Part shown: one piece after another, positions 1 through 64,000 of the stretch
Layout: every line of letters starts with the position of its first letter
Numbering within the stretch: position 1 is the first letter of the stretch
Origin: Propioniciclava flava
Lineage (GTDB): Bacteria > Actinomycetota > Actinomycetes > Propionibacteriales > Propionibacteriaceae
Direction: 5' to 3'
Length of the DNA: 64,000 nt
NCBI RefSeq assembly: GCF_004126535.1
Contig: NZ_PPCV01000004.1
Span: 248,001-312,000, forward strand
Notes under the pieces: generated by a model
What the model saw: the letters and a program-made list of their open reading frames with translations, nothing else
Databases searched by the model: none
What the model was told of the DNA's origin: nothing
Made by a program: the position numbers and the translations under genes

Positions 1-138
1 CATGAGCCGCCGTTGACGAAGGACGCCGTCGCTGGCCGCATCCGTCGTTTGCTGGCGACCGCAGACAAGCGGGCCCTGGATGAGGGGATCCCCGGGACCG
101 AAGCGAGCCTCACCCCGGACATGCTCGAAGACGACTAA
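1..138 (+). CDS. whiA: WhiA sporulation/cell-division regulator, C-terminal end (partial)
   Basis: Only the last 45 residues are in the window; the gene begins upstream. The reading frame opens at base 1 and ends with TAA at 136-138. The tail has the features of the WhiA C-terminal helix-turn-helix end: a [15 protein letters not shown] segment, then an ADKRA stretch and a terminal LTPDMLEDD. WhiA is a DNA-binding regulator (LAGLIDADG-like fold plus HTH) found across Gram-positives. In actinobacteria it usually lies directly upstream of gap-pgk-tpiA, exactly as here. A 142-bp gap containing the gap promoter follows. Confidence 0.88.
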
Positions 139-213
139 CAGTGCGCAGTTGGGACGCCGGTGATCGAGGGGTGGACAACTGACGTTCACCCGATGAGTCC
201 GGCCGATGTTGGG

Positions 214-219
214 TAACAT
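214..219 (+). promoter_or_regulatory. Candidate -10 element for gap
   Basis: TAACAT fits the actinobacterial TANNNT -10 pattern and lies in the 142-bp gap between whiA and gap. It would start a transcript near 226 with a leader of about 55 nt. I see no convincing -35 hexamer 16-18 bp upstream. The rest of the 139-280 gap shows nothing else I can name. Confidence 0.4.
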
Positions 220-250
220 GGAGGCCGTCCAGTTCTCGTCTCCTCAGTGA

Positions 251-1285
<1,035 letters not shown>

Positions 1286-1324
1286 TAACCCAACCCCCAT
1301 CCTGACCCTGAAAGGCGTATCCAG

Positions 1325-2518
1325 GTGAGAACCATCAACGATCTGGGCGATCTTCACGGCAAGCGCGTGCTGATCCGCTGCGATTTCAACGTCCCGCTGG
1401 ACGGTCAAACGATCACCGACGACGGGCGGATCAAGGCGGCACTGCCGACCTTGACGCAGCTCACCCAGGCGGGTGCCAAGGTCGTCGTGATGGCTCACCT
1501 GGGTCGCCCCAAGGGGCAGGTGAACGAGAAGTACTCCCTGGCGCCGGTCGCCGCGCGCCTGGGAGAGCTCATCGACGCTGACGTGACGTTGGCGGGCGAC
1601 GTCGTCGGCCCCGCCGCGCACGCAGCCGTCGAGGCGCTCACCCCCGGCAACATCGTGTTGCTGGAGAACGTTCGCTTCGAGCCCGCCGAGGAGTCCAAGG
1701 TGGACGCCGAGCGCGAGGCGCTGGCCGCACAGTACGCGCAGTTCGGCGACGTGTTCGTGTCCGACGGCTTCGGCGTCGTGCACCGCAAGCAGGCCTCGGT
1801 CTACGACATCGCCAAGCTGCTCCCCAGCGGCGCAGGTCACCTGGTGGCCAAGGAGGTCGAGGTTCTGAAGAAGCTCACCGAGGCCCCGGAGCGCCCCTAT
1901 GTGGTCGTGCTCGGCGGCGCCAAGGTGGCCGACAAGCTCTCGGTGATCGACAACCTGCTGAAGGTCGCCGACACCCTGATCATCGGCGGCGGCATGGGAT
2001 ACACCTTCCTCAAGGCAAAGGGCTACGAGGTGGGTTCCTCGATCCTGGACGCCGAGAAGGTCGATGTCGTCAAGGGCTACATGGAGCAGGCGCAGGCCCA
2101 GGGCAAGCAGATCCTCATCCCGGTCGACACCGTTGTGTCGCCCGAGTTTGGTGAGGGCGCTGGCATCGAGGTCGTCGACTCCGACAAGATCCCTGCCGAC
2201 AAGATGGGGCTCGATATCGGCCCCAAGACCGCCGCGCTCTACGCCGAGGCGATCAAGGGCGCCAAGACGGTCTTCTGGAACGGCCCGATGGGCGTGTTCG
2301 AGATGCCGTCCTTCGCCGCAGGCACCAAGGCCGTCGCGCAAGCGCTGGCCGATTCCGATGCGTTCTCCGTGGTCGGCGGCGGGGACTCCGCCGCGGCCGT
2401 TCGTCAGCTCGGCTTCGCCGATGACGAGTTCGGCCACATCTCCACCGGTGGCGGCGCGTCGCTGGAGTACCTCGAGGGCAAGTCGCTCCCGGGCCTGGAC
2501 GTTTTGGAAGGTAACTGA
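1325..2518 (+). CDS. pgk: Phosphoglycerate kinase
   Basis: This enzyme transfers phosphate from 1,3-bisphosphoglycerate to ADP in the cytosol. At 397 residues it is a full-length two-domain PGK. Diagnostic segments are RCDFNVPLD near the N-terminus, AHLGRPKG, the central [12 protein letters not shown], and the C-terminal nucleotide-binding [11 protein letters not shown] followed by [11 protein letters not shown]. The GTG start is preceded by AAAGG at 1311-1315 at normal spacing. The stop lies 4 bp before the tpiA start, so the two genes are almost certainly co-transcribed and probably translationally coupled. Confidence 0.97.
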
Positions 2519-2522
2519 CACC

Positions 2523-3308
2523 GTGTCGAACCGCACCCCGCTGATCGCGGGCAACTGGAAGATGAACCTCAACCACGTTGAGGCTGCCGGACTGGTGCAG
2601 AAGCTCGCGTGGACGCTGGCCGATGCGAAGTACGACCCGAGCAAGTCCGAGGCGGCGCTGCTGGTGCCGTTCACCGACCTGCGCACGGTGCAGACCCTCA
2701 TCGAGGGCGACAAGCTGCCGCTGCAGTTCGGTGCCCAGGACATCTCGGTGCACGACAAGGGCGCTTACACCGGTGAGGTGTCGGCGGACATGTTGGCCAA
2801 GCTCAACTGCAGCTACGTCGTCGTCGGGCACTCGGAGCGTCGTGAGTACCACGGCGAGACCGACGCCCTGATCAACGAAAAGGCGAAGGTTGCTCTGGCC
2901 GCGGGCATCACGCCCATCATCTGCGTCGGTGAGAAGCTGGACGTCCGCAAGGCAGGCGAGCAGGTTCCCTTCGTCTTGGCGCAGATCGATGCGGTGTTGG
3001 CCGGGCTGACGGCCGAGCAGGTCGCCTCCCTGGTGATCGCCTACGAGCCCGTGTGGGCGATCGGCACCGGCGAGGTGGCGACCCCCGAGGATGCCCAGGA
3101 GGTCTGCGGCGCGATCCGCGTCCGTGTCGGTGAACTGCTCGGTGCGGAAGCGGCCGAGAAGGTCCGCATCCAGTACGGCGGCTCGGTGAAGGCCGGAAAC
3201 GTCGTCGCGATCATGGCCCAGCCCGATGTGGATGGCGCTTTGGTGGGTGGCGCATGCCTGGTGGCAGAGGAGTTCGCGCAGATCGTGCTCTTCTACGCCG
3301 CAGCCTGA
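2523..3308 (+). CDS. tpiA: Triosephosphate isomerase
   Basis: This 261-residue TIM barrel interconverts dihydroxyacetone phosphate and glyceraldehyde-3-phosphate. It has the N-terminal AGNWKMNLN with the catalytic lysine, the catalytic histidine in VVVGHSERR, the catalytic glutamate in [12 protein letters not shown], and the phosphate-binding [11 protein letters not shown] and GALVGGACL loops. The frame is open upstream into pgk, but the GTG at 2523, 4 bp after the pgk stop, starts right at the family N-terminus ([12 protein letters not shown]), so I place the start there. A strong hairpin follows the stop. Confidence 0.96.
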
Positions 3309-3327
3309 CGCTCGCGTCGAAACGTCA

Positions 3328-3357
3328 CGAGGCCCCGACCGACTGGTCGGGGCCTCG
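3328..3357 (+). terminator. Hairpin terminator after tpiA
   Basis: A perfect 13-bp inverted repeat (CGAGGCCCCGACC / GGTCGGGGCCTCG) with a GACT loop begins 19 bp after the tpiA stop. No long T run follows, which is common for GC-rich actinobacterial terminators. It separates the glycolysis operon from secG, which seems to have its own promoter immediately downstream. Confidence 0.8.
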
Positions 3358-3369
3358 TCGCATCTAGGT

Positions 3370-3375
3370 TAGAAT
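3370..3375 (+). promoter_or_regulatory. Candidate -10 element for a leaderless secG transcript
   Basis: TAGAAT ends 6 nt before the secG GTG at 3382. That places the expected transcription start on or next to the start codon, and no ribosome-binding site is visible. An overlapping TAGGTT (3365-3370) is an alternative. Confidence 0.45.
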
Positions 3376-3381
3376 GGCTGG

Positions 3382-3663
3382 GTGATGGTGTTGCCCCTGC
3401 TCACGTGGCCGATTATGACGGTGTCGATCCTGCTGATCCTCACCTCGTTGGCCCTGGCGCTTTTCGTCCTGCTGCACAAGAACCGGGGCGGCGGTATGTC
3501 CGACCTGTTTGGCGGCGGCATGTCGACGACGATGGGCGGCACCTCCGTGGCAGAGCGTAACCTCGACCGGCTGACCATCATCATCGGTGTCTTGTGGCTC
3601 GCTTGCGTGCTCGGCCTGCTGACGCTGTACCGCTGGTTCCCCGACGTCGGCGTCTTGGGCTAA
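3382..3663 (+). CDS. secG: SecG preprotein translocase subunit
   Basis: SecG is a small inner-membrane subunit of the SecYEG channel. The 93-residue product has the expected two transmembrane helices (about residues 8-28 and 66-85) flanking the cytoplasmic loop with the family signature NRGGGMSDLFGGG followed by MGGTSVAERNL. The start could be GTG 3382 or ATG 3385. I prefer GTG because a TAGAAT hexamer sits 6 nt upstream and no Shine-Dalgarno is present. The position after tpiA is the usual actinobacterial context. Confidence 0.93.
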   Translation: MMVLPLLTWPIMTVSILLILTSLALALFVLLHKNRGGGMSDLFGGGMSTTMGGTSVAERNLDRLTIIIGVLWLACVLGLLTLYRWFPDVGVLG

Positions 3664-3722
3664 CTCCGCACCCCTGTTTTCTGCTTGTTTCGTCTCAACA
3701 CGTCGTTTGGAGAGGTTCATTC

Positions 3723-4079
3723 GTGGCTGGTGGTAGTGCGATCCGTGGGAGCCGAGTGGGGGCTGGCCCGATGGGTGAGGCCGAGCGTGGCGATGCCGCG
3801 CCGCGTCTGTACATTTCGTTCTTTTGCAGCAACGGGCACGAGACGCGCCCTGCTTTCGCGGCTGAAGCGCAGATTCCCGAAGAGTGGGATTGCCCCCGCT
3901 GCGGGCTGCCCGCGAACCGGGACGCCGAGAACCCGCCGCCGCCCCCGAAGATCACCCCGTACAAGACGCACCTGGCTTATGTGAAGGAGCGTCGCTCCGA
4001 CGACGAAGCGAAGGCGATTCTCGCAGAGGCGTTGGATTCGCTGCGGAGCCGTCGCGCCGCAGGCGAAGTCATCTACTGA
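3723..4079 (+). CDS. rbpA: RNA polymerase-binding protein RbpA
   Basis: RbpA is an actinobacteria-specific factor that binds RNA polymerase and group 1/2 sigma factors and stabilises open complexes. The 118-residue product starts with a basic GGSAIRGSRVGAG segment typical of the RbpA N-terminal tail. A small core follows with a zinc-type C-x3-H (CSNGH) and CPRC pair. It ends with the sigma-interacting helix containing ERRSDDEAKAILAEAL. The open frame extends upstream into secG, but the GTG at 3723 has GGAGAGG at 3709-3715 with 7-nt spacing, so I start there. The GntR gene follows within about 20 bp. Confidence 0.9.
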   Translation: MAGGSAIRGSRVGAGPMGEAERGDAAPRLYISFFCSNGHETRPAFAAEAQIPEEWDCPRCGLPANRDAENPPPPPKITPYKTHLAYVKERRSDDEAKAILAEALDSLRSRRAAGEVIY

Positions 4080-4096
4080 GCGCAACGGCGGCGGGC

Positions 4097-4462
4097 GTGA
4101 GCGGGCTGCGGATGTGGCGTCTGGATCCCGGATCGCCGCATCCGCCCTTTGAGCAGATCAAAGCTCAGATCAGCGAAGGTCGCGCCACCGGTGCGCTTGC
4201 GGCCGGTTTCCGGCTGCCCCCGGTTCGACGGCTGGCCGAGGAACTTGGGCTTGCCGCTAACACGGTGGCCCGCGCCTACCGCGAACTCGAATCAGAGGGC
4301 GTGATCGAAACGCGAGGCCGGGCGGGCTCCTTCGTCACGGGTGAGTCCGTGGCCCTGAGCACTCTCGACACGGCGGCGGCCCTGTTTTGGGCCCAGGCTC
4401 AAGAGTTGGGGTTCGACCTGTCCGTAGCGGGCGAAGCGTTGAGGCGCGCAGCGAAGGCCTAG
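4097..4462 (+). CDS. Small GntR-family (YtrA-like) transcriptional regulator
   Basis: The 121-residue protein has an N-terminal winged helix: FEQIKAQISEGRATGAL, then LPPVRRLAEELGLAANTVARAYRELESEGVIETRGRAG, the standard GntR DNA-binding signature. It has only a short helical C-terminal tail of about 40 residues, as in the YtrA subfamily, which often controls neighbouring ABC transporters. No such transporter is adjacent. Two starts are possible, GTG 4097 and ATG 4112; the second begins MWRLDPGSP, also a common family start. It converges with pgl and overlaps its end by 4 bp. Effector and targets cannot be read from the sequence. Confidence 0.82.
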   Translation: MSGLRMWRLDPGSPHPPFEQIKAQISEGRATGALAAGFRLPPVRRLAEELGLAANTVARAYRELESEGVIETRGRAGSFVTGESVALSTLDTAAALFWAQAQELGFDLSVAGEALRRAAKA

Positions 4463-5187
4463 AAACTGCAGGAATGGTAGGGCAGCAGCCCGGCCGCAGC
4501 CCTGTCCACCAGCCACAGCGTCGCGTCGCGCCCGCGGACGACCCCCGCAGGAATGGCAGGATCGCCAGCCACGGAGGCCTCGACCGCCACAGCCTTCTCC
4601 TCCCCAGCCACCAGGTACCACACCTCGCGGCTGCGATTGAGCGTCTCTACCGTCAAGGAGATGCGTGAGGGCGGCCCCAGGGGAGCGTCGTTCACGCCGA
4701 TCACCGAATGCCCTTGCAGGGCGAAAGACGGGTGGTCGGGGAAGATGGAGGCGACGTGGCCGTCCACCCCCATACCCAGCAGGGTGACGTCGAAGACGGT
4801 GTCGCCGAGTTCCTTGGCGTAGGCGGCGGCGGAGGCGTCACTGTCAGCGATGCCATCGGCTGCCGGCATGGGGTGCGTCATGGACGCGATCATGGGCAGC
4901 TTGCGCGCCAGGATCGCCAGCGTGTGGCCCGCGTGCCGGGTCGGATCCTCGGTCGGCACGAAACGCTCATCGCCCCACCAGATCTCGACGCGTGCCTGAT
5001 CTAACCCAAAGTCGTCGGCCAGATCGGCGAACACCTCGTAGATGCGGTTCGCGATCCTGCCCCCCGTCAGACAAAGCCGGACGGGCTCGTCTTGGGTGGC
5101 CTGCAACCCGACGAGGTGACGCATGAGCCGTTCCGCCGTCGCGTCCGTGAGGTCCGCGCTGGTGGCGTATCGCCACACCTGCTCCAT
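4459..5187 (-). CDS. pgl: 6-phosphogluconolactonase
   Basis: This enzyme hydrolyses 6-phosphogluconolactone to 6-phosphogluconate in the oxidative pentose phosphate pathway. The 242-residue NagB/RpiA-type fold shows the motif LTGGRIANRIYEVF, WWGDERFVP, and LLGMGVDGHVASIFP, all characteristic of Pgl. It is the last gene of the tal-zwf-opcA-pgl series. Its ATG lies 1 nt after the opcA stop, with GGGAG 6 nt upstream. The LTGGR motif lacks the serine seen in many relatives (TGGST), which may be lineage variation. Confidence 0.93.
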   Translation of the reverse strand: MEQVWRYATSADLTDATAERLMRHLVGLQATQDEPVRLCLTGGRIANRIYEVFADLADDFGLDQARVEIWWGDERFVPTEDPTRHAGHTLAILARKLPMIASMTHPMPAADGIADSDASAAAYAKELGDTVFDVTLLGMGVDGHVASIFPDHPSFALQGHSVIGVNDAPLGPPSRISLTVETLNRSREVWYLVAGEEKAVAVEASVAGDPAIPAGVVRGRDATLWLVDRAAAGLLPYHSCSF

Positions 5188-5188
5188 G

Positions 5189-6112
5189 TCAGCTCCCGGA
5201 AGTGAACTGGGTCAACGAATCATCCGAGGCCAACTCTGCCATGGTCGCGGTGAAGACGTGGTCAGACTCGAGGACACGCAACTCTTCGGTGATCAGGGCC
5301 GGAACTTCCCTCCGACGCAACGCCACGGCCAACGTGGGGGAGTCTGGGGCGCTGAAGGTAGCCATCTTCCCGTCGGTGCGGGTCACGCGGACCTCGCCCT
5401 CATCCGTGGTCAGCGTGACTTGGCTGATGCCCGGGCCGGCGTTCGCGTCGAACGTCACATCCACTCCGAGCCTGGAACGCAGCCAGGCCGCCAGGAGCAG
5501 GCCGGGGGCGTTGTGAGCGTCGGCGTGAACTGAACCCGACAGCACTGTTCCGCGGGGCCTGTCCAAGGCGGAGGCCAGCAATGCGCGCCACGGCGTGAGA
5601 CGCGTCCACGTCAGGTCGGTGTCCCCGGGAGCCAGACAGCAGGCGCGCTCGACGAGAGCCGCAACCGGATCTTCGGATCCCATGGCGTCGGTGATGCGAC
5701 GCGACGCCAAGACCCCGATGTCATCGGTGGAGGGATGCGCGGGCCCAGCACCTGGCCACCACGCGATGACAGGGCTGTCCGGTAGCAGCAGGGGCAGCAG
5801 CGCGGAAGCCTTGTGCTGGGCGACCTCGCCGTGGAACTTCAGCGTGATCACTTCGCCGGGAACGTCTTGTCCGATCTGGATCTCGGCGTCCATACGGTCG
5901 CTGCGCGAGGAACCGTCCGTGGCGATGATGATGCGCGAGGGGTGCTCTCGCCCCGCCTCCAAACATGCATCCCTCACTTCGTCGACGTCGGCGGCGTCAG
6001 CGACCACCAGCAGGGTGAACACCATGCCGGAGCCTGCGCCCAGGTTGTGACGGATCTCGCTGATCGCGGTCTGGACTCCCGCCGAAGTGGTGCCCTTGAT
6101 AGTGGTGATCAT
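5189..6112 (-). CDS. opcA: OpcA, glucose-6-phosphate dehydrogenase assembly protein
   Basis: OpcA is needed for assembly or activity of G6PDH in actinobacteria and cyanobacteria. The 307-residue product lies between zwf and pgl, the standard place. It has the OpcA features VFTLLVV followed by HPSRIIIA, an IQIGQDVPGEVITL segment, the strongly conserved SPVIAWWPG, and a C-terminal domain with RREVPALITEELRVLE. An open frame extends upstream to 6262, but the ATG at 6112 is preceded by AGGAGGGG and overlaps the zwf end region, so I choose it. The zwf stop codon lies inside this ribosome-binding site, indicating coupling. Confidence 0.93.
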   Translation of the reverse strand: MITTIKGTTSAGVQTAISEIRHNLGAGSGMVFTLLVVADAADVDEVRDACLEAGREHPSRIIIATDGSSRSDRMDAEIQIGQDVPGEVITLKFHGEVAQHKASALLPLLLPDSPVIAWWPGAGPAHPSTDDIGVLASRRITDAMGSEDPVAALVERACCLAPGDTDLTWTRLTPWRALLASALDRPRGTVLSGSVHADAHNAPGLLLAAWLRSRLGVDVTFDANAGPGISQVTLTTDEGEVRVTRTDGKMATFSAPDSPTLAVALRRREVPALITEELRVLESDHVFTATMAELASDDSLTQFTSGS

Positions 6113-6123
6113 CGTCGCCCCTC

Positions 6124-7659
6124 CTACGGCCGTCGCCAGACGAAGCCGTCGCGTTCCAGCATGGTCTTCCCGCTCGGCGGCCCCCAGGTGCCCGCCGCGT
6201 ACCCTTCGGGCTGTGTGTTCTTGTCCGCCCAGTAGTCGAGGATCGGATCCAGAATCTTCCAACTCAACTCGACCTCGGTGTGCTGGGGGAACAGCGGCGG
6301 GTCGCCCAGCATCACGTCCAGGATGAGGCGTTCGTACGCCTCCGGGCTGGATTCGGCAAAGCTCGTGCCGTAGTTGAAGTCCATCGTGACGTCCCGAATC
6401 TCCATAGGGGTGGCCGGAACCTTCGCGCCGAACCGCAAGGCGACGCCCTCATCAGGCTGGATGCGCAGCACCAGCGCGTTCGCGCCGAGTTGCTCGGTGT
6501 CATTGAGATGGAACGGCAGGTGCGGAGCAGGCTGCATCATGAGGGCCACCTCCGTGACGCGGCGGGGCATCCGCTTGGCGGCACGCAGGTAGAACGGGAC
6601 GCCCGCCCACCGCCGGTTATCGATGTCGACGCGGAACGCCGCATAGGTCTCGGTCTGTGAGTCATGCGGGATCCCGTCTTCTTGCAGGTAGCCCTTGACG
6701 CGTTCGCCACCGGCCCAACCGGCCGTGTACTGGCCTCGGGCTGTATGAGACTTCAGGCTCCGGGGAGCCCGCGCGGCAGCCAGCAGCTTCTCCTTCTCGG
6801 CGCGTAGGTTCCCCGCCTCGAAAGAGGTGGGTTCCTCCATGGCTACGAGCGCCAACAACTGCAGCAGGTGATTCTGGATGACGTCGCGGGCCGCGCCGAT
6901 GCCGTCGTAGTAGCCCGCCCGGCCCCCGATGCCGATGTCCTCGGCCATGGTGATCTGGACGTGGCTCACGTAGTTGCGATTCCAGATCGACTCGAACAAC
7001 TGGTTAGCAAAGCGCAGAGCCAGCAGGTTCTGCACGGTTTCCTTGCCCAGGTAGTGGTCGATCCGGAACACGTCATTGGAGTTGAAGACGCTGGAGACGC
7101 GTTGCTCCAACTCCCTGGCGCTGGCCAGATCGTGCCCGAAAGGTTTTTCGATGACGACCCGGCTCCACGGTCGCGTCGAGGTCTTGTCGACCAACGAATG
7201 TCGGCGCAGTTGCTCGATGACCTGATCGAAACCTGCCGGGGGAATCGAAAGGTAGAAAACGTGGTTGCCTTCAGTTCCCTGAGCGGCATCGACCTCGGTG
7301 AGGGTGCTGCGCAGCGCCTCGAAGCCCTCCGCAGAGTCAAAAGCCCCGGAGACGAACCGCAACCCCTCGGCGAGTTGCCGGAAGACCTCAGCCCGGAAAG
7401 GGGTGCGCGCGTGGGCCTTGACCGATTCGCTGACGTAGTCGGTGAATTGCTCGGTGTCCCAGTCGCGGCGTCCGTACCCCACGAGAGCGAAGCCGGGAGG
7501 CAACAGGCCTCGATTGGCCAAGTCGTAGATGGCTGGCAGGAGCTTTTTCTGCGCAAGATCGCCGGTCACCCCGAACATCACCAGGGCGCAAGGCCCGGGC
7601 ACTCGGGGCAACCGGCGATCGGTTGCGTCACGCAGGGGATTCGTCACGGAATCGGTCAC
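6124..7659 (-). CDS. zwf: Glucose-6-phosphate 1-dehydrogenase
   Basis: This enzyme oxidises glucose-6-phosphate to the lactone with reduction of NADP, the entry to the oxidative pentose phosphate pathway. The 511-residue length is typical. It has the N-terminal dinucleotide motif VMFGVTGDLAQKKLLPAIY, the active-site RIDHYLGKETVQN, and VVIEKPFGHD. The start is GTG 7659, 35 bp after the tal stop. The downstream opcA product is the known partner. Confidence 0.96.
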   Translation of the reverse strand: MTDSVTNPLRDATDRRLPRVPGPCALVMFGVTGDLAQKKLLPAIYDLANRGLLPPGFALVGYGRRDWDTEQFTDYVSESVKAHARTPFRAEVFRQLAEGLRFVSGAFDSAEGFEALRSTLTEVDAAQGTEGNHVFYLSIPPAGFDQVIEQLRRHSLVDKTSTRPWSRVVIEKPFGHDLASARELEQRVSSVFNSNDVFRIDHYLGKETVQNLLALRFANQLFESIWNRNYVSHVQITMAEDIGIGGRAGYYDGIGAARDVIQNHLLQLLALVAMEEPTSFEAGNLRAEKEKLLAAARAPRSLKSHTARGQYTAGWAGGERVKGYLQEDGIPHDSQTETYAAFRVDIDNRRWAGVPFYLRAAKRMPRRVTEVALMMQPAPHLPFHLNDTEQLGANALVLRIQPDEGVALRFGAKVPATPMEIRDVTMDFNYGTSFAESSPEAYERLILDVMLGDPPLFPQHTEVELSWKILDPILDYWADKNTQPEGYAAGTWGPPSGKTMLERDGFVWRRP

Positions 7660-7694
7660 TTGCCGATCCTAGCCATCCCCCAGATGGTCACGCG

Positions 7695-8783
7695 TCAGGC
7701 GTTCGCGGCCTCCAAGGCGGCCTTGACGGAGTCCTGCAGTTCGTGCCAAGACACGATGAACTTCTCCACACCCTCGGTTTCGAGGAGGTCGAAGACCTCA
7801 GGAAGGTTGACCCCCGCGGCCGAAACCTCGTCCAGGACGGCCTGCGCGGCCACCATCTTGCCCTCGATGGGGGCGCCGAGTTCGCCATGGTCGGCGTAGG
7901 CGAGCAGCGTCTTCTCCGGCATCGTGTTCACCACGCCCTGTGCGACCAGGTCGGAGACGTACAAGGTGTCGGAGTAGTCGGGGTTCTTCGTCCCGGTGGA
8001 CGCCCACAACGGACGCTGCGGGTTGGCGCCATTGGCGGCCAGCGCCTTGAACCGGTCGGAGGAGAAGACCTGATTGAACGCACCCAGCGCCACCTCGGCG
8101 TTGGCGATGGCGGCCTTCCCCTTCAATGCGGCGTCGGCGCCCAGCGCGTCCAGCCGCTTGTCGATCTCGGAGTCGACCCGGCTGATGAAGAAGGAGGCCA
8201 CCGAGTGGATGCCCCGCAGGTCGATGCCGGCTGCGGCGGCCTGCTCCAGGCCGGTGAGGTAGGCGTCCATGACCTCGCGGTACCGCTCCTCGGAGAAGAT
8301 CAGCGTCACGTTGACCGAGATACCGGCGGCGATCGTGGCGGTGATGGCGGGAAGGCCAGCCTTCGTCGCGGGGATCTTGATCAGCACGTTCGGGCGGCCG
8401 ACCGTGGAGTACAACTCGGCTGCCTGCACGATCGTGGCTTCAGTGTCGTTGGCCAGCGTCGGTGCGACCTCGATCGACACGCGTCCATCGAAACCGGCAG
8501 TGGCCTCATAGGTGTCGGCGAACAGATCGCACGCGTCACGCACGTCGGTCGTGGTGCAGGCGGTGATGGCTTCGTCGACATCGCTCAGCCCCGCGAGCTG
8601 CGCAGCGTAATCAGCGCCGTTGGTGAGTGCGGCGGCGAAGATGGTCGGGTTCGTCGTCACCCCGCTCACGTAGTAGTTGGCGATCATTTCGCCCAGGTTG
8701 CCGCTGGTCAGTCGGCCGCGGGACAGATCGTCGAGCCAGATCGACACGCCAGCGTCGGCGAGGCCCTTCAGGCGGTCATTCAT
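7695..8783 (-). CDS. tal: Transaldolase
   Basis: This enzyme transfers a dihydroxyacetone unit from sedoheptulose-7-phosphate to glyceraldehyde-3-phosphate. The 362-residue product has the transaldolase signature [13 protein letters not shown] near the N-terminus, the Schiff-base lysine region [15 protein letters not shown], and the actinobacterial form [18 protein letters not shown]. The open frame extends well upstream, but ATG 8783 has GGAGA just before it and starts at the family N-terminus ([19 protein letters not shown]). It is the first gene of the tal-zwf-opcA-pgl run. Transketolase, often next to tal in actinobacteria, is not in this window. Confidence 0.95.
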
Positions 8784-8912
8784 GCATGTCTCCTGTTGTC
8801 TGGTTGGCGTCAAGGACGCCTTTGGACTGACTCTACTCAACCGTCGTGTCGCGACGGCAGGTCGTTGCCAATCCGGGACCCCATGCGTGGCTGCATCACA
8901 CGGCGTCCGAGG

Positions 8913-8918
8913 TAAACT
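8913..8918 (+). promoter_or_regulatory. Candidate -10 element for ctaB
   Basis: TAAACT lies in the 189-bp divergent gap between tal and ctaB. A 6-bp GC hairpin (CCCCGG / CCGGGG, 8920-8934) would form at the 5' end of the transcript, just before the GGAGG ribosome-binding site. On the opposite strand a TAGAGT at 8830-8835 is a candidate -10 for tal. No clear -35 hexamers are visible for either. Confidence 0.4.
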
Positions 8919-8972
8919 GCCCCGGACGCCGGGGGTCTCCGGGCGTTCGGCGTTCCACCTGGAGGTTGATGT

Positions 8973-9899
8973 ATGCACCCGTCACGCACCGAGACGTCAC
9001 CCGTGACGGCGCCGGGGCTGAAGGGCACGCTGCTGGCCTACGTCGGGCTCACCAAGCCTCGCATCATCGAGTTGCTGCTCGTGACGACCTTTCCGGCGAT
9101 GTTCCTGGCCGCCCACGGTTTTCCCCCGTTGGGGCTAGCTGCGGTGACCTTTGTAGGGGGGACCCTCTCGGCGGCGTCGGCGAACGTGTTCAACTCCGTT
9201 CTCGACGCCGACATCGATGAGCAGATGCGCCGGACGCGTCGCCGACCGATGGTTCGCGAACAGGTGTCCGCGCGGGCCGCCTACATCTTCGCCGTTGTCC
9301 TGGGCATCGGGTCGGTGCTCATGCTGGGGTTCGGTGCGAACTGGTTGTCAGCCGCCCTCTCGGTCACGGCGATCCTCTACTACGTCATCATCTACACGGT
9401 GTGGCTCAAGCGCCGCACCCCACTCAACATCGTGTGGGGCGGGGTCGCAGGCTGCTTCCCCCCGCTGATCGGCTGGACGGCCGTGACGGGCTCGGTCGCG
9501 TGGCCTCCGCTCATCCTGTTCCTGATCGTGTTCTTCTGGACGCCGCCGCACACCTGGGCCCTGGGGCTGCGCTACCGCGAGGATTACGCGGGGGCTGATG
9601 TTCCCATGCTGCCCGTGGTACGTGAAGCCACCTACGTGACCCGTCAGATGCTCGCCTACTCGGTGCTCACGGTCCTCACCAGCATGGCGTTGTGGCCGGT
9701 GGCCTCGACGGGCTGGCTCTACCCCGTCGTCGCGGGCGTGAGCGGCATCGTGCTCATCATGGAGGCCATTGCCTTGATGCGACGCGCCGACGCGGGCCTC
9801 AGCGAAGCCAAGCTGGCACCCATGCGCCTGTTCCATTGGTCCAACAGCTACCTGGCGATCGTCTTCATCGCCGCAGCCGTGGACGCCTTGATCTTTTGA
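8973..9899 (+). CDS. ctaB: Protoheme IX farnesyltransferase (heme O synthase)
   Basis: This polytopic membrane enzyme of the UbiA prenyltransferase family adds a farnesyl group to heme B to give heme O, the precursor of heme A for aa3-type oxidases. The 308-residue product has [17 protein letters not shown] at the N-terminus, the first Asp-rich motif [19 protein letters not shown], and the second as [14 protein letters not shown], with seven or more hydrophobic helices. GGAGG precedes the ATG. It converges with ctaA with no intervening bases. Confidence 0.95.
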
Positions 9900-10805
9900 T
9901 CACACCGACGCGTCGCGGCCTTTCGTCAGGAAGAAGAGGTGGCCCAAGGCGGCAGCGAAGAGCGTCGTCCCGACCATGTGGGCCAAGACCATGCCGGTGG
10001 GCAGGTGCGTGAAGTACTGCACGTAACCAATCAGGCCCTGCAGCAGGATGATGGCGAGTAGGCCCAGCCAGAGGCGACGCACCCGGGGCAGGGCCCACGC
10101 CCAGATCAATCCGAGCACAGTCGCGGCGACGATGGCCCAGACCGCCCAGGCGTGGAGCTTGGCCGTCAGATCCGGGGCGAGCCCATTGCGCTGCGCTGCA
10201 CCGTCACCCGCGTGCGGACCCGCTCCCGTGACGACGACACCCAAGGCGATGATGGCCACGCCCAGCCAGAAGACGACGATGGTGAGAAGGTGCAGGCGTC
10301 GTGGAACAGCCATACGGCTCAGGCCGAAGGTCAGGTGCACCATCTCCACGCAGATCCAGATCAACCCGACGGAAGCTGCCATGTGGAGCCCCACGACCCA
10401 CGGGTTGAGTTGGACCAGAACAGAGACGCCGCCGATCACCGCCTGGGCGATGATGCCCAAGCCCACGCAGAAGGCGAGGGTGAGAAGGCGTCGGGGCATG
10501 GCGCCTGCGCGGTAGGCGCGCCGGGCGGCGACGTACGTGCCGATCGCGATCGCGGCCAGCGCGAAGGTCAGGAGCCTGTTGCCGAACTCGATCAGGCCAT
10601 GCATGCCGTTCTCAGGCAGGGGGACGTAGGAGCCCGGCTGGCATTGCGGCCAACTCGCACAGCCCAGCCCGGACTTAGTGAGGCGCACCAAGGCGCCGGT
10701 CCACACGATCACCATGTTGGCCACCAGAGACACCACGGCCCAGCGCCGCAGGGAAACGATCTGAGGGCTGGTCCTGGACATCGGTGTCGTCGTCAGCTGG
10801 TCCAT
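9900..10805 (-). CDS. ctaA: Heme A synthase (COX15/CtaA family)
   Basis: This integral membrane protein oxidises heme O to heme A. The 301-residue product has about eight transmembrane helices. It has the CtaA features GALVRLTKSGLGCASWPQC (cysteine pair in the first extracytoplasmic loop), HGLIEFGNRLLT, and histidines in later helices (GLHMAASVG, KLHAWAVW, LAHMVGTT). The EFGNR motif has Asn where some families have His. ATG 10805 has GAAAGG upstream and overlaps the 3' end of the ABC permease gene by 13 bp. An in-frame ATG at 10781 is an alternative start. Confidence 0.92.
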   Translation of the reverse strand: MDQLTTTPMSRTSPQIVSLRRWAVVSLVANMVIVWTGALVRLTKSGLGCASWPQCQPGSYVPLPENGMHGLIEFGNRLLTFALAAIAIGTYVAARRAYRAGAMPRRLLTLAFCVGLGIIAQAVIGGVSVLVQLNPWVVGLHMAASVGLIWICVEMVHLTFGLSRMAVPRRLHLLTIVVFWLGVAIIALGVVVTGAGPHAGDGAAQRNGLAPDLTAKLHAWAVWAIVAATVLGLIWAWALPRVRRLWLGLLAIILLQGLIGYVQYFTHLPTGMVLAHMVGTTLFAAALGHLFFLTKGRDASV

Positions 10806-11554
10806 CGAAATGCCTTTCGGGCCACGAACAAGGCGACGGCCGACCAGGCCGCCAGGATCATCACAAGGAAGGGAGTGAAGCGTCCCTCGGCGGCCGCACG
10901 CAGGGTCTCACCCAGGGCGCCAGCCGGAAGAAGGAGGAGGGGGAGGCGGAGCACATCGGGGTAGCGATCCAAGGGGATCACCAGCGCACCCCCGGCGGCG
11001 ACCAGGATGTAGATGAGGTTCGCGACCGCCAAGGTGGCCTCGGCGCGCAAGCGTCCCGCCAACGCCAAAGCGAACCCCGCAAAGCAGATGAGAGCGAAAG
11101 CGGCAGCCAAGACCGCCAAGGCACTTTGGCCCGCATCGAGGACCGGTCGCCAGCCGAGGGCGACAGCGACCGCAGCGATGATCGCCACTTGACCCAACGC
11201 AATCGCAGCCGTCGCTAGCGCCTTGCCAGCGACCAGGTCGGCGCGTGTGAGCGGGGTGGCGGCGAGCCGCTCCAAGACGCCGTTGCGCCGCTCGAATCCG
11301 GTGTTGATCGCCAAGGAGGTGAACGAGGTGGACCAAAGGGCCAAGGCGATCACGGACGCGGGGAACACCTGGCGCCCCATGCCGAACCCGTCACCGGCGA
11401 GCATGCCCGCCACCAAGAGGCCGATGGGAATCACCAAGGCCAGCAAGAGTTGCTCGCCATTGCGCAGCAGCAACGACGCCTCCAGGCGAGCGTGCTGAAG
11501 GATGCGGTCGCCCCGCGGCGCGACACCGGGGCGGGGGGACAAGTCGAGACTCAC
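10793..11554 (-). CDS. ABC transporter permease (exporter, ABC-2 type)
   Basis: The 253-residue integral membrane protein has about six hydrophobic segments and looks like an ABC-2 family permease: a cytoplasmic N-terminus of about 30 residues, then LLLALVIPIGLLVAGML, and a middle loop with GVLERLAATPLTRADLVAGKAL, which resembles the conserved loop of ABC-2 permeases. The GTG at 11554 overlaps the ATPase stop codon by 4 bp and has GGAGGC upstream. The substrate is unknown. Homologous gene pairs sit beside ctaA and suf genes in many actinobacteria, so a link to heme or envelope biogenesis is possible but unproven. Confidence 0.85.
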   Translation of the reverse strand: MSLDLSPRPGVAPRGDRILQHARLEASLLLRNGEQLLLALVIPIGLLVAGMLAGDGFGMGRQVFPASVIALALWSTSFTSLAINTGFERRNGVLERLAATPLTRADLVAGKALATAAIALGQVAIIAAVAVALGWRPVLDAGQSALAVLAAAFALICFAGFALALAGRLRAEATLAVANLIYILVAAGGALVIPLDRYPDVLRLPLLLLPAGALGETLRAAAEGRFTPFLVMILAAWSAVALFVARKAFRWTS

Positions 11555-12258
11555 GGCGCCTCCGTGGTGTGAGCAAGGAAGACATCTTCCAGGGATGACT
11601 CTGCTGTGAGATCGGCCACCGTGCCATCGATGGCGATGCGTCCGGCGTCCATGATCCATACGTGGTCGGCCAGGTCGGCGGCCTCGTCCATGGCATGAGT
11701 GGTGAGGACGACGGCCACCCCCGCGTCCGCGAGGTCGCGGATCAGGGCCCACGTGCGCCGCCGGGCGTGCGGATCCATGCCAGCGGTGGGCTCGTCCAGC
11801 AAAACCAGGTCGGGACGCCCCACGAGTGCACCAGCAAGGTTGACGGCTTGCTGCTGGCCCCCGGAGAGGCGTCGATAGGGCGTCGAGGAGGCGAGATCGA
11901 TGCCGATGCGCTCCGCAAGCGCCTCGACAGACTGCGGGTGCGCATACAAGGAGGCGAGATACCGCAGGAGTTCACGGGCGCGCACGCCCGACCAGGCGCC
12001 GGTGGCTTGAGGCATGAGCCCGATCCGGGCGAGGGCGTCGGGGTGACCGGCAGACATCCCCAGCGTGGTGACGGTGCCCGACGTTGCGGGGATCAGTCCC
12101 GTGAGGACCCGCATCGCGGTGGTCTTGCCGGCCCCGTTCGGCCCAAGGAGCGCGGTCACCTCGCCTGCGGGAGCCTCGAACGTCAGGCCACGTAGGACCG
12201 GGGTGTCGCCAAAAGTCACCTTGAGATCGGAACAGATCAACGCGGGCGTGGACGGCAC
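11551..12258 (-). CDS. ABC transporter ATP-binding protein
   Basis: The 235-residue cytoplasmic ATPase has a Walker A LLGPNGAGKTT, a Q-loop LMPQATG, the signature RLSGGQQQAVNLA, Walker B LVLLDEPTAGMD, and a switch histidine in VVLTTHAMDEA. It pairs with the overlapping downstream permease gene. The frame is open further upstream, but GTG 12258 lies 6 nt after a TACGCT hexamer, which fits a leaderless transcript start and the family N-terminus. It is divergent from sufR, so both promoters share a 151-bp region. Confidence 0.9.
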   Translation of the reverse strand: MPSTPALICSDLKVTFGDTPVLRGLTFEAPAGEVTALLGPNGAGKTTAMRVLTGLIPATSGTVTTLGMSAGHPDALARIGLMPQATGAWSGVRARELLRYLASLYAHPQSVEALAERIGIDLASSTPYRRLSGGQQQAVNLAGALVGRPDLVLLDEPTAGMDPHARRRTWALIRDLADAGVAVVLTTHAMDEAADLADHVWIMDAGRIAIDGTVADLTAESSLEDVFLAHTTEAP

Positions 12259-12264
12259 CTGGTC

Positions 12265-12270
12265 AGCGTA
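12265..12270 (-). promoter_or_regulatory. Candidate -10 element for the leaderless ABC-ATPase transcript
   Basis: On the minus strand TACGCT lies 6 nt before the GTG at 12258. No Shine-Dalgarno is visible, so the transcript would begin at or near the start codon. Confidence 0.45.
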
Positions 12271-12365
12271 CCGCCGTCGCGCCCGGCGGGCAGACGCATC
12301 GGGAGTGTGCGTTACGCCCGGGCAACACGGTGCAGATGGGGGAGTAAGTTTGCGTCTCGCGCGCA

Positions 12366-12394
12366 TTTTGCAAGAATGGTGTTGTCAAAACTTG
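12366..12394. promoter_or_regulatory. Candidate operator upstream of sufR
   Basis: Just before the sufR ribosome-binding site lie the interleaved inverted pairs TTTTG (12366-12370) with CAAAA (12386-12390), and CAAG (12371-12374) with CTTG (12391-12394). The region lies downstream of a possible -10 TAAGTT (12345-12350). This is a plausible binding site for SufR autoregulation, but the match is by position and symmetry only. Confidence 0.3.
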
Positions 12395-12409
12395 AGGGGA
12401 GGCATGAGC

Positions 12410-13087
12410 ATGTCCAGCAATGAGACCCTGCCACCGCACGACACGGATGCAGACGAGGCGACGACGCGTGATCGGGTCGCTCGCTCCATCCTCGAACAGG
12501 GCCCCTCGACGGCTGCCGAGTTGGCCGAACGGCTCGATCTGACCCCAGCCGCCGTCCGCCGTCACTTGGCTGCGTTGATCGAATCCGGGCATCTGGAGGC
12601 ACGCGATCAGCGTGTCTATGGTCAACGCGGACGCGGGCGTCCAGCCAAGGTGTTCTGCCTGACCGATGCAGGCAGAAGCGAGTTTTATCAGGCCTATGAT
12701 CAACTGGCCATCGCGGCGTTGGAGTTCCTCCGAGCCGAGGGCGGACAGCAGGCCATCACGGCCTTCGCCGATCAGGTCATGGAGGAGGTCCGTCGCCGAT
12801 TCACGGCCGAGGGTGCCGAATACGGTAGCCCCGCCGACGTTTTGGCCGAGGTACTCAACGAGCAGGGATACGTCGCGACGCTCAAGCCCGTCGCGTCGGG
12901 GACCCAGCTGTGCCAGTACCACTGTCCTGTGGCTCACGTCGCTCGGGCGTTCCCCGAGCTGTGTGCCGCAGAGACCCGCGTTTTTTCCGAACTGTTGGGG
13001 AGTCACGTGCAGCGACTCGCCACGATCGCCCACGGTGATGGGGTGTGCACCACGCACATCCCGCACCCTGTTGAGAGGACCAGTTGA
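12410..13087 (+). CDS. sufR: SufR-type iron-sulfur transcriptional regulator of the suf operon
   Basis: The 225-residue protein has an N-terminal winged helix (about residues 20-85) with [33 protein letters not shown] and a wing [10 protein letters not shown]. Its C-terminal half carries cysteines in [19 protein letters not shown] and a later one in GDGVC, the likely [Fe-S] ligands. In mycobacteria and cyanobacteria SufR represses suf when its cluster is intact. The next gene is sufB, overlapping by 1 bp (TGATG), so the regulator leads its own operon. ATG 12404 is possible, but ATG 12410 sits 7 nt after GGGGAGG and is preferred. Confidence 0.92.
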
Positions 13088-14523
13088 TGACCCAAACCCA
13101 GGCGCCCGGCCTCGGCGCGACGCAGGACGAGCACCTCGAGGCGCTCGGCAACTATCGCTTCGGGTGGCACGACAAGGATGGCGCCGGCGAGGCGGCCCGT
13201 CGTGGCCTCAACGATGATGTCGTCAAGGACATCTCCGCGCGCAAGGATGAGCCTGAGTGGATGCTGCAGCGCCGCCTGCGTGCGTTGAAGCTCTTCGATC
13301 GCAAGCCCATGCCCACCTGGGGTGCTGATCTGTCGGACATCGATTTCGACAACATCAAGTACTTCGTGCGCTCCACCGAGAAGCAAGCCACCTCGTGGGA
13401 AGAGTTGCCCGAAGACATCAAGAACACGTACGACCGTCTGGGCATCCCCGAGGCCGAGAAGGCGCGTCTGGTGGCCGGGGTGGCCGCGCAGTACGAGTCT
13501 GAGGTCGTCTACCACAAGATCAACGAGGAACTCGAGCGTCAGGGAGTCATCTTCCTCGACACCGACACCGCGTTGAAGGAGTACCCCGAGATCTTCGAGG
13601 AGTACTTCGGCAGCGTCATTCCGGCCGGGGACAACAAGTTCGCCGCCCTGAACACGGCCGTGTGGTCGGGTGGGTCCTTCATCTACGTCCCCAAGGGCGT
13701 GCACGTGTCGATCCCGTTGCAGGCCTACTTCCGGATCAACACCGAGAACATGGGCCAGTTCGAGCGGACGCTGATCATCGCCGACGAGGACTCCTACGTT
13801 CACTACGTCGAGGGCTGCACCGCACCGATCTACAAGTCCGACTCCCTGCACTCCGCCGTGGTCGAGATCATCGTGAAGAAGGGCGCACGCGTCCGCTACA
13901 CCACGATCCAGAACTGGTCGAACAACGTGTTCAACCTCGTCACCAAGCGCGCGACCTGCGAGGCGGGGGCGACCATGGAGTGGATCGACGGCAACATCGG
14001 TTCCAAGGTGACGATGAAGTACCCGGCGGTGTGGCTGCTGGGCGAGCACGCCAAGGGCGAGACACTCTCTATCGCGTTCGCCGGCGAGGGCCAGCACCAG
14101 GACACGGGATCCAAGATGGTTCACGCGGCTCCGCACACGTCCAGCTCGATCATCTCCAAGTCGGTCGCACGCGCGGGTGGGCGAGCCGCCTACCGTGGCC
14201 TGGTCGAGGTGCAGCCGCAGGCGCATCACAGCGCGTCCAGCGTGAAGTGCGACGCGCTCTTGGTCGACACCGTGAGCCGCTCCGACACCTACCCGTACGT
14301 GGACGTCCAGGTGGACGACGTGTCCATGGCCCACGAGGCGACCGTGTCCAAGGTCTCGGAGGATCAGCTGTTTTACCTGATGCAGCGCGGTATGGGCGAA
14401 GACGAGGCGATGGCCATGATCGTGCGTGGCTTCGTGGAGCCCATCGCCCGAGAGCTGCCGATGGAGTACGCCTTGGAGCTGAACCGCCTGATCGAACTGC
14501 AGATGGAAGGAGCCGTGGGCTGA
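13087..14523 (+). CDS. sufB: SufB, Fe-S scaffold complex subunit
   Basis: SufB is the main scaffold subunit of the cytosolic SufBCD complex on which nascent [Fe-S] clusters are built. The 478-residue length and segments such as [27 protein letters not shown] (seen at about residues 194-220), EGCTAPIY and [13 protein letters not shown], with its conserved cysteine near the C-terminus, are typical. GAGAGG lies before the ATG, which overlaps the sufR stop. Unlike the M. tuberculosis homologue, no intein interrupts the gene. Confidence 0.96.
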
Positions 14524-14548
14524 CGCCCCCGGAGAGGATACGAATACC

Positions 14549-15733
14549 GTGACCGTGACTGAAGTTCCCAACGTCGCTCAGGCGATCGAAACTGTCGAAT
14601 CGCACCTGCACCCCAAGCCCAGCTTTGCCCTGGCCGATCATCCGGTTCCGACGGGCCGCGAAGAGGTGTGGCGGTTCACGCCGCTGCGTCGGATCGCTTC
14701 CCTGCTGGAGGAGACGCCCGATGCAGGCGCGCTCAGCGTCACCATCGACGCCCCCGAGGGTGTCGAGGTGGGTGAGCTGAACGCCGGGCAGGCCCCGCGG
14801 GGAACCGTGCTGGTTCCCGGGGACCGGCTCGCCGCGCTGGCCGACTCCGGCGCCCCCAACGCCCGCTACGTGCGCGTCCCCGCGAACGCCGAACTCGCCC
14901 AGCCGATCTTCGTGGACCTCCATGGGGACGACGCGGCGGCTCGCGCCAACGTCGTGACCGTTCTCGTGGCCGAGCCGCACTCCAAGGCGACCGTGGTGCT
15001 GCGGCACACCGGATCGGCCCAGGTCCTGGAGAACGTCGAGATCGACGTGCAACCCGGCGCCTCCCTGACCGTCGTCTCCCTGCAGGACTGGGCCGACGAC
15101 ACGCTGCACGGCGGTGAGCAGACCGCCCGCGTGGCTCGCGATGCCACCTACCGCCACGTCAACGTCAGCTTCGGCGGCAACGTGACCCGGTTGCACACCA
15201 ACGTGTACTACGAGGGCCCCGGCGGCCGCGCCGAGTTGTACGGGCTCTACTTCGCCGACGCCGGTCAGCACATCGAGCACCGCATGTTCGTCGACCACAA
15301 TGCGCCCGACACCTTCAGCCACGTCGACTACCGCGGCGCCCTGCAGGGCACCGACGCGCACACGGTGTGGGTCGGCGACGTCCTGATCCGCAAGATCGCG
15401 GAGAACATCGAGACCTACGAGACGAACAAGAACCTCGTTCTCACCGAGGGTGCGCGCGCCGATTCGGTCCCGAACCTGGAGATTGAGACCGGCGAGATCA
15501 TCGGTGCCGGTCACTCCTCGACCACGGGGCGCTTCGATGACGAGCAGTTGTTCTACCTGACCAGCCGGGGCATCGACCCCGACGAAGCCAAGCGCCTCGT
15601 GGTCATGGGCTTCTTCGTCGAGATCATCCACCGCATCGGCATCGCGGATCTGGAAGAGCGACTCATCGCCGAGGTCGAGCGCGAACTCGCCGAGACGGTG
15701 GGCGTCGCCAAGCACGTCCGGGAGGGCGAGTGA
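14549..15733 (+). CDS. sufD: SufD, Fe-S scaffold complex subunit
   Basis: The 394-residue protein is homologous to SufB in its C-terminal beta-helix part. It contains EEVWRFTPL near the N-terminus and, near the C-terminus, IETGEIIGAGHSSTTGRFDDEQLFYLTSRG with a conserved histidine, followed by an ARG-type ending helix. It partners SufB and SufC. The GTG start has GGAGAGG upstream. The stop overlaps the next gene's GTG by 4 bp. Confidence 0.94.
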   Translation: MTVTEVPNVAQAIETVESHLHPKPSFALADHPVPTGREEVWRFTPLRRIASLLEETPDAGALSVTIDAPEGVEVGELNAGQAPRGTVLVPGDRLAALADSGAPNARYVRVPANAELAQPIFVDLHGDDAAARANVVTVLVAEPHSKATVVLRHTGSAQVLENVEIDVQPGASLTVVSLQDWADDTLHGGEQTARVARDATYRHVNVSFGGNVTRLHTNVYYEGPGGRAELYGLYFADAGQHIEHRMFVDHNAPDTFSHVDYRGALQGTDAHTVWVGDVLIRKIAENIETYETNKNLVLTEGARADSVPNLEIETGEIIGAGHSSTTGRFDDEQLFYLTSRGIDPDEAKRLVVMGFFVEIIHRIGIADLEERLIAEVERELAETVGVAKHVREGE

Positions 15734-16059
15734 GCTGGACTCTCGCGTGCTCCGCCGCTGACCTGGAGGAGGACCAGCCGTACTCGGCTGACGTGGACGG
15801 CGAACTGGTCGCCCTCGTGTCGACCGAAGGAGAACTGTTCGCCATCCGCGACCGGTGCAGCCACCGCGACGTGATGCTGAGCCTCGGCGACGTGGAGGAC
15901 TGCACCTTGGAGTGCGTCGCCCACGGCAGCCGCTTCGACCTGCGCACCGGAGAGGCCCTCGACCTTCCCGCCACGCAGCCCGTACCCGTTTACCCCGTCA
16001 AGCGCGAGGGCGACGACGTCTACGTCGACCTCGACAACCCGATTACACAGGAGTCCTGA
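15730..16059 (+). CDS. Rieske-type [2Fe-2S] ferredoxin of the suf operon
   Basis: This 109-residue soluble protein has the two Rieske ligand boxes: C-x-H in RCSHRDVML and C-x2-H in ECVAHGSRFDL, spaced as in non-heme-iron dioxygenase ferredoxins (NirD/BphF-like). It is embedded between sufD and sufC with a 4-bp overlap with sufD, the normal actinobacterial position. It probably supplies electrons during cluster assembly; the exact partner is not known. Confidence 0.9.
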   Translation: MSWTLACSAADLEEDQPYSADVDGELVALVSTEGELFAIRDRCSHRDVMLSLGDVEDCTLECVAHGSRFDLRTGEALDLPATQPVPVYPVKREGDDVYVDLDNPITQES

Positions 16060-16065
16060 ACCACC

Positions 16066-16830
16066 ATGTCGCTCGTTATTTCCGGCCTGCACGTCGACGT
16101 CGAGACCGAGGACGGCCCCAAGGAGATCCTCAAGGGCGTAGACCTCACCATCAACCCCGGAGAGGTCCATGCGATCATGGGCCCCAACGGGTCCGGCAAG
16201 TCGACGCTGGCCTACAGCCTCGCTGGCCACCCGAAGTACCACATCACCTCCGGTGAGGTCACCCTGGACGGGACGGCGATCAACGACCTGACGGTGGACG
16301 AGCGCGCCCGCGCCGGGCTGTTCCTCGCGATGCAGTACCCCGTCGAGGTTCCCGGTGTTTCCACCGCGAACTTCCTGCGCACCGCCAAGACCGCCATCGA
16401 CGGTGAGGCCCCCAAGGTCCGCACCTGGGTGAAGGAGGTCAACGCCGCGATGCAGGAACTCGGCCTGGACGAGAGCTTCACCTCGCGCTCCCTCAATGAA
16501 GGCTTCTCCGGTGGTGAGAAGAAGCGCGCGGAGATCGTGCAGCTTCAACTCCTCAACCCGAAGTACGCCATCCTCGACGAGACGGATTCCGGCCTGGACA
16601 TCGACGCTCTGCGTGTCGTGGCCGACGGCGTCAACCGCTACACCGCCCCCGGCGACCGCGGCGTCTTGCTGATCACGCACTACACGCGGATCCTCAACTA
16701 CATCAAGCCCGATTTCGTCCACGTTTACGTGGACGGGCGTGTGGTGGCCGCGGGTGGCCCCGAACTGGCCGACAAGCTGGAGGAGACCGGCTACGACTCC
16801 TACGTCGCAGCGGCCCGGGCGAATGCCTGA
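16066..16830 (+). CDS. sufC: SufC, Fe-S assembly ATPase
   Basis: SufC is a cytosolic ABC-type ATPase that drives conformational change in the SufBCD complex. The 254-residue product has Walker A IMGPNGSGKSTLAY, the SufC-specific LAMQYPVEVPGV, the signature GFSGGEKKRAEI, and Walker B ILDETDSGLDID (DETD rather than the DEPT of transporters, which is typical of SufC). The ATG follows the ferredoxin stop by 6 bp with AGGAG upstream. Confidence 0.96.
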   Translation: MSLVISGLHVDVETEDGPKEILKGVDLTINPGEVHAIMGPNGSGKSTLAYSLAGHPKYHITSGEVTLDGTAINDLTVDERARAGLFLAMQYPVEVPGVSTANFLRTAKTAIDGEAPKVRTWVKEVNAAMQELGLDESFTSRSLNEGFSGGEKKRAEIVQLQLLNPKYAILDETDSGLDIDALRVVADGVNRYTAPGDRGVLLITHYTRILNYIKPDFVHVYVDGRVVAAGGPELADKLEETGYDSYVAAARANA

Positions 16831-18097
16831 TCGAGGCGACGCGACGCTCCTGCCCGCGCGGGTCAGGGCGGACTTTCCGATCCTGTCCCGGCGGGTAGGG
16901 GACTACCCGCTGGCCTACCTCGACTCGGCGAACACCTCGCACAAGCCGCAGGCGGTCATCGATGCAATCGCGACCCACTACGCGGAGCACAACGCGAACG
17001 TGGCCCGCGCCATGCACATGCTGGGCGCCGAGGCGACCGCCGGATTCGAGGGCGGACGCGCCAAGGTGGCTACCTTCGTGGGAGCTACTCGCCCTGAGGA
17101 GGTCGTGTTCACCAAGAATGCGTCCGAGGCGCTCAACCTGGCCGCCCACACCCTGGGGCAGCATCTCGGGATCGGTCCCGGCGACGAGATTGTCATCTCC
17201 GTGCTGGAGCACCACTCCAACATCGTGCCGTGGCAGTTGCTGTGTCAGCGCACCGGGGCGACGCTGCGGTGGTTCGACGTCACCGAGGAGGGGCGCCTCG
17301 ACCTGGCCGAAGCGGACGCCGAGGGTCTCATCAACGAGGCAACCAAGATCGTGTCGCTCGCGTGGGTTTCGAACGTGTTGGGCACCGTGAACCCGGTGGC
17401 CGACCTGGTCGCGCGCGCCCACGCCGTGGGGGCGATCGCCGTGCTGGACGCCTCCCAGGCCGTTCCGCAGTTTGGCGTCGATCTGCCCGCCACCGGCGCC
17501 GACCTGGTCGTGTTCACCGGGCACAAGATGCTCGGCCCGACCGGCATCGGGGTGTTGTGGGGGCGCTACGACCTGCTGGCCGAGTTGCCGCCCTTCCTGG
17601 GGGGAGGGGAGATGATCGAGGTGGTCACCATGGAGCGTTCCACCTATGCGCCTCCGCCCGCCCGGTTTGAGGCCGGGACGCCCCCGATCGCCCAGGCGGT
17701 CGGGTTGGGTGCAGCGGTGGATTACCTCACCGCGCTCGGAATGGACGCGGTCGCTGCCCACGAGCAAGCCATCACCGGCTACGCGCTGGATCGCTTGAAC
17801 GAGGCGTCAGGGGTCCATATTCTCGGGCCGACCGACACGAAGGATCGGGGCGGTGCGATCTCGTTCACCCTGACGACGGGGGATGGCTTCGCCATCCACC
17901 CCCACGACATCATGCAGATGCTGGACAGCCGTGGGGTTGCTGTGCGAGGCGGGCATCACTGCGCTCGTCCCCTGCACAAGAGGCTCGGGATCCAGGCGTC
18001 CACGCGGGCGTCGTTCTCGGTGTACACCACGCCGCAGGAGATCGATCAACTCGTGGACGCGCTGGCGTACACGCGCGACTTCTTCGGGAGGCACTGA
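16823..18097 (+). CDS. sufS: SufS cysteine desulfurase
   Basis: This PLP enzyme removes sulfur from cysteine for Fe-S assembly (class V aminotransferase fold, 424 residues). The PLP lysine is Lys235 in FTGHKMLGPTGIG. The persulfide cysteine is about Cys380 in RGGHHCARPLHKRLG, the group II (SufS) form. NTSHKPQAVIDA and EHHSNIVPWQ are also typical. The frame is open upstream inside sufC; ATG 16823 overlaps the sufC end by 8 bp. The next gene, sufU, is its usual sulfur acceptor. Confidence 0.95.
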   Translation: MPDRGDATLLPARVRADFPILSRRVGDYPLAYLDSANTSHKPQAVIDAIATHYAEHNANVARAMHMLGAEATAGFEGGRAKVATFVGATRPEEVVFTKNASEALNLAAHTLGQHLGIGPGDEIVISVLEHHSNIVPWQLLCQRTGATLRWFDVTEEGRLDLAEADAEGLINEATKIVSLAWVSNVLGTVNPVADLVARAHAVGAIAVLDASQAVPQFGVDLPATGADLVVFTGHKMLGPTGIGVLWGRYDLLAELPPFLGGGEMIEVVTMERSTYAPPPARFEAGTPPIAQAVGLGAAVDYLTALGMDAVAAHEQAITGYALDRLNEASGVHILGPTDTKDRGGAISFTLTTGDGFAIHPHDIMQMLDSRGVAVRGGHHCARPLHKRLGIQASTRASFSVYTTPQEIDQLVDALAYTRDFFGRH

Positions 18098-18558
18098 TGA
18101 GTGTGGAGCAGATGTACCAGGAGATCATCCTGGACCACTACAAGCAAAAGCATCATGCCGGGCTCCGTGAGCCCTACGAGGCTGAGGTGAGCCACGTCAA
18201 CCCCAGTTGTGGCGACGAGATCACGTTGCGCGTCCACCTCGACGGGGACACGATCAGCGACGTCAGCTACGACGCCGAAGGGTGCTCCATCTCGCAGGCT
18301 GCTGCGTCCGTGATGACGGATCTCGTCATCGGGCGCACCGTCGACGAAGCACTCGCCATTGAGCACGAGTTCCACGACATGATGCACAGCCAGGGCAAGG
18401 CCACCCCCGACGAGGACGTCCTCGAGGATGGCATCGCGTTCCTGGGGGTCGCCCAGTTCCCGGCTCGCGTGAAGTGCGCGATGCTCGGCTGGTCAGCCTG
18501 GAAGGATGCCGCAGCACAGGCCCTGGCCGCATCGACGCAACAGCAGGAGGAAGCATGA
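18097..18558 (+). CDS. sufU: SufU sulfur transfer protein
   Basis: SufU is a zinc-containing IscU-like protein that receives sulfur from SufS in Gram-positive bacteria. The 153-residue product has the N-terminal QMYQEIILDHYKQ with HHAG, the ligand sets NPSCGDEI and EGCSIS, and a third cysteine in RVKCAMLGW, consistent with Zn coordination by Cys-Asp-Cys-Cys. The start overlaps the sufS stop by 1 bp. Confidence 0.94.
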   Translation: MSVEQMYQEIILDHYKQKHHAGLREPYEAEVSHVNPSCGDEITLRVHLDGDTISDVSYDAEGCSISQAAASVMTDLVIGRTVDEALAIEHEFHDMMHSQGKATPDEDVLEDGIAFLGVAQFPARVKCAMLGWSAWKDAAAQALAASTQQQEEA

Positions 18559-18938
18559 CCGACACCCCTCGCCCCTCTGACCTGGTGAAGGACACCTTCC
18601 CCGACGCCGCGGCGCCGGGCTCGGCTGGCGTGGCCGCCATCGAGGATGTGGAGGAGGCCATGCGCGACGTGGTCGATCCCGAGCTGATGGTCAACGTCGT
18701 GGATCTGGGCCTCGTGTACGGCATTGCCGTTGACGAGGAGAACAATGCGACGATCGACATGACGCTCACCTCCCCGACGTGCCCGCTCACCGACCGACTC
18801 GAGTACGACACTCAAGTGGCGCTGAGCCCCCTGGTGAACTCGGTGACGATCAACTGGGTGTGGCTGCCGCCGTGGACGCTGGACAACATCACCGATGACG
18901 GGCGTGAACAACTGCGGGCCATCGGCTACAACTTGTGA
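18555..18938 (+). CDS. MIP18/DUF59-family Fe-S assembly protein (SufT-like)
   Basis: The 127-residue protein contains the DUF59/MIP18 core: DVEEAMRDVVDPELMVNVVDLGLVYGI, then a beta strand and the cysteine motif LTSPTCPLTD. Such proteins are involved in Fe-S cluster maturation, and this is the last gene of the suf operon. ATG 18555 overlaps the sufU stop (ATGA) and has AGGAGG upstream. It converges with the MerR pseudogene, with a single base between the two stop codons. Confidence 0.9.
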   Translation: MTDTPRPSDLVKDTFPDAAAPGSAGVAAIEDVEEAMRDVVDPELMVNVVDLGLVYGIAVDEENNATIDMTLTSPTCPLTDRLEYDTQVALSPLVNSVTINWVWLPPWTLDNITDDGREQLRAIGYNL

Positions 18939-18939
18939 G

Positions 18940-19556
18940 TCAGGCCTTCGCCGCCTCGCGGCGGACGTAGTTTCCCTGGGCGATGCGCCGCAATCCTTGG
19001 AGTGCGCGGTCGCCCAGGGCTGTCCCGACGACGACCATGTTGGCCGTCCCGGCCCGGTCCTTCACCGGGGCGATCGCGCCGACGTCCGCGCGGGCGACCG
19101 CGTCTGCGGCATCCGCAGACGCGGGCAAGAGGGAGAGCAGATCCAGGCGTCCCAGATCATGGAGGACGTCGAGCACCTGCGCCACCATCATGATGCCCGC
19201 GTTGCCCTCTTCGACGATCCAATCGCGCTGAGAGCACGCCTCCTTCACCAAGGCCACCGCCCAAGGCGAGGCGGGTTGACGAGACATGGGTAGGGCGCGC
19301 TGGGCTACCTCCATGATCTCTACCAGGCTCGCGTCAGGGGCATCGACCGCGGCCAAGACGGTTTGCGCCTTCGCAATGGTCAAGCCCCTTCGTCCAGCAG
19401 GACGCGGATCAGCCGCAGGCGCTCCTGGTGCGAGGTGTCGTACTCGGTGTGGTTGTAGCCCTGGCGTGCGCCTTCAGGGAGCAGGCCTGCCCGCACGTAG
19501 TACTTGATGGAGGCGGTGCTCACGCCGCTCAACTGTGAGAGTTCGGAGATCCGCAT
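18940..19556 (-). pseudogene. MerR-family regulator interrupted by a frameshift
   Basis: The first 58 residues (19380-19556) are a MerR winged helix: MRISELSQLSGVSTASIKYYVRAGLLP, with GYNHTEYDTSH and RLRLIRVLLDEG. The frame then hits TGA at 19380-19382. The continuation GLTIAKAQTVLAAVD, and a helical C-terminal domain to 18940, lies in another frame. The junction falls at a run of four G on the coding strand (19385-19388). One extra G would restore DEGGLTIAK, which is what the family normally has. So this is a 1-base deletion, a sequencing error, or less likely phase variation. The C-terminal part could start from the TTG at 19383. Repaired length would be about 205 residues. Confidence 0.8.
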
Positions 19557-19562
19557 CGCGGG

Positions 19563-19580
19563 AGACTAACCTCCGATAGT
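19563..19580 (-). promoter_or_regulatory. Candidate promoter/operator of the MerR gene
   Basis: On the minus strand TAGTCT (19568-19563) lies 6 nt before the ATG at 19556, consistent with a leaderless transcript. Overlapping it is an imperfect inverted repeat, ACTA (19565-19568) and TAGT (19577-19580), a possible self-binding site. The rest of the gap up to 19647 shows nothing clear. Confidence 0.35.
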
Positions 19581-19647
19581 TGCCCCTTCAATGGGTGCGG
19601 GGGCCCAGCGTTGCCCGCGTCTTTGGGCCTCGCGCCGCGACGATGAG

Positions 19648-20865
19648 TCAGGGCGCATCGGGCATGGGGGGCGGAGAAGAAGCCCCCTGCGGGCCCGAGG
19701 GGGGAGCGTCGCTCTCGGCCACGGAGGGGGTTGCGGGGCGAGGGGACGCCGGTGCGGGGACCCCCGCCTCGACCTGCGGCACACGTGGATCCGCCATCGC
19801 GGGATCGTTGGAGATGAAGGCGTTCAGCCACCTCATCTGAGGATCGTGATCGACCAGCAGTGCCTTGGCCAGCAGTGTCATCGGCAACGCGAGGAGCGCA
19901 CCGAGGGCACCTATGACGGAACTCCACAGCAGGAGCGAGAGAAACGAGACCAGGGCCGTTACGCCGACCGCGTCGCCGTTGAACTTGGGCTGGATGATCG
20001 ACTGGATCACGAAGTTCACCACCGAATAGATGATGACGACCAGCAAGGCTGTCAGGGGATCGTTGGCCAGCAAGGCCATGACGGTCGGCGGAACCAAGCC
20101 GATGACGAACCCGACGTTGGGGATGTAGTTGGTCAAGAAGGCCAAAATGCCCCACACGAGCGCCAGGGGAACGTTGAGGAGTTCCAGTGCTACCACGTCG
20201 ATGACCGCGACGATCAGGCCGAACACTGAACTGACAACCCAATAGCGGCGCACCCCGACGATGAAGTCGGCGATGGAGTGCCAGATGCGTGGCTGATAGC
20301 GCTTGAGGGCGTCGTTGCGTTCGCCAAACGTGTCGGTGTCGAAGGCTATCATGAAGATCATCACGATGATCACCGTCAAGAGCGTGACGACGTTGGTGAC
20401 GCTCCCGAGTGCGCTAGTCGCCACCCCAGCCAGGTTCGCCGGGGTGATCGCCTTGAGCTGGTCGAGGACCTGCTGCTCTGAGACGCCTACCTGACCCAGG
20501 AGCGCCACGCTTTGGTGATAGAGGTTCCACAACTGGCTTTGATAGCGGGGCAATTCCTGCACCAGGGAGGTCAACGACCACGCCAGTGAGTAGAAGAACG
20601 CCCCCAAGATGGCAAAGACGACGACGGCCAAGATGACCTGAGCGAGGATGCGGGGAACGCCCTTGCGTACCAGGAACGTCTGGATCGGATAGGCCGCGAT
20701 GAAGAGGTTCAGCGTCAGCATCAGGGGGCCGATGATGTCGGAGTACTGATGCATCCCGTACAAGATGATGAGGCCGCCGGTCAGCGTCACCACGATGGTG
20801 GTGACCGCGGGGATGAGGACGCGCTGGGGGCGTGGCGCGGCGGTCGACTCACGGAGCTGTGCCAT
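19648..20865 (-). CDS. AI-2E/PerM-family transporter
   Basis: The 405-residue membrane protein has about eight helices. It starts VTTIVVTLTGGLIILYGMHQYSDIIGPLML, has a soluble helical region of about residues 110-180, and ends its core with LTNYIPNVGFVIGLVPPTVMALL, SIIQPKFNGDAVGVTALVSFLSLLLWSSVIGALGALLALPMT, which is the AI-2E (TqsA/PerM) signature. The last 45 residues are a Pro/Ala/Ser-rich tail, probably disordered. ATG 20865 is 7 nt after TACGCT. The substrate cannot be assigned; members include AI-2 exporters and Na+/H+ antiporters. Confidence 0.88.
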   Translation of the reverse strand: MAQLRESTAAPRPQRVLIPAVTTIVVTLTGGLIILYGMHQYSDIIGPLMLTLNLFIAAYPIQTFLVRKGVPRILAQVILAVVVFAILGAFFYSLAWSLTSLVQELPRYQSQLWNLYHQSVALLGQVGVSEQQVLDQLKAITPANLAGVATSALGSVTNVVTLLTVIIVMIFMIAFDTDTFGERNDALKRYQPRIWHSIADFIVGVRRYWVVSSVFGLIVAVIDVVALELLNVPLALVWGILAFLTNYIPNVGFVIGLVPPTVMALLANDPLTALLVVIIYSVVNFVIQSIIQPKFNGDAVGVTALVSFLSLLLWSSVIGALGALLALPMTLLAKALLVDHDPQMRWLNAFISNDPAMADPRVPQVEAGVPAPASPRPATPSVAESDAPPSGPQGASSPPPMPDAP

Positions 20866-20872
20866 GGCGACC

Positions 20873-20878
20873 AGCGTA
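20873..20878 (-). promoter_or_regulatory. Candidate -10 element for leaderless AI-2E-family gene
   Basis: TACGCT on the minus strand ends 7 nt before the ATG at 20865, a classic leaderless spacing. It is divergent from the similar element of the ABC-F gene. Confidence 0.5.
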
Positions 20879-20912
20879 GGGCTCACGGGAAAGCCCCCTA
20901 CGGCGAACCCGG

Positions 20913-20918
20913 TAGAGT
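20913..20918 (+). promoter_or_regulatory. Candidate -10 element for leaderless ABC-F gene
   Basis: TAGAGT ends 8 nt before the GTG at 20927, and no Shine-Dalgarno is visible in the interval. Confidence 0.5.
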
Positions 20919-20926
20919 GGACCATC

Positions 20927-22528
20927 GTGATTGTTGCGCGCGATGTGTCCGTGGCCGTCGGCGCCCGCACCCTGCTGGAGCCGACCAGTTTCCAGATTGC
21001 CACCGGTGACCGCATCGGTCTGGTGGGGCGCAACGGCGCTGGCAAGACCACCTTGACGAAGATCCTCGCGGGGGAAGGGGCGCCTGCCTCAGGCCAGGTG
21101 ACCAATTCGGGCCTGCTCGGGTACCTGCCCCAAGACCCACGCACCGGCGATCCGGAACAGACCGCCCGAGACCGGATCCTCTCCGCCCGCGGGCTGGACG
21201 GCATCTTGAAGCGGCTGGCGAGCACGTCCCAGGCCATCGCGGATGCGGACTCCGATGAGGAACGTGACGACGCGATGCGTCGCTACAGCCGGGCCGAAGC
21301 CGAGTTGGCGGCCGCCGGTGGATATGCGGCCGAATCCGAGGCGTCCCGCATCTCCGCCAACCTGGGCCTGCCCGACCGGGTGCTCGCCCAAGCGGTGCGG
21401 ACGCTGTCGGGTGGTCAGCGCCGGCGCGTCGAACTGGCACGGATCTTGTTCTCCGGCGCCGACACGCTGCTGCTGGATGAGCCGACCAACCACCTCGACG
21501 CCGACTCGATCACCTGGCTGCGCGGATTCCTGGCGTCCTACCCTGGCGGCATCCTCGTGATCAGCCACGACACCGGCCTGCTCGACGCGGTGGTCACGAA
21601 GGTGTACCACCTCGACGCGAACCGCGGTGAGATGGATCAGTACAACCTGGACTGGAAGAAGTACCTCGTCCAGCGCGAGACCGATGAGAAGCGACGCCGC
21701 CGTGAACGCGCCAACGCGGAAAAGAAGGCTTCGCGGTTGCTGGAGCAGGCCGAAAAGCTGGGCGCCAAGGCGACCAAGGCTGTGGCCGCACAGAACATGG
21801 CGCGACGAGCCGAACGGCTACTCGCGGGGACGGAAGGCCAACGGGCCGCCGACCGCGTCGCCAAGATTCGCTTCCCCGACCCCGCGCCGAGCGGACGCGT
21901 TCCCCTCACGGCGGAAGGGCTCTCCAAGAGCTACGGCAGCCTGGAGGTGTTCACCGGCGTCGACCTGGCGATCGATCGTGGTGCCAACGTCGTCGTCCTC
22001 GGGCTGAACGGCGCGGGCAAGACCACGCTGCTGAGGATCTTGGCCGGTCTGGAGCAGCCCGATACCGGGCGCGTGGTTCCGGGGCATGGGCTCAAGCTGG
22101 GCTACTACGCCCAGGAGCACGAGACGATCGACGTGCAGCGGTCAGTGCTGGAGAACATGGTTTCGGCCTCGCCCAACGTGGACGACACCCAGGTGCGTAA
22201 GATCCTCGGCTCGTTCTTGTTCACCGGAGACGACGTGGACAAGCCAGCAAAGGTGCTCTCCGGCGGGGAGAAGACCAGGCTGGCCCTCGCGATGCTCGTG
22301 GTGAGCGCGGCCAACGTGTTGCTGCTGGACGAACCCACCAACAACCTGGATCCGGCGTCCCGGGCCGAAGTGCTCGACGCGATTCGCACCTATGCGGGGG
22401 CGGTCGTCCTCGTCACCCACGATGAGGGTGCCGTGGAGGCGCTGCAGCCCGACCGGGTACTCCTGCTGCCCGACGGGGATGAGGATCTGTGGAGCCCCGA
22501 GTACGCGGATCTGATCTCGCTGGCCTGA
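20927..22528 (+). CDS. ABC-F family ATPase (ribosome-associated)
   Basis: The 533-residue soluble protein has two ABC domains with no membrane segments. Domain 1 has Walker A LVGRNGAGKTT, signature TLSGGQRRRVE and LLLDEPTNHLD. A charged linker with EKRRRRERANAEKK follows. Domain 2 has VLGLNGAGKTT, VLSGGEKTRLA and LLLDEPTNNLD. This is the ABC-F architecture, whose members act on the ribosomal E-site as translation factors or in antibiotic resistance. The linker type resembles housekeeping EttA/Uup relatives more than resistance proteins, but I cannot assign the subgroup. GTG 20927 was chosen for the near-leaderless TAGAGT and the family N-terminus (IVARDVSV). Confidence 0.92.
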   Translation: MIVARDVSVAVGARTLLEPTSFQIATGDRIGLVGRNGAGKTTLTKILAGEGAPASGQVTNSGLLGYLPQDPRTGDPEQTARDRILSARGLDGILKRLASTSQAIADADSDEERDDAMRRYSRAEAELAAAGGYAAESEASRISANLGLPDRVLAQAVRTLSGGQRRRVELARILFSGADTLLLDEPTNHLDADSITWLRGFLASYPGGILVISHDTGLLDAVVTKVYHLDANRGEMDQYNLDWKKYLVQRETDEKRRRRERANAEKKASRLLEQAEKLGAKATKAVAAQNMARRAERLLAGTEGQRAADRVAKIRFPDPAPSGRVPLTAEGLSKSYGSLEVFTGVDLAIDRGANVVVLGLNGAGKTTLLRILAGLEQPDTGRVVPGHGLKLGYYAQEHETIDVQRSVLENMVSASPNVDDTQVRKILGSFLFTGDDVDKPAKVLSGGEKTRLALAMLVVSAANVLLLDEPTNNLDPASRAEVLDAIRTYAGAVVLVTHDEGAVEALQPDRVLLLPDGDEDLWSPEYADLISLA

Positions 22529-22631
22529 CGCCTCTGCCCCGTGCCGGGTGCGGCGATTACGCCAACCCGCCACGGCGAGGGACGCCCGGTGCTTGGATGG
22601 GGGAGACACCGACACCGGCAGAGAGGTTCCC

Positions 22632-23549
22632 GTGCCGTCCATCCGCCATCGGCGCGTCACGCGCTGGGCCACCCTCTTCATTGTCGTGACTGTTGCCCTC
22701 GGGGGCATGGTCTGCGCGACCGACTCCAGTTCAGCCTGCCCGGCCTGGCCCGTGTGCTACGCCGATCAGGTGGGCCCGGTGATGCAGGCCGGATGGCTGA
22801 AGAACCCGGTGATCGAGTTCGTCCACCGCGCCATCAGTTTCGCGGCACTCGTGCTGCTGGGCGTCTCGGGGTGGATGGGCCGACGGTACGCGGATCCTCG
22901 CGCCCGCGTGTTCCCTTGGGTCGCGCTGGCCTGTGCGATCGGCTCCGCGGTCTTCGGCATGATGATCATCTTGTTCACGCTCCCGCTGGGATTGAGCCTG
23001 CTCGACCTTGCCTTTGCGCTGATTGCCATGGTGCTGATCACGATCACCGACGCTGCGCTGCGGCCTCGTGCCGCAGCCCTTCCGGCGCGCCGAGGGCTGG
23101 CGCGCCTCACCACTGCCGCGCTCAGCGTGCTGATCGTGATGCACCTGCTGGGGAGCGTGGTCGCCGGGACCACGCCTGACGGTGTCGCCTCCTTCACTCG
23201 GTGCCTGAGTTGGCCCTTGTGGGAGGTCCACGACCTCGACCGTTTCCCCGCCTTGCAGATCACCCGGATCGTGTTGGCCGCCGTCGCGATCGTGGTGATC
23301 GTCGCGGTGGCGGCGCTGGCTCAGCGGCAACGACGTGGCCGCGTCCCGGCGTGGATCGCCGTCGCGCTGGTGGCGATCGAGCAGATCCTGGCCGCCGTCA
23401 TCACCACCGCAGGCTTGGCCCCCACCCAGACCAACGGCATCGACGCGACCATTGCGGTCACCTACTCCGCCGTTGCGGTCGCGATCATGTGGGCGCTGTG
23501 CTGGGTCCTGGGGGAGAGCCTGGGCGGGATCCGGACTCAGTCGAGGTAG
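22632..23549 (+). CDS. COX15/CtaA-like membrane protein, probably divergent
   Basis: The 305-residue protein has about eight transmembrane helices. It shares the first half of the heme A synthase layout: a cysteine pair CPAWPVC in the first outer loop and EFVHRAIS (the Glu-x-x-His-Arg motif). Helices that normally carry the other heme-ligand histidines instead read SLLDLAFALIAM and AVTYSAVAVAIM. A histidine occurs in VIVMHLLGS. A bona fide ctaA lies at 9900-10805, so this is a paralogue of unknown function. GTG 22632 has AGAGAGG upstream. The 103-bp gap before it shows nothing else. It overlaps the convergent DUF2630 gene by 13 bp. Confidence 0.72.
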   Translation: MPSIRHRRVTRWATLFIVVTVALGGMVCATDSSSACPAWPVCYADQVGPVMQAGWLKNPVIEFVHRAISFAALVLLGVSGWMGRRYADPRARVFPWVALACAIGSAVFGMMIILFTLPLGLSLLDLAFALIAMVLITITDAALRPRAAALPARRGLARLTTAALSVLIVMHLLGSVVAGTTPDGVASFTRCLSWPLWEVHDLDRFPALQITRIVLAAVAIVVIVAVAALAQRQRRGRVPAWIAVALVAIEQILAAVITTAGLAPTQTNGIDATIAVTYSAVAVAIMWALCWVLGESLGGIRTQSR

Positions 23550-23785
23550 TCCTCCACGACAGCGGCCGGACGCATCTGCTCGCGTGCGGGATCGGCATGG
23601 AACTCACGATCAGCCTGACGTCGCCGCAAAAGATCCCACAGCCGATCGAGCCGGATCTCGAGTTCCGCGATCCGCTCATGCTCGGATTGGGTGGTGATCT
23701 GGCCTGACGCGAGTTGACCGCGCAGGCGCCGCTCCTCATCAATAGCAGCGGTGATGGAGTCGTGAATCTGATCGTCGGTCGTCAT
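23537..23785 (-). CDS. DUF2630 family protein
   Basis: This small 82-residue protein is highly charged and helical, containing DQIHDSITAAIDEERRLRGQL and ERIAELEIRLDRLWDLLRRRQADRE, which form a short coiled-coil pattern and match the DUF2630 family of actinobacteria. No function is known. ATG 23785 has GAAAGGG upstream. It overlaps the end of the convergent COX15-like gene. Confidence 0.8.
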   Translation of the reverse strand: MTTDDQIHDSITAAIDEERRLRGQLASGQITTQSEHERIAELEIRLDRLWDLLRRRQADREFHADPAREQMRPAAVVEDYLD

Positions 23786-23807
23786 GGGGCACCCTTTCGG
23801 AAGGTTG

Positions 23808-25151
23808 TCACGGCGTCGAAGGAGCGCCCGAGTGCGGGCCACGCCGCCCCGGTGCCGGATCCGAATCGGCCAGCACTGAGGTATCCGACGCTACCGCGGG
23901 CACGCGCCGTTCCCTAGGGGCAGGCGCGCCACGGCGCCCCATCAGCCCGCGCAACGTCAGGAAACGCACCAGCGTCGCGACCGCGTTCGCCACGACGAGC
24001 ACGACGATCTCCACCTGAGGACTCGCCTCGGGGGCGCTCGCGTGCAGGATCCCGAGGGCGCCGCTGGTCAGCGCCAAGGCCACACCGAATGCGGCAAGAC
24101 CTCCGAGGTGGTCGCGCCACAGGCGGGCCCGGCCGACGACGCGGAACGTGAACAGCCGGTTGGCGGCCGTGTTGGCGATCGCCGTAGCCACCAGGGTTAT
24201 CGCGTTGGCCACCTGCGCCCCTAACGGCTCCCTGAGCAGCAGGTAGAGCGCGAAATAGGCCAGGGTGCTGGCCACCCCGACGACGCCGAAACGCAACCCT
24301 TGCCCCAGCAAACCGGCCGGGACGCCCGGGGCCTGGTGCGTATCGCGGCCCAGATCGGCTCGCAGCGTCCGCACGGGGATTCGCCCCGAGGCGAACCCGG
24401 TGAGAAGCCGCCAGACGCCGCGCAGGTCTTCGCGGGCGGTCGCGACGATGTCGACGCTCGAGCGGGGATCGTCCACCCAGTCGACGGGGACCTCGGCGAT
24501 CCGCAACCCGGAGCGCTGCGCCAGCATCAACAATTCGGTATCGAAGAACCAGTTGGTGTCTTCGATCACCGGCAGGAGCGCCTGGGCCACGGACGCGCGG
24601 ACGGCCTTGAAGCCGCATTGGGCGTCGCTGAACCTGGCTCCCAGCGTGCCGTGCAGGATCAGGTTGTAGCAACGTGACGTGAACTCGCGCAGCGCCCCCC
24701 GTGTGACGCGCGACGCAGGGGTGAGGCGGGTGCCGATGGCAAGATCGCTGTGCCCGCTGATGAGGGGGGCGACCAGCGGGGCCAGCGCAGCCAGGTCGGT
24801 GGAGAGATCCACGTCCATATAGGCGACCACGTCGGCGTCGGAGGCCAACCAGACCTGCTTCAGGGCCCGCCCCCGACCCTTCTGATCCATGTGGACGGCG
24901 TGCACCTGGGGGAGTTCTGCGGCGAGGCGTTCGGCCACAGCCCACGTCTGGTCGGTGCTCGCGTTGTCGGCGATGGTGATGCGGGAGGCCCACGGGAACG
25001 TGTCCGACAAAGCTGCATGGAGCCGGTGGACCGACTCCGACAAATCCTCCTCCTCGTTGTACACCGGAATGACGATCTCGACCACGGCCGTTGTGGGGAG
25101 CCCGGGACGGGCGTGCGCGGCGAACGTTGAGGCGGTGGTCATGGTGGTCAC
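23808..25151 (-). CDS. GT2 glycosyltransferase fused to a GtrA-like membrane domain
   Basis: The 447-residue protein has an N-terminal GT-A domain (about residues 20-250) of the dolichyl-phosphate-mannose synthase type: EIVIPVYNEEEDLSESV, ITIADNASTDQT, DVVAYMDVDLSTDL and DAQCGFKAVRA. A C-terminal GtrA-like domain follows (about 285-410) with four helices, containing FGVVGVASTLAYFALYLLL and ANTAANRLFTF. It likely loads a sugar onto polyprenyl phosphate and may help flip it. GTG 25151 overlaps the stop of the upstream GT-C gene by 4 bp; ATG 25142 is possible. Partnership with that GT-C enzyme is inferred from the coupling. Confidence 0.88.
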   Translation of the reverse strand: MTTMTTASTFAAHARPGLPTTAVVEIVIPVYNEEEDLSESVHRLHAALSDTFPWASRITIADNASTDQTWAVAERLAAELPQVHAVHMDQKGRGRALKQVWLASDADVVAYMDVDLSTDLAALAPLVAPLISGHSDLAIGTRLTPASRVTRGALREFTSRCYNLILHGTLGARFSDAQCGFKAVRASVAQALLPVIEDTNWFFDTELLMLAQRSGLRIAEVPVDWVDDPRSSVDIVATAREDLRGVWRLLTGFASGRIPVRTLRADLGRDTHQAPGVPAGLLGQGLRFGVVGVASTLAYFALYLLLREPLGAQVANAITLVATAIANTAANRLFTFRVVGRARLWRDHLGGLAAFGVALALTSGALGILHASAPEASPQVEIVVLVVANAVATLVRFLTLRGLMGRRGAPAPRERRVPAVASDTSVLADSDPAPGRRGPHSGAPSTP

Positions 25152-27253
25152 CGCCCGCTCAGGTCGTAGACGGTGGTGCCCCCAACCGTCGTGGCCGGGT
25201 AGGTGGCCGCAACCCAGGCGGCGATCTCGGAGGCTGCCTCACTCCCGCCGCGGCGTCGCCCGTTCATCTCGCCACCGATGAAGTAGTGGATTCTCCCCTC
25301 GGCGACGTAAGCCTGGAACTGCTCCAACGTCGGGGAGGGATCCGATCCGTTGAAGCCGCCGACGGCCATGACCGGCAGGTTCGTGGCCAGTTGATAGCTG
25401 GCCGCGTTCTGTGCGCCGATGGTGGCCGCGACCCACCTGTAGTCCGAGGCATCGGACGTCAGCGCGACGGCCAGGTCGTGGCTGACCTCGGCTCCGTTGA
25501 GGAGACCTCCCCCACCCGCGGCGCCCGACCGAGGCGTGCTGGGAGCCGACTCGGCGCTGCGGCCGGACGTCCCACCGGGAGCACCACCTCGGCTCCCGTC
25601 GCGACTCCCAGGCATGGTCTGGGGTGTTCTGCTCGAGGGGGTCCCCCCTGACAGGCCGGAGCCGTCGGGTGCGCCCTCATTCCGGCGTCCCCCCACGCCT
25701 CCACCGCCAGGACCGCCACGGCCACCCATCCCTGCTTTGATGGGTCCCGCGGTGACGATGGACCCCGAGTGGGGCGTCGCGGCGGTCTGCAGCGCGAACG
25801 AGGCAGGCGACAGCAGCGCTCCCACCATGCCCAAGGTGAGGGTCGCGCGGGTGAGCGCCAAGGCCGTCGCCGGGGCGAAAGCGAGCCCACCTGCAGCGAG
25901 GATTAACGCTGCAAGCGCCACCCAGCCAACGACGGCGTAGATGCCGCCCGCCTCGGACGTGTAGAACACGGCGAGTGCACCCGTGGCCACCGCGGACGCG
26001 GCCAGCGAGCCGCGGACCCAGGCTCGCTCCCGGTAGGCCCACGCCACCCCCAACCCGAGCGCCAGCGTGATGCCCAAGAACGGCGTCAGGGCGACGGTGT
26101 AGTAATCGTGGTAGATCCCGGCCATCGCGCTGAAGACCGCCCCGGTGAGCAGCAGCGAGCCGCCCGAGGCGACGATCGCCGCCCGCACCACGGACGCGCC
26201 CTCGCCGCGTCGGCGTCCGAGCAGGACCAGGCCCACCACCGCGAGCAGCACCGTCGCCGGGATGAGCCAGGCGACCATTCCGCCGGAAACCCCCGTGAAC
26301 AGCCGCAACACTCCATGCGACCCCCACATGCCCCCCGGCGCGCCGCCGCCTACCGACCCGACCTCCTCGCCGGTGAGTCGACCTAGGCCGTTGTAGCCGA
26401 AGGCCAACTCCAGGAACGAGTTGGTCTGCGAGCCGCCCATGTACGGACGCAAAGAGGCCGGTGTCAGCGTGAACACGGCGACATACCAGCCCGCTGACAC
26501 CACCAGGGCGACGGCGGCCGTCACCAGATCGATGATGCGCTGACGCCACGAGGCGGGCGCCAGCAGGAGATAGGCGATTCCCAGCGGCGGAAGCACGAGG
26601 AATGCCTGGAGGGTTTTGGTGAGGAAGGCGAACCCGACGGCGACACCCGCCAACGCCAACCAGCGCCGCGAGGCACTCTCGCACGCCCGCACCACGCAGT
26701 AAGTTGCCGCCGTCAACAACAACATCAAGAGCGCGTCGGGGTTGTTGAAGCGGAACATCAGCACCGAGACGGGCGTCAGCGCGAAGGCGGCAGCACCGAA
26801 CAGGGCGAGACCGTGCACCGTCCCGCTACTCAGCGCGCGTCCATCGTGGGGTGACCAGCCTCGCAGAGCCCGCCGCGCGGTGGCGAACACGAGCCAGGCA
26901 GTCAGAACACCCATGAGCGCCTGCGGGACGAGGATCGACCACGAACTCAGCCCGAAGATCCGCACCGACAACCCCGTCACCCACAGCGCGGCGGGAGGCT
27001 TGTCGACGGTGATGGCATTCCCGGCGTCCAGGCTTCCGAAGAACCACGCAGTCCAGTTCTGGCCCCCAGCCTGAGCTGCAGCCGAATAGAAGGAGTTGGC
27101 CCAGCCGGAGGCACCCAGACCCCACACATACAGCACGGCCGTCGCGGCCAAGAGCGCTGCCAGGCTGACGCGCTGCGCCACAAGGACGCGCCGGGCCGGA
27201 CGCTGTGAGGCCTGAGCGTCGGGTGGGGGAACGAGTGCGTCGAGATCGGTCAT
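25148..27253 (-). CDS. GT-C family (ArnT/PMT-like, GT39/GT83) glycosyltransferase
   Basis: The 701-residue membrane protein has about 11-12 helices. The first loop holds FYSAAAQAGGQNWTAWFFGSLD and ITVDKPPAALWVTGL, typical of PMT_2 enzymes that use polyprenyl-phosphate sugars. Residues about 500-590 form a Gly/Pro/Ser-rich low-complexity segment (GMGGRGGPGGGGVGG). A soluble C-terminal domain with AVGGFNGSDPSPTLEQFQAYVAEGRIHYFIGGE follows, as in the YkcB group. The neighbour at 23808 could make its lipid-linked donor. The acceptor (protein or glycan) is unknown. Confidence 0.87.
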   Translation of the reverse strand: MTDLDALVPPPDAQASQRPARRVLVAQRVSLAALLAATAVLYVWGLGASGWANSFYSAAAQAGGQNWTAWFFGSLDAGNAITVDKPPAALWVTGLSVRIFGLSSWSILVPQALMGVLTAWLVFATARRALRGWSPHDGRALSSGTVHGLALFGAAAFALTPVSVLMFRFNNPDALLMLLLTAATYCVVRACESASRRWLALAGVAVGFAFLTKTLQAFLVLPPLGIAYLLLAPASWRQRIIDLVTAAVALVVSAGWYVAVFTLTPASLRPYMGGSQTNSFLELAFGYNGLGRLTGEEVGSVGGGAPGGMWGSHGVLRLFTGVSGGMVAWLIPATVLLAVVGLVLLGRRRGEGASVVRAAIVASGGSLLLTGAVFSAMAGIYHDYYTVALTPFLGITLALGLGVAWAYRERAWVRGSLAASAVATGALAVFYTSEAGGIYAVVGWVALAALILAAGGLAFAPATALALTRATLTLGMVGALLSPASFALQTAATPHSGSIVTAGPIKAGMGGRGGPGGGGVGGRRNEGAPDGSGLSGGTPSSRTPQTMPGSRDGSRGGAPGGTSGRSAESAPSTPRSGAAGGGGLLNGAEVSHDLAVALTSDASDYRWVAATIGAQNAASYQLATNLPVMAVGGFNGSDPSPTLEQFQAYVAEGRIHYFIGGEMNGRRRGGSEAASEIAAWVAATYPATTVGGTTVYDLSGR

Positions 27254-27322
27254 GGTCGTAGTCCACGCTCACCCGCTGATGGGGCCGTGTGGGGCGGCTG
27301 TGAGGGGCCTATGAGCGGTCGG

Positions 27323-27328
27323 TAGTCT
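27323..27328 (+). promoter_or_regulatory. Candidate -10 element for leaderless DUF456 gene
   Basis: TAGTCT lies 6 nt before the ATG at 27335, and no ribosome-binding site is present. Confidence 0.45.
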
Positions 27329-27334
27329 GGGCCA

Positions 27335-27829
27335 ATGCCCGAGCCGCTCCTCGCACTGCTGTGCATCGTTTTGGCCGTTGTCGGTTGCTGCGGTGTGGTG
27401 GTGCCGGTGCTGCCGGGGTCCGTCACGGTGATGGCGGCGCTCCTGGTGTGGGCATGGTGGGGGCCATCGACGTGGGGATGGGTCGCCTTCGGTGTCGGTG
27501 CGGTGCTGCTGATCGTCGGTTTCGCGTCGCAATACGTCGTGACCGGCGCCCGGCTCAAACAACGACAGATCCCGCAACGATCCGTGGTGATCGGGCTCCT
27601 GTGCGGCGTGGTGGGGATGTTCGTGATCCCGTACCTGGGGCTTCCCCTGGGGTTCATCGCCGGTTTGTGGCTGGCCGAGTACGCGCGGGTGAAGGATCCC
27701 GGCGAGGCGACGGCGAGCAGTTGGGTCGCGCTGAAGTCCGTCGGCATCGGTATGGCCGTGGAGTTGCTCTGCGCGCTGACGGCGTCTGGGATCCTGCTCG
27801 CCAGCATCCTCACGAGCTGGTTCGCCTAA
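27335..27829 (+). CDS. DUF456 family membrane protein
   Basis: The 164-residue protein is very hydrophobic. It has about four helices and the DUF456 features VVGCCGVVVPVLPGS near the N-terminus and VVGMFVIPYLGLPLGFIAGLWLAEYAR in the middle (Gly-rich helix-packing segments). The function is unknown. It is divergent from the GT-C gene and stands alone upstream of the methylmalonyl-CoA decarboxylase operon. Confidence 0.83.
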   Translation: MPEPLLALLCIVLAVVGCCGVVVPVLPGSVTVMAALLVWAWWGPSTWGWVAFGVGAVLLIVGFASQYVVTGARLKQRQIPQRSVVIGLLCGVVGMFVIPYLGLPLGFIAGLWLAEYARVKDPGEATASSWVALKSVGIGMAVELLCALTASGILLASILTSWFA

Positions 27830-27979
27830 GGGGTGCCGGGGGAGCTTTTGCCCCTGTCATGACAACATTTGCCTCGTTTGTTGCATTAAGTGCCTAGCCC
27901 CGGGCGTGGGCGCTACGTTCTGTAGTAGATGCCCGGTACGCCGGGCCCCACCACAGCACACCACGGACGAGGCTGACCG

Positions 27980-29524
27980 ATGAGTGACCATCTGGCAACG
28001 CTGCGAGAAAAGAGACGTCAAGCCCTGGAGGGCGGAGGCGCCGCACGGATCGAGGCACAACACGCGAAGGGGAAGCTCACCGCGCGCGAGCGCCTCTCGG
28101 TGCTGCTCGACGAGGCGTCCTTCCAGGAACTGGGAGCCCTGGCTACCCACCACAACACCGACTTCGGCATGGACCAGCACCGTTTCCCCGGCGACGGCAT
28201 CATCACCGGCTTCGGGAAGATCCAGGGACGCCGCGTCGCGGTCTTCGCTCAGGACTTCACCGTGCTGGGCGGTTCCTTCTCCGAGGTGCAATCGAAGAAG
28301 ATCTCGCGCATCCAAGACTTGGCCATCCAGGCGGGCATCCCCCTGATCGGCCTCAACGACTCCGGTGGCGCGCGCGTCCAGGAGGGCGTGCGCTCCCTGG
28401 CAGCGTACGGCGAGGTTTTCGTGCGCAACGTCAAGGCGTCCGGTGTGATCCCGCAGATCTCGCTGATCCTGGGCCCGTGCGCCGGAGGCGCGGTGTACAG
28501 CCCGGCGCTGACCGACGTGACGATCATGGTGGAGGGAACCTCCAACATGTTCCTGACCGGCCCCGACATCATCAAGACCGTCACCGGAGAGGACGTGTCC
28601 GCCGAAGAACTGGGCGGAGCGCTGGTCCACAACGGGACCTCCGGTGTCGCGCAGGTGATGGCACGCTCCGAACAAGAGGCGCTCTCCCTCGCGAAGGCCC
28701 TCCTGAGCTACCTGCCGCAGAACAACACCGAAGACCCGCCGCAGTTGGAGCCTTACGATCCGGCCGACCGGATGGACGACGCACTCAACAGCATCGTCCC
28801 CGACGACGACCGGCTGGCCTATGACATGCGTGACGTCTTGAACCTGGTGTTCGACCACGACTCCGTCTTCGAACTGCACAAGGAGTGGGCGGCGAACGCG
28901 CTGGTGGGATTCGCCCGGCTCGACGGCAACAGCGTCGGGTTCATCGCGAACCAGCCCTTGGTGATGTCGGGCTGCCTCGACATCAACGCCAGCGACAAGA
29001 TCGCCCGCCACATCACGTTGTGTGACCAGTTCAACATCCCGCTGATCACGTTCGTGGACTGCCCCGGCTACCTTCCCGGCGTGGAGCAGGAGTACAACGG
29101 GGTCATTCGGCACGGGGCCAAGATCATCTACGCCTACTGCCAGGCCACCGTCCCGCAAATCTCCTTGGTCACGCGCAAGGCGATGGGCGGCTCCTACGTC
29201 GCCTTGAGTTCCAAGCAGATGAACAACGATGTCGCCTTCGCCTGGCCCAGCGCCCAGATCGCCGTCATGGGGGCAGAAGGAGCAGCCCGGCTCCTCAACC
29301 GTAAAGCCATCGAGGCTGCCGACGACCCCGCGGCTGAGGAGGCTCGGTTCATCGCCGAGTACAAGGAAATGTTCTTCAACCCGTACCAGGCCGCCGACGT
29401 CGGACAGATCGACGAGGTCATCGAACCGCGCGAAACGCGTGCCCGCCTGATCCGCGCCTTGGAGGTGCTGCGCAGCAAGGTGACGCAGTCCATCCCCAAG
29501 AAGCACGGCCTCTTCCCGGTGTAG
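27980..29524 (+). CDS. mmdA: Methylmalonyl-CoA decarboxylase/carboxyltransferase alpha subunit
   Basis: The 514-residue cytosolic protein belongs to the acyl-CoA carboxyltransferase family (two crotonase-like halves). It contains KGKLTARERLSVLLDE near the N-terminus, LNDSGGARVQEGV, GPCAGGAVYSPALTD, and in the second half DCPGYLPGVEQEYNGVIRHGAK and MGGSYVALSSKQMNNDVAFAWPSAQIAVMG. It would move the carboxyl group of (S)-methylmalonyl-CoA onto carrier biotin. The three genes downstream (OadG-like, biotin carrier, OadB-like pump) make the complete Na+-translocating complex. The 150-bp leader holds a GC hairpin (27931-27946) and an AGG-containing ribosome-binding site. Confidence 0.93.
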   Translation: MSDHLATLREKRRQALEGGGAARIEAQHAKGKLTARERLSVLLDEASFQELGALATHHNTDFGMDQHRFPGDGIITGFGKIQGRRVAVFAQDFTVLGGSFSEVQSKKISRIQDLAIQAGIPLIGLNDSGGARVQEGVRSLAAYGEVFVRNVKASGVIPQISLILGPCAGGAVYSPALTDVTIMVEGTSNMFLTGPDIIKTVTGEDVSAEELGGALVHNGTSGVAQVMARSEQEALSLAKALLSYLPQNNTEDPPQLEPYDPADRMDDALNSIVPDDDRLAYDMRDVLNLVFDHDSVFELHKEWAANALVGFARLDGNSVGFIANQPLVMSGCLDINASDKIARHITLCDQFNIPLITFVDCPGYLPGVEQEYNGVIRHGAKIIYAYCQATVPQISLVTRKAMGGSYVALSSKQMNNDVAFAWPSAQIAVMGAEGAARLLNRKAIEAADDPAAEEARFIAEYKEMFFNPYQAADVGQIDEVIEPRETRARLIRALEVLRSKVTQSIPKKHGLFPV

Positions 29525-29533
29525 GGGGTAGCC

Positions 29534-29932
29534 GTGACTGTGGAGGATCTCCAATGGGGACTCATGATGATGCTGGTCGGCATGGGGGCCGTGTTTCTCC
29601 TGCTGATCATCTTGATGGCGGTGCTCATGCTGATTGGGCGCCTCGACCGGCAGCCCGGCGGCCCCGCTGAGGAGGCGGAGCCGGACGCCTTCGTGCCAGC
29701 GCTGGAGCGTGCCGAAAACCAACCCGCGCTGCCCACCGTGCACCTGGTGACCGATGGTCTCGATGAAGATCAGGTGGCCGCCATCACGGTCGCGGTCATC
29801 ACTCACGCTGAGACGCGACGCCGCAAGGCGGCCCCCGAGACCCGCGTGCACGCCCCCGGCAGCCAGCTCTTCGCGAGCCGCTGGCTGTCGGTGGGGCGAG
29901 CGCTCCAAAACAACCCCTTCACCCGGAGGTAA
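29534..29932 (+). CDS. mmdD: OadG-like (MmdD) small membrane subunit of the decarboxylase
   Basis: The 132-residue protein has a single N-terminal helix, LMMMLVGMGAVFLLLIILMAVLMLIGRL, followed by a soluble tail, the layout of gamma/delta subunits of Na+-pumping decarboxylases. The tail has LPTVHLVTDGLDEDQVAAITVAVI, a segment often seen in these subunits. It probably links the carboxyltransferase to the membrane pump. The start lies 9 bp after mmdA (GTG). The sequence is weakly conserved, so the call rests on topology plus the operon. Confidence 0.8.
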   Translation: MTVEDLQWGLMMMLVGMGAVFLLLIILMAVLMLIGRLDRQPGGPAEEAEPDAFVPALERAENQPALPTVHLVTDGLDEDQVAAITVAVITHAETRRRKAAPETRVHAPGSQLFASRWLSVGRALQNNPFTRR

Positions 29933-29936
29933 GGCC

Positions 29937-30452
29937 ATGCGCCGCTACACCATCACCGTCAACGACACCGCCAAGGTGGTCGACGTCGAGGCGCTGGGGG
30001 CCGACACCTTCCGCGTCCACATCGACGGACGCCTGGTCGACGTCCGCCTCGAAGACCACCGCGACCTGGCATGGGAGGCGCCGATCACTCCGGCCATCCA
30101 GGCGCGCCGCACCGCCAACACGCACGGGGTTGCCGGGATGACGCCAGCCGCACCGTCGGTGGTCGCGGAGCCTGTGGCCGCCGCGCCGACCCCCACCAGC
30201 CCGCCGGCCCGCGCCGCAGCGGGAGCCTCCGGGGGACGCGACAAGCTGACCGCCCCGATGCCTGGGGTGATCTTGAGCATCGACACCGTGGTGGGAACCG
30301 CCGTCCAGCGCGGCGACACCCTCATGGTTTTGGAAGCCATGAAGATGAAGAACGAACTCAAGGCCGTCAAGGACGGCGTTGTCGCCGAGATCTACGTGGC
30401 CGCAGGGCAACAGGTGAAGTTCGGCGAAACCCTGGTGAGGTTCGAGGCCTGA
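29937..30452 (+). CDS. mmdC: Biotin carboxyl carrier subunit of the decarboxylase
   Basis: The 171-residue protein has an N-terminal small beta domain, a Pro/Ala-rich linker (about residues 60-100) and a C-terminal biotinyl domain with the attachment site VLEAMKMKNEL; the biotinylated lysine is about Lys136. It carries CO2 as carboxybiotin between MmdA and the membrane pump. The GGAGG ribosome-binding site lies just before ATG 29937, 4 bp after the preceding stop. The N-terminal part differs from the 1.3S carrier of Propionibacterium transcarboxylase as I know it. Confidence 0.92.
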   Translation: MRRYTITVNDTAKVVDVEALGADTFRVHIDGRLVDVRLEDHRDLAWEAPITPAIQARRTANTHGVAGMTPAAPSVVAEPVAAAPTPTSPPARAAAGASGGRDKLTAPMPGVILSIDTVVGTAVQRGDTLMVLEAMKMKNELKAVKDGVVAEIYVAAGQQVKFGETLVRFEA

Positions 30453-30453
30453 C

Positions 30454-31575
30454 ATGAGTCCCGATACCCTGCACTACCTGCTCCAGGGCGTCCAAAACGT
30501 CACCTGGCAAAGCCTTGTGATGATCGCGGTCGGGCTTCTGCTCGTCTGGCTGGCCGTGAAGAAGGAGTACGAGCCGCTCCTGCTGCTACCGATCGGCGCC
30601 GGAGCGATCCTGGCCAACCTGCCGCTGTCCCCGATGGTGGGGGAGCATGGCGCCCTCACCGTCTTGTACAACATGGGCGTCGGCAACGAGTTGTTCCCGC
30701 TGCTGATCTTCGTCGGCATTGGCGCGATGACCGACTTTGGGCCCCTGCTGGAAAACCCCAAGATGGTGCTGCTGGGCGGTGCCGGTCAGTTCGGCATCTT
30801 CCTGACGCTGATGCTGGCGCTGTTCTTGGGGTTCACCCATAACCAGGCAGCCTCGATCGGCATCATCGGTGCGATCGACGGCCCGACCTCCATCTACGTC
30901 TCGAACAAGCTGGCGCCGGAACTGGTGGCGCCCATCACGGTGGCGGCCTACTCCTATATGAGCCTGGTGCCGATCATCATGCCGCCCATCATGCGGGTGC
31001 TGACCACGCAGAAGGAACGGGCCATCAAGATGCCCTACACCAGCCGCGAGATCAGCCAGCGCACCCGCATCCTGTTCCCGATCATCGTGACGATCGTGGT
31101 CGGGACCCTGGTGCCCTTCGCCACGCCGCTGATCGGCATGCTGATGCTGGGCAACCTGATGCGCGAGAGCAAAGTTGTGGAGCGCCTGACCGGTGCCGCC
31201 TCCAACGAGTTGGCCAACGTCGTCACGCTGTTCCTCGGGCTGGCCATCGGCTCCACCATGGTGGGGGCCAGCTTCATCAACGTCGCCACCTTGATGATCT
31301 TGGTGTTGGGGCTGGTCGCGTTCTGCCTCGACACCATCATGGGTGTCCTGTTCGGCAAGCTGATGAACGTCTTCTCCGGGGGCAAGTTCAACCCGCTCAT
31401 CGGCGCGGCGGGGATCTCCGCCTTCCCGATGGCCGCTCGCGTCGTCCAAAAGGAAGCGCAGCGCGAGAACTTCGACAACTTCATTCTCATGCACGCCATG
31501 GGTGCCAACGCGGCGGGGCAGGTCGCCTCGGTGGTCGCCGGTGGCGTGCTGCTCGCCCTCATGGGGGCGTCCTAG
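30454..31575 (+). CDS. mmdB: Na+-transporting decarboxylase beta subunit (OadB/MmdB)
   Basis: The 373-residue integral membrane protein has about nine helices. It has the ion-binding signature GAIDGPTSIYVSNKLAP (conserved Asp-Gly-Pro-Thr) and the C-terminal GLAIGSTMVGASFINVATLMIL. OadB family proteins decarboxylate carboxybiotin and pump Na+ outward. It starts 1 bp after the biotin-carrier stop, so it belongs to the same operon. With MmdA, MmdD and MmdC it completes the set. Confidence 0.93.
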   Translation: MSPDTLHYLLQGVQNVTWQSLVMIAVGLLLVWLAVKKEYEPLLLLPIGAGAILANLPLSPMVGEHGALTVLYNMGVGNELFPLLIFVGIGAMTDFGPLLENPKMVLLGGAGQFGIFLTLMLALFLGFTHNQAASIGIIGAIDGPTSIYVSNKLAPELVAPITVAAYSYMSLVPIIMPPIMRVLTTQKERAIKMPYTSREISQRTRILFPIIVTIVVGTLVPFATPLIGMLMLGNLMRESKVVERLTGAASNELANVVTLFLGLAIGSTMVGASFINVATLMILVLGLVAFCLDTIMGVLFGKLMNVFSGGKFNPLIGAAGISAFPMAARVVQKEAQRENFDNFILMHAMGANAAGQVASVVAGGVLLALMGAS

Positions 31576-31592
31576 CGCCGCGGCCCTCGGCA

Positions 31593-31634
31593 ACGGCCGG
31601 TGCGTCGTTCCTTCGCGGAACGTGCATCGGCCGT
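31593..31634. terminator. Hairpin between convergent mmdB and the cytidylyltransferase gene
   Basis: A long imperfect inverted repeat: ACGGCCGGTGC / GCATCGGCCGT outside and GTTCC / GGAAC inside, with a TTCGC loop. It lies 18 bp after the mmdB stop, between two convergent genes, so it probably ends transcription from both sides. No T run is present on either strand. Confidence 0.6.
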
Positions 31635-31651
31635 CGCCACGTTCGGGGGCG

Positions 31652-32092
31652 TTAGCCGGTGGCGGAGGGGGCCGCAGACAACGTCAATGCGTCCAGGGCT
31701 GCGCGAAGGCGCGTGCTGGACGTCTGCACCGTGTATGGGAAATAGACCACCTCGACGCCGACGGTGGCGAAGCGGCGCTCCAACCGGTCGCCCCGCTCGG
31801 TGCCACGCCAATCGTCGCCCTTGAAAAAGTGGGTGAACCCGACCTCTTTCCACACGTCCAACTTGTCGGGAACGCGCTCCACATGGACGGCGTCTACATA
31901 ACGGATCGCTGCCACGATGTCGGTGCGCTCCTGCGTCGGCACCATGGGCTCGATGCCCTTGACCTCGCGCAACATCTCATCGCTGACGACCCCGGCGATG
32001 AGCACGTCGCACTGCTCCTTGGCCCGACGCAGGATGTTCAGGTGTCCAATGTGGAACAGATCAAATGCCCCGGCGGCATAACCGATACGCAT
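31652..32092 (-). CDS. TagD-like cytidylyltransferase (glycerol-3-phosphate type)
   Basis: The 146-residue soluble protein has the nucleotidyltransferase signature GAFDLFHIGHLNILRRAK (HxGH), a KGDDWRGTERG loop, and a C-terminal TSSTRLRAAL (equivalent to the IS-S/T-T-R motif of TagD-like enzymes). It would form a CDP-activated alcohol such as CDP-glycerol or a related polyol. ATG 32092 begins at the family start MRIGYAAGAFD; a GTG two codons upstream is possible. A possible TAGAGT -10 lies at 32175-32180 (minus strand), in the 120-bp gap after the GT2. It belongs to the glycan locus, possibly supplying the CDP-alcohol phosphotransferase at 34270. Confidence 0.83.
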   Translation of the reverse strand: MRIGYAAGAFDLFHIGHLNILRRAKEQCDVLIAGVVSDEMLREVKGIEPMVPTQERTDIVAAIRYVDAVHVERVPDKLDVWKEVGFTHFFKGDDWRGTERGDRLERRFATVGVEVVYFPYTVQTSSTRLRAALDALTLSAAPSATG

Positions 32093-32212
32093 GGTCACGA
32101 AAGTGTGGCTCCCAACCAGTGGCCGAACTGACGAGGGTGACGGCCAGGCACGCGCTCGACACGTGCATCCCGGCACTCTAGTGGGTGAGGAGAACCCGGC
32201 CCGTTCCCCGGC

Positions 32213-33127
32213 CTAGCCGTGATCGCGCAACGCGTACTCGCGGTAGGTGAGGCCCAGCGCGCCCGCCATCATCCCGGCGCCGCGGGCGACAGCCCTCGCC
32301 CCGCGGGCGGCATGGCGCGGTGCGCGCGTCACCCAGCCCAGCAGCCACCGCGCGCCGCCCACCACGACGCGGGCCGCGCCCCCGGCCAAGCCGCGCAGGC
32401 GCACCGCCAGGCCACCGTGAACGACGGTTCTCGTCACCACTGTGCTGATACCCACCCGGTAGGCGCGCCGCAGCACCCACGGATGCGTCAACCGCTCCGG
32501 TGTGACATCGTCGAACACCACGGCGTCCGGCGCGGAGATGATCCGTCCACCGGCTTTGACCAGCAGGCTGGTGAACAAGATGTCTTCCCCACCGGAGAGG
32601 CCCATCCGCTCATCGAACTGCAACCCGAATCGACGGACGGCGTGCAGATCCAGCAAGAGATTGTTGGTCGCCGCGACGGGCTGGTGGGCACCCGCGGGGA
32701 ACTGGACCCGGACGAAGAAGCCGCCCTGCTCGATCCACGGATCGTCGAAACCATCCGGGAACCGGGACAGGACGCGACCCGAAACGGCCTCCGCGCCATG
32801 GCTGCGCCACGCGGCGACCAGGGCGTCGAGCCAACCCGGCGCGGGCGTCTCGTCGTCGTCGATGAAAACCACCGCATCGGCCCCAGCCGCTTCGGTGAGG
32901 GCCCGGTTACGGACGGCGGCCAAGCCACGCGCGGGCTCAACCACGTAGCGGGCCCGCCCCACCACCACCTCGCGCGCCGACCCGGCAGGGTCGTTGTCCA
33001 CCACGAGGATCTCAGCCCCGACGGGATCGGCCTGTGCGCGCAGCGCGTCCAACAGTGCGTCGAGCAGCGCGAGTCGGTGGAACGTGGGAACGGCGATGAC
33101 GAGTGTGGGCCCTGCTGCCGCCATCAC
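32213..33127 (-). CDS. GT2 family glycosyltransferase
   Basis: The 304-residue protein has a GT-A domain: LVIAVPTFHRLALLDALLDAL, ILVVDNDPAG, ARGLAAVRNRAL, the metal-binding VVFIDDDETP, and a middle TNNLLLDLHAVRRFGLQFDERMGLSGGEDILFT (GGED motif). C-terminal residues 220-285 are rich in Arg/Ala and hydrophobic residues, perhaps membrane-associated. GTG 33127 overlaps the upstream GT4 stop by 4 bp (ATG 33124 is an alternative). It acts within glycan assembly; the sugar and acceptor are unknown. Confidence 0.87.
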   Translation of the reverse strand: MMAAAGPTLVIAVPTFHRLALLDALLDALRAQADPVGAEILVVDNDPAGSAREVVVGRARYVVEPARGLAAVRNRALTEAAGADAVVFIDDDETPAPGWLDALVAAWRSHGAEAVSGRVLSRFPDGFDDPWIEQGGFFVRVQFPAGAHQPVAATNNLLLDLHAVRRFGLQFDERMGLSGGEDILFTSLLVKAGGRIISAPDAVVFDDVTPERLTHPWVLRRAYRVGISTVVTRTVVHGGLAVRLRGLAGGAARVVVGGARWLLGWVTRAPRHAARGARAVARGAGMMAGALGLTYREYALRDHG

Positions 33128-34137
33128 CGCACCCCGGCGACGGCAGCACGGTAGGCGCCGGCGTGCTGTGCGCCCACGGTGGACCAGTCGCGTCCGCCCA
33201 GGCGCGGAGGCTCGGCAGGTTCGTGTGCCACAGCGTCGTCGAAGGCCCGGAGGTCATCCGCATCGACGAGGTCGTCGTACTGGTGCACCCACCCTTCACC
33301 CACCTCGGCGGACAGCGCCGTATTGACCTCGTTGCGAGGCACGAGGACCGGCCGACTCAACGAGAGGGCTGCCAGCGCAGCTCCCGAGTTGTGCATGTGG
33401 CGATAGGGCAGAACGATGCCACGGGCCGACATGATGGCCGTGGCGAAGGCGTCCTCATCGAGGAATCGCAGATCCAACGTGACCCGCGCGTCGGTAGCGG
33501 CGAGCGACTCCAACTCGGACCGCAACGCTGCGCTGGTGGGGCGTCCTGAGATCCGCAGGCGCAACTGGGGGCGATCCGCAGCGGTCTGCGCGAAGGCCTC
33601 AATCAAGGACTCCACTCCCTTGTAGGCGCGGACGAGGCCCGCGAAGCCCAGCGTGTGCGGTGCGGCGAGCACCCGAGGCGTCGCAGCGAACCAATCGACA
33701 TAGTGGCCGTGGGGGATCACGACGGTCGCCGATTCCCAGGCGGGCTTGGTCACGTCGTTGAGCAGGATCCGCAGCCGGGTCCGTCGCTCCAGCGCCACCA
33801 GCAGCCGTCGCGTCGCCGGACCCAAACCGCTGGGCAGTTCCAGGTTGTGCACGGTCCTCACCACAGCCGTGCGTGTGAGGGCAGTCCGCAACAGCATCAG
33901 ACGGAACAACTGACGCTTGCCCCACCGCTTCCAGGGGCGGTCGCCCTCCAGCAGCACCTCGGGCCAATGGAAGTGAATGACGTCCAGCCGACCCAGCAGT
34001 GCCTCACGCCAGGAGAACCGAACGTGGTCGATCGTCGGCTCGGCGGCGAGCGCCTGATCGAGCATCACGATGTACGGGTTGGTGGTCGGACGCGGCGTCC
34101 GAAACGACTGCATGACGCGCAAAGGGCGGGGGGCCAT
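33124..34137 (-). CDS. GT4-like glycosyltransferase
   Basis: The 337-residue protein lacks signal or membrane segments. N-terminal half: LRVMQSFRTPRPTTNPYIVML, DVIHFHWPEVLLEG and VVRTVHNLELP. C-terminal half: HTLGFAGLVRAYKGVESLIEAF and a MSARGIVLPYRHMHNSGAALAALSLSRPVLVPRN segment, the nucleotide-sugar binding part of GT-B enzymes. The start chosen is ATG 34137, with AAGGAAAG upstream; the frame is open further, but no ribosome-binding site appears there. A TACCCT hexamer (minus strand, 34174-34169) is a possible -10. It is divergent from the CDP-alcohol phosphotransferase. Confidence 0.83.
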   Translation of the reverse strand: MAPRPLRVMQSFRTPRPTTNPYIVMLDQALAAEPTIDHVRFSWREALLGRLDVIHFHWPEVLLEGDRPWKRWGKRQLFRLMLLRTALTRTAVVRTVHNLELPSGLGPATRRLLVALERRTRLRILLNDVTKPAWESATVVIPHGHYVDWFAATPRVLAAPHTLGFAGLVRAYKGVESLIEAFAQTAADRPQLRLRISGRPTSAALRSELESLAATDARVTLDLRFLDEDAFATAIMSARGIVLPYRHMHNSGAALAALSLSRPVLVPRNEVNTALSAEVGEGWVHQYDDLVDADDLRAFDDAVAHEPAEPPRLGGRDWSTVGAQHAGAYRAAVAGVR

Positions 34138-34269
34138 CGACTGCTTTCCTTGGGAGTGGTGTCCCCCGAGGGTAGCGGGTTCTGCGGCCGGTGGCGGGGC
34201 CAGTGGGGCGGTCAAGGGGGCCGCCCAGGTGGGGCATACTCGGCACAGATCAACGAACGAGGGAGACCC

Positions 34270-35004
34270 ATGGCGACGATGAGAGAGACGTACAACGTCC
34301 TACTCTCGGCACAGAAGAAGCGAGCTCGGGGGGCGCCTGCGTACTCGATCTTCGTGAACCGCCCTGTGGGGCGGCTGCTGGCCACCCTCGCCTTTCACCT
34401 CGGTCTCACCCCGAACCAGGTCACCCTGGTCAGCGCGGTGTTCACCTTCGCGGGTATCGGGTTGATCGCCTTCGCTCCCGTGACCGTTCCGATCGGCATC
34501 GCCGTGTGGCTCCTGCTCGCGCTCGGCTACGCCTGGGATTCGGCCGACGGCCAGGTGGCGCGGCTGCGTGGTGGGGGATCGCTCGCGGGGGAGTGGCTCG
34601 ACCACGTCGTCGACGCCGTCAAAATCTCGTCCTTGCACGTGGCTGTGCTGCTGGGTGCCTACCGCTGGTTCGGTGAGGTCCGGCCCTGGTTGCTGGTGCC
34701 GCTGGTGTTCCTCATCGCGGCGAACTCGACGTTTTTCGCGATGCTGCTCAACGACCTGCTCAAGCAGAAGCGAGGCGTCCCCACCGCGGTGGAGCGAGGG
34801 GGTTCCAGCCCCGTGCGATCCTTGCTGATGTTGCCGACCGACTACGGATTCTTGTGCTTGGCCTTCGTGACGTGGGGCTGGTTCGACGTCTTCGCGGTCC
34901 TGTACGCATTGTTTGCCCTGGCAGCAGTCGTGTTCTGGGCGGCCGCCTTGACGAAGTGGTTCCGCGACATGGCGGCGGTCGACGCCGCCCAGTCCGCCGC
35001 GTGA
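34270..35004 (+). CDS. CDP-alcohol phosphatidyltransferase family protein
   Basis: The 244-residue integral membrane protein has about six helices. It has the full family active-site motif (residues about 89-114): DSADGQVARLRGGG, followed by the conserved GEWLDHVVD. Such enzymes transfer a phospho-alcohol from a CDP-alcohol to a lipid or sugar acceptor. The location among glycan genes and the TagD-like enzyme nearby suggest a role in phospho-decorated glycan or glycolipid rather than in phospholipid synthesis. GGGAGA precedes the ATG. It overlaps the next gene by 4 bp. Confidence 0.87.
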   Translation: MATMRETYNVLLSAQKKRARGAPAYSIFVNRPVGRLLATLAFHLGLTPNQVTLVSAVFTFAGIGLIAFAPVTVPIGIAVWLLLALGYAWDSADGQVARLRGGGSLAGEWLDHVVDAVKISSLHVAVLLGAYRWFGEVRPWLLVPLVFLIAANSTFFAMLLNDLLKQKRGVPTAVERGGSSPVRSLLMLPTDYGFLCLAFVTWGWFDVFAVLYALFALAAVVFWAAALTKWFRDMAAVDAAQSAA

Positions 35005-35942
35005 ACACCGGCCAGGAGCGAGCCCTACCGCCATCGTCTGCTCCGGGCGTGACGCTGCTCGTCGTGGTCAGCTACGGCTCGGCCGCCTTGCTCGAGCAGA
35101 ACCTTGGCGCCATGACGCTTCCGCCCGGCGTCGAAGTGGTGGTCGTGGACTGCTTCACCAGCGTCCCGGAGCGCGAACGGCTCGCCCGCGCAGCCTCCCG
35201 GCACGGCTGGCAGGCCGTCCTGCTGGACGACAATCGCGGGTTTGGCGGTGGCGTGAACGCGGGGGCCGCACTGGCCAGTGACCTGGGGGCGGACGTGATC
35301 GCCACGCTCAACCCGGACGCCACGATCGACGCAGCCTCGCTGGAACGGCTGATCGATCACGCCCGCGCCCACCCCGATGCCCTCGTGTCGCCGAGGATTG
35401 TCGGATCGCTCGGAACCACCTGGTTCGAGGGGGCCGACCTCTACCTTGATGACGGAAGCACCGCTGGCGCACGTCACCGGGCGGATCGGGCCTCTCGACC
35501 CCGGCGTCCGTGGGCCACCGGAGCGTGCTTTGCCCTGTCGAGTGAGCTGTGGCGACGGCTCGGCGGCTTTGATGAGCGTTACTTCCTGTACTGGGAAGAT
35601 ATCGATCTCAGCCACCGAGTCCTCGACCTCGGAGGACGTTTGGAGCTTCTCCCGGAAGCGACGGTGATCCATGAGGAGGGCCAAACTCACGGTCGACAGG
35701 CCGGTGACCGGGCCAAGACACCCCTGTACTACCGCTACAACATCCGCAATCGGCTGTTGTATGCGGCGCTGCACCTCGACAAGGTGGGACAACGCCGCTG
35801 GGCGATGTCCGCCCCGCGCGTCGCCTACGGGGTGCTCCTGCAAGGGGGACGCCGACAACTCCTGCACGCGGGACCATGGCAGGCCTACGTTGCCGGGCTC
35901 TGGCAGGGCTGGGGGCTGCTGAGGCGCCACCGCGTCCACTAA
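35001..35942 (+). CDS. GT2 family glycosyltransferase (rhamnosyltransferase-like)
   Basis: The 313-residue protein contains LLVVVSYGSAALLEQNLGAM, DDNRGFGGGVNAGAAL, IATLNPDATID, ATGACFALSSELWRRLGGFDERYFLYWEDIDLSHRV (the EDxDLxxR motif of WbbL-type transferases) and a C-terminal RYNIRNRLLYAALH. This is the pattern of dTDP-rhamnosyl-type GT2 enzymes; donor specificity cannot be proved. GTG 35001 overlaps the upstream stop. The coding region ends at a GC-rich hairpin. Confidence 0.88.
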   Translation: MNTGQERALPPSSAPGVTLLVVVSYGSAALLEQNLGAMTLPPGVEVVVVDCFTSVPERERLARAASRHGWQAVLLDDNRGFGGGVNAGAALASDLGADVIATLNPDATIDAASLERLIDHARAHPDALVSPRIVGSLGTTWFEGADLYLDDGSTAGARHRADRASRPRRPWATGACFALSSELWRRLGGFDERYFLYWEDIDLSHRVLDLGGRLELLPEATVIHEEGQTHGRQAGDRAKTPLYYRYNIRNRLLYAALHLDKVGQRRWAMSAPRVAYGVLLQGGRRQLLHAGPWQAYVAGLWQGWGLLRRHRVH

Positions 35943-35943
35943 A

Positions 35944-35979
35944 CCCGCCCCCCTCCGCGCGTGCGGGGGTGAGGGCGGG
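35944..35979 (+). terminator. GC-rich hairpin after the GT2 gene
   Basis: CCCGCCC (35944-35950) pairs with GGGCGGG (35973-35979), with further inner pairing, beginning 1 bp after the GT2 stop. No T run follows. It likely ends or attenuates transcription before the lipoprotein gene, which has its own promoter. Confidence 0.6.
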
Positions 35980-36072
35980 GCCTCGAGCGTCCTGCGTCCG
36001 GGGCGCCGACGGCCGTGAGATCGACGTGGCTACGGAGGATGTTCTCGGTCCCCCGCGCGGGGGACCGCAGGC

Positions 36073-36102
36073 TTGGTTCGGGCTGGGGGGCCAGGCTACG
36101 AT
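36073..36102 (+). promoter_or_regulatory. Promoter for the lipoprotein/PKD genes
   Basis: TTGGTT (36073-36078) and TACGAT (36097-36102) are separated by 18 bp, a good housekeeping-sigma arrangement. It is followed by a small hairpin (CCCCT / AGGGG, 36103-36118) that overlaps the expected start near 36109. The leader to the ATG at 36156 is about 45 nt. The rest of 35943-36155 shows only the terminator hairpin. Confidence 0.55.
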
Positions 36103-36155
36103 CCCCTAGACCAAGGGGAAATGGTGAACGGCACTTCAAACGGGAAAACCGCGTG

Positions 36156-36767
36156 ATGGCGCATGCCGACGTCCGAGTGACGGCGTCGCGCATCCTCGCC
36201 ACAGGGCTCGTCTTTGCTGCACTCGTCACGGGTTGCACGACGACGCCTCCTGCCGACATGCCCTCACGGGGGCCGGATGCGTCGGCGCCAGCAGGTCCGC
36301 TGCCCTCGGCTACCGGTACCTGGAGCCCACCGCCCTCCCACGCCCCGCAAGGCCCCCGGGCGCCCGCGCCGGTCGTGACGCGCAGCGCGTCCGCTGGGCA
36401 ACCGGTCACGTTCGACTCCGCAGCGACCGTGTCGCTCGATGCGCTGTCGGCGATCTCGGTCAGCGCCACCACCCCCGGGGAGATCACCGGCCCGGCCGTC
36501 AAGGTCACGGTCAAGGTCTCCAACGGATCGCAGCAGGCTCTGGACGTCTCCTCAGCGGTCGTCTCGGTGACCGCCGAAGATGGCACCTTGGGCATCCCCA
36601 CCACAGCAGGTGACCCCGCCCCCCTCGAGGGCGTCATCGCTCCCGGGCAGTCGGTCACCGGCTCCTATGTCTTCATGCTTGACCCAGCAGCGGGCCGAGG
36701 TGTCTTGGTGACGGTGAACTATGCCGCCGCCGAGCCCGTCGCCGTCTTTACCGGAAAGGTCACCTGA
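36156..36767 (+). CDS. Putative secreted lipoprotein
   Basis: The 203-residue product has a short signal peptide ending in a lipobox, ATGLVFAALVTGC, with the lipidated cysteine at about residue 27. A Pro/Ser/Thr-rich linker (about 28-85) follows, then a beta-rich domain with VKVTVKVSNGSQQALDVSSAVVSV and an APGQSVTGSYVF segment, resembling DUF4352-like immunoglobulin folds. It should be anchored on the outer face of the membrane. The PKD protein starts 4 bp after its stop, so they are co-expressed and may work together. ATG 36156 is chosen; GTG 36153 or a later ATG is possible. Confidence 0.75.
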   Translation: MAHADVRVTASRILATGLVFAALVTGCTTTPPADMPSRGPDASAPAGPLPSATGTWSPPPSHAPQGPRAPAPVVTRSASAGQPVTFDSAATVSLDALSAISVSATTPGEITGPAVKVTVKVSNGSQQALDVSSAVVSVTAEDGTLGIPTTAGDPAPLEGVIAPGQSVTGSYVFMLDPAAGRGVLVTVNYAAAEPVAVFTGKVT

Positions 36768-36771
36768 CCCG

Positions 36772-39700
36772 ATGAGTGACACCACGCGTGTGCGCGGCCT
36801 CGGCCGCCGTTTCCTGGCTTTGGCCACGGTCTTTGCTGTGATCATGACGGGGGCTCTGGTCGGGAACGCGTCGCTCGCGCGCGCCGACGCTGCGCTTCCG
36901 AGCCCGGCTCCTTTGAAGCAGCGCGACGACCAACTCGCGACCGCGGACGAACTGCCCACCGTGCAAATCAACGACGGCTACGTCTGGGCCCAGACCACCA
37001 TCGGGAACACGGTGTATGCCGTCGGGCAGTTCTCCAACGTTCGCCCGGCCGGTGCGCCCGTGAATACTTGGCTCACCCCGCGAAGCAACGTCCTCGCCTA
37101 CGACATCACCACGGGCGACCTGGTGACCTCGTTCGCCCCGCAAGTCAACGGCGTGGTCAAGTCGGTCACGGCGTCCCCCGACGGCAAGCGCATTTATCTG
37201 GGCGGCTCCTTCAGCAAGGTCAACGGGCAAGACCGGTGGAACATCGCCGCCGTTGACGCCGCCACCGGCGCGCTGGTCAGCGGATTCGCCCCCTCAGTGG
37301 GCGGCTCGGGCGTCTACGCCCTGGCCACCGTCGGCGACACGGTGTATGCCGGGGGGCTGTTCACGCAGGCCAACGGTGTCGCACGCAAGAACCTCGCTGC
37401 GTTCAACACGGGCAACGGCGCCTTGCTCTCGTGGGCACCAACCACCGACCTTCAGGTGGACGCCATGGTGACGGCGGACGCCAACTCCAAGCTCATCATT
37501 GGTGGGCGCTTCTACCAGGTCAATGCTCAAGTGCAGCGGGGTCTTGCGGCGCTGTCGCCAAGCAGCGGCGAGATCATCACGTCCTGGCAGGCGCCGAACA
37601 CGATCAAGAACGGCTGGAATAGCGGCGGACAAGCAGGATTGACCGGTATTTTCGCGCTCTCCTCAGATGCCAACGGCGTGTACGGCACCGGATGGGCCTA
37701 CACGAGTTGGTCGATCGGCAACCTGGAGGGAACCTTCGCCGCAGAGGCCTCCACGGGGGCGATCCGCTGGGTCGCCGACTGCCATGGGGATCACTATGGC
37801 GTGTACTCGACCGGCTCGGTCGTCTACGCGACCAGCCACGCGCATGCCTGCGAGACGGTCGGGATGTGGCCTGAACTCACTCCGCGCACGTATCGCTACG
37901 CGGAGGCGTACACCACTGCGGTGGGTGGAGTCCTTCCCCGTTCCGGGAGCCTGGGTTCGAGCTACATGGACTGGAGCGGCACCCCGTCCCCGTCGGCATA
38001 CAACTGGTTCCCCGACTTCACCGTCGGCAACACCTCCGGACTGGGGCAGGCGGGCCTGTCCATTACGGGTGCTTCGGGCTTCATCTCTATTGGGGGCGAG
38101 TTCGGCACGGTCAATGGCAAGCCCACGCAAGGCCTGACACGATTCTCGACCTCCCCGCCCGGCGGGAACAAACAGGGTCCCCGGGTTCCCGGTGAGACGT
38201 GGACGCCTTCGGCGACCTCCTCTGTGCCCGGCGCAGCCTTCGTCACGGTGCCTGCGAACTGGGATCGCGACGACCTCCTGTTGACCTATGAACTGCGTCG
38301 TCAAGGCTCGTCGGACGTCCTCGACTCCACAACCGCAGAGTCGACCTGGTGGAATCAACCGACCGTGACACTGCGTGATGTCACTGCGCCACTTGGCTCC
38401 ACCCAGACCTATACGGTGACGGCGAAGGACGCCGCGGGCAATGCGGTCACCAGTTCACCGACGACGGTGCGCATCGCGAGCGGCACGGTGGAGTCCTACG
38501 CCAACGATGTCCTCGGCGACGGCGCCTCGCTGTTTTGGCGCCTCGGTGGCGACAACCGTGACCTGGCAGGCTTCAATACGCCCATCTATGGGTTGGGCGT
38601 CCGCAGCGAATCGCCCGGCGCGATCGTCGGCTCGGCTCAAGACACCCGCGCCTCCAACTTCGGCGGGAACTCGTGGGGGTACGTGTCGTCCACCTCGACG
38701 GCGCCCGTAGCGGATTACTCGACGGAGCTGTGGTTCAAGACGACCACGTCGCGCGGCGGCAAGCTGATCGGTTATGGGAACTCCCGTACCGGCCAGTCCG
38801 GCAGCTACGACCGCCACGTCTACATGCGCAACGACGGTCGCCTCAGTTTCGGGGTGAACCCTCCCGGCGGGGGCACGACCATTACCTCAGCACAGGGGTA
38901 CAACGACGGTCGATGGCACCACGTCGTATCGACGCTAGGAACATCCGGCATGCGCCTCTACGTCGATGGCGCCCTCGTGGCGAATGACGCGACGGTGACC
39001 CGTGGTGAGCCCTACACCGGATACTGGCGAGTGGGCGGGGACAACCTCTCCAACTGGCCCGGCATCCCCTCGTCGAGTTACTTCTCCGGAAGCATCGACG
39101 ACGTCAGCGTGTACCCGTCCGCGCTCACCCTGGCGCAGGTGCAGCACCACTACGCCATCGGGTTGGGCCAAACGCCGCCCGTGGCTGCATTCCGTTCGCA
39201 GGTGAACGCGGCGTCGGTCTCCTTCGACGCCAGTGAGACGACGACGGCTGCAGGGCAGTCCGTCGGGTCCTACGCGTGGGACTTTGGGGACGGTTCGACC
39301 TCGACGGAGGGACCGATCACGCAGCATACCTACGCCACGCCGGGGACCTACCAGGTCACCTTGACGGTCGCCGATCGTGCCGGGGTCCGCGCCACGGTCG
39401 AGAACGCGGTCACGGCCGAGGCCCCGAACGTGCCCCCGCAGGCCGCGTTCTCCCTGGACACCGCAGGCCTGACCGTGACGGCGGACGGGTCCGCTTCAGC
39501 CGATCCCGATGGCAGGATCGCCGGATACTCGTGGAACTGGGGCGATGGCTCGCCCGCCTCGACGACGGTCAATCCCGCCCACAGCTATCGCGCCCCGGGC
39601 ACCTACACCGTGACCCTCACCGTCACCGACGATCGAGGTGCGACCGTGCAACGGACGCAAACGGTCACCGTCACCCATCAGGCGCCGACCGTGTCCTTCA

Positions 39701-41451
39701 CCGCCAGCGCCAACGGGCTCGACGTCAGTGCCGATGCGTCGGCCACCACTGCAGCCGACGGCGCCACGGTGACCTATCGCTGGGAGTGGGGCGACGGTTC
39801 GACGAGCACCGGGGTGCGTGCGACGCACACGTACGCCAAGAAGGGCACCTACACGGTCAAGCTCACCGCGACCGATTCGCTGGGCGCCAAGGCGTCTGAC
39901 ACGACCGACGTTGCGATCAACGGCGTGGTCTATGTGGCTTCGGACACGTTCGGGCGCGACGTCTCCTCCGGATGGGGCGAAGCCGAGGTCGGTGGCCCCT
40001 GGTCGGCCGTGTTCGGAGCCGCCTCGGCGGCCTCGGTCGCGCAGGGGGTCTGCACGATCCGCCTCGATCCCGGAACGACGCGCAACATGGCGTTGCCCCA
40101 GGTGTCGGTGAAGGATTCCGAGACTCAGGTCACGTTCTCCCTCGACAGTGCGCCCGCATCCGGGGGCTCCTACGTCGGCGTCCTGGCGCGTCAGACGCAG
40201 GCGGGGGACTACACCGTTCGCGTCTGGATGCGGTCCGACGGCACCGCCTGGCTGGTTGCGCAACGCGGCTCGACGGTGTTGACCACCGTTCCGGTCGCCA
40301 AGCTGACCTGGGATGCCGGGACGCGGCTGCACCTGGCCGTTCAGGCCGAAGGCAGCACGCCGACGACCCTGCGCGCCTCGCTGTGGGCCGACGGCTCCGC
40401 CCAACCTGAGACGTGGCAACTGATCACCACCGACTCCACCGCGGGGTTGCAGGGGCCGGGGGCGAGCAGCGTGCACTTCGCCCGCGGAGGCTCGGCCGCA
40501 TCGGCCGCGACCGCGACGTTCGATGATTTCTCGGTGCGTGACCTCACGCAGGCCCAGGCCAATGAGCCACCCGTGGCCGCCTTCAGTTCCTCGGCATCGC
40601 AGTTGACCGTGTCGGTTGATGGCCGTGGATCCCGCGATCCCGACGGCACCATCGCGTCCTACGCCTGGGACTTCGGCGACGGCACGAAGGGGGACGGTGC
40701 GACTGCCTCTCACACCTACCGTGATGCAGGTACCTACACCGTCACCTTGACGGTGACCGATGCGGCGGGCGCGACGAACACGGTGAGCCACGCGGTGAGC
40801 GTGACCGCCCCGCCCGCAGGTGAGGAAGGCGTGCTGGCCAAGGATGCGTTCGAACGCACCACCACGTCGGGTTGGGGGCAAGCCGACCTTGGAGGCGCAT
40901 GGTCAGTGAGCGGCGGCTCTGCTGCGGCAGCATCCGTGAACGGGACGGAGGGTGTGCTCACGCTGGCACCCGGACAGACGCGGAACCTGACCTTGCCGGC
41001 CACCACGGTGCGCGACGCCACGATCTCCTTCAACGCCTCCCTCGATCAGGCACCATCGACCGGTACCACCTACTTCGGTGTGGTGGCGAGGCAGGTGGGC
41101 TCGGAGCAGTACCTGGTGAGGGTGTGGCTGCGCGCGGACGGCACAGTGTGGCTGGTCACTCAGCGCGGCGGCACGACTCTCAACGCCGCCCCCGTGAGCG
41201 GGGCGACCTGGAAGGCCGGTGACCGCTTCTCCGTCAAGGTTCAGGTGATTGGGGCGGGGACCACCACCTTGAAGGCCAAGGTGTGGTCTGCGGGAGCGGC
41301 TGAGCCAGGGGCGTGGCAGGTCACCTCGACCGACGCCACCGCGAGCCTGCAGAAGGCTGGCACCGTCGGTGTGCACGCCGCCCGCGGCAGCACAGCCCAG
41401 GCGAATGCCGTCATCGCGTTCGACGACCTCGTGGTGGCCACCGTCGAGTGA
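36772..41451 (+). CDS. Large secreted surface protein with repeat propeller-like, LamG and PKD domains
   Basis: The 1559-residue protein has a Sec signal peptide (about 1-39, ending in ASLARADA). Residues about 50-480 contain repeats such as RIYLGGSFSKVNGQDRWNIAAVDAATG and VYAGGLFTQANGVARKNLAAF, a beta-propeller-like pattern. About 490-590 is an Fn3/Ig-like region and 610-800 a LamG/concanavalin-like domain (STELWFKTTT, DGRWHHVVSTL, MRLYVDGALVAN). Four PKD domains begin near 804, 884, 972 and 1265 (SYAWDFGDGS, YSWNWGDGS). Two copies of a 200-residue SGWG module lie at 1053-1257 and 1353-1559. There is no LPXTG or transmembrane anchor, so it is secreted or bound through partners. Likely an adhesin or polysaccharide-binding protein; a role with the EPS is inferred from position. 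Confidence 0.82.
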   Translation: MSDTTRVRGLGRRFLALATVFAVIMTGALVGNASLARADAALPSPAPLKQRDDQLATADELPTVQINDGYVWAQTTIGNTVYAVGQFSNVRPAGAPVNTWLTPRSNVLAYDITTGDLVTSFAPQVNGVVKSVTASPDGKRIYLGGSFSKVNGQDRWNIAAVDAATGALVSGFAPSVGGSGVYALATVGDTVYAGGLFTQANGVARKNLAAFNTGNGALLSWAPTTDLQVDAMVTADANSKLIIGGRFYQVNAQVQRGLAALSPSSGEIITSWQAPNTIKNGWNSGGQAGLTGIFALSSDANGVYGTGWAYTSWSIGNLEGTFAAEASTGAIRWVADCHGDHYGVYSTGSVVYATSHAHACETVGMWPELTPRTYRYAEAYTTAVGGVLPRSGSLGSSYMDWSGTPSPSAYNWFPDFTVGNTSGLGQAGLSITGASGFISIGGEFGTVNGKPTQGLTRFSTSPPGGNKQGPRVPGETWTPSATSSVPGAAFVTVPANWDRDDLLLTYELRRQGSSDVLDSTTAESTWWNQPTVTLRDVTAPLGSTQTYTVTAKDAAGNAVTSSPTTVRIASGTVESYANDVLGDGASLFWRLGGDNRDLAGFNTPIYGLGVRSESPGAIVGSAQDTRASNFGGNSWGYVSSTSTAPVADYSTELWFKTTTSRGGKLIGYGNSRTGQSGSYDRHVYMRNDGRLSFGVNPPGGGTTITSAQGYNDGRWHHVVSTLGTSGMRLYVDGALVANDATVTRGEPYTGYWRVGGDNLSNWPGIPSSSYFSGSIDDVSVYPSALTLAQVQHHYAIGLGQTPPVAAFRSQVNAASVSFDASETTTAAGQSVGSYAWDFGDGSTSTEGPITQHTYATPGTYQVTLTVADRAGVRATVENAVTAEAPNVPPQAAFSLDTAGLTVTADGSASADPDGRIAGYSWNWGDGSPASTTVNPAHSYRAPGTYTVTLTVTDDRGATVQRTQTVTVTHQAPTVSFTASANGLDVSADASATTAADGATVTYRWEWGDGSTSTGVRATHTYAKKGTYTVKLTATDSLGAKASDTTDVAINGVVYVASDTFGRDVSSGWGEAEVGGPWSAVFGAASAASVAQGVCTIRLDPGTTRNMALPQVSVKDSETQVTFSLDSAPASGGSYVGVLARQTQAGDYTVRVWMRSDGTAWLVAQRGSTVLTTVPVAKLTWDAGTRLHLAVQAEGSTPTTLRASLWADGSAQPETWQLITTDSTAGLQGPGASSVHFARGGSAASAATATFDDFSVRDLTQAQANEPPVAAFSSSASQLTVSVDGRGSRDPDGTIASYAWDFGDGTKGDGATASHTYRDAGTYTVTLTVTDAAGATNTVSHAVSVTAPPAGEEGVLAKDAFERTTTSGWGQADLGGAWSVSGGSAAAASVNGTEGVLTLAPGQTRNLTLPATTVRDATISFNASLDQAPSTGTTYFGVVARQVGSEQYLVRVWLRADGTVWLVTQRGGTTLNAAPVSGATWKAGDRFSVKVQVIGAGTTTLKAKVWSAGAAEPGAWQVTSTDATASLQKAGTVGVHAARGSTAQANAVIAFDDLVVATVE
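39685..41448 (+). repeat. Tandem duplication of a PKD + SGWG module within the surface protein
   Basis: Copy 1 spans about residues 972-1257 and copy 2 about residues 1265-1559. Both have a PKD domain followed by a module with matching anchors: SGWG, TRNMALP/TRNLTLP, VGVLARQ/FGVVARQ, VRVWMRSDGTAWLV/VRVWLRADGTVWLV, AQRGSTVL/TQRGGTTL, and FDDFSV/FDDLVV. Protein similarity is obvious while the DNA has diverged, so the duplication is old. Confidence 0.8.
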
Positions 41452-41475
41452 TCTGTGGGGGGTTGTTCGTGAGAG

Positions 41476-41505
41476 CAGGGCGGGCCGTGAGTGCGGCTCG
41501 CCCTG
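41476..41505 (+). terminator. Strong hairpin between the PKD gene and the wzy-like gene
   Basis: A 12-bp stem (CAGGGCGGGCCG / CGGCTCGCCCTG, one G-T pair) with a TGAGTG loop lies 24 bp after the PKD stop and 28 bp before the next start. No T run follows. It may be a partial terminator that sets different levels for the surface protein and the membrane assembly genes. Confidence 0.55.
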
Positions 41506-41533
41506 ACCGTCATCGAAAAGGAACGGAGTAGGC

Positions 41534-42769
41534 GTGGGCGTGCTGCTGCTCGTGGGGCTTGCCTGCTCCGGCATCCTGTTGCTGTTTGTGATGCGGGCAT
41601 CTCCGCATGTCGCATTCGTCCTGTGGTGCGCGACCCTCTTCTTTGTGCCCGTGTGGATCGGGGTCTCGATCGGCCCGTTCTGGTCAGCGATAACCCTCAT
41701 GACGGGCGCCGCTGTGGTGGCGTTCGGCCGCAACCTCACGCTGCTTCCCGTCGATGGCGTGGTCGCCATCCTCGTCTTCATGATGGTGGCCCAGTACGGG
41801 CTCAAGTTGGCCTCGCTCGCCACCGTGGTGATGGCGATGTCGGAGTGGATCCTGCCCTACATCCTTGGACGCCTCGTGCTGACGCGTCTGCCACACGCGT
41901 CCTTCGTGGACATCTTCGCCGCCTTTGTGGTGATCGCGGCGCTCTTGGGCGTGGTGGAGTTCGTCACGCACACGAACGTGTTCACACGGATCAGCGGGCC
42001 CGTGTCGGTGTCGCTGTATGAAACGTGGGGCACGTTGCAGGAACGCGGCGGGAACCTCCGCGTCGAGGGAGCTTTTGGACACTCCATCGCTTACGGGGTG
42101 ACGCTGGCGATGGGAAGCGCCTTCGTGGTGGCGTCCCGGGCCAAAATCTGGATGAAGCTGATCGCTCTCTTGGTCATTACGGCGGCCGTCGCGGCGAGCC
42201 TGAGTCGACTCGGGCTGTTGACGCTGGCACTCACGGTGGGGCTGAGCCTGCTGCTGATGCCGGGGCTGGGGCGGCGCCTGCGCATCGGAATCTTGGTCTT
42301 GGGTGGGGGTGGGGCGGTCGCGCTCTTGCCCGCGCTCACGCGCATCCTTTCCGCGGCCGGGCAGGAGGCTTCGGGCAGTGCCGACTACCGCCTGGACCTC
42401 ATGTCGTTGCTCAAGGTGGTGCGTCCCTGGGGTTCCGCCGAGGATTTCGTGGGACTCACCACCGGGGGGTCCTATCTTGGGGTGTTCGCGCGTTCCATCG
42501 ACAATGCGGCGTTGGTGGCGGCGCTGCGGGTGGGATGGGTGGGAGCCGTCCTGCTCCTTGCGGTGGTGGGGTTCGCTGCGGTGCGCTTGCTGCGCCGCGG
42601 CGGAGCCAATCCGGCATCGATCGCCGTCGCGGCACAGATCCCCAGCCTGTTCACCGTCGCGTTCATCACACAGTTCGCCGTCGCGTTCTGGTTCCTTGTG
42701 GGGGTCGCGGTCTCCTGGCCGGTTCTAGGCCCGCTGACTAGGGGATCAAGGCGGAGGACGAATGAATAA
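41534..42769 (+). CDS. O-antigen ligase/Wzy-like polysaccharide polymerase
   Basis: The 411-residue polytopic protein has about 11 helices and the Wzy/WaaL pattern of a large outer loop between late helices (about 265-315), here ILSAAGQEASGSADYRLDLMSLLKVVRPWGSAED. An earlier loop, SLYETWGTLQERGGNLRVEGAFGHSIAYG, is also typical of the Wzy_C/O-antigen ligase superfamily. It would polymerise lipid-linked repeat units at the outer membrane face. GTG 41534 has GGAACGGAG upstream. Sequence identity in this family is low, so the call rests on topology and neighbours. Confidence 0.8.
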   Translation: MGVLLLVGLACSGILLLFVMRASPHVAFVLWCATLFFVPVWIGVSIGPFWSAITLMTGAAVVAFGRNLTLLPVDGVVAILVFMMVAQYGLKLASLATVVMAMSEWILPYILGRLVLTRLPHASFVDIFAAFVVIAALLGVVEFVTHTNVFTRISGPVSVSLYETWGTLQERGGNLRVEGAFGHSIAYGVTLAMGSAFVVASRAKIWMKLIALLVITAAVAASLSRLGLLTLALTVGLSLLLMPGLGRRLRIGILVLGGGGAVALLPALTRILSAAGQEASGSADYRLDLMSLLKVVRPWGSAEDFVGLTTGGSYLGVFARSIDNAALVAALRVGWVGAVLLLAVVGFAAVRLLRRGGANPASIAVAAQIPSLFTVAFITQFAVAFWFLVGVAVSWPVLGPLTRGSRRRTNE

Positions 42770-42783
42770 CTGCGTCTTGTGGC

Positions 42784-42789
42784 TATTAT
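42784..42789 (+). promoter_or_regulatory. Candidate -10 element upstream of the wzc-like gene
   Basis: TATTAT is the best -10 match in the glycan locus. It lies in the 104-bp gap after the wzy-like gene. The leader would contain a 5-bp hairpin (TGCCT / AGGCA, 42789-42803) and a 10-bp perfect palindrome CGTCCGGACG (42816-42825). No good -35 is seen. Confidence 0.4.
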
Positions 42790-42873
42790 GCCTGTCGGAG
42801 GCACCCGCCCAAACTCGTCCGGACGGGCATTCACCCACCCCCGGGGTGCTTACCGCAATGGAGGAACTTCGAC

Positions 42874-44256
42874 ATGATGGCTGATTCCTCGTGGACCCTT
42901 GCCCGCATCTGGGCAGCCCTGAAGAAGATGTGGCTCGTCATCGGTCTCGCGACCGTTCTCGGCGCTGGCATCGCCTTCGGAATCTCACTCTCCACGACCC
43001 CCACCTACCTCTCACGAGCCACCCTGTACTTTTCGATCGGTCACGGAAACAGTGGCTCGGACCTGAACCAAGGCACGACCTACGCCCAAAACCAGATGCT
43101 GTCCTTTGCGCAGCTAGCTACCTCATCCCGCGTGCTTGACCCCGTCATCCAGAAGATGGGTCTCGACACGACGACGACGGCTTTGGCTCGGGATATCGAC
43201 ATCGTCACCCCTAACGACACGCTGATTTTGGAGATCCGAGCCACGGCCGCGTCTCCCGACAAGGCCGCGGCGCTGGCGAATGCGGTCGCCGCGAGCCTCT
43301 CCACGGTCGTCGACGACTTGTCTCCCAGTACCTCCGCCGGTAGTCCGTCCATCTCGGCGTCCCTGGTGGACAAAGCGGTTCCCCCTGAGTTTCAAACATC
43401 CCCCAACAAGCCACGGGACACGATCCTGGGTGCCCTGGTGGGTGCGGTCGTCGGCGTGGTTCTCAGCATCGTGTGGAGCCTGTTCGACAGCCGCATCCCC
43501 TCCGAAGCTGTCCTTCGGGGCGCCGTCGATGCCCCGACGCTGGGATCGGTCACGCGTGTCCCCGGTGCCGCCGGGAACGTGGGCCTCATCGTGACCCGTG
43601 ATCCCTTGGGGCGAACGTCGGAGGAGTTCCGCCGGATTCGATCGGCGCTGTCGTATGCGGCCGTCGACCGACGCATGCGGCGGATCTTGATCACGTCGTC
43701 CTCCCCTGGGGAAGGCAAGTCGACGTTTGCCGCCAACCTGGCGCTCACGCTCGCGGCGCTCAAGAGCAGGGTGCTGCTGATCGACGCCGACTTGCGGCGT
43801 CCCCGGATCGCCGACGAGTTCGGCATCGAGGGAGCGATCGGCTTGACGACCGTCCTCGTGGGAGAGGTGTCGTTTGCGGACGCCAAGCTCTCGCGCCCTG
43901 GCACCACGCTGGATATCTTGCCTGCGGGGGCCGTCCCGCCGAATCCGGCTGAGTTGCTGACATCGGACGCCATGCAGGCCCTGCTGGAGGAGGCATCGGT
44001 CGACTACGACTACGTCGTCCTCGACGCACCGCCGATCTCGAGTGTCGCTGACGCGAACCTGATGTCTCCCCTCGTGGACGGTGCGATCGTCATCGTGGAC
44101 GCGATGAAGACGCATCGATCGCAGTTGTCGGCGGCGTTGCAAAGCTTCCAAGCTGCTGGTGGACGCGTGATCGGTCTGGTCTTGAACCGGGCCCGGCGTC
44201 CCCGTCACACCGATGTCTACTACGCGGAGTGGGCCGCGCGGAACGCGAAGCAGTGA
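42874..44256 (+). CDS. Wzz/Wzc-type chain-length determinant and tyrosine autokinase
   Basis: The 460-residue protein combines an N-terminal Wzz domain (helices near residues 18-38 and 185-205, outer region between) and a C-terminal BY-kinase. Walker A is SSSPGEGKST (275-284), Walker A' is VLLIDADLRRP (300-310) and Walker B is YVVLDAPP (about 378-386). The C-terminus ends in DVYYAEWAARNAKQ, so the two tyrosines 11-12 residues before the end are the only obvious autophosphorylation sites. It controls polymer length and export in Wzy pathways; the phosphatase gene two genes downstream is its likely opposite. GGAGG precedes the start (42874, or 42877). Confidence 0.9.
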   Translation: MMADSSWTLARIWAALKKMWLVIGLATVLGAGIAFGISLSTTPTYLSRATLYFSIGHGNSGSDLNQGTTYAQNQMLSFAQLATSSRVLDPVIQKMGLDTTTTALARDIDIVTPNDTLILEIRATAASPDKAAALANAVAASLSTVVDDLSPSTSAGSPSISASLVDKAVPPEFQTSPNKPRDTILGALVGAVVGVVLSIVWSLFDSRIPSEAVLRGAVDAPTLGSVTRVPGAAGNVGLIVTRDPLGRTSEEFRRIRSALSYAAVDRRMRRILITSSSPGEGKSTFAANLALTLAALKSRVLLIDADLRRPRIADEFGIEGAIGLTTVLVGEVSFADAKLSRPGTTLDILPAGAVPPNPAELLTSDAMQALLEEASVDYDYVVLDAPPISSVADANLMSPLVDGAIVIVDAMKTHRSQLSAALQSFQAAGGRVIGLVLNRARRPRHTDVYYAEWAARNAKQ

Positions 44257-44287
44257 TGCCGGTGCGTCATCCTGCTGGGGGCTGCAG

Positions 44288-45814
44288 GTGCCTCGCGTGA
44301 GCGATGGTTTGGCTCATTCCGCGGTACGAGGAGCGACCGTCACGCTCACGGCCCAGGGCGCGCGCATCCTCTTGCAACTGCTGTCGATCGTCGTGCTGTC
44401 TCGGCTCCTCACGCCGCACGACTACGGCTTGTTGACCATCGTCTTGGTGATGATCGGGATCGGTGAGATCTTCCGCGACTTTGGCCTGACCTCGGCCAGC
44501 GTCCAGGCCCCCGAACTGAGCTCAGCACAGCGGGACAATCTGTTTTGGATCAACACCGGCATTGGGGCCGTCCTGGCTTGCCTGATGTTCCTTGCGGCGT
44601 GGCCCATCCAGGCGGTGAGTCAGCAGCCGGAACTCCTCGGCATCGCGCAGGCGTTGTCCGCTATGTTCCTGTTCAATGGCCTGGCAACCCAATACCGCGC
44701 ACAGCTCATGCGCAGCCTGCGTTTTGTGGCGCTCGCGATCGCGGACATCGCTGCTGCGACCCTGGCCTTGATCGTGGCCATCATCGCCGCGTACCAGGGT
44801 GCGGGCTACTGGGCGCTGGTGGCTCAGCAACTCACCTCCGGGCTGGTGCTGCTCGCCGCTTTGAGCATCCAGGGTCGCTGGCTTCCTGGCTGGTATTCGC
44901 GCAGCGCACCGGTGCGGGACATGCTGGTCTTTGGGTGGAATCTGGTCGCCACGAACCTCATCTCTTACGGGGCCTCACAGATCGACACGATTCTGGTCGC
45001 GTCCCGCTTCGGGACGACGTCGGTGGGCGTCTACAACCGCGCCTACCAACTCGTGATGACGCCGCTGTCGCAGATGCGCTCGCCGTTGACGAACGTGGCC
45101 TTGCCCATCCTGTCGCGCATTCAGGACGACAAGGAGCGCTTTGACGCCTTCGTCATCGGGGGACAGCTAGCGCTGGGTTACTGTTTCGGCATCCCTTTGC
45201 TGCTGGTGGCCGGGCTGGCGGATCCGTTGGTGCAGATCCTGCTCGGTCCGCAGTGGGCGCAGGCGGCGCCGTTCCTGCGGTGCTTCGCGATTGCGGGCCT
45301 GTTATCGACGCTGGCTTTCGTGGGCTATTGGACGTATGTGGCCCGGGGGCTAGCCAATCAACTGTTCCGCTACACGATGGTGGCCACGGCGATCAAGGTG
45401 ATCTGCGTCGTGGTCGGCTCCTTCTTCGGGTTGGAGTGGATCGCCGTGGGATTCATGCTGGCCCCGGCGCTGGAGTGGCCCTTGTCGCTGTTTTGGCTGT
45501 CGCGCATTACGTCTTTCCCGGCGCGAAGCCTGTACGGGGGAGCTTTCCGTATCCTAACCGTGGCCGGATTGATGGGCGGGGTCGCTTGGCTCGGATCTAT
45601 GCTGGTGGCTGATGCGAACCCCTGGGCTCAGGTGGGGGTGGGCGTGGGGGTGGCTCTGGTGGAGGCTCTTCTTCTGCTCGCCGTACCGTCCTTGCGGCGC
45701 GATCTTGGGACGCTGATGGGGTTCGCGCGTCTCGTCGTGAAGCGTCGAGGTTCCCGCAGTGAGGGGGCAGGTGTGCCGGAGCGATCCGCGAGTGACAGGG
45801 GGAGGAGTCGTTGA
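44288..45814 (+). CDS. Wzx-like lipopolysaccharide/EPS flippase (MOP superfamily)
   Basis: The 508-residue membrane protein has about 12-14 helices and the PST/WzxC-type start: GATVTLTAQGARILLQLLSIVVLSRLLTPHDYGLLTIVLVMIGIGEIFRDFGLTSASVQAP spans residues 12-73. The AYQLVMTPLSQMRSPL segment is also typical. It would flip lipid-linked repeat units across the membrane. GTG 44288 has GGGGG 6 nt upstream; GTG 44297 is also possible. The charged C-terminal tail (about 480-508) is cytoplasmic. The stop overlaps the phosphatase ATG (TGATG). Confidence 0.9.
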   Translation: MPRVSDGLAHSAVRGATVTLTAQGARILLQLLSIVVLSRLLTPHDYGLLTIVLVMIGIGEIFRDFGLTSASVQAPELSSAQRDNLFWINTGIGAVLACLMFLAAWPIQAVSQQPELLGIAQALSAMFLFNGLATQYRAQLMRSLRFVALAIADIAAATLALIVAIIAAYQGAGYWALVAQQLTSGLVLLAALSIQGRWLPGWYSRSAPVRDMLVFGWNLVATNLISYGASQIDTILVASRFGTTSVGVYNRAYQLVMTPLSQMRSPLTNVALPILSRIQDDKERFDAFVIGGQLALGYCFGIPLLLVAGLADPLVQILLGPQWAQAAPFLRCFAIAGLLSTLAFVGYWTYVARGLANQLFRYTMVATAIKVICVVVGSFFGLEWIAVGFMLAPALEWPLSLFWLSRITSFPARSLYGGAFRILTVAGLMGGVAWLGSMLVADANPWAQVGVGVGVALVEALLLLAVPSLRRDLGTLMGFARLVVKRRGSRSEGAGVPERSASDRGRSR

Positions 45815-48315
45815 TGTCACGCTTTGTTCTTTTTGTGTGTGCCCAGAACGTGTGTCGCTCGCCCCTGATGGAGACCGTGTTTCGTGAGGTCGCCCCACCT
45901 TCGTGGATGATCCGCAGCGCTGGCGTAGCGGCGCTGCCGGGGCAGCCGATGTGTGCGGTCGCCGGCGAGCAGGTCGCGGCGGGTCTGGGCTGGGGTGCCC
46001 CCGTTCCCCTTTCCCAACAGCCGTACGCTCCCGTAGCTGCGGGGTACGAGACTGCCTCACGGGAGCCCGCTCCCGAAGTTCAGGCGCCTGATGTTCCCTC
46101 TCCCGGGGCTGCACCCGAGCCCAACGTCGGGCAGGCACTCCTGCCGCCCTGGGCGGGGTGGGTCTCGGCCGCGGTCCAGCGAGAGGCCGTCCCCGCTGAG
46201 GAGCAGAACCCCGAGACGGACTCAGCAACAGTCGCTCTCCCGCTCCTTGCCGAAGGACACGAGTCGTCACCCGAGCAGGCTCACGAGGCCGAGGCCAGCG
46301 TCACATCGCTGTTGTCTTCGCCCGATGAGGGCCTGGACCTCACGGGTGAGGTGCGAAGCGAAGAGGAGCCTGAGCCCCTCGACGACACCGAACTCCTGGA
46401 GGAGACCGTTTCCGTTGAAGCGGCGGACCTCGTTGACGCGGCAGATTCCGTTGATCCGCATGGCGAGGAGGGTCCCGTCGACTGCGCCGATGCGGAGGCG
46501 CCGAAGGACGCGGCTTCACCAGCGCCCGCCGCGACGGAGGCCACCCAGTGGCCCGATGGGGTGGTGTCGGTCTGGGGCCCGCTGGCCGCTCCCGGGAGCG
46601 AGAAGCCCCTGGCTGGTGACACCTTGCCGGAGACACTCGGCGCTGAGGATGCGGAGCTCACCGAGATCCTTGACTTCGCCATCCCCGCCTTCGAACGGGT
46701 GGATCTGGCGCTGCCAGAGGGCCCCCTCGCCTTGGTCGAGGTGCCCAGCATGACGGCTCCCACGACAGCCGATGACGAGGAGCCCTGGCGTCCGCGCCGC
46801 GCCATGGCGCGCGCGTTCGAGCCTGATGAGTTCGAGGACGATGAGGAGGTGGATGTTCGCGTCGGGAGCCGTGCTTGGATCGAGCCCGACAGCGACCCCG
46901 CCTCCGATCCGGTTGCCGAGGGCAACCCCGAGCCAGATGCCGAGACCGCGTCTGATGACGAGGCCGAGATTGCTTCTGATGACGGGGCCGAGGCCGCTTT
47001 CGACTCAGAGCCCGAAGTAGAGGACACCATCCGGCTCGACCTCACCCAGAGGAAGGCGCTGATCACCGTGCAGGCGGCGCTGGAGGCACAGCGGACTCCG
47101 GCGATCGCGATCGACGTGGTGCCTGCGGCTCTAGAAGGCGCGCCCAGCACGGCCCTGGTGCTGGTCAGACGGTCATCGGTGCCAGCACGCGTGAGTGTGC
47201 CGCCGCGCAACGAACCGTGGTGGGATCTGCCGAAGCCCGGGGCGGTCACCACCGTGGTGGCGCTGACCGAGGTTGACGTCGTGATCTGGTCCGAGGATTC
47301 CCACGACCCGGAGGCGCCCGGTGAGGACGGAGACGACGTCCTGACGGAAGAGCGCTCCCAACGGGAAGCCGAACCTCACCTCACCGCAGCCTTGGAGGAG
47401 GATGCTGGGTCCGCCGACGCGGTGACCGTCGCCGAAGAGGCTGCCGAGCCCACTGACGCGGGCGTGGCGAGCGAGCGGGACGCCGAACACGGCGACGCTA
47501 CGGAGCGTGAGATCCTCGCCGACGACCACACCGACCAGACCGAGGTCGAGGGTCGAGACGACACGAGCGAGAACGCTGACGCCGACGAATCCCGCGAGCG
47601 CGACGAACCGTGCGAGAGCGAGGAGTCGTGCGACAGCGACGTCGAGATCACCGTGGTCATGGCCAGCGACGTGATCGCCGAGGAGTTCCGTCGTCCTGAC
47701 GCGGTCACGCAGGCCGTCACACGGGAGGAACCCGAGCATGAGGCGGCCTCGGATCCCACCGAGGAGCAGCAGGCGGAGACTGAGGCGCCATCAGGCGTCG
47801 ACGAGACCCGCCCGCCCGAGTCGTGGGGTACGTGGGGTCGGAGTGTGGACCCGGGGCAGCCCCATCGCTCTGCGGTGCTCCAGGCCGAGGACGTGAAGCA
47901 CGCGGACATCATCATCGTGGCCTCACGCGCCGAACGGTCGGAGGTGGCGCTGCTTGATCCGCTGGCGCGGGCACGAACCTTCACGCTCCGTGAGGCGCTG
48001 GCTTTGGGCGCGGCCCCGATCGTGATGGAGGAAGTGGATGAGGTCCGCGAGGTGCCGAGCGTCGACGCCAGCAACCCCATCAGCCTGTACGCGGCGATCC
48101 TGGATCGCCGCCGCGGCTCCGTTACCCCGCCCCAGCCCACGGGCCCGTGGTGGAAGCGCCGTGCACGCACCGATCCGTGGGACATCCCCGATGTTCATCA
48201 AGCTCCCGAGCGCGTGCACGTCTCCGGATTGAGGTCGGTGGCGCGAGAGACGCGCGAACTGGCTTCCCGCATGACCGTCTTTGCCCGCAGCATGGGCGAC
48301 GAGGTCACGCCCTAA
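45814..48315 (+). CDS. Low-molecular-weight protein tyrosine phosphatase split by a large acidic insertion
   Basis: The 833-residue protein starts as a LMW-PTP: LFVCAQNVCRSPLMETVF with nucleophile Cys9 and Arg15 (C-x5-R-S), then MIRSAGVAALPGQPM. Normally about 35 residues lead to the second half; here about 620 residues rich in Asp/Glu/Ala/Pro/Val intervene. The fold then resumes at HRSAVLQAEDVKHADIIIVASRAERSEVALLD (684-715), followed by RARTFTLREAL. The C-terminal DPWDIPD (787-793) holds candidate general-acid aspartates. In Wzy loci such phosphatases dephosphorylate the Wzc kinase. GGGGGAGGAG precedes ATG 45814, which overlaps the flippase stop. The last 11 bp overlap the convergent GT4 gene. 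Confidence 0.85.
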   Translation: MSRFVLFVCAQNVCRSPLMETVFREVAPPSWMIRSAGVAALPGQPMCAVAGEQVAAGLGWGAPVPLSQQPYAPVAAGYETASREPAPEVQAPDVPSPGAAPEPNVGQALLPPWAGWVSAAVQREAVPAEEQNPETDSATVALPLLAEGHESSPEQAHEAEASVTSLLSSPDEGLDLTGEVRSEEEPEPLDDTELLEETVSVEAADLVDAADSVDPHGEEGPVDCADAEAPKDAASPAPAATEATQWPDGVVSVWGPLAAPGSEKPLAGDTLPETLGAEDAELTEILDFAIPAFERVDLALPEGPLALVEVPSMTAPTTADDEEPWRPRRAMARAFEPDEFEDDEEVDVRVGSRAWIEPDSDPASDPVAEGNPEPDAETASDDEAEIASDDGAEAAFDSEPEVEDTIRLDLTQRKALITVQAALEAQRTPAIAIDVVPAALEGAPSTALVLVRRSSVPARVSVPPRNEPWWDLPKPGAVTTVVALTEVDVVIWSEDSHDPEAPGEDGDDVLTEERSQREAEPHLTAALEEDAGSADAVTVAEEAAEPTDAGVASERDAEHGDATEREILADDHTDQTEVEGRDDTSENADADESRERDEPCESEESCDSDVEITVVMASDVIAEEFRRPDAVTQAVTREEPEHEAASDPTEEQQAETEAPSGVDETRPPESWGTWGRSVDPGQPHRSAVLQAEDVKHADIIIVASRAERSEVALLDPLARARTFTLREALALGAAPIVMEEVDEVREVPSVDASNPISLYAAILDRRRGSVTPPQPTGPWWKRRARTDPWDIPDVHQAPERVHVSGLRSVARETRELASRMTVFARSMGDEVTP
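45997..47850 (+). other. Segment encoding the acidic, low-complexity insertion in the phosphatase
   Basis: Residues about 62-679 are dominated by E, D, A, P, S, T and V with few hydrophobic blocks, and contain runs such as DDEAEIASDDGAEAA. They are predicted by eye to be disordered and strongly negative. One more ordered patch lies near RKALITVQAALEAQRTPAIAIDVVPAAL (nt about 47050-47130). The frame stays open for about 1.85 kb with normal GC-rich codon use, so it is not a decaying region. Confidence 0.75.
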
Positions 48316-49504
48316 ACGAGACAGCATCTCGCGTCGATGTGTGCGCGGCCCCGATCGGGCCTGCCGTCTCAGCCACCACCTGGGCCACTGCGCGGCCGTA
48401 GGCTGCGGGGTCGTGTCGATGGATTGCCTCGGCGCGCGCAGGCTCCAGGCCGGGAAGTATCGCGTCCCACGAGTCGGCGATGCGAGCGACCGCCGTGGCC
48501 AGTGCGTCCGCGGAACCGGCAGGGACGCCGAAGGCAGTCGCATAACCGTGCGTGGCCTCCCGAAGCCCGGAGGTCTCACTGACGACGACGGGGCGGGCGG
48601 CCAAGATGCCCTCCACCGCCGTGTTCCCGAAGGGCTCATCGAGCCGGGAGGGGACCACCACAATGTCGGCGGCGGAGAGGCCGGGCCACACGTCATCGAC
48701 GAAACCGTGCAAGGTGACCGCGTCGGTGAGGTCGCTGGAGTGGATGAGTGAGAGCAGTTCCGCTTCGTACCATTCATAGCCCGGGAACACGGCGCCGTAG
48801 AGGTCGAGAGTGGCAGGCCTGCCCGCATCGCGAAGGAGGCGCAACGCTGACACGATGAGGTCGACGCCCTTGCGAGGAGAGAGGCGCCCGATGTAGGCGA
48901 GCCGGGGACCCGGCACCAACTCCGGCCTAGGTGGAGTGACGGTCTCTGGCCCCGGGACGGCATTGAGGATCACCTGAGATCGTGCTGCGAGGCAGGCGAA
49001 GGAGTCCGCCATCACCGCGAGGCTGAACCGACTATTGACGATGATGCGTTGCGCCGCCAAGAGTGGCGCATAGAGGACCCGCTTGAGCCAGGGGCGGGCC
49101 TGAGACTCGCCTTCATGCACATGCACGACGGTGGGGACGCGCCGCAACCGGGCCACCAACGGCCAGACCGGGATCGTGATCGTATTGACCAACACGACAG
49201 AGGGGGAGTGCCTGCGCAGCGCACCCCATGCGCCGATGACGCCCTTCGCCGCTGTGGTGAGCAATTCACCCCACCCGCGCGGACGCAGGAGGCGCTTGCG
49301 CAAAACGAACTGGGGGGCGAACTCCACCTCGGCGCGCTCCGCGGTCAGGGCAGCCACGAGCGGCCCTGGCGCCGGAAGCACCACGACGACGCGCCACCCC
49401 TCTCTGATCAGTCCCGTCACCGATCCCAGGAGGACGCGGTCCGAGCCATACAGTTCCGCCCCGGGGTGGACCACCAGCACGGTGTCAGGCGACGCCGCCT
49501 TCAC
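48305..49504 (-). CDS. GT4 family glycosyltransferase
   Basis: The 399-residue GT-B protein starts DTVLVVHPGAELYGSDRVLLGSVTGL, has VVHVHEGESQARPWLKRVLY, and the donor-binding half with RLAYIGRLSPRKGVDLIVSALRLL, VTLHGFVDDV and PSRLDEPFGNTAVEGILAARPVV (the E-x7-E motif). It is a retaining transferase, specificity unknown. GTG 49504 overlaps the upstream GT4 stop by 4 bp, so it belongs to the minus-strand unit led by the sugar transferase. The end overlaps the phosphatase gene by 11 bp. Confidence 0.88.
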   Translation of the reverse strand: MKAASPDTVLVVHPGAELYGSDRVLLGSVTGLIREGWRVVVVLPAPGPLVAALTAERAEVEFAPQFVLRKRLLRPRGWGELLTTAAKGVIGAWGALRRHSPSVVLVNTITIPVWPLVARLRRVPTVVHVHEGESQARPWLKRVLYAPLLAAQRIIVNSRFSLAVMADSFACLAARSQVILNAVPGPETVTPPRPELVPGPRLAYIGRLSPRKGVDLIVSALRLLRDAGRPATLDLYGAVFPGYEWYEAELLSLIHSSDLTDAVTLHGFVDDVWPGLSAADIVVVPSRLDEPFGNTAVEGILAARPVVVSETSGLREATHGYATAFGVPAGSADALATAVARIADSWDAILPGLEPARAEAIHRHDPAAYGRAVAQVVAETAGPIGAAHTSTRDAVSFRA

Positions 49505-50724
49505 GCCGTGGGGTCCGTCGAACGGTGAGCGTGTCGCGCAAGGGGGTGAATGCTGGCGCCACGAGCCAAACGCCGCGCGAGCCGCTCGTAGTCGTCGCAC
49601 ACGCCAGCCCAGGTGAACACCGACGAGACGCGCCGACGACCGGCATCCGCGAACTCCTGAGCCCGTGCGGGCTCTGTCTCGCTGGCGCGGAATTGAGGGG
49701 CCAGGTCGGCTGCGGTCGCAAAGAACCACCCCTGCCCGGCCAGGACTTCACGATTGAAGTTGACGTCGAAGGCCACCACTGGCGTCCCCGCACCCATCGC
49801 GCGCAGCAGCGAAGGGTTGGTTCCGCCGACAGAATGCCCGTGCACGTAGGTGTAGGCGTGAGCATAAAGCGCGTCCAGTGCGTCTTGGTCGTAGACCGCG
49901 CCGAGAAGGTGGATGCGCGGATCAGCCGCCGCGACGGTCTCGATGCGGCGCGTGTAGTCAGCGCTGTAGGGGGCGGCACCGACGACCACCAGAGGCTTGG
50001 TCGACTCGCTCGCGTGATAGCCCTCGACGATCTCCAGCACATGGTTCTCCGGCTCGAACCTCGCCACGACGAGGTGATACTCGCCCGGAGTGAAGCCCAA
50101 AGCGCGCACGGGAGCCGCATCGAGTTGCTCGATCACGGGGGCGCCATAGCGGATCAGCTCAGTCGGGACGCCGAACTCGGCGTCGTAATAGTCAGAGATG
50201 CCAGGAGCGTCCGCGATCAGAGCATCAGCACTACGGACGCCGAACCCTTCGGCCCACCGGTAGTACGACTTGCCGCGTGCCCCCCATTTCGAACGCTTCC
50301 ACTCGATGCCATCCATGTGGAGCGCCACGGGGATGCCGCGGGCGCGCAGCAGGGGCACGAAGGGAGAGTTCGCCGCGTTGAAGACGAAAGCGGCGTCGGG
50401 TCGGTGGCGACTCACGGCATGCAGGACCGACAGCCCCGTATGGCTCAGGGTCTCGATCTGCTTGGCTGGCGCGGCGGGAAGGTGGACCAGATCCATGCCG
50501 AGGTAGGAACGCTGCCGGGAGGCGGCACCGCGCGTGTACACCGTGACGGAGTGCCCACGTTCGACGAGGCGGCGTCCAATCTCCTCAACCGCAGTCTCGA
50601 AGCCGCCGTAGGCGGCGGGCACGCCGCGCGTGCCGATCATGGCGATGGTGAGCGAAGCCGTGGGCTCCTGACCGGAGCCCGCCTGCGAGGTGTCGGTCCA
50701 CAAGGACAGATCCTGGATGGCCAT
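49501..50724 (-). CDS. GT4 glycosyltransferase with DUF1972 N-terminus (rhamnosyltransferase-like)
   Basis: The 407-residue protein has the DUF1972-type start IAMIGTRGVPAAYGGFETAVEEIGRRLVERGHSVTVYTR, then HMDGIEWKRSKWGARGKSYYRWAE, and a GT4 C-terminal half with LVVARFEPENHVLEIVEGY, YVHGHSVGGTNPSLLRAMGAGTPVVAFDVNFNREVL. Such proteins typically add the second sugar, often L-rhamnose, to an undecaprenyl-linked primer in EPS pathways. This fits its place directly after the initiating transferase (gap of 4 bp). ATG 50724. Confidence 0.9.
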   Translation of the reverse strand: MAIQDLSLWTDTSQAGSGQEPTASLTIAMIGTRGVPAAYGGFETAVEEIGRRLVERGHSVTVYTRGAASRQRSYLGMDLVHLPAAPAKQIETLSHTGLSVLHAVSRHRPDAAFVFNAANSPFVPLLRARGIPVALHMDGIEWKRSKWGARGKSYYRWAEGFGVRSADALIADAPGISDYYDAEFGVPTELIRYGAPVIEQLDAAPVRALGFTPGEYHLVVARFEPENHVLEIVEGYHASESTKPLVVVGAAPYSADYTRRIETVAAADPRIHLLGAVYDQDALDALYAHAYTYVHGHSVGGTNPSLLRAMGAGTPVVAFDVNFNREVLAGQGWFFATAADLAPQFRASETEPARAQEFADAGRRRVSSVFTWAGVCDDYERLARRLARGASIHPLARHAHRSTDPTA

Positions 50725-50728
50725 GAGA

Positions 50729-52309
50729 TCAGTAGGCTCCTTCGGGCTTCAGCATGACGCCGACGGTGCGCCACATGATGCGCAGGTCGTCGAGCACCGA
50801 CCAGTTCTCCACATAGTGCAGGTCGAGGCGGACGCTCTCATCCCAGGAGAGATTGCTGCGGCCACCCACCTGCCAGGGGCCGGTGATCCCTGGCTTGATG
50901 TAGAGGCGTCGGTAGACCCGACCGTCGTAGGTGGTCACCTCGCTGGGCAGGGGCGGACGCGGACCGACCACGCTCATGTCGCCGATGAAGACGTTCCAGA
51001 ACTGGGGCAGTTCATCCAGGGAGTGCTTGCGCAGGATCCGGCCCACATGCGTGACGCGTGGATCGTTACGCATCTTGAACAAGGGCCCCGAGCCTTCGTT
51101 CTGGGCGAGCAGAAGGGCGCGCTCGGCGTCTGCGCCCACCCGCATCGAACGGAACTTCAGCATGTCGAACTCGCGCCCGTCGCGACCGACGCGCTTTTGG
51201 CGATAGAAGACGGGGCCGCCGTCGCCGAGTTTGATGATGATCGCGACCACCAGGGCGATCGGCAGCGTAACGAGCAGGGCCAACGACGACACGACGAGGT
51301 CGAAAGCTCGTTTGACGACGTGGGCGCCACCTTCGAAGGTGGGGATTTTCACCTGGATGAGGGGGAGCCCTTCCAGGGGGCGAAGCGAGATGCGTGGGCC
51401 CGCCACGTCCGCGAGCCGCCCCCCGATGACCAGTTCAGCGGCCGTCCCGACCATCTGCTGGCTGAGGCGCTGAACGAAGTCGGGATCCTCGTCGGGCTGG
51501 CTTGCCACGATGATGGCGTCGGCGCCGAGCCGGTGGGCTGTCGCGGCCGCGTCGTACACCGACCCCACGACCGGGTAGGCGTGCCCATCGACGGCAATCG
51601 AGGAGACGGGGCGATCCGACAAGCTGGCACCGACGACCTGATAGCCGAGTGCCCAGGTGGTGCCCAGGCGGCGCAGGACGAAAGCGACTTCGTCGTGGGC
51701 GCCGACAACGAAGGCGCGGGAAACGTACTCGCCGAAGCGGCGGCGGCGCAGCAGCCAGCGACGCCACAGCCAGCGTGACGCCAGCAAGACCAAGAGGCCA
51801 AAGGGAAGGGACACCAGCAACTGGGTCCGCAAGCCGGGCCACTGGAACACGATGAAGGCGATGGCCAGCAGTCCGAAGGCGAAGCCGGTGGCCTGCGCCA
51901 CGCGGGTGTATTCGGTCACGCCGCTGCCGAAGAGTTCCGACTCCCTGGTGCCGAAGGCGCTCAGCGCGACGAGCCACCCGACGGAGGTGATGAGCGGAAT
52001 GCGGGCGATGATCCCGGGATCTTCGGCGATGAGGTTCGGGTCAAGCATCTGGAGTCGCAGGACGGTCGAGAACACGCAGAACGCAATGATGATGGCGGCG
52101 TCGCTGATCCACAGATTCAGGCGGTAACGACGCTCCCACCTACGTCGGCGCTCGAGCACCGGAGACGTCCGAGGGGAGCGACGTGCCTCGCTCGCATACC
52201 CACTTGACCGCAGCGGCACCTCCGACCGGGGCGTGGCAACAGCCCGGAAAGCGGACGTCAAGTCGCCACCGGCGCGACGGTGTTCTTCGGGTATCAAGCG
52301 AGTCGTCAT
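50729..52309 (-). CDS. Exopolysaccharide polyprenyl-phosphate sugar-1-phosphate transferase (WcaJ/CpsE type)
   Basis: This initiating enzyme loads the first sugar-1-phosphate onto undecaprenyl phosphate. The 526-residue protein has a basic N-terminal tail, four helices (about 65-195), a CoA-binding-like domain (AFVVGAHDEVAFVLRRLG), one more helix, and the catalytic bac_transf domain: VFYRQKRVGRDGREFDMLKFRSM, SGPLFKMRNDPRVTHVGRILRKHSLDELPQFWNVFIGDMSVVGPRPPLPSEV and KPGITGPWQVGGRSN. A -35/-10 pair lies upstream. It leads the minus-strand unit (initiator, two GT4). Confidence 0.94.
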   Translation of the reverse strand: MTTRLIPEEHRRAGGDLTSAFRAVATPRSEVPLRSSGYASEARRSPRTSPVLERRRRWERRYRLNLWISDAAIIIAFCVFSTVLRLQMLDPNLIAEDPGIIARIPLITSVGWLVALSAFGTRESELFGSGVTEYTRVAQATGFAFGLLAIAFIVFQWPGLRTQLLVSLPFGLLVLLASRWLWRRWLLRRRRFGEYVSRAFVVGAHDEVAFVLRRLGTTWALGYQVVGASLSDRPVSSIAVDGHAYPVVGSVYDAAATAHRLGADAIIVASQPDEDPDFVQRLSQQMVGTAAELVIGGRLADVAGPRISLRPLEGLPLIQVKIPTFEGGAHVVKRAFDLVVSSLALLVTLPIALVVAIIIKLGDGGPVFYRQKRVGRDGREFDMLKFRSMRVGADAERALLLAQNEGSGPLFKMRNDPRVTHVGRILRKHSLDELPQFWNVFIGDMSVVGPRPPLPSEVTTYDGRVYRRLYIKPGITGPWQVGGRSNLSWDESVRLDLHYVENWSVLDDLRIMWRTVGVMLKPEGAY

Positions 52310-52456
52310 TCATTCCCCCACGTTCCGCGTCGGCCGCAAGCACAGTGCGCGCGGGTCCATCGCGACCGGCGGTGAGGAACACAAAAGACACGGGCCTAGT
52401 GACGAGTGGGCCGTGACGTGCTAGCCCCCGAGGGGCGGGATGTGACGCTTCTAGGG

Positions 52457-52485
52457 ATAGTAGCGTGCTGCGCCATACTCGGCAA
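52457..52485 (-). promoter_or_regulatory. Promoter of the minus-strand glycan unit
   Basis: On the minus strand TTGCCG (52485-52480) and TACTAT (52462-52457) are separated by exactly 17 bp, the best promoter match in the window. The leader would be about 140 nt before the ATG at 52309. Together with the terminator at 52514-52551, this accounts for the 296-bp gap 52310-52605. Confidence 0.6.
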
Positions 52486-52513
52486 CGGGGAGCAATACCC
52501 CTCCCGGGTGACA

Positions 52514-52551
52514 AGGAAAAACGCCCCGGTGCCTCCCCGCGACACCGGGGC
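52514..52551 (-). terminator. Rho-independent terminator of the M20 hydrolase gene
   Basis: Reading the minus strand, GCCCCGGTG / CACCGGGGC form a perfect 9-bp stem with an 11-nt loop (52551-52523), followed by GTTTTTCC. It starts 54 bp after the amidohydrolase stop and just before the promoter of the glycan unit. Confidence 0.85.
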
Positions 52552-52605
52552 TGGGCACGATGCAAGGCCCAGCGAAAAGCAGTGAAGACGCCCCAGGCGG
52601 GGGCC

Positions 52606-53781
52606 TTAGAACCGGACGAAGTCGGCCGCCGCAACGTAGCTGGCGGCGAAGGTCACCGCACACAGCCGCAAGGCGTCGCGACCCGGCAGGAACTTTGCGT
52701 GATGCAAGCCGACCCCCTCGACGGGTCCGGTCCCAATGAAGCTCATGAGGGAAGGCACCGAGTCGCCATACTCGGAGAAGTCGTCCGAGCCGCATGACCG
52801 GAACGGCTCGCCTGCCACCGGGATACCGAGGCCCGTCAGGGCGGCGTCCGTCCTTTCCACCAGGGGTTCACTGTTGACCAAGGCGGGGCCGCCGCGCCGG
52901 AAGGCAACCGAGGCGGATGCCCCCCGCGCGAAGGCGAGGCCCTCGGCTAGTCGCGTCATGGCGCCTTGCAACGCCGCGCGATCCGCCTCGTGGAACGTCC
53001 GCATCGTTCCGGTACACGTGGCCGTGTCGGCGATGACATTGTCGGCGGTGCCGCCGCGGATGGTGCCCACCGACACCACGCTGGAGTGAATCGGGTTGAT
53101 GACCCGTGCCTGCGTCTCGGGCAGTGCGGCGATGATCGTGGCCAGGGTGGTGATGGGGTCAACCGCGAGGTGCGGGTAGGCGCCATGCCCACCCCGGCCA
53201 GTGACGGTGATCTGGAAGGTATCGAACGCCGCATTGACCGGCCCGGCACCAGTCGACACGACCCCGCGCTCGACCGCCGGCTGGACGTGGACCCCCACCA
53301 TCGCGGCGATGTTCTCGTCTTCCAGCAGGCCGGACGCGACCACGTCGGTCGCACCAGGGGGGTTGCACTCCTCGCGCGGCTGCAAGATCGGAACCAGCCC
53401 CACCGGGAGGGGGGCGTCGGCGTCCTGGATGGCGGCGAGCAGGGCCCACAAGCCGGCGATGTGGACGTCGTGCCCGCAGGCATGCATGATGCCGCGGCGC
53501 TGGGAGGCCCACTCGACCTCCGTGGCCTCGGTGATCGGGAGGGCGTCGAGTTCTGCACGCAGGCCCACCGCAGGGCCGGCAGGGCCCAGTCGCCCGAAGG
53601 CACCCGTCTCCGCGACCGGAAGCCAGTCGATCCACGGAGCCGCAGCCGTCACGGCGTCGCGGGTGTCGGATTCGTCGCCGCCGAGGTGCGGATCAGCGTG
53701 AATCGCACGCCGTAAGGATGCGGCTTCGGGGAGGACGGCATCGATTCCGGCAACGAGGTGGGCGAGAAGGTCTTCGGTCAC
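52606..53781 (-). CDS. M20-family metallo-amidohydrolase
   Basis: The 391-residue cytosolic enzyme has the M20D pattern: metal-binding ACGHDVHIAGL, LRAELDALPI, LQPREECNPPGA (catalytic glutamates), GRGGHGAYPHLAVDP with the dimerisation-domain His, and EPFRSCGSDDFSEYG near the end. It is like N-acyl-amino-acid or hippurate hydrolases; the substrate is unknown. The start is GTG 53781, 6 nt after TAGGGT, so it may be leaderless even though it follows nnr by only 9 bp. Confidence 0.9.
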   Translation of the reverse strand: MTEDLLAHLVAGIDAVLPEAASLRRAIHADPHLGGDESDTRDAVTAAAPWIDWLPVAETGAFGRLGPAGPAVGLRAELDALPITEATEVEWASQRRGIMHACGHDVHIAGLWALLAAIQDADAPLPVGLVPILQPREECNPPGATDVVASGLLEDENIAAMVGVHVQPAVERGVVSTGAGPVNAAFDTFQITVTGRGGHGAYPHLAVDPITTLATIIAALPETQARVINPIHSSVVSVGTIRGGTADNVIADTATCTGTMRTFHEADRAALQGAMTRLAEGLAFARGASASVAFRRGGPALVNSEPLVERTDAALTGLGIPVAGEPFRSCGSDDFSEYGDSVPSLMSFIGTGPVEGVGLHHAKFLPGRDALRLCAVTFAASYVAAADFVRF

Positions 53782-53787
53782 CCGTTC

Positions 53788-53793
53788 ACCCTA
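53788..53793 (-). promoter_or_regulatory. Candidate -10 element for the M20 hydrolase gene
   Basis: TAGGGT (minus strand) lies 6 nt before GTG 53781 and overlaps the nnr stop codon TAG. Independent leaderless transcription is possible beside read-through from nnr. Confidence 0.4.
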
Positions 53794-55209
53794 GTCCGGT
53801 GCGCGCAGCGCCACGATGGCGTCCGGAAGTCCGCGTGCGGCAACCTCGGAGGGAGTGCGCGGGCCGGGGAGAATGGCGGCGGCACGCGCCTGCAGGGACG
53901 CCGCCATGGCGCCCGCGCGCCAGGCATCCAGGCCTGCGGCGAGCAGCGCTCCGGCGATTCCGGCCAAGGTGTCACCCGACCCCGCCGTGGCGCTCCAGGC
54001 GGGACCGGGTTCCGCGATCATCGCAGCGCCATCGGGGCGGACGCAGTACTGGGTCGCCCCTTTGAGGAGGACGGTGGCGCCGGTGCGCCGCACGGCAGTA
54101 CGGGCGTGCGCGAGGGGATCCGCCTCCACGTCATGACGGTCCACGCTCAGCAGCCGAGCCAACTCCCCGGCATGGGGGGTGAGGAGGCAGCCTGGGGGCA
54201 GCGTCGCAGGGAGCCCGGTGAGGGCGCCAGCGTCAATCACCGTGGGGACGCGGTCGCGGAGCCGGTGCTCCAGGCGCGCCGCATCGGCCGAAGGCCACCC
54301 CGAACCGCAGACCCAGGCCTGCACGCGTCCCGGAGCCAGCGGATCCAGTGGCGCGACAACGCTCGGGAACGCAGCCAGGACGCTTTCGCGCGCCGGGCCC
54401 GCATAGCGCACCATCCCGGCCCCAGTGTGGAGGGCACCATCCACCCCCAGCAGCGCCGCGCCCGGGTAGGCGAGTGAGCCCGTGTCCAGGCCGACCACGC
54501 CGCGCGAATACTTGTCACTGCGGGGTCCGGGCCACGGGTACCACGACCGCACGTCATCGGCGGTGATCCGCCAGGTGCCCGTCATCGCGACCGGGACGCC
54601 GATGTCGACGAGTTCGACGCGTCCGCACGCCGAGGCGGCCGGTTCGGCGACGTGGGCGAGCTTGCGGGCGATGAAGGTGACGGTGACGTCGGCGGCGAAA
54701 CTCGGGTGCGCGATCACCGAGTCGGCGACCAGACCCGACGGGAGATCGACCGCCACCACCGGGATGTGAGCCTCGGACGCAGCCCGTGCCACTGCGAGGG
54801 CGGCATCGGGCAGGCCGGGCCTCCCGCCCAGGCCTGCCAGCCCGTCGATGATCACCCCAACACCGGACGCCAGCGTCAGGGCTGCCCCGGCGTCCACCAC
54901 GACGGCACCGGCCTGGAGCGCTGCTGCCAGGCCGTCCTCATGGGTTCGTTCGACGACTGGCCACACCCACAACGGCACGGACCGGCCCAGCAGGTCAGGC
55001 AGGTCCGCAGCCGCGAAGAGGGCGTCACCCGCATTGTTTCCCGGGCCGGCCACGACCAGGACGCCCCACGATTCACGACCGGTCAGCAGCCGCGCCGTCT
55101 GATGCGCGACGGCCTCGGCGGCCCGCCCCATGAGGTCGCCACCCGGGTGGGCGGAAAACCAGTCGGCCTCGGCGGCACGGATGGCGGCGGCGGTGATGAT
55201 CGGCTCCAT
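53791..55209 (-). CDS. nnr: Bifunctional NAD(P)H-hydrate epimerase/dehydratase
   Basis: This enzyme repairs damaged nicotinamide cofactors (NAD(P)HX). The 472-residue protein has the N-terminal epimerase (YjeF_N) with VLVVAGPGNNAGDALFAA and VDLPSGLVAD, and the C-terminal ADP-dependent dehydratase with LLTPHAGELARLL, TVLLKGATQYC and WSATAGSGDTLAGIAGALLAAG. The start is ATG 55209, 6 nt after TAGGGT. Functions are well known for the family. Confidence 0.93.
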   Translation of the reverse strand: MEPIITAAAIRAAEADWFSAHPGGDLMGRAAEAVAHQTARLLTGRESWGVLVVAGPGNNAGDALFAAADLPDLLGRSVPLWVWPVVERTHEDGLAAALQAGAVVVDAGAALTLASGVGVIIDGLAGLGGRPGLPDAALAVARAASEAHIPVVAVDLPSGLVADSVIAHPSFAADVTVTFIARKLAHVAEPAASACGRVELVDIGVPVAMTGTWRITADDVRSWYPWPGPRSDKYSRGVVGLDTGSLAYPGAALLGVDGALHTGAGMVRYAGPARESVLAAFPSVVAPLDPLAPGRVQAWVCGSGWPSADAARLEHRLRDRVPTVIDAGALTGLPATLPPGCLLTPHAGELARLLSVDRHDVEADPLAHARTAVRRTGATVLLKGATQYCVRPDGAAMIAEPGPAWSATAGSGDTLAGIAGALLAAGLDAWRAGAMAASLQARAAAILPGPRTPSEVAARGLPDAIVALRAPD

Positions 55210-55215
55210 GCCCGC

Positions 55216-55221
55216 ACCCTA
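55216..55221 (-). promoter_or_regulatory. Candidate -10 element for leaderless nnr
   Basis: TAGGGT on the minus strand ends 6 nt before the ATG at 55209. No ribosome-binding site is visible in that interval. Confidence 0.45.
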
Positions 55222-55231
55222 TGCCCCGGTG

Positions 55232-57208
55232 TCAGCGCAGGATCGCCGCGTTGAGCCACTCCTCGTTGACCCCCAGACCCTCCACCAGCGCGATCGCCTG
55301 CTCACTGAGGGCGGCACTGATGTCGAGGACCGCCTGGCTGATGGCCTTGGCTCGCGTGTTGTCGATGCGCTCGTGCTCCAGCAGCCATCCCTTGTTCTCC
55401 TCCAGCACGGTCAGCGCATAGAGGTCGCAGACCTGAATGAGGATCGAGCGCACATACGGGTCGCCGACCCGCTCGATGGCGGCGGTGAACGCCTCCAAGA
55501 CCACGCGGTCGATGTGGGCCGTGGCTACCGCGATCATGTGCTCCTGGCAGGCGTTCGTGGCGGCGAAGGCGTCGGCGGCGGGTGCCTTGCTCGCGGCGCG
55601 CATGCGCCGGGCCAGGCTCTGCAGGATGTGGCGCTCCCGATCTTGGAAAACTGACACGTGCCAGCCGCGCGCCCGTAGTTGCGCGGCCTCGGGGCGCCGG
55701 GCTGCGCTCGCGATCAGCCGGTCGAGCAGGGCCCGTCCGGTGGTGTGTTCCACCACCGCCTCGCCGACCATCCGGGCCGTGGCTTGCGCTGTGCCGCGCA
55801 GATCCATGTCCCCCCATGTTTGGGCGTACCCCTGGAGCAGCGATTTGGCCACCAACTGCAACAAGACGGTGTTGTCTCCTTCGAAGGTCGCAAACACGTC
55901 CGCGTCCTGGCGGACCAAGGTGATGCCGTTCTCGCTGAGGAAGCCGGCGCCCCCGCACGCCTCGCGGCACTCCTGGATGGTGTCGGTTGCCCACCGGGTG
56001 AGGGTGGCCTTCATGCCGGCAGCGCGGCTCTCCAACTCGCGAGCTGCCGCCGGATCGGCGCCATGAGCGTCGGTGACGCGCTGCAACTGCTCCATCAGGT
56101 CGTTCATGGCGAAGCCGTAGGCGTAGGCCTTGGCGATGTTGGGCAGGAGGCGTCGCTGGTGGGTCTGGTAGTCGATCAGCCGGATTTCGGGGCCAAGCCC
56201 AGGCATCCGGAACTGGGTGCGTCGCAGTGCGTAGCGCGTCGCGATCGACAGTGCCTTGCGCGCGCCGCTGGCGGCGCCACCGCCCACACAAATGCGTCCG
56301 CGCACGAGCGTGCCCAGCATGGTGAAGAACCGCGCATTCTTGCTGGCGATGGGGGAGTCGTAGGTGCCAGCGTCGTTGATCCCTCCGTAGCGGTTGAGCA
56401 ACTGGCGTCGCGGAATGCGGACGTGGTCGAACCCGATCGTGCCGTTGTCGACCCCCAGCAGACCGCCCTTGTGGCCCTGGTCGCCGATCGTGACCCCCGG
56501 GGCGGGCTGGTGGTCGTCGTCGCGGATCTGCACCAAAGCCACGTGGACGCCCTGGTTCTCCCCATCAGCGATCAACTGCCCGAACACAGCCGCCCAGCGG
56601 CCATCTCGGGCGGCGTTGCCGATGTAGGCCTTGTGGGCCAGGGGGTGGGGGGAGTGCACCTCGAACTCATCGGAGTCGGGCAGGTAGGTGAGGGTCGTTT
56701 CGATGCTTTGCACATCAGACCCGTGGCCGAGTTCGGTCATGGCGAAGCATCCGGTGAGCGTTCCTTGCATCGCGCCGGGAAGGAAGGTCTCGTGATGCCA
56801 GGTGGTGCCGAGGTTCGTGATCGCCCCGCCGAACAGGCCGTGCTGGACGCCCGACTTGATCGTGAGGCTCAGATCCCCCATGGCCAGCATCTCGAACTGC
56901 GCCACGGATTCGGCCTGCGTTCCGTTTCCCCCTTGGGCGGCGGGGAAACCTGCGGTCAGGAAGCCCCGCCCCACCAGGGCGAGCATCTTCTCCAGCACCC
57001 ACTCCCTGGCTTCCTCCATCGACCAAGCCGGATCCCGGACGACGTCTGTGGCCGTCACGGTGTCGCGCCAGCGCTGCTTGAGGTCGTGGAACGGGCCATC
57101 CAGGGCGCGGCGAAGGCCTTCGCCGGTGGCAGAGAGGCGTTCGGGGGTGGGAGGGGCGCTCGGCGAGCCGGGGGCCGCACCAGTGACATGCGAGATGGTT
57201 GTGGTCAT
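55232..57208 (-). CDS. Acyl-CoA oxidase/dehydrogenase
   Basis: The 658-residue protein has the size and pattern of acyl-CoA oxidases: FPAAQGGNGTQAESVAQFEMLAMGDLSLTIKSGVQHGLFGGA, CFAMTELGHGSDVQSIETTLTY (FAD-binding), AHKAYIGNAARDGRWAAVFGQL, ECREACGGAGFLSENGI with the C-terminal catalytic region and TFEGDNTVLLQLVAKSLL. It carries out the first step of beta-oxidation. ATG 57208 has AAGGAG 9 nt upstream. ATG 57229, overlapping the tetR stop, is the alternative start. It is co-directional with tetR and divergent from the thiolase cluster. Confidence 0.9.
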   Translation of the reverse strand: MTTTISHVTGAAPGSPSAPPTPERLSATGEGLRRALDGPFHDLKQRWRDTVTATDVVRDPAWSMEEAREWVLEKMLALVGRGFLTAGFPAAQGGNGTQAESVAQFEMLAMGDLSLTIKSGVQHGLFGGAITNLGTTWHHETFLPGAMQGTLTGCFAMTELGHGSDVQSIETTLTYLPDSDEFEVHSPHPLAHKAYIGNAARDGRWAAVFGQLIADGENQGVHVALVQIRDDDHQPAPGVTIGDQGHKGGLLGVDNGTIGFDHVRIPRRQLLNRYGGINDAGTYDSPIASKNARFFTMLGTLVRGRICVGGGAASGARKALSIATRYALRRTQFRMPGLGPEIRLIDYQTHQRRLLPNIAKAYAYGFAMNDLMEQLQRVTDAHGADPAAARELESRAAGMKATLTRWATDTIQECREACGGAGFLSENGITLVRQDADVFATFEGDNTVLLQLVAKSLLQGYAQTWGDMDLRGTAQATARMVGEAVVEHTTGRALLDRLIASAARRPEAAQLRARGWHVSVFQDRERHILQSLARRMRAASKAPAADAFAATNACQEHMIAVATAHIDRVVLEAFTAAIERVGDPYVRSILIQVCDLYALTVLEENKGWLLEHERIDNTRAKAISQAVLDISAALSEQAIALVEGLGVNEEWLNAAILR

Positions 57209-57225
57209 GGTTGAGGACTCCTTCG

Positions 57226-57855
57226 TCATTCCATGGTGTGGTGAGGGGTTGGCGTCTGAGCGTCGAAGGCCGGGGTGAAGAGGTCGCCGATGAAGGTGAC
57301 GATGTCGGGACGCGGGCGGCGCAGGTCGGTCAGGATCCAGCGATCGGCGACGGCCCAGATGAAGCCGACGAGCCCGTGACCCCACGTGTTGGCCGGTGAA
57401 GGGTCAAGGCCCTTGTCGCGAAGCCAGTCGGCCAGCGTCGCCGAGACCTGGTCGCCGATGCGATTGGTGATCCCCAAGACGGGATCGGCGGTGCCGCCGG
57501 GGCGGGCGGTGACGAAGCGGTAGATCTCGCCGTCGACCTCGACGACGCGCAGGTAGGCGTCGGCGAGGTGTTCCACCAGGTCACGGGGGGAACGGCGTTG
57601 GTTCCACACGTCGCTGAGGTTGCCCCAGATGAACGCGTGGACCGACTCCACCACCGCCTCATACAGGCCGTTGCGGTCGCCGAAGTGCCGGTAGTAAACG
57701 GTTTTGGAGGTGCCTGCCTCGGCGGCGATGTCGTCCATGCCGACGCTGTGGCCGTGGTGGCGAATGGCGCGGAGAGCGGCCTCCACGAGTTCACGCCGCC
57801 GGGTGGCGTTGTGCCGGGCCCACCGCGTCGTGCGGCCATCCACCGAGATCGTCAT
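57226..57855 (-). CDS. TetR-family transcriptional regulator of the fatty-acid genes
   Basis: The 209-residue protein has the N-terminal TetR helix-turn-helix: RRRELVEAALRAIRHHGHSVGMDDIAAEAGTSKTVYYRHFGDRNGLYEAVV at residues about 18-68. A ligand-binding helical domain follows. By position between an acyl-CoA oxidase and a divergent thiolase/FabG/MaoC set it is likely a fatty acyl-CoA sensor like FadR/FabR-type TetR proteins, but this is inferred. ATG 57855 is chosen (ATG 57876 is possible). The operator lies at once upstream. Confidence 0.87.
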   Translation of the reverse strand: MTISVDGRTTRWARHNATRRRELVEAALRAIRHHGHSVGMDDIAAEAGTSKTVYYRHFGDRNGLYEAVVESVHAFIWGNLSDVWNQRRSPRDLVEHLADAYLRVVEVDGEIYRFVTARPGGTADPVLGITNRIGDQVSATLADWLRDKGLDPSPANTWGHGLVGFIWAVADRWILTDLRRPRPDIVTFIGDLFTPAFDAQTPTPHHTME

Positions 57856-57858
57856 GTC

Positions 57859-57891
57859 TAGCAGGGTATACGACACTTGAGGTACCTGCTA
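57859..57891. promoter_or_regulatory. Candidate TetR operator between the divergent fatty-acid genes
   Basis: TAGCAGG (57859-57865) and CCTGCTA (57885-57891) form a 7-bp inverted repeat with 19 bp between, and GGTA/TACC extend it partly. It lies 3 bp from the tetR start codon and 41 bp before the thiolase gene, positioned to control both directions. Confidence 0.5.
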
Positions 57892-57932
57892 CCGTCGGTT
57901 TCGATCAGTTCTACTCAGCGACGAGGAGCAGC

Positions 57933-59177
57933 ATGACCGAACGCACCGCCGTCATCGTGGGCGGCAATCGCATCCCCTTCGTCAAGGCGGGCGGCGCCTA
58001 CGCGCAGGCGTCCAGCATCGCCATGCTCAGTGCCGCCCTGGACGGGCTCGTCGCACGGTTCGGGTTGGCCGGGACGACGATCGGCGAGGTCGTCGCCGGG
58101 GCGGTCTTGAAGCACTCCCGCGACATCAACCTCACGCGCGAAGCCGTCCTCGGCTCGGCGCTGTCTCCCCACACGCCCGCCTGCGACCTCCAGCAAGCCT
58201 GCGGCACCGGCCTGGAGGCGGTCATCTACGCGGCCAACAAGATCCGGTTGGGGCAGGCGGACACCGCCATCGCCGGTGGCGTTGATAGCGCCTCGGATGC
58301 CCCCATCGTGGTGGGCGAAGGCCTGCGCCGCGCCCTGCTGCGCGCGAACCGCTCCCGGACGCTGCCGCAACGCCTCGCAGCGCTCAGTTCGCTGCGGCCA
58401 GCCGACCTCATGCCCGTGCCTCCGGCCGTCGTCGAGCCACGGACCGGGCTCAGCATGGGCGAAAGCCAAGCCCTCACGAACGCGCGCTGGGAGATCAGCC
58501 GTGAAGCCCAAGACGAACTCGCGCTGACCTCGCACCAACGGCTGGCCGACGCCTGGGACTCGGGCTTTTTCGACGACCTGGTGACGCCGTACCTGAAGGT
58601 GACCCGCGACGGGCTGCTGCGTCCGGACACGACCCTGGAGAAGCTCGCCAAACTCAAGCCCGTCTTCGGCGGCGCGCACGGGACCATGACGGCAGGAAAC
58701 TCCACCGCCTTGACCGACGGCGCGGCCGTGGTCTTGCTCGCCGATCGCGGATACGCGGACGCGCATCATTGGCCCGCATTGGCCAGCGTCGTCGATGCAC
58801 AGGTCGCGGCCACGGACTACGTGACCGGGGAAGAAGACCTCCTTCTCGCCCCCACCCGCGCCCTCCCCGTCCTGCTCGAACGCCAGGGGATGACCTTGGC
58901 CGACTTCGACGTCATCGAGATCCATGAGGCGTTCGCGGGCACCGTCTTGGCCACCTTGGCCGCTTGGGAGAAGTCCGGGCTTGGCACCGTGGATCGCGCC
59001 AAGCTCAACGTGCTGGGCAGTTCCCTCGCCGCAGGCCACCCCTTCGCAGCTACGGGCGGCCGGATTGTGGCCACGACAGCCAAACGCCTGCACCAGTGCG
59101 GCCCCGGTTCTCGTGGCCTCATCTCCATCTGCGCCGCTGGGGGCATCGGCGTCGTCGCGATCCTGGAGGGATGCTGA
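57933..59177 (+). CDS. Acetyl-CoA C-acyltransferase (FadA/FadI type)
   Basis: The 414-residue cytosolic thiolase has catalytic Cys in DLQQACGTGLEAV, His in VIEIHEAFAGTVL, the second Cys in ISICAAGGIG, and NVLGSSLAAGHPFAATGGR. It cleaves 3-ketoacyl-CoA. The following genes encode a 3-ketoacyl reductase and a hydratase, so the three beta-oxidation or condensation steps are clustered. The organisation resembles fadA2-fabG4-htdX of M. tuberculosis. It starts with ATG 57933, with ACGAGGAG upstream. Confidence 0.92.
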   Translation: MTERTAVIVGGNRIPFVKAGGAYAQASSIAMLSAALDGLVARFGLAGTTIGEVVAGAVLKHSRDINLTREAVLGSALSPHTPACDLQQACGTGLEAVIYAANKIRLGQADTAIAGGVDSASDAPIVVGEGLRRALLRANRSRTLPQRLAALSSLRPADLMPVPPAVVEPRTGLSMGESQALTNARWEISREAQDELALTSHQRLADAWDSGFFDDLVTPYLKVTRDGLLRPDTTLEKLAKLKPVFGGAHGTMTAGNSTALTDGAAVVLLADRGYADAHHWPALASVVDAQVAATDYVTGEEDLLLAPTRALPVLLERQGMTLADFDVIEIHEAFAGTVLATLAAWEKSGLGTVDRAKLNVLGSSLAAGHPFAATGGRIVATTAKRLHQCGPGSRGLISICAAGGIGVVAILEGC

Positions 59178-59178
59178 C

Positions 59179-60585
59179 ATGAGCTTGGTCGAAAACCTGT
59201 TCCATTCGTCCCTGGGTAAGAAGGTGGCCGCCAAGGTGGGGCTGCCCGAGTCGCCCACCCTGCGGCGTGGCCGGGTCGGGCCGTTGGGGGAGATCCTTCT
59301 CGCCGAACTACCTGGCGGCGGCGTCGTGGCAGCCACGTTGGCAGCGATCGGCGTCACCCCTGGCGTCCCCCTGCGCGACACGCCCGACAGCCGCACACCC
59401 GACGAGAAGGGACGCCCGCAGCCGCCCCGCTACGAGCGGCGTCCCGGTGCGCTGGTGATCGACGCCACCGGCGTGCGCACCATCGCCGCGTTGGAGGACC
59501 TGCGACAGGTGCTGCGTCCGATCATGAAGCGCCTGGAACGATCCGGGCGCGTCATCGTGGTCGCGACCGATGCGCGCGACGTCAACGGCCTGGAGGCCAA
59601 GGCCGTCGCGCAGGGGATCGACGGCATCAACCGCACCGTGGCCAAAGAACTGCGTGAGGGGGCAACCGCCAACCTCATCGTCGTGCGCGCCGATGCTCAG
59701 CCCGGCGACCTGGCCTCCACACTGTCGTTCCTCCTGCAGGGCCGCTCGGCGTTCGTGGATGGCCAAACGTGGCGGGTCGCTCCCTGCAAGCCAGGCGACA
59801 CCGTGGACGCCGACTATGACCCCGCCCGCCCCTTCGCTGGACGGATCGTCGTCGTCACCGGTGCCGCCCGCGGGATCGGAGCGGCGATCGCGGCCACGTT
59901 CGCACGCGATGGGGCTGGGATCGTGGTGGTGGACATCCCGGCGGCCGGCGACGCCTTGGCCGCCGTCGCCAACGACCTGCGTGGATCAGCGCTGCAACTC
60001 GACATCACTGCCCCCGACGCTGGCGAGCGCATCGCCGCGCACGTGGCCCAGGTTCACGGGCCCCATGCGAGGATCTGGGCGATCGTTCACAACGCCGGAA
60101 TCACCCGAGACAGGCTCCTGGCCAATCTCGACGAAGCGCAGTGGGGGGCCGTCCTTCACGTGAATCTGGGCGCAGAGATCGCGATGAACGAGGTGCTGCT
60201 CACCGATCGCCCCGGTGGCGGTGGTTTGGGGGAGCGCTCCCGAATCGTCGGCATCGCCTCCACGTCGGGGGTCGCCGGGAACAAGGGGCAAACCAACTAT
60301 GCGGCCTCCAAGGCCGGGGTCATGGGGTTGGTGTGGGCTGAATCCGCCGCGCTGGCCGACCGTCCGACCACGATCAACGCCGTCGCTCCCGGCTTCATCG
60401 AGACCGACATGACGGCGGCGATCCCCTTCGTGCAGCGGGAAGTCTTCCGTCGCACCAACTCGCTGTCCCAGGGCGGGCTGCCGGTCGATGTCGCCGAGAC
60501 GATCGCCTACCTGTGCGATCCCGCCTCCGGCGGTGTGGACGGACAGGTCGTGCGGGTGTGCGGCCAGAACCTCGTGGGTGCCTGA
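59179..60585 (+). CDS. 3-oxoacyl-(ACP/CoA) reductase, high-molecular-weight FabG4 type
   Basis: The 468-residue protein has an N-terminal flavodoxin-like region (about 1-215) and a C-terminal short-chain dehydrogenase (about 220-468) with VVVTGAARGIGAAIA (NADP-binding), HNAGITRD, the catalytic TSGVAGNKGQTNYAASKAGV (Ser, Tyr-x-x-x-Lys) and APGFIETDM. The long form is the HMwFabG group of actinobacteria. ATG 59179 is 1 bp after the thiolase stop. Confidence 0.9.
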   Translation: MSLVENLFHSSLGKKVAAKVGLPESPTLRRGRVGPLGEILLAELPGGGVVAATLAAIGVTPGVPLRDTPDSRTPDEKGRPQPPRYERRPGALVIDATGVRTIAALEDLRQVLRPIMKRLERSGRVIVVATDARDVNGLEAKAVAQGIDGINRTVAKELREGATANLIVVRADAQPGDLASTLSFLLQGRSAFVDGQTWRVAPCKPGDTVDADYDPARPFAGRIVVVTGAARGIGAAIAATFARDGAGIVVVDIPAAGDALAAVANDLRGSALQLDITAPDAGERIAAHVAQVHGPHARIWAIVHNAGITRDRLLANLDEAQWGAVLHVNLGAEIAMNEVLLTDRPGGGGLGERSRIVGIASTSGVAGNKGQTNYAASKAGVMGLVWAESAALADRPTTINAVAPGFIETDMTAAIPFVQREVFRRTNSLSQGGLPVDVAETIAYLCDPASGGVDGQVVRVCGQNLVGA

Positions 60586-61439
60586 TGGCTGAGGTTCTCT
60601 ACCCGGATCTTCCCGCTGGCGGCCCCCTGCTGCTGAGGTCGCTGGTGCGCGTTGGGGGGCGCCCGCGACGCGTGAGCGCGCTGCCACCGACCGTCGTCCG
60701 TGTGCGGGGGCATCGCCAGGATGTGGCGCGACTGGCCCGCTACGACGAGGTGTGCGGGTACACGTTGCGCGATGCGGTGTCGCCGACGTGGATCCACGTG
60801 TTGACCTTTGGGTTACAACTGGCGTTGATGAGCCAACGGGATTTCCCGTTCGGGCTCGCTGGGCTCGTCCACGTCTCCAATGACATGACGCTGCTGGCAC
60901 CCATCCACGTCGCCGACCCCCTGGACCTGTCGGTGCGGGCGTCAGGGCTGGCGCCGCATCGACGCGGAGCAACGTTCGACCTGCTGGGCGAAGCCCAAGT
61001 GGACGGCCAGGTGGTGTGGCAGGGGAGGAGTACCTACCTCGCGCGGGGCGTGGCGGTGCCCGGTGAGCCGGAGCCACGCATGCGTGCGAAGGATCCGGGC
61101 GTCCGCGACAGCCAGGCGTGGCGGCTTCCCGCCGATCTCGGGCGCCGCTATGCCGCCGTCTCGGGCGACGTCAACCCCATTCACCTGTCCGCGCTCGCCG
61201 CGCGCGCCTTCGGCTTCCCGTCGATGATCGTTCACGGAATGTGGACGCATGCACGCGCCCTGGCCGCCCTAGAGGGGCGGCTGGGGACCACCTATCGAGT
61301 CGCGGTCGACTTCACCAAGCCGATCCCGCTGCCTGGCCGGGTCGGGTTCGCGGCGCAGGAGGATGGGGACGGGATACGGTTCGCCGTCCGATCCCGCAGC
61401 GGGACCGCGTGCCTCCTGGGTGACGTCACACACCCTTGA
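60585..61439 (+). CDS. MaoC-like enoyl-CoA/(3R)-hydroxyacyl dehydratase (HtdX type)
   Basis: The 284-residue protein has two hot-dog folds; the C-terminal one has the hydratase 2 motif YAAVSGDVNPIHLSALAARAFGFPSMIVHGMW (Asp and His catalytic residues). The N-terminal half has VSPTWIHVLTFGLQ, LAGLVHVSNDMTLLAPI. It would hydrate enoyl-CoA in the same cycle as its neighbours. It starts at ATG 60585, overlapping the FabG4 stop by 1 bp. A 62-bp gap separates it from the convergent acyl-CoA dehydrogenase. Confidence 0.9.
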   Translation: MAEVLYPDLPAGGPLLLRSLVRVGGRPRRVSALPPTVVRVRGHRQDVARLARYDEVCGYTLRDAVSPTWIHVLTFGLQLALMSQRDFPFGLAGLVHVSNDMTLLAPIHVADPLDLSVRASGLAPHRRGATFDLLGEAQVDGQVVWQGRSTYLARGVAVPGEPEPRMRAKDPGVRDSQAWRLPADLGRRYAAVSGDVNPIHLSALAARAFGFPSMIVHGMWTHARALAALEGRLGTTYRVAVDFTKPIPLPGRVGFAAQEDGDGIRFAVRSRSGTACLLGDVTHP

Positions 61440-61501
61440 ACTGCCGTGAGGGGGCCGCGTCACGAGGCCAGGTGGGCCATCACTACCCAAGCGACCAGGG
61501 C

Positions 61502-62668
61502 TTACGCCTGGATCGGTCCCAGCCATAGGGCGGCCGCGGTGGCGTGTGCCGACTCAGGGTCGCTGGGGTGGAACATCCCCGCCAACACATCACGGTAGAG
61601 GCGCGACAGTTCGTTGCGGGTGAAGTAGGACGACCCGCCAGCTACCAGCATGGCGTCGTCCACGACATGCTTGCTCATCACCACGGCGCGATGCTTCAAC
61701 CCGGACAGTGAGAAGAACCAGGACGCCCCCCGATCCGCGACGGCGTCCACGTCGTGCGCGATGGTCGCGATCTGCATGGGAAGGGCGTCGTAGGCCAGCG
61801 CCATGTCGGCGATGCGCCAACGGATGTCGGGGTCTTGGCTGTATGTGGTGCCCGACTTCTTGGAGCGGCGGGCCTGGACCGTCGCGACAGCCAAGTCGAG
61901 GGCGCGCCGGGCGATGCCGGTGTACACCGACGCGAGCAGAACTTCGAACACGCTGAAGATGCCGAACACGATCGGATCCGGGTTCGGGCCCGGCGCCACC
62001 GAGCGGACGACGCGATCCGCGGGGGCCACGACGCCATGGAGTTCGGTGGTGCGGCTCTGGGAGCCCCGCATGCCGAGGGTGTCCCAGTCGTCGCGGGTCA
62101 CGACCTGCTCGGTACGGGGAACGAACGCGTACACCAGCTTCGGGTCGTCCGGGTCGCTGGTGTCGAGGCCGTGGAGGCCCAGGTGGTTCCATACCGGGGC
62201 CAGCGAGGTGAAGATCTTGGTACCGGTGAAGGCGTAGCCGCCGTCGGCTTGCGGGACGGCTTGGGTGTCGCTGCCGAACAGCACCAGGTCGTTACCTGCT
62301 TCGCTGATGCCGAACGCGAACACGTCACCGGCCGCGGCGCCCGTCTGGACGAACGCCAGGTCGTCGATGCCGCGATCCTGCATCACCTTCGCCACGCCCG
62401 TCCACACCAGGTGCATGTTGATCGACAAGGCGGTGGCGGGTGCTGCGCTCGCGAGCCGCTGCTGGAGCACCGCGGCCTGCTCTAGCCCTAACCCGAAACC
62501 GCCGCGATCAGTGGGGACGAGGATCCGCAGGTAGCCCGCTTCGTGCAGTTCGGCCAGATCCTGCTCGGGGAACACGTTGTCGGCGTCCACCTGTGCTGCG
62601 CGCGAACGGATGCGCTCTAGGAGGTCGTCGGGCAGGTAGAGGGTCGGGTCGAAGGTCGCAGAGGTCAT
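61502..62668 (-). CDS. Acyl-CoA dehydrogenase family protein
   Basis: The 388-residue flavoprotein has LAELHEAGYLRILVPTDRGGFGLGLEQAAVLQQRLASAAPATALSINMH, FGISEAGNDLVLFGSDTQ, GYAFTGTKIFTSLAP and GMRGSQSRTTELHGV. The pattern is that of the acyl-CoA dehydrogenase superfamily, but the C-terminal catalytic glutamate region is not obvious (RGASWFFSLSGLKHRAVVMSKHVVDDAMLVAGGSSYFTRNELSRLYRDVLAGMFHPS), as in monooxygenase-like members. It could be a true dehydrogenase or a SfnB/DszC-type flavoprotein. The start is ATG 62668, with GAGAGAG upstream. Confidence 0.82.
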   Translation of the reverse strand: MTSATFDPTLYLPDDLLERIRSRAAQVDADNVFPEQDLAELHEAGYLRILVPTDRGGFGLGLEQAAVLQQRLASAAPATALSINMHLVWTGVAKVMQDRGIDDLAFVQTGAAAGDVFAFGISEAGNDLVLFGSDTQAVPQADGGYAFTGTKIFTSLAPVWNHLGLHGLDTSDPDDPKLVYAFVPRTEQVVTRDDWDTLGMRGSQSRTTELHGVVAPADRVVRSVAPGPNPDPIVFGIFSVFEVLLASVYTGIARRALDLAVATVQARRSKKSGTTYSQDPDIRWRIADMALAYDALPMQIATIAHDVDAVADRGASWFFSLSGLKHRAVVMSKHVVDDAMLVAGGSSYFTRNELSRLYRDVLAGMFHPSDPESAHATAAALWLGPIQA

Positions 62669-62755
62669 GGGGCCATTCTCTCTCCCGACCTCGGGGAGGA
62701 CCAGGCGCCGCCCACGCCGTGCGCCCGCTATGCCTCGGCGGGGCGAGGGCGGCCC

Positions 62756-62761
62756 TAAGCT
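62756..62761 (+). promoter_or_regulatory. Candidate -10 element for leaderless PfkB kinase gene
   Basis: TAAGCT ends 7 nt before the ATG at 62769, the classic leaderless spacing; no ribosome-binding site is visible. Confidence 0.5.
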
Positions 62762-62768
62762 GGCCGCC

Positions 62769-63716
62769 ATGCCGCGCATCATTCACACCGGCCAAGCGCT
62801 CGTGGACGCCACCGCGATGGTTCCGGCGCTGCCGGATCAAGGCCAGAACGTGATGGCTCAGGGCTGGTCGCAGCAGGCCGGGGGAGCCGTGAACATCCTG
62901 GTCGCCGCCGCGCGGTCGGGGGCGGCATGCGTCCACGCTGGGGCGATCGGCACCGGACCCAACGGCGACTTGATCCGCGAGGCGCTGGCCCAGGCTGGTG
63001 TGGAGTGGTCGGCACCGGTCATCGTCGACACCGACACCGCCTTGTGCATCGTCTTGGTGGAGCCGTCGGGGGAGCGCACCTTCGTCACGACCCTGGGGGC
63101 TGAGCGGCACCTCAGCGTGGCAGCGCTGGCCGCGAGCGCCCCGGCCGCCGCTGACCTGGTATGCGTGAGCGGTTACTCGCTGGCTGTGCCCTCAACGCGC
63201 GACCCCCTCCTCACCTGGTTGGCGGGTCTTCCCGCAGGGGTGGGCGTGGTCGTGGATCCGGGCGCCGTCTTCGCGGGGCTCCCCGCCAAGGTGCGGGAGG
63301 CCGTGCTCGCACGCACCACAGTGTGGACCTCCAATCAGGAGGAAGCCGAAGCGCTGGTGGGTTCAGCGTCCATGGCGGAGGCGGCAACGCGCATCGCGGC
63401 GCTGCTCCCGGCAGGTGCGGCCAGCATCGTCCGGGATGGCCCGGCAGGCTGCGCGGTTCATGCTGGGGACGCCGTGGCCGTCGTGCCCGGCTACCCCCAA
63501 GAACCCGTCGACACCAACGGTGCTGGGGACGCCCACACCGGGGTGCTTGTCGCCGAACGGGCCGCCGGAACCGATTGGGTGGAGGCCTGTCGCCGCGCCA
63601 ACGTTGCGGGGGCGATCAAAGTGACCCGGCGCGGGCCCGCGACCGCACCCACCTCCGCCGAAATCGATGCCTTCTTGGCTGCCGAGGCTGCCGCAGCGGA
63701 CCACGTCACTGCCTGA
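62769..63716 (+). CDS. PfkB-family carbohydrate kinase
   Basis: The 315-residue kinase has the N-terminal PfkB motif region GGAVNILVAAARSGAACVHAGAIGTGPNGD and the C-terminal ATP-binding/catalytic motif DTNGAGDAHTGVLVAE with the catalytic aspartate. It resembles ribokinase-like sugar kinases. The substrate is unknown; no sugar transporter is adjacent. It is divergent from the acyl-CoA dehydrogenase. Confidence 0.88.
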   Translation: MPRIIHTGQALVDATAMVPALPDQGQNVMAQGWSQQAGGAVNILVAAARSGAACVHAGAIGTGPNGDLIREALAQAGVEWSAPVIVDTDTALCIVLVEPSGERTFVTTLGAERHLSVAALAASAPAAADLVCVSGYSLAVPSTRDPLLTWLAGLPAGVGVVVDPGAVFAGLPAKVREAVLARTTVWTSNQEEAEALVGSASMAEAATRIAALLPAGAASIVRDGPAGCAVHAGDAVAVVPGYPQEPVDTNGAGDAHTGVLVAERAAGTDWVEACRRANVAGAIKVTRRGPATAPTSAEIDAFLAAEAAAADHVTA

Positions 63717-63793
63717 AGGCGCGACGGCGATGCGCTGACGATCTGGCAGCGGTGCGGTCGGCCTACCACGCGGCGGTGCGTTCGGCCCGCTGG

Positions 63794-64000
63794 TCAAGCC
63801 CCCGCGATGTCGGGGGTCGGTGACGGCCAGCCGTGCAGAACGATCTTGCCGACCGTGCCCCCGGTCTCTACCAAGGCATGCGCTTCCCGCAACGTCTTTG
63901 CCGTGATCGGGCTGAGCGTGCGGGTCACCGTGGTGCGGAGGCGCCCCTCGTCCACGAGATCGGCGACACGGTCGAGGAGTCGATGCTGCTCGATCATGTC
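63794..64000 (-). CDS. Zinc-type alcohol dehydrogenase/quinone oxidoreductase, C-terminal end (partial)
   Basis: Only the last 68 residues are in the window; the 5' part lies beyond 64000. The sequence LLDRVADLVDEGRLRTTVTRTLSPITAKTLREAHALVETGGTVGKIVLHGW is the typical tail of zinc-binding dehydrogenases of the MDR superfamily (quinone reductase group), which ends with a GKIVL strand. Substrate and family branch cannot be told from this piece. The 77-bp gap after the kinase has no clear terminator. Confidence 0.75.
   Translation of the reverse strand, partial: DMIEQHRLLDRVADLVDEGRLRTTVTRTLSPITAKTLREAHALVETGGTVGKIVLHGWPSPTPDIAGA

Follow-up and report, generated by a model that had tools for sequence, protein, structure and literature searches.

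Wzb dephosphorylates Wzc. The Wzb-type LMW-PTPs (E. coli Wzb, V. vulnificus VvWzb; PF01451) are the closest described counterparts of a gene in the window (the whole stretch of DNA analysed, 64 kb), with which they have in common the P-loop, the fold, the general-acid Asp and an operon that contains a BY-kinase; the Wzb chains compared are 149-168 residues long, whereas the window PTP carries ~620 extra residues after alpha2. A more distant parallel is PPM1G (PP2C gamma), whose acidic region is situated within the catalytic domain. PPM1G is likewise a phosphatase with an acidic domain, but an unrelated, metal-dependent Ser/Thr phosphatase, and a passage of PMC6776900 reports that its acidic-rich region binds alpha-catenin and cites this region as a substrate-binding domain. 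Closer in fold, VvWzb has a 4-residue insertion in its W-loop, a different loop from the one expanded here (in the relevant passage of PMC7948962), and the kinetoplastid ArsC-like proteins, of related fold, have two conserved long insertions while the catalytic Cys is absent (in the part of PMC2175518 concerned with them), a likeness in fold and in the presence of long insertions. An earlier note on this DNA, made from the letters and their translations, knew of no described phosphatase with this design, a statement that these three cases qualify; judged from the sequences compared, what is new here is a ~620-residue acidic insert in the catalytic domain of an LMW-PTP, absent from its nearest relatives.

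Table 1. Features of the split LMW-PTP gene and its surroundings (window coordinates)
Feature	Coordinates	Strand	Details
Wzy-like gene	41534..42769	+	place and similarity to L111 gene; no Pfam or NCBIfam match
Wzz/CpsD-type BY-kinase (polysaccharide tyrosine autokinase), likely substrate	42874..44256	+	TIGR01007, PF02706 Wzz; tail ends DVYYAEWAARNAKQ
Wzx-type flippase	44213..45814	+	PF13440/PF01943; first-start ORF, true start may be further in
Split LMW-PTP gene	45814..48315	+	ORF analysis of window: ATG start, 833 codons (residues) + stop; 0 in-frame stops, other five frames broken
N half of LMW-PTP domain, residues 1-56	45814..45981	+	beta1, P-loop, alpha1, beta2, W-loop, alpha2; model 11-64; pLDDT 91-97 at 1-50
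P-loop CAQNVCRS, C9 nucleophile, R15	45838..45861	+	sequence; alignment A2
Acidic, predicted disordered insert, residues 57-677, alpha2-beta3 loop	45982..47844	+	profile, AlphaFold2, composition
Tandem array in insert	46410..46454	+	repeat search; period 18, 2.5 copies
Tandem array in insert	46939..46999	+	repeat search; period 24, 2.5 copies
Tandem array in insert	47583..47641	+	repeat search; period 18, 3.3 copies
C half of LMW-PTP domain, residues 678-833	47845..48312	+	model 67-197; AlphaFold2
General-acid Asp D793 in D-V-H motif	48190..48192	+	alignment; other relatives mostly D-P-Y/I/F/W
Undecaprenyl-phosphate sugar transferase (Bac_transf)	50729..52309	-	PF02397

One LMW-PTP domain interrupted by a long insert

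A profile of 130 LMW-PTP relatives (134 unique sequences minus window-derived and over-long ones) matches the protein twice, collinearly and in complementary parts, with model positions 11-64 falling on residues 5-56 (i-E 3e-16) and positions 67-197 on residues 678-826 (i-E 5e-19); the full profile score is 107 bits, vs 8.8 for the best of 400 shuffles. The C9-x5-R15 P-loop pointed out earlier is present near the N terminus, followed by S16, and the candidate acid Asp, formerly placed only near 787-793, is D793, a position occupied by Asp in each of the 61 rows of alignment A2. Relatives for the profile, alignment and tree were chosen via a P-loop pattern, so that P-loop conservation among them is by construction, while the D793 count is independent of that choice. 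In an hmmscan search PF01451 is recognized only at residues 5-46 (E 1.1e-8, 35.8 bits vs a cut-off of 23.2), and the C half has no match in Pfam or NCBIfam, both of which see the N part alone.

AlphaFold2 predicts residues 681-770 with pLDDT of 93-98, comparable with the N half (Table 1). Isolated beta-bridges appear in the full model at 45 and at 685/688; a model of the C half by itself lacks the latter two, in keeping with the two halves packing together. pLDDT by itself is no proof of that packing, because the C half alone also reaches 89.3. Among the 50 rows listed by Foldseek, 49 are LMW-PTP/ArsC-fold entries and the remaining one is a trypanosome mitoribosome chain (best E 1.2e-3, ~60 columns aligned; no PDB match at E 0.001). 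The complementary profile matches, D793 and the predicted fold support one LMW-PTP domain with its halves in order, interrupted by a ~620-residue insert, as the earlier note had proposed; the borders given there, 61 and 684, were roughly right, the profile putting the insert at 57-677, a few residues off. The best reading of the sequence is a catalytically intact, probably active LMW-PTP.

The insert is coding. Its codon usage resembles that of the C half and of the BY-kinase gene, G+C by codon position over residues 61-670 is.787/.505/.78, and the chance of 610 codons staying open from base composition alone is ~3e-6; its frame is maintained, because the C half, at least, needs it. Over the same residues D+E make up 25.6% and K+R 5.3%, for a net charge of -124. 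Length, openness and acidity are thus as first described, but the acidity is uneven, residues ~401-500 being less acidic and more hydrophobic. The PTP ORF was set against others of coding-like codon statistics from the window and 400 kb of its own genome, 432 ORFs in all: none contains a more acidic 100-residue window, its acidic run of 415 residues is the longest (the next being 229), and of the ORFs listed it carries the most negative net charge. Only two tyrosines (0.3%) occur in the insert, both near its start. Disorder, also claimed earlier, is what AlphaFold2 predicts, with pLDDT mostly <50 and one low-confidence helix at 410-425. Of the FoldIndex-type scores at 24 points between 76 and 651, 15 are negative, yet so are those at 776 and 801, within the folded C half, and the assignment of disorder was therefore rested on AlphaFold2. 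The suggestion that the insert anchors the enzyme to the wall found no support: the P-loop strand stands at the very start of the protein, and hydropathy over 19 residues peaks at only 1.46.

Because the insert sits inside a domain, we considered its removal from RNA or protein as an intron or intein, which we judge highly improbable: Pfam matches up to E 0.01 include no intein, Hint or homing-endonuclease domain, Rfam gives no match at gathering scores over 40000-54000, the border residues are not intein-like by eye, and the insert is one open frame.

Relatives with and without the insert

At locus L111, in a Propionibacterium MAG, the gene order wzy - BY-kinase - wzx - PTP is the same as in the window and the PTP is an ordinary one of 217 residues, which the C-half tree places as sister of the window C half (support 99/90). 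Because this syntenic relative has both parts in one insert-free PTP, the window gene points to an insertion and not a fusion, as had been argued from domain order. Two unrelated proteins joined by fusion or by assembly error would account for the recognition of the N part only by Pfam and NCBIfam, but would leave unexplained the complementary profile matches and the single open frame, host-like in codon usage through both insert and C half, on a 315-kb contig; we give this explanation almost no credence, and L111 already refutes fusion. Terminal domain fusion, of the RmlC-RmlD-PTP or APS kinase-PTP kind, was rejected, the window PTP being itself interrupted; in the PTP fusions L256 and L022, unlike the window PTP, the PTP match is uninterrupted.

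L111 belongs, with Micropruina KQZ13P-5, Amnibacterium, Naasia and others, to a group of actinobacterial LMW-PTPs that we name the DxH subfamily, in which D-[VAG]-H stands instead of D-P-Y and a further His follows seven residues on. The DxH rows form one clade (99/96) in the tree of 61 rows; they were selected by the letters D-x-H, and only the later His (alignment A3) is independent of that selection. Ahead of the aligned C-half border, the other 13 DxH-clade rows of A2 have 63-69 residues vs 677 here. A kinase lies within 4 kb at 6 of 10 DxH loci vs 36 of 70 others, a similar linkage inside and outside the subfamily that argues for no special tie of the DxH subfamily to the kinase.

Searched against 57 genomes (own included), the full-length protein has a match in 20, or 19 besides its own, and among the matches listed all fall in the PTP halves, one beginning at residue 668. 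The insert alone, searched against 197 family genomes, matches its own genome only and none of the other 196; tblastn against plasmids returned one record, over residues 1-45 only, and a protein scan of genome contigs gave 126 pattern stretches with 0 confirmed. These searches detect recognizable likeness only, in a set that other strains of the species fall outside, and within that scope the insert is seen in one genome and looks lineage-specific.

The C-half profile finds a match in at least 208 of 394 class genomes and at least 120 of 198 family genomes. At 28 of the 30 class loci inspected a P-loop lies shortly upstream, the others being the window and L217, whose P-loop is degenerate. The family loci inspected comprise the window (L196), L226-L254 and 12 long-frame stretches (L255-L266), and all 41 besides the window show one single domain match (L240 is truncated at an end, without its P-loop). 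PF01451 gives 51 rows in 13 genus genomes, four of them covering <75 of 144 positions: the window, L062 and L063 (where the frame loses the C half) and G001 C1:2304598. The search for other LMW-PTPs with long insertions, which the earlier note had called for, thus yielded none among the inspected class and family loci.

Growth of the insert

The 64-kb window contains four tandem arrays at a score of at least 50, and three of them, all short and in-frame (periods 18, 24 and 18), fall within the 1.86 kb of the insert; codon shuffles of the insert have a mean of 0.065 arrays and 0 of 200 reach three. This suggests that the insert grew at least partly by slippage, although the arrays span only ~165 of its 1863 bases. 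An origin as a duplicated PTP piece was rejected, matches being no better than shuffles (the top score against the C half is 51, a value that 57 of 300 shuffles attain, and against the N half 28, attained by 233 of 300). Longer self-repeats at the protein level are likewise not found in the insert (best 57, whereas 20 shuffles average 55 and reach 69 at most), in a test blind to the short DNA arrays, which are below its reach.

In a parallel alpha/beta fold the P-, W- and D-loops are found at one edge and the alpha2-beta3 loop at the opposite one. By fold topology the insert is thus away from the active site, and the domain would still be able to fold and work. A length-tolerant loop of this kind could have acquired a disordered stretch by slippage or capture in near-neutral growth, leaving an otherwise ordinary LMW-PTP. 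The arrays, the distance from the active site and the insert's lack of a match in other family genomes all favor such growth, while the remainder of the insert, free of repeats or PTP likeness beyond shuffles, and its maintained open frame speak against it; we regard it as a serious rival to a functional arm and as quite possible, if somewhat short of an even prospect.

Operon context and possible roles of the arm

The BY-kinase gene two genes upstream scores 157.7 bits against TIGR01007 (cut-off 108.05), in keeping with the kinase context proposed earlier, and strand and overlaps (the PTP start and wzx stop overlap in TGATG) suggest that kinase and PTP belong to the same operon. The PTP misses the curated cut-offs of the Wzb equivalogs NF007520 and NF008486 (20.3 and 23.9 bits vs 243 and 247) and is hence Wzb-like by place, not a Wzb equivalog.

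We tentatively favor, at close to even confidence, an active BY-kinase phosphatase whose acidic arm, disordered and lineage-specific, may modulate the way enzyme and kinase meet. The LMW-PTP would remove phosphate from C-terminal tyrosines of the kinase, as Wzb does on Wzc; its alpha2-beta3 loop would have gained in this lineage ~620 residues, acidic and disordered, at least some of them via in-frame duplication of short acidic units; and the polyanionic arm would most likely work away from the active site, as a bristle, electrostatic or entropic, that alters how the enzyme approaches the kinase at the membrane or some other basic partner. By likeness to the acidic substrate-binding region of PPM1G, the arm may have a function of its own. 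Slippage growth is possible without function, which counts against the arm-function reading, and selection on an insert found in one genome only is not measurable. A stronger version, in which the arm is a built-in device for electrostatic recruitment or exclusion that sets where and when the PTP meets the kinase and so controls polysaccharide assembly, convergent with PPM1G, seems to us unlikely.

Autoinhibition or charge sensing, with the arm folding onto the positive active-site crevice until a basic partner, metal ions or salt dislodge it, would suit an arm of net -124 and the positively charged bottom that a passage of PMC7948962 describes as common to LMW-PTP crevices. The two arm tyrosines, near its start, would hardly make a pseudo-substrate, and we hold autoinhibition to be distinctly improbable. 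A basic kinase tail as specific partner of the arm was rejected: tail charge is +4 here and also +4 in insert-free L111, so that a matched acidic-basic PTP/kinase pair is not indicated.

If the arm of the favored reading works, a disordered insertion within an enzyme fold as small as 150 residues would represent a new control of a bacterial tyrosine phosphatase, and thereby of the BY-kinase cycle driving polysaccharide export. Should the arm be neutral, the two syntenic genes, only one of which has the insert, together with the visible arrays still illustrate how a disordered region may expand inside an enzyme domain, and the gene pair offers a natural test system. At the 5' end of the gene, a ribosome site of GGAGGAG type lies directly upstream of the PTP start, and the N half (60 codons) has the poorest codon usage, at -1.23 per codon.

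A single phosphatase domain split by the insert

The Pfam match in the 833-residue split PTP is confined to residues 5-46, and a profile of 130 relatives matches twice, model positions 11-64 aligning with residues 5-56 (i-E 3e-16) and 67-197 with residues 678-826 (i-E 5e-19). These matches are collinear and complementary, bearing out the earlier note's claim of one LMW-PTP domain split by a long insert; two model positions separate them in the family, versus about 620 residues here, and the full profile score is 107 bits, where 400 shuffles reach 8.8 at most. V8, C9, N12, C14, R15, S16, G37 and D793 are identical in all 61 rows of A2, an alignment of LMW-PTP relatives that includes the window's row, in which P-loop letters were partly a selection criterion and D793 was not selected for. 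The candidate acid Asp that the note had placed near 787-793 corresponds to D793. The window's unusual P-loop type, CAQNxCRSPLM, occurs in a further PTP (L199).

The structure prediction that the note had proposed (AlphaFold2, run on A2) models both halves confidently, with pLDDT of 91-97 for residues 1-50, 93-98 for 681-770 and 81-97 onward to 830, and falls below 50 at 599 of 833 residues. The predicted order is beta1 (3-9), alpha1 (15-26), beta2 (31-37), alpha2 (48-55), insert, beta3 (699-702) and beta4 (722-724), closed by a long helix (799-831), so that in the model the insert site is the alpha2-beta3 loop. Because the P-, W- and D-loops of LMW-PTPs follow beta1, beta2 and beta4, as placed in the Vibrio Wzb description (PMC7948962), this loop would lie on the edge of the parallel sheet opposite them. 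As a control, the C half was folded by itself and is likewise predicted with confidence (mean pLDDT 89.3, pTM 0.82); two beta-bridges, at 685 and 688, together with a single residue of beta3, appear only with the N half present, which fits packing of the predicted halves and is no proof of it. In Foldseek, LMW-PTP or ArsC folds make up 49 of the 50 PDB rows listed, V. vulnificus Wzb first, with matches spanning about 60 columns and none of the 50 with E below 0.001.

Insert-free relatives and origin of the insert

Locus L111, from the MAG 'Propionibacterium sp. isolate 3-JJ_aug_S1_071', has the window's gene order wzy - kinase - wzx - PTP, with identities of 57.7% over 444 residues for the kinase and 58.4% for wzx. 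Its PTP is 40% identical to the window's on either side of a gap that sets 633 window residues against 15. In a C-half tree of 61 rows the two are sisters (support 99/90), nested in a 14-row clade with acid motif D-x-H versus D-P-x (99/96). This insert-free syntenic sister upholds the note's reading of an insertion rather than a gene fusion, and parsimony places the gain of the insert later than the divergence from the L111 lineage. Insert-free PTPs also lie directly 3' of the kinase in a congeneric genome (G005, 217 residues) and in Micropruina KQZ13P-5 (205 residues), a member of Propionibacteriaceae.

Residues 61-670 contain D 10.2%, E 15.4%, A 15.7%, P 10.5%, K 0.7% and Y 0.3%, with a net charge of -124, and the longest acidic run among 432 coding-like ORFs (window and a further 400 kb of the genome it comes from) is that of the split PTP, 415 residues, the runner-up being 229. 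No transmembrane-like segment was found in the insert, and its likeness to the PTP halves is no greater than in shuffles. In G+C by codon position (.787/.505/.78) and in its choice of synonymous codons (-1.05 per codon; C half -1.01, kinase -1.07, N half -1.23 over 60 codons), the insert matches resident coding sequence.

Tandem Repeats Finder places three of the window's four arrays (score >= 50), and three of six at score 40, within the insert. All three have periods divisible by three and code for degenerate acidic units of 6 and 8 residues. Codon-shuffled inserts averaged 0.065 arrays, and shuffles within 40-codon blocks 0.085, with three reached in 0 of 200 either way; in-frame duplication of short units therefore gave rise to a portion of the insert, some 165 of its 1863 bases.

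Operon setting and proposed working

Genes and insert arrays in the window
Feature	Position	Strand	Remarks
Wzy-like gene	start 41534	+	same strand, upstream of split PTP
Wzz/CpsD-type BY-kinase	42874-44256	+	TIGR01007, PF02706
Wzx flippase	44213-45814	+	directly before split PTP
Split LMW-PTP gene	45814-48315	+	after Wzy-like gene, BY-kinase and wzx
Tandem array	46410-46454		period 18; residues 199-214
Tandem array	46939-46999		period 24; residues 376-396
Tandem array	47583-47641		period 18; residues 590-610

The split PTP's ATG overlaps the wzx stop codon, so the two are probably translated together. Wzb resets the C-terminal tyrosines of Wzc, as is established for these families; by analogy, operon and fold lead us to expect that the split PTP would act likewise on the operon kinase's C-terminal tyrosines (...DVYYAEW...). 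The acidic arm may bring about recruitment or exclusion (through charge, crowding or reach), may autoinhibit the enzyme, or may do nothing; it has no obvious matched partner in the kinase tail, because tail charge is +4 in the window and L111 alike.

In three genomes, very large secreted-looking proteins lie near the polysaccharide operon: in the window (36721-41451, with PKD and laminin-G domains) and likewise at L060:883-6651 and L061:15198-19964.

Rarity and other PTP architectures

Across 197 family genomes, relatives of the insert were found in none except the window's own (3.0 Mb, 26 contigs). The profile search suggested in the note for other LMW-PTPs with long insertions gave no second split PTP among the loci examined: of 30 C-half profile loci, 28 are normal, one is the window and one has a degenerate P-loop, and a further C-half search gave a single domain match in 41 of 41 inspected. 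Searches of open-access papers in PMC yielded, among those listed, no LMW-PTP with an acidic, disordered or long insertion.

The degenerate P-loop, CGSDACLA, belongs to a possible pseudophosphatase (L217; G698, C2:100780-101220). At L256:1204-3156 (G074) a single protein combines RmlC (dTDP-sugar epimerase; PF00908), RmlD (PF04321) and LMW-PTP (PF01451), an arrangement also seen by eye in L255 and L258, which suggests that in a related genus an enzyme of the rhamnose pathway has been fused to a phosphatase. L022:1108-3063 (G040) is an APS kinase - LMW-PTP fusion in a 652-residue frame. In the window's own genome, the open frame L002:1480-3009 (C24) carries, by eye, rhodanese-like and ArsC/LMW-PTP-like parts after a stretch that adjoins glycoside-hydrolase-like sequence in another frame; the locus looks rearranged.
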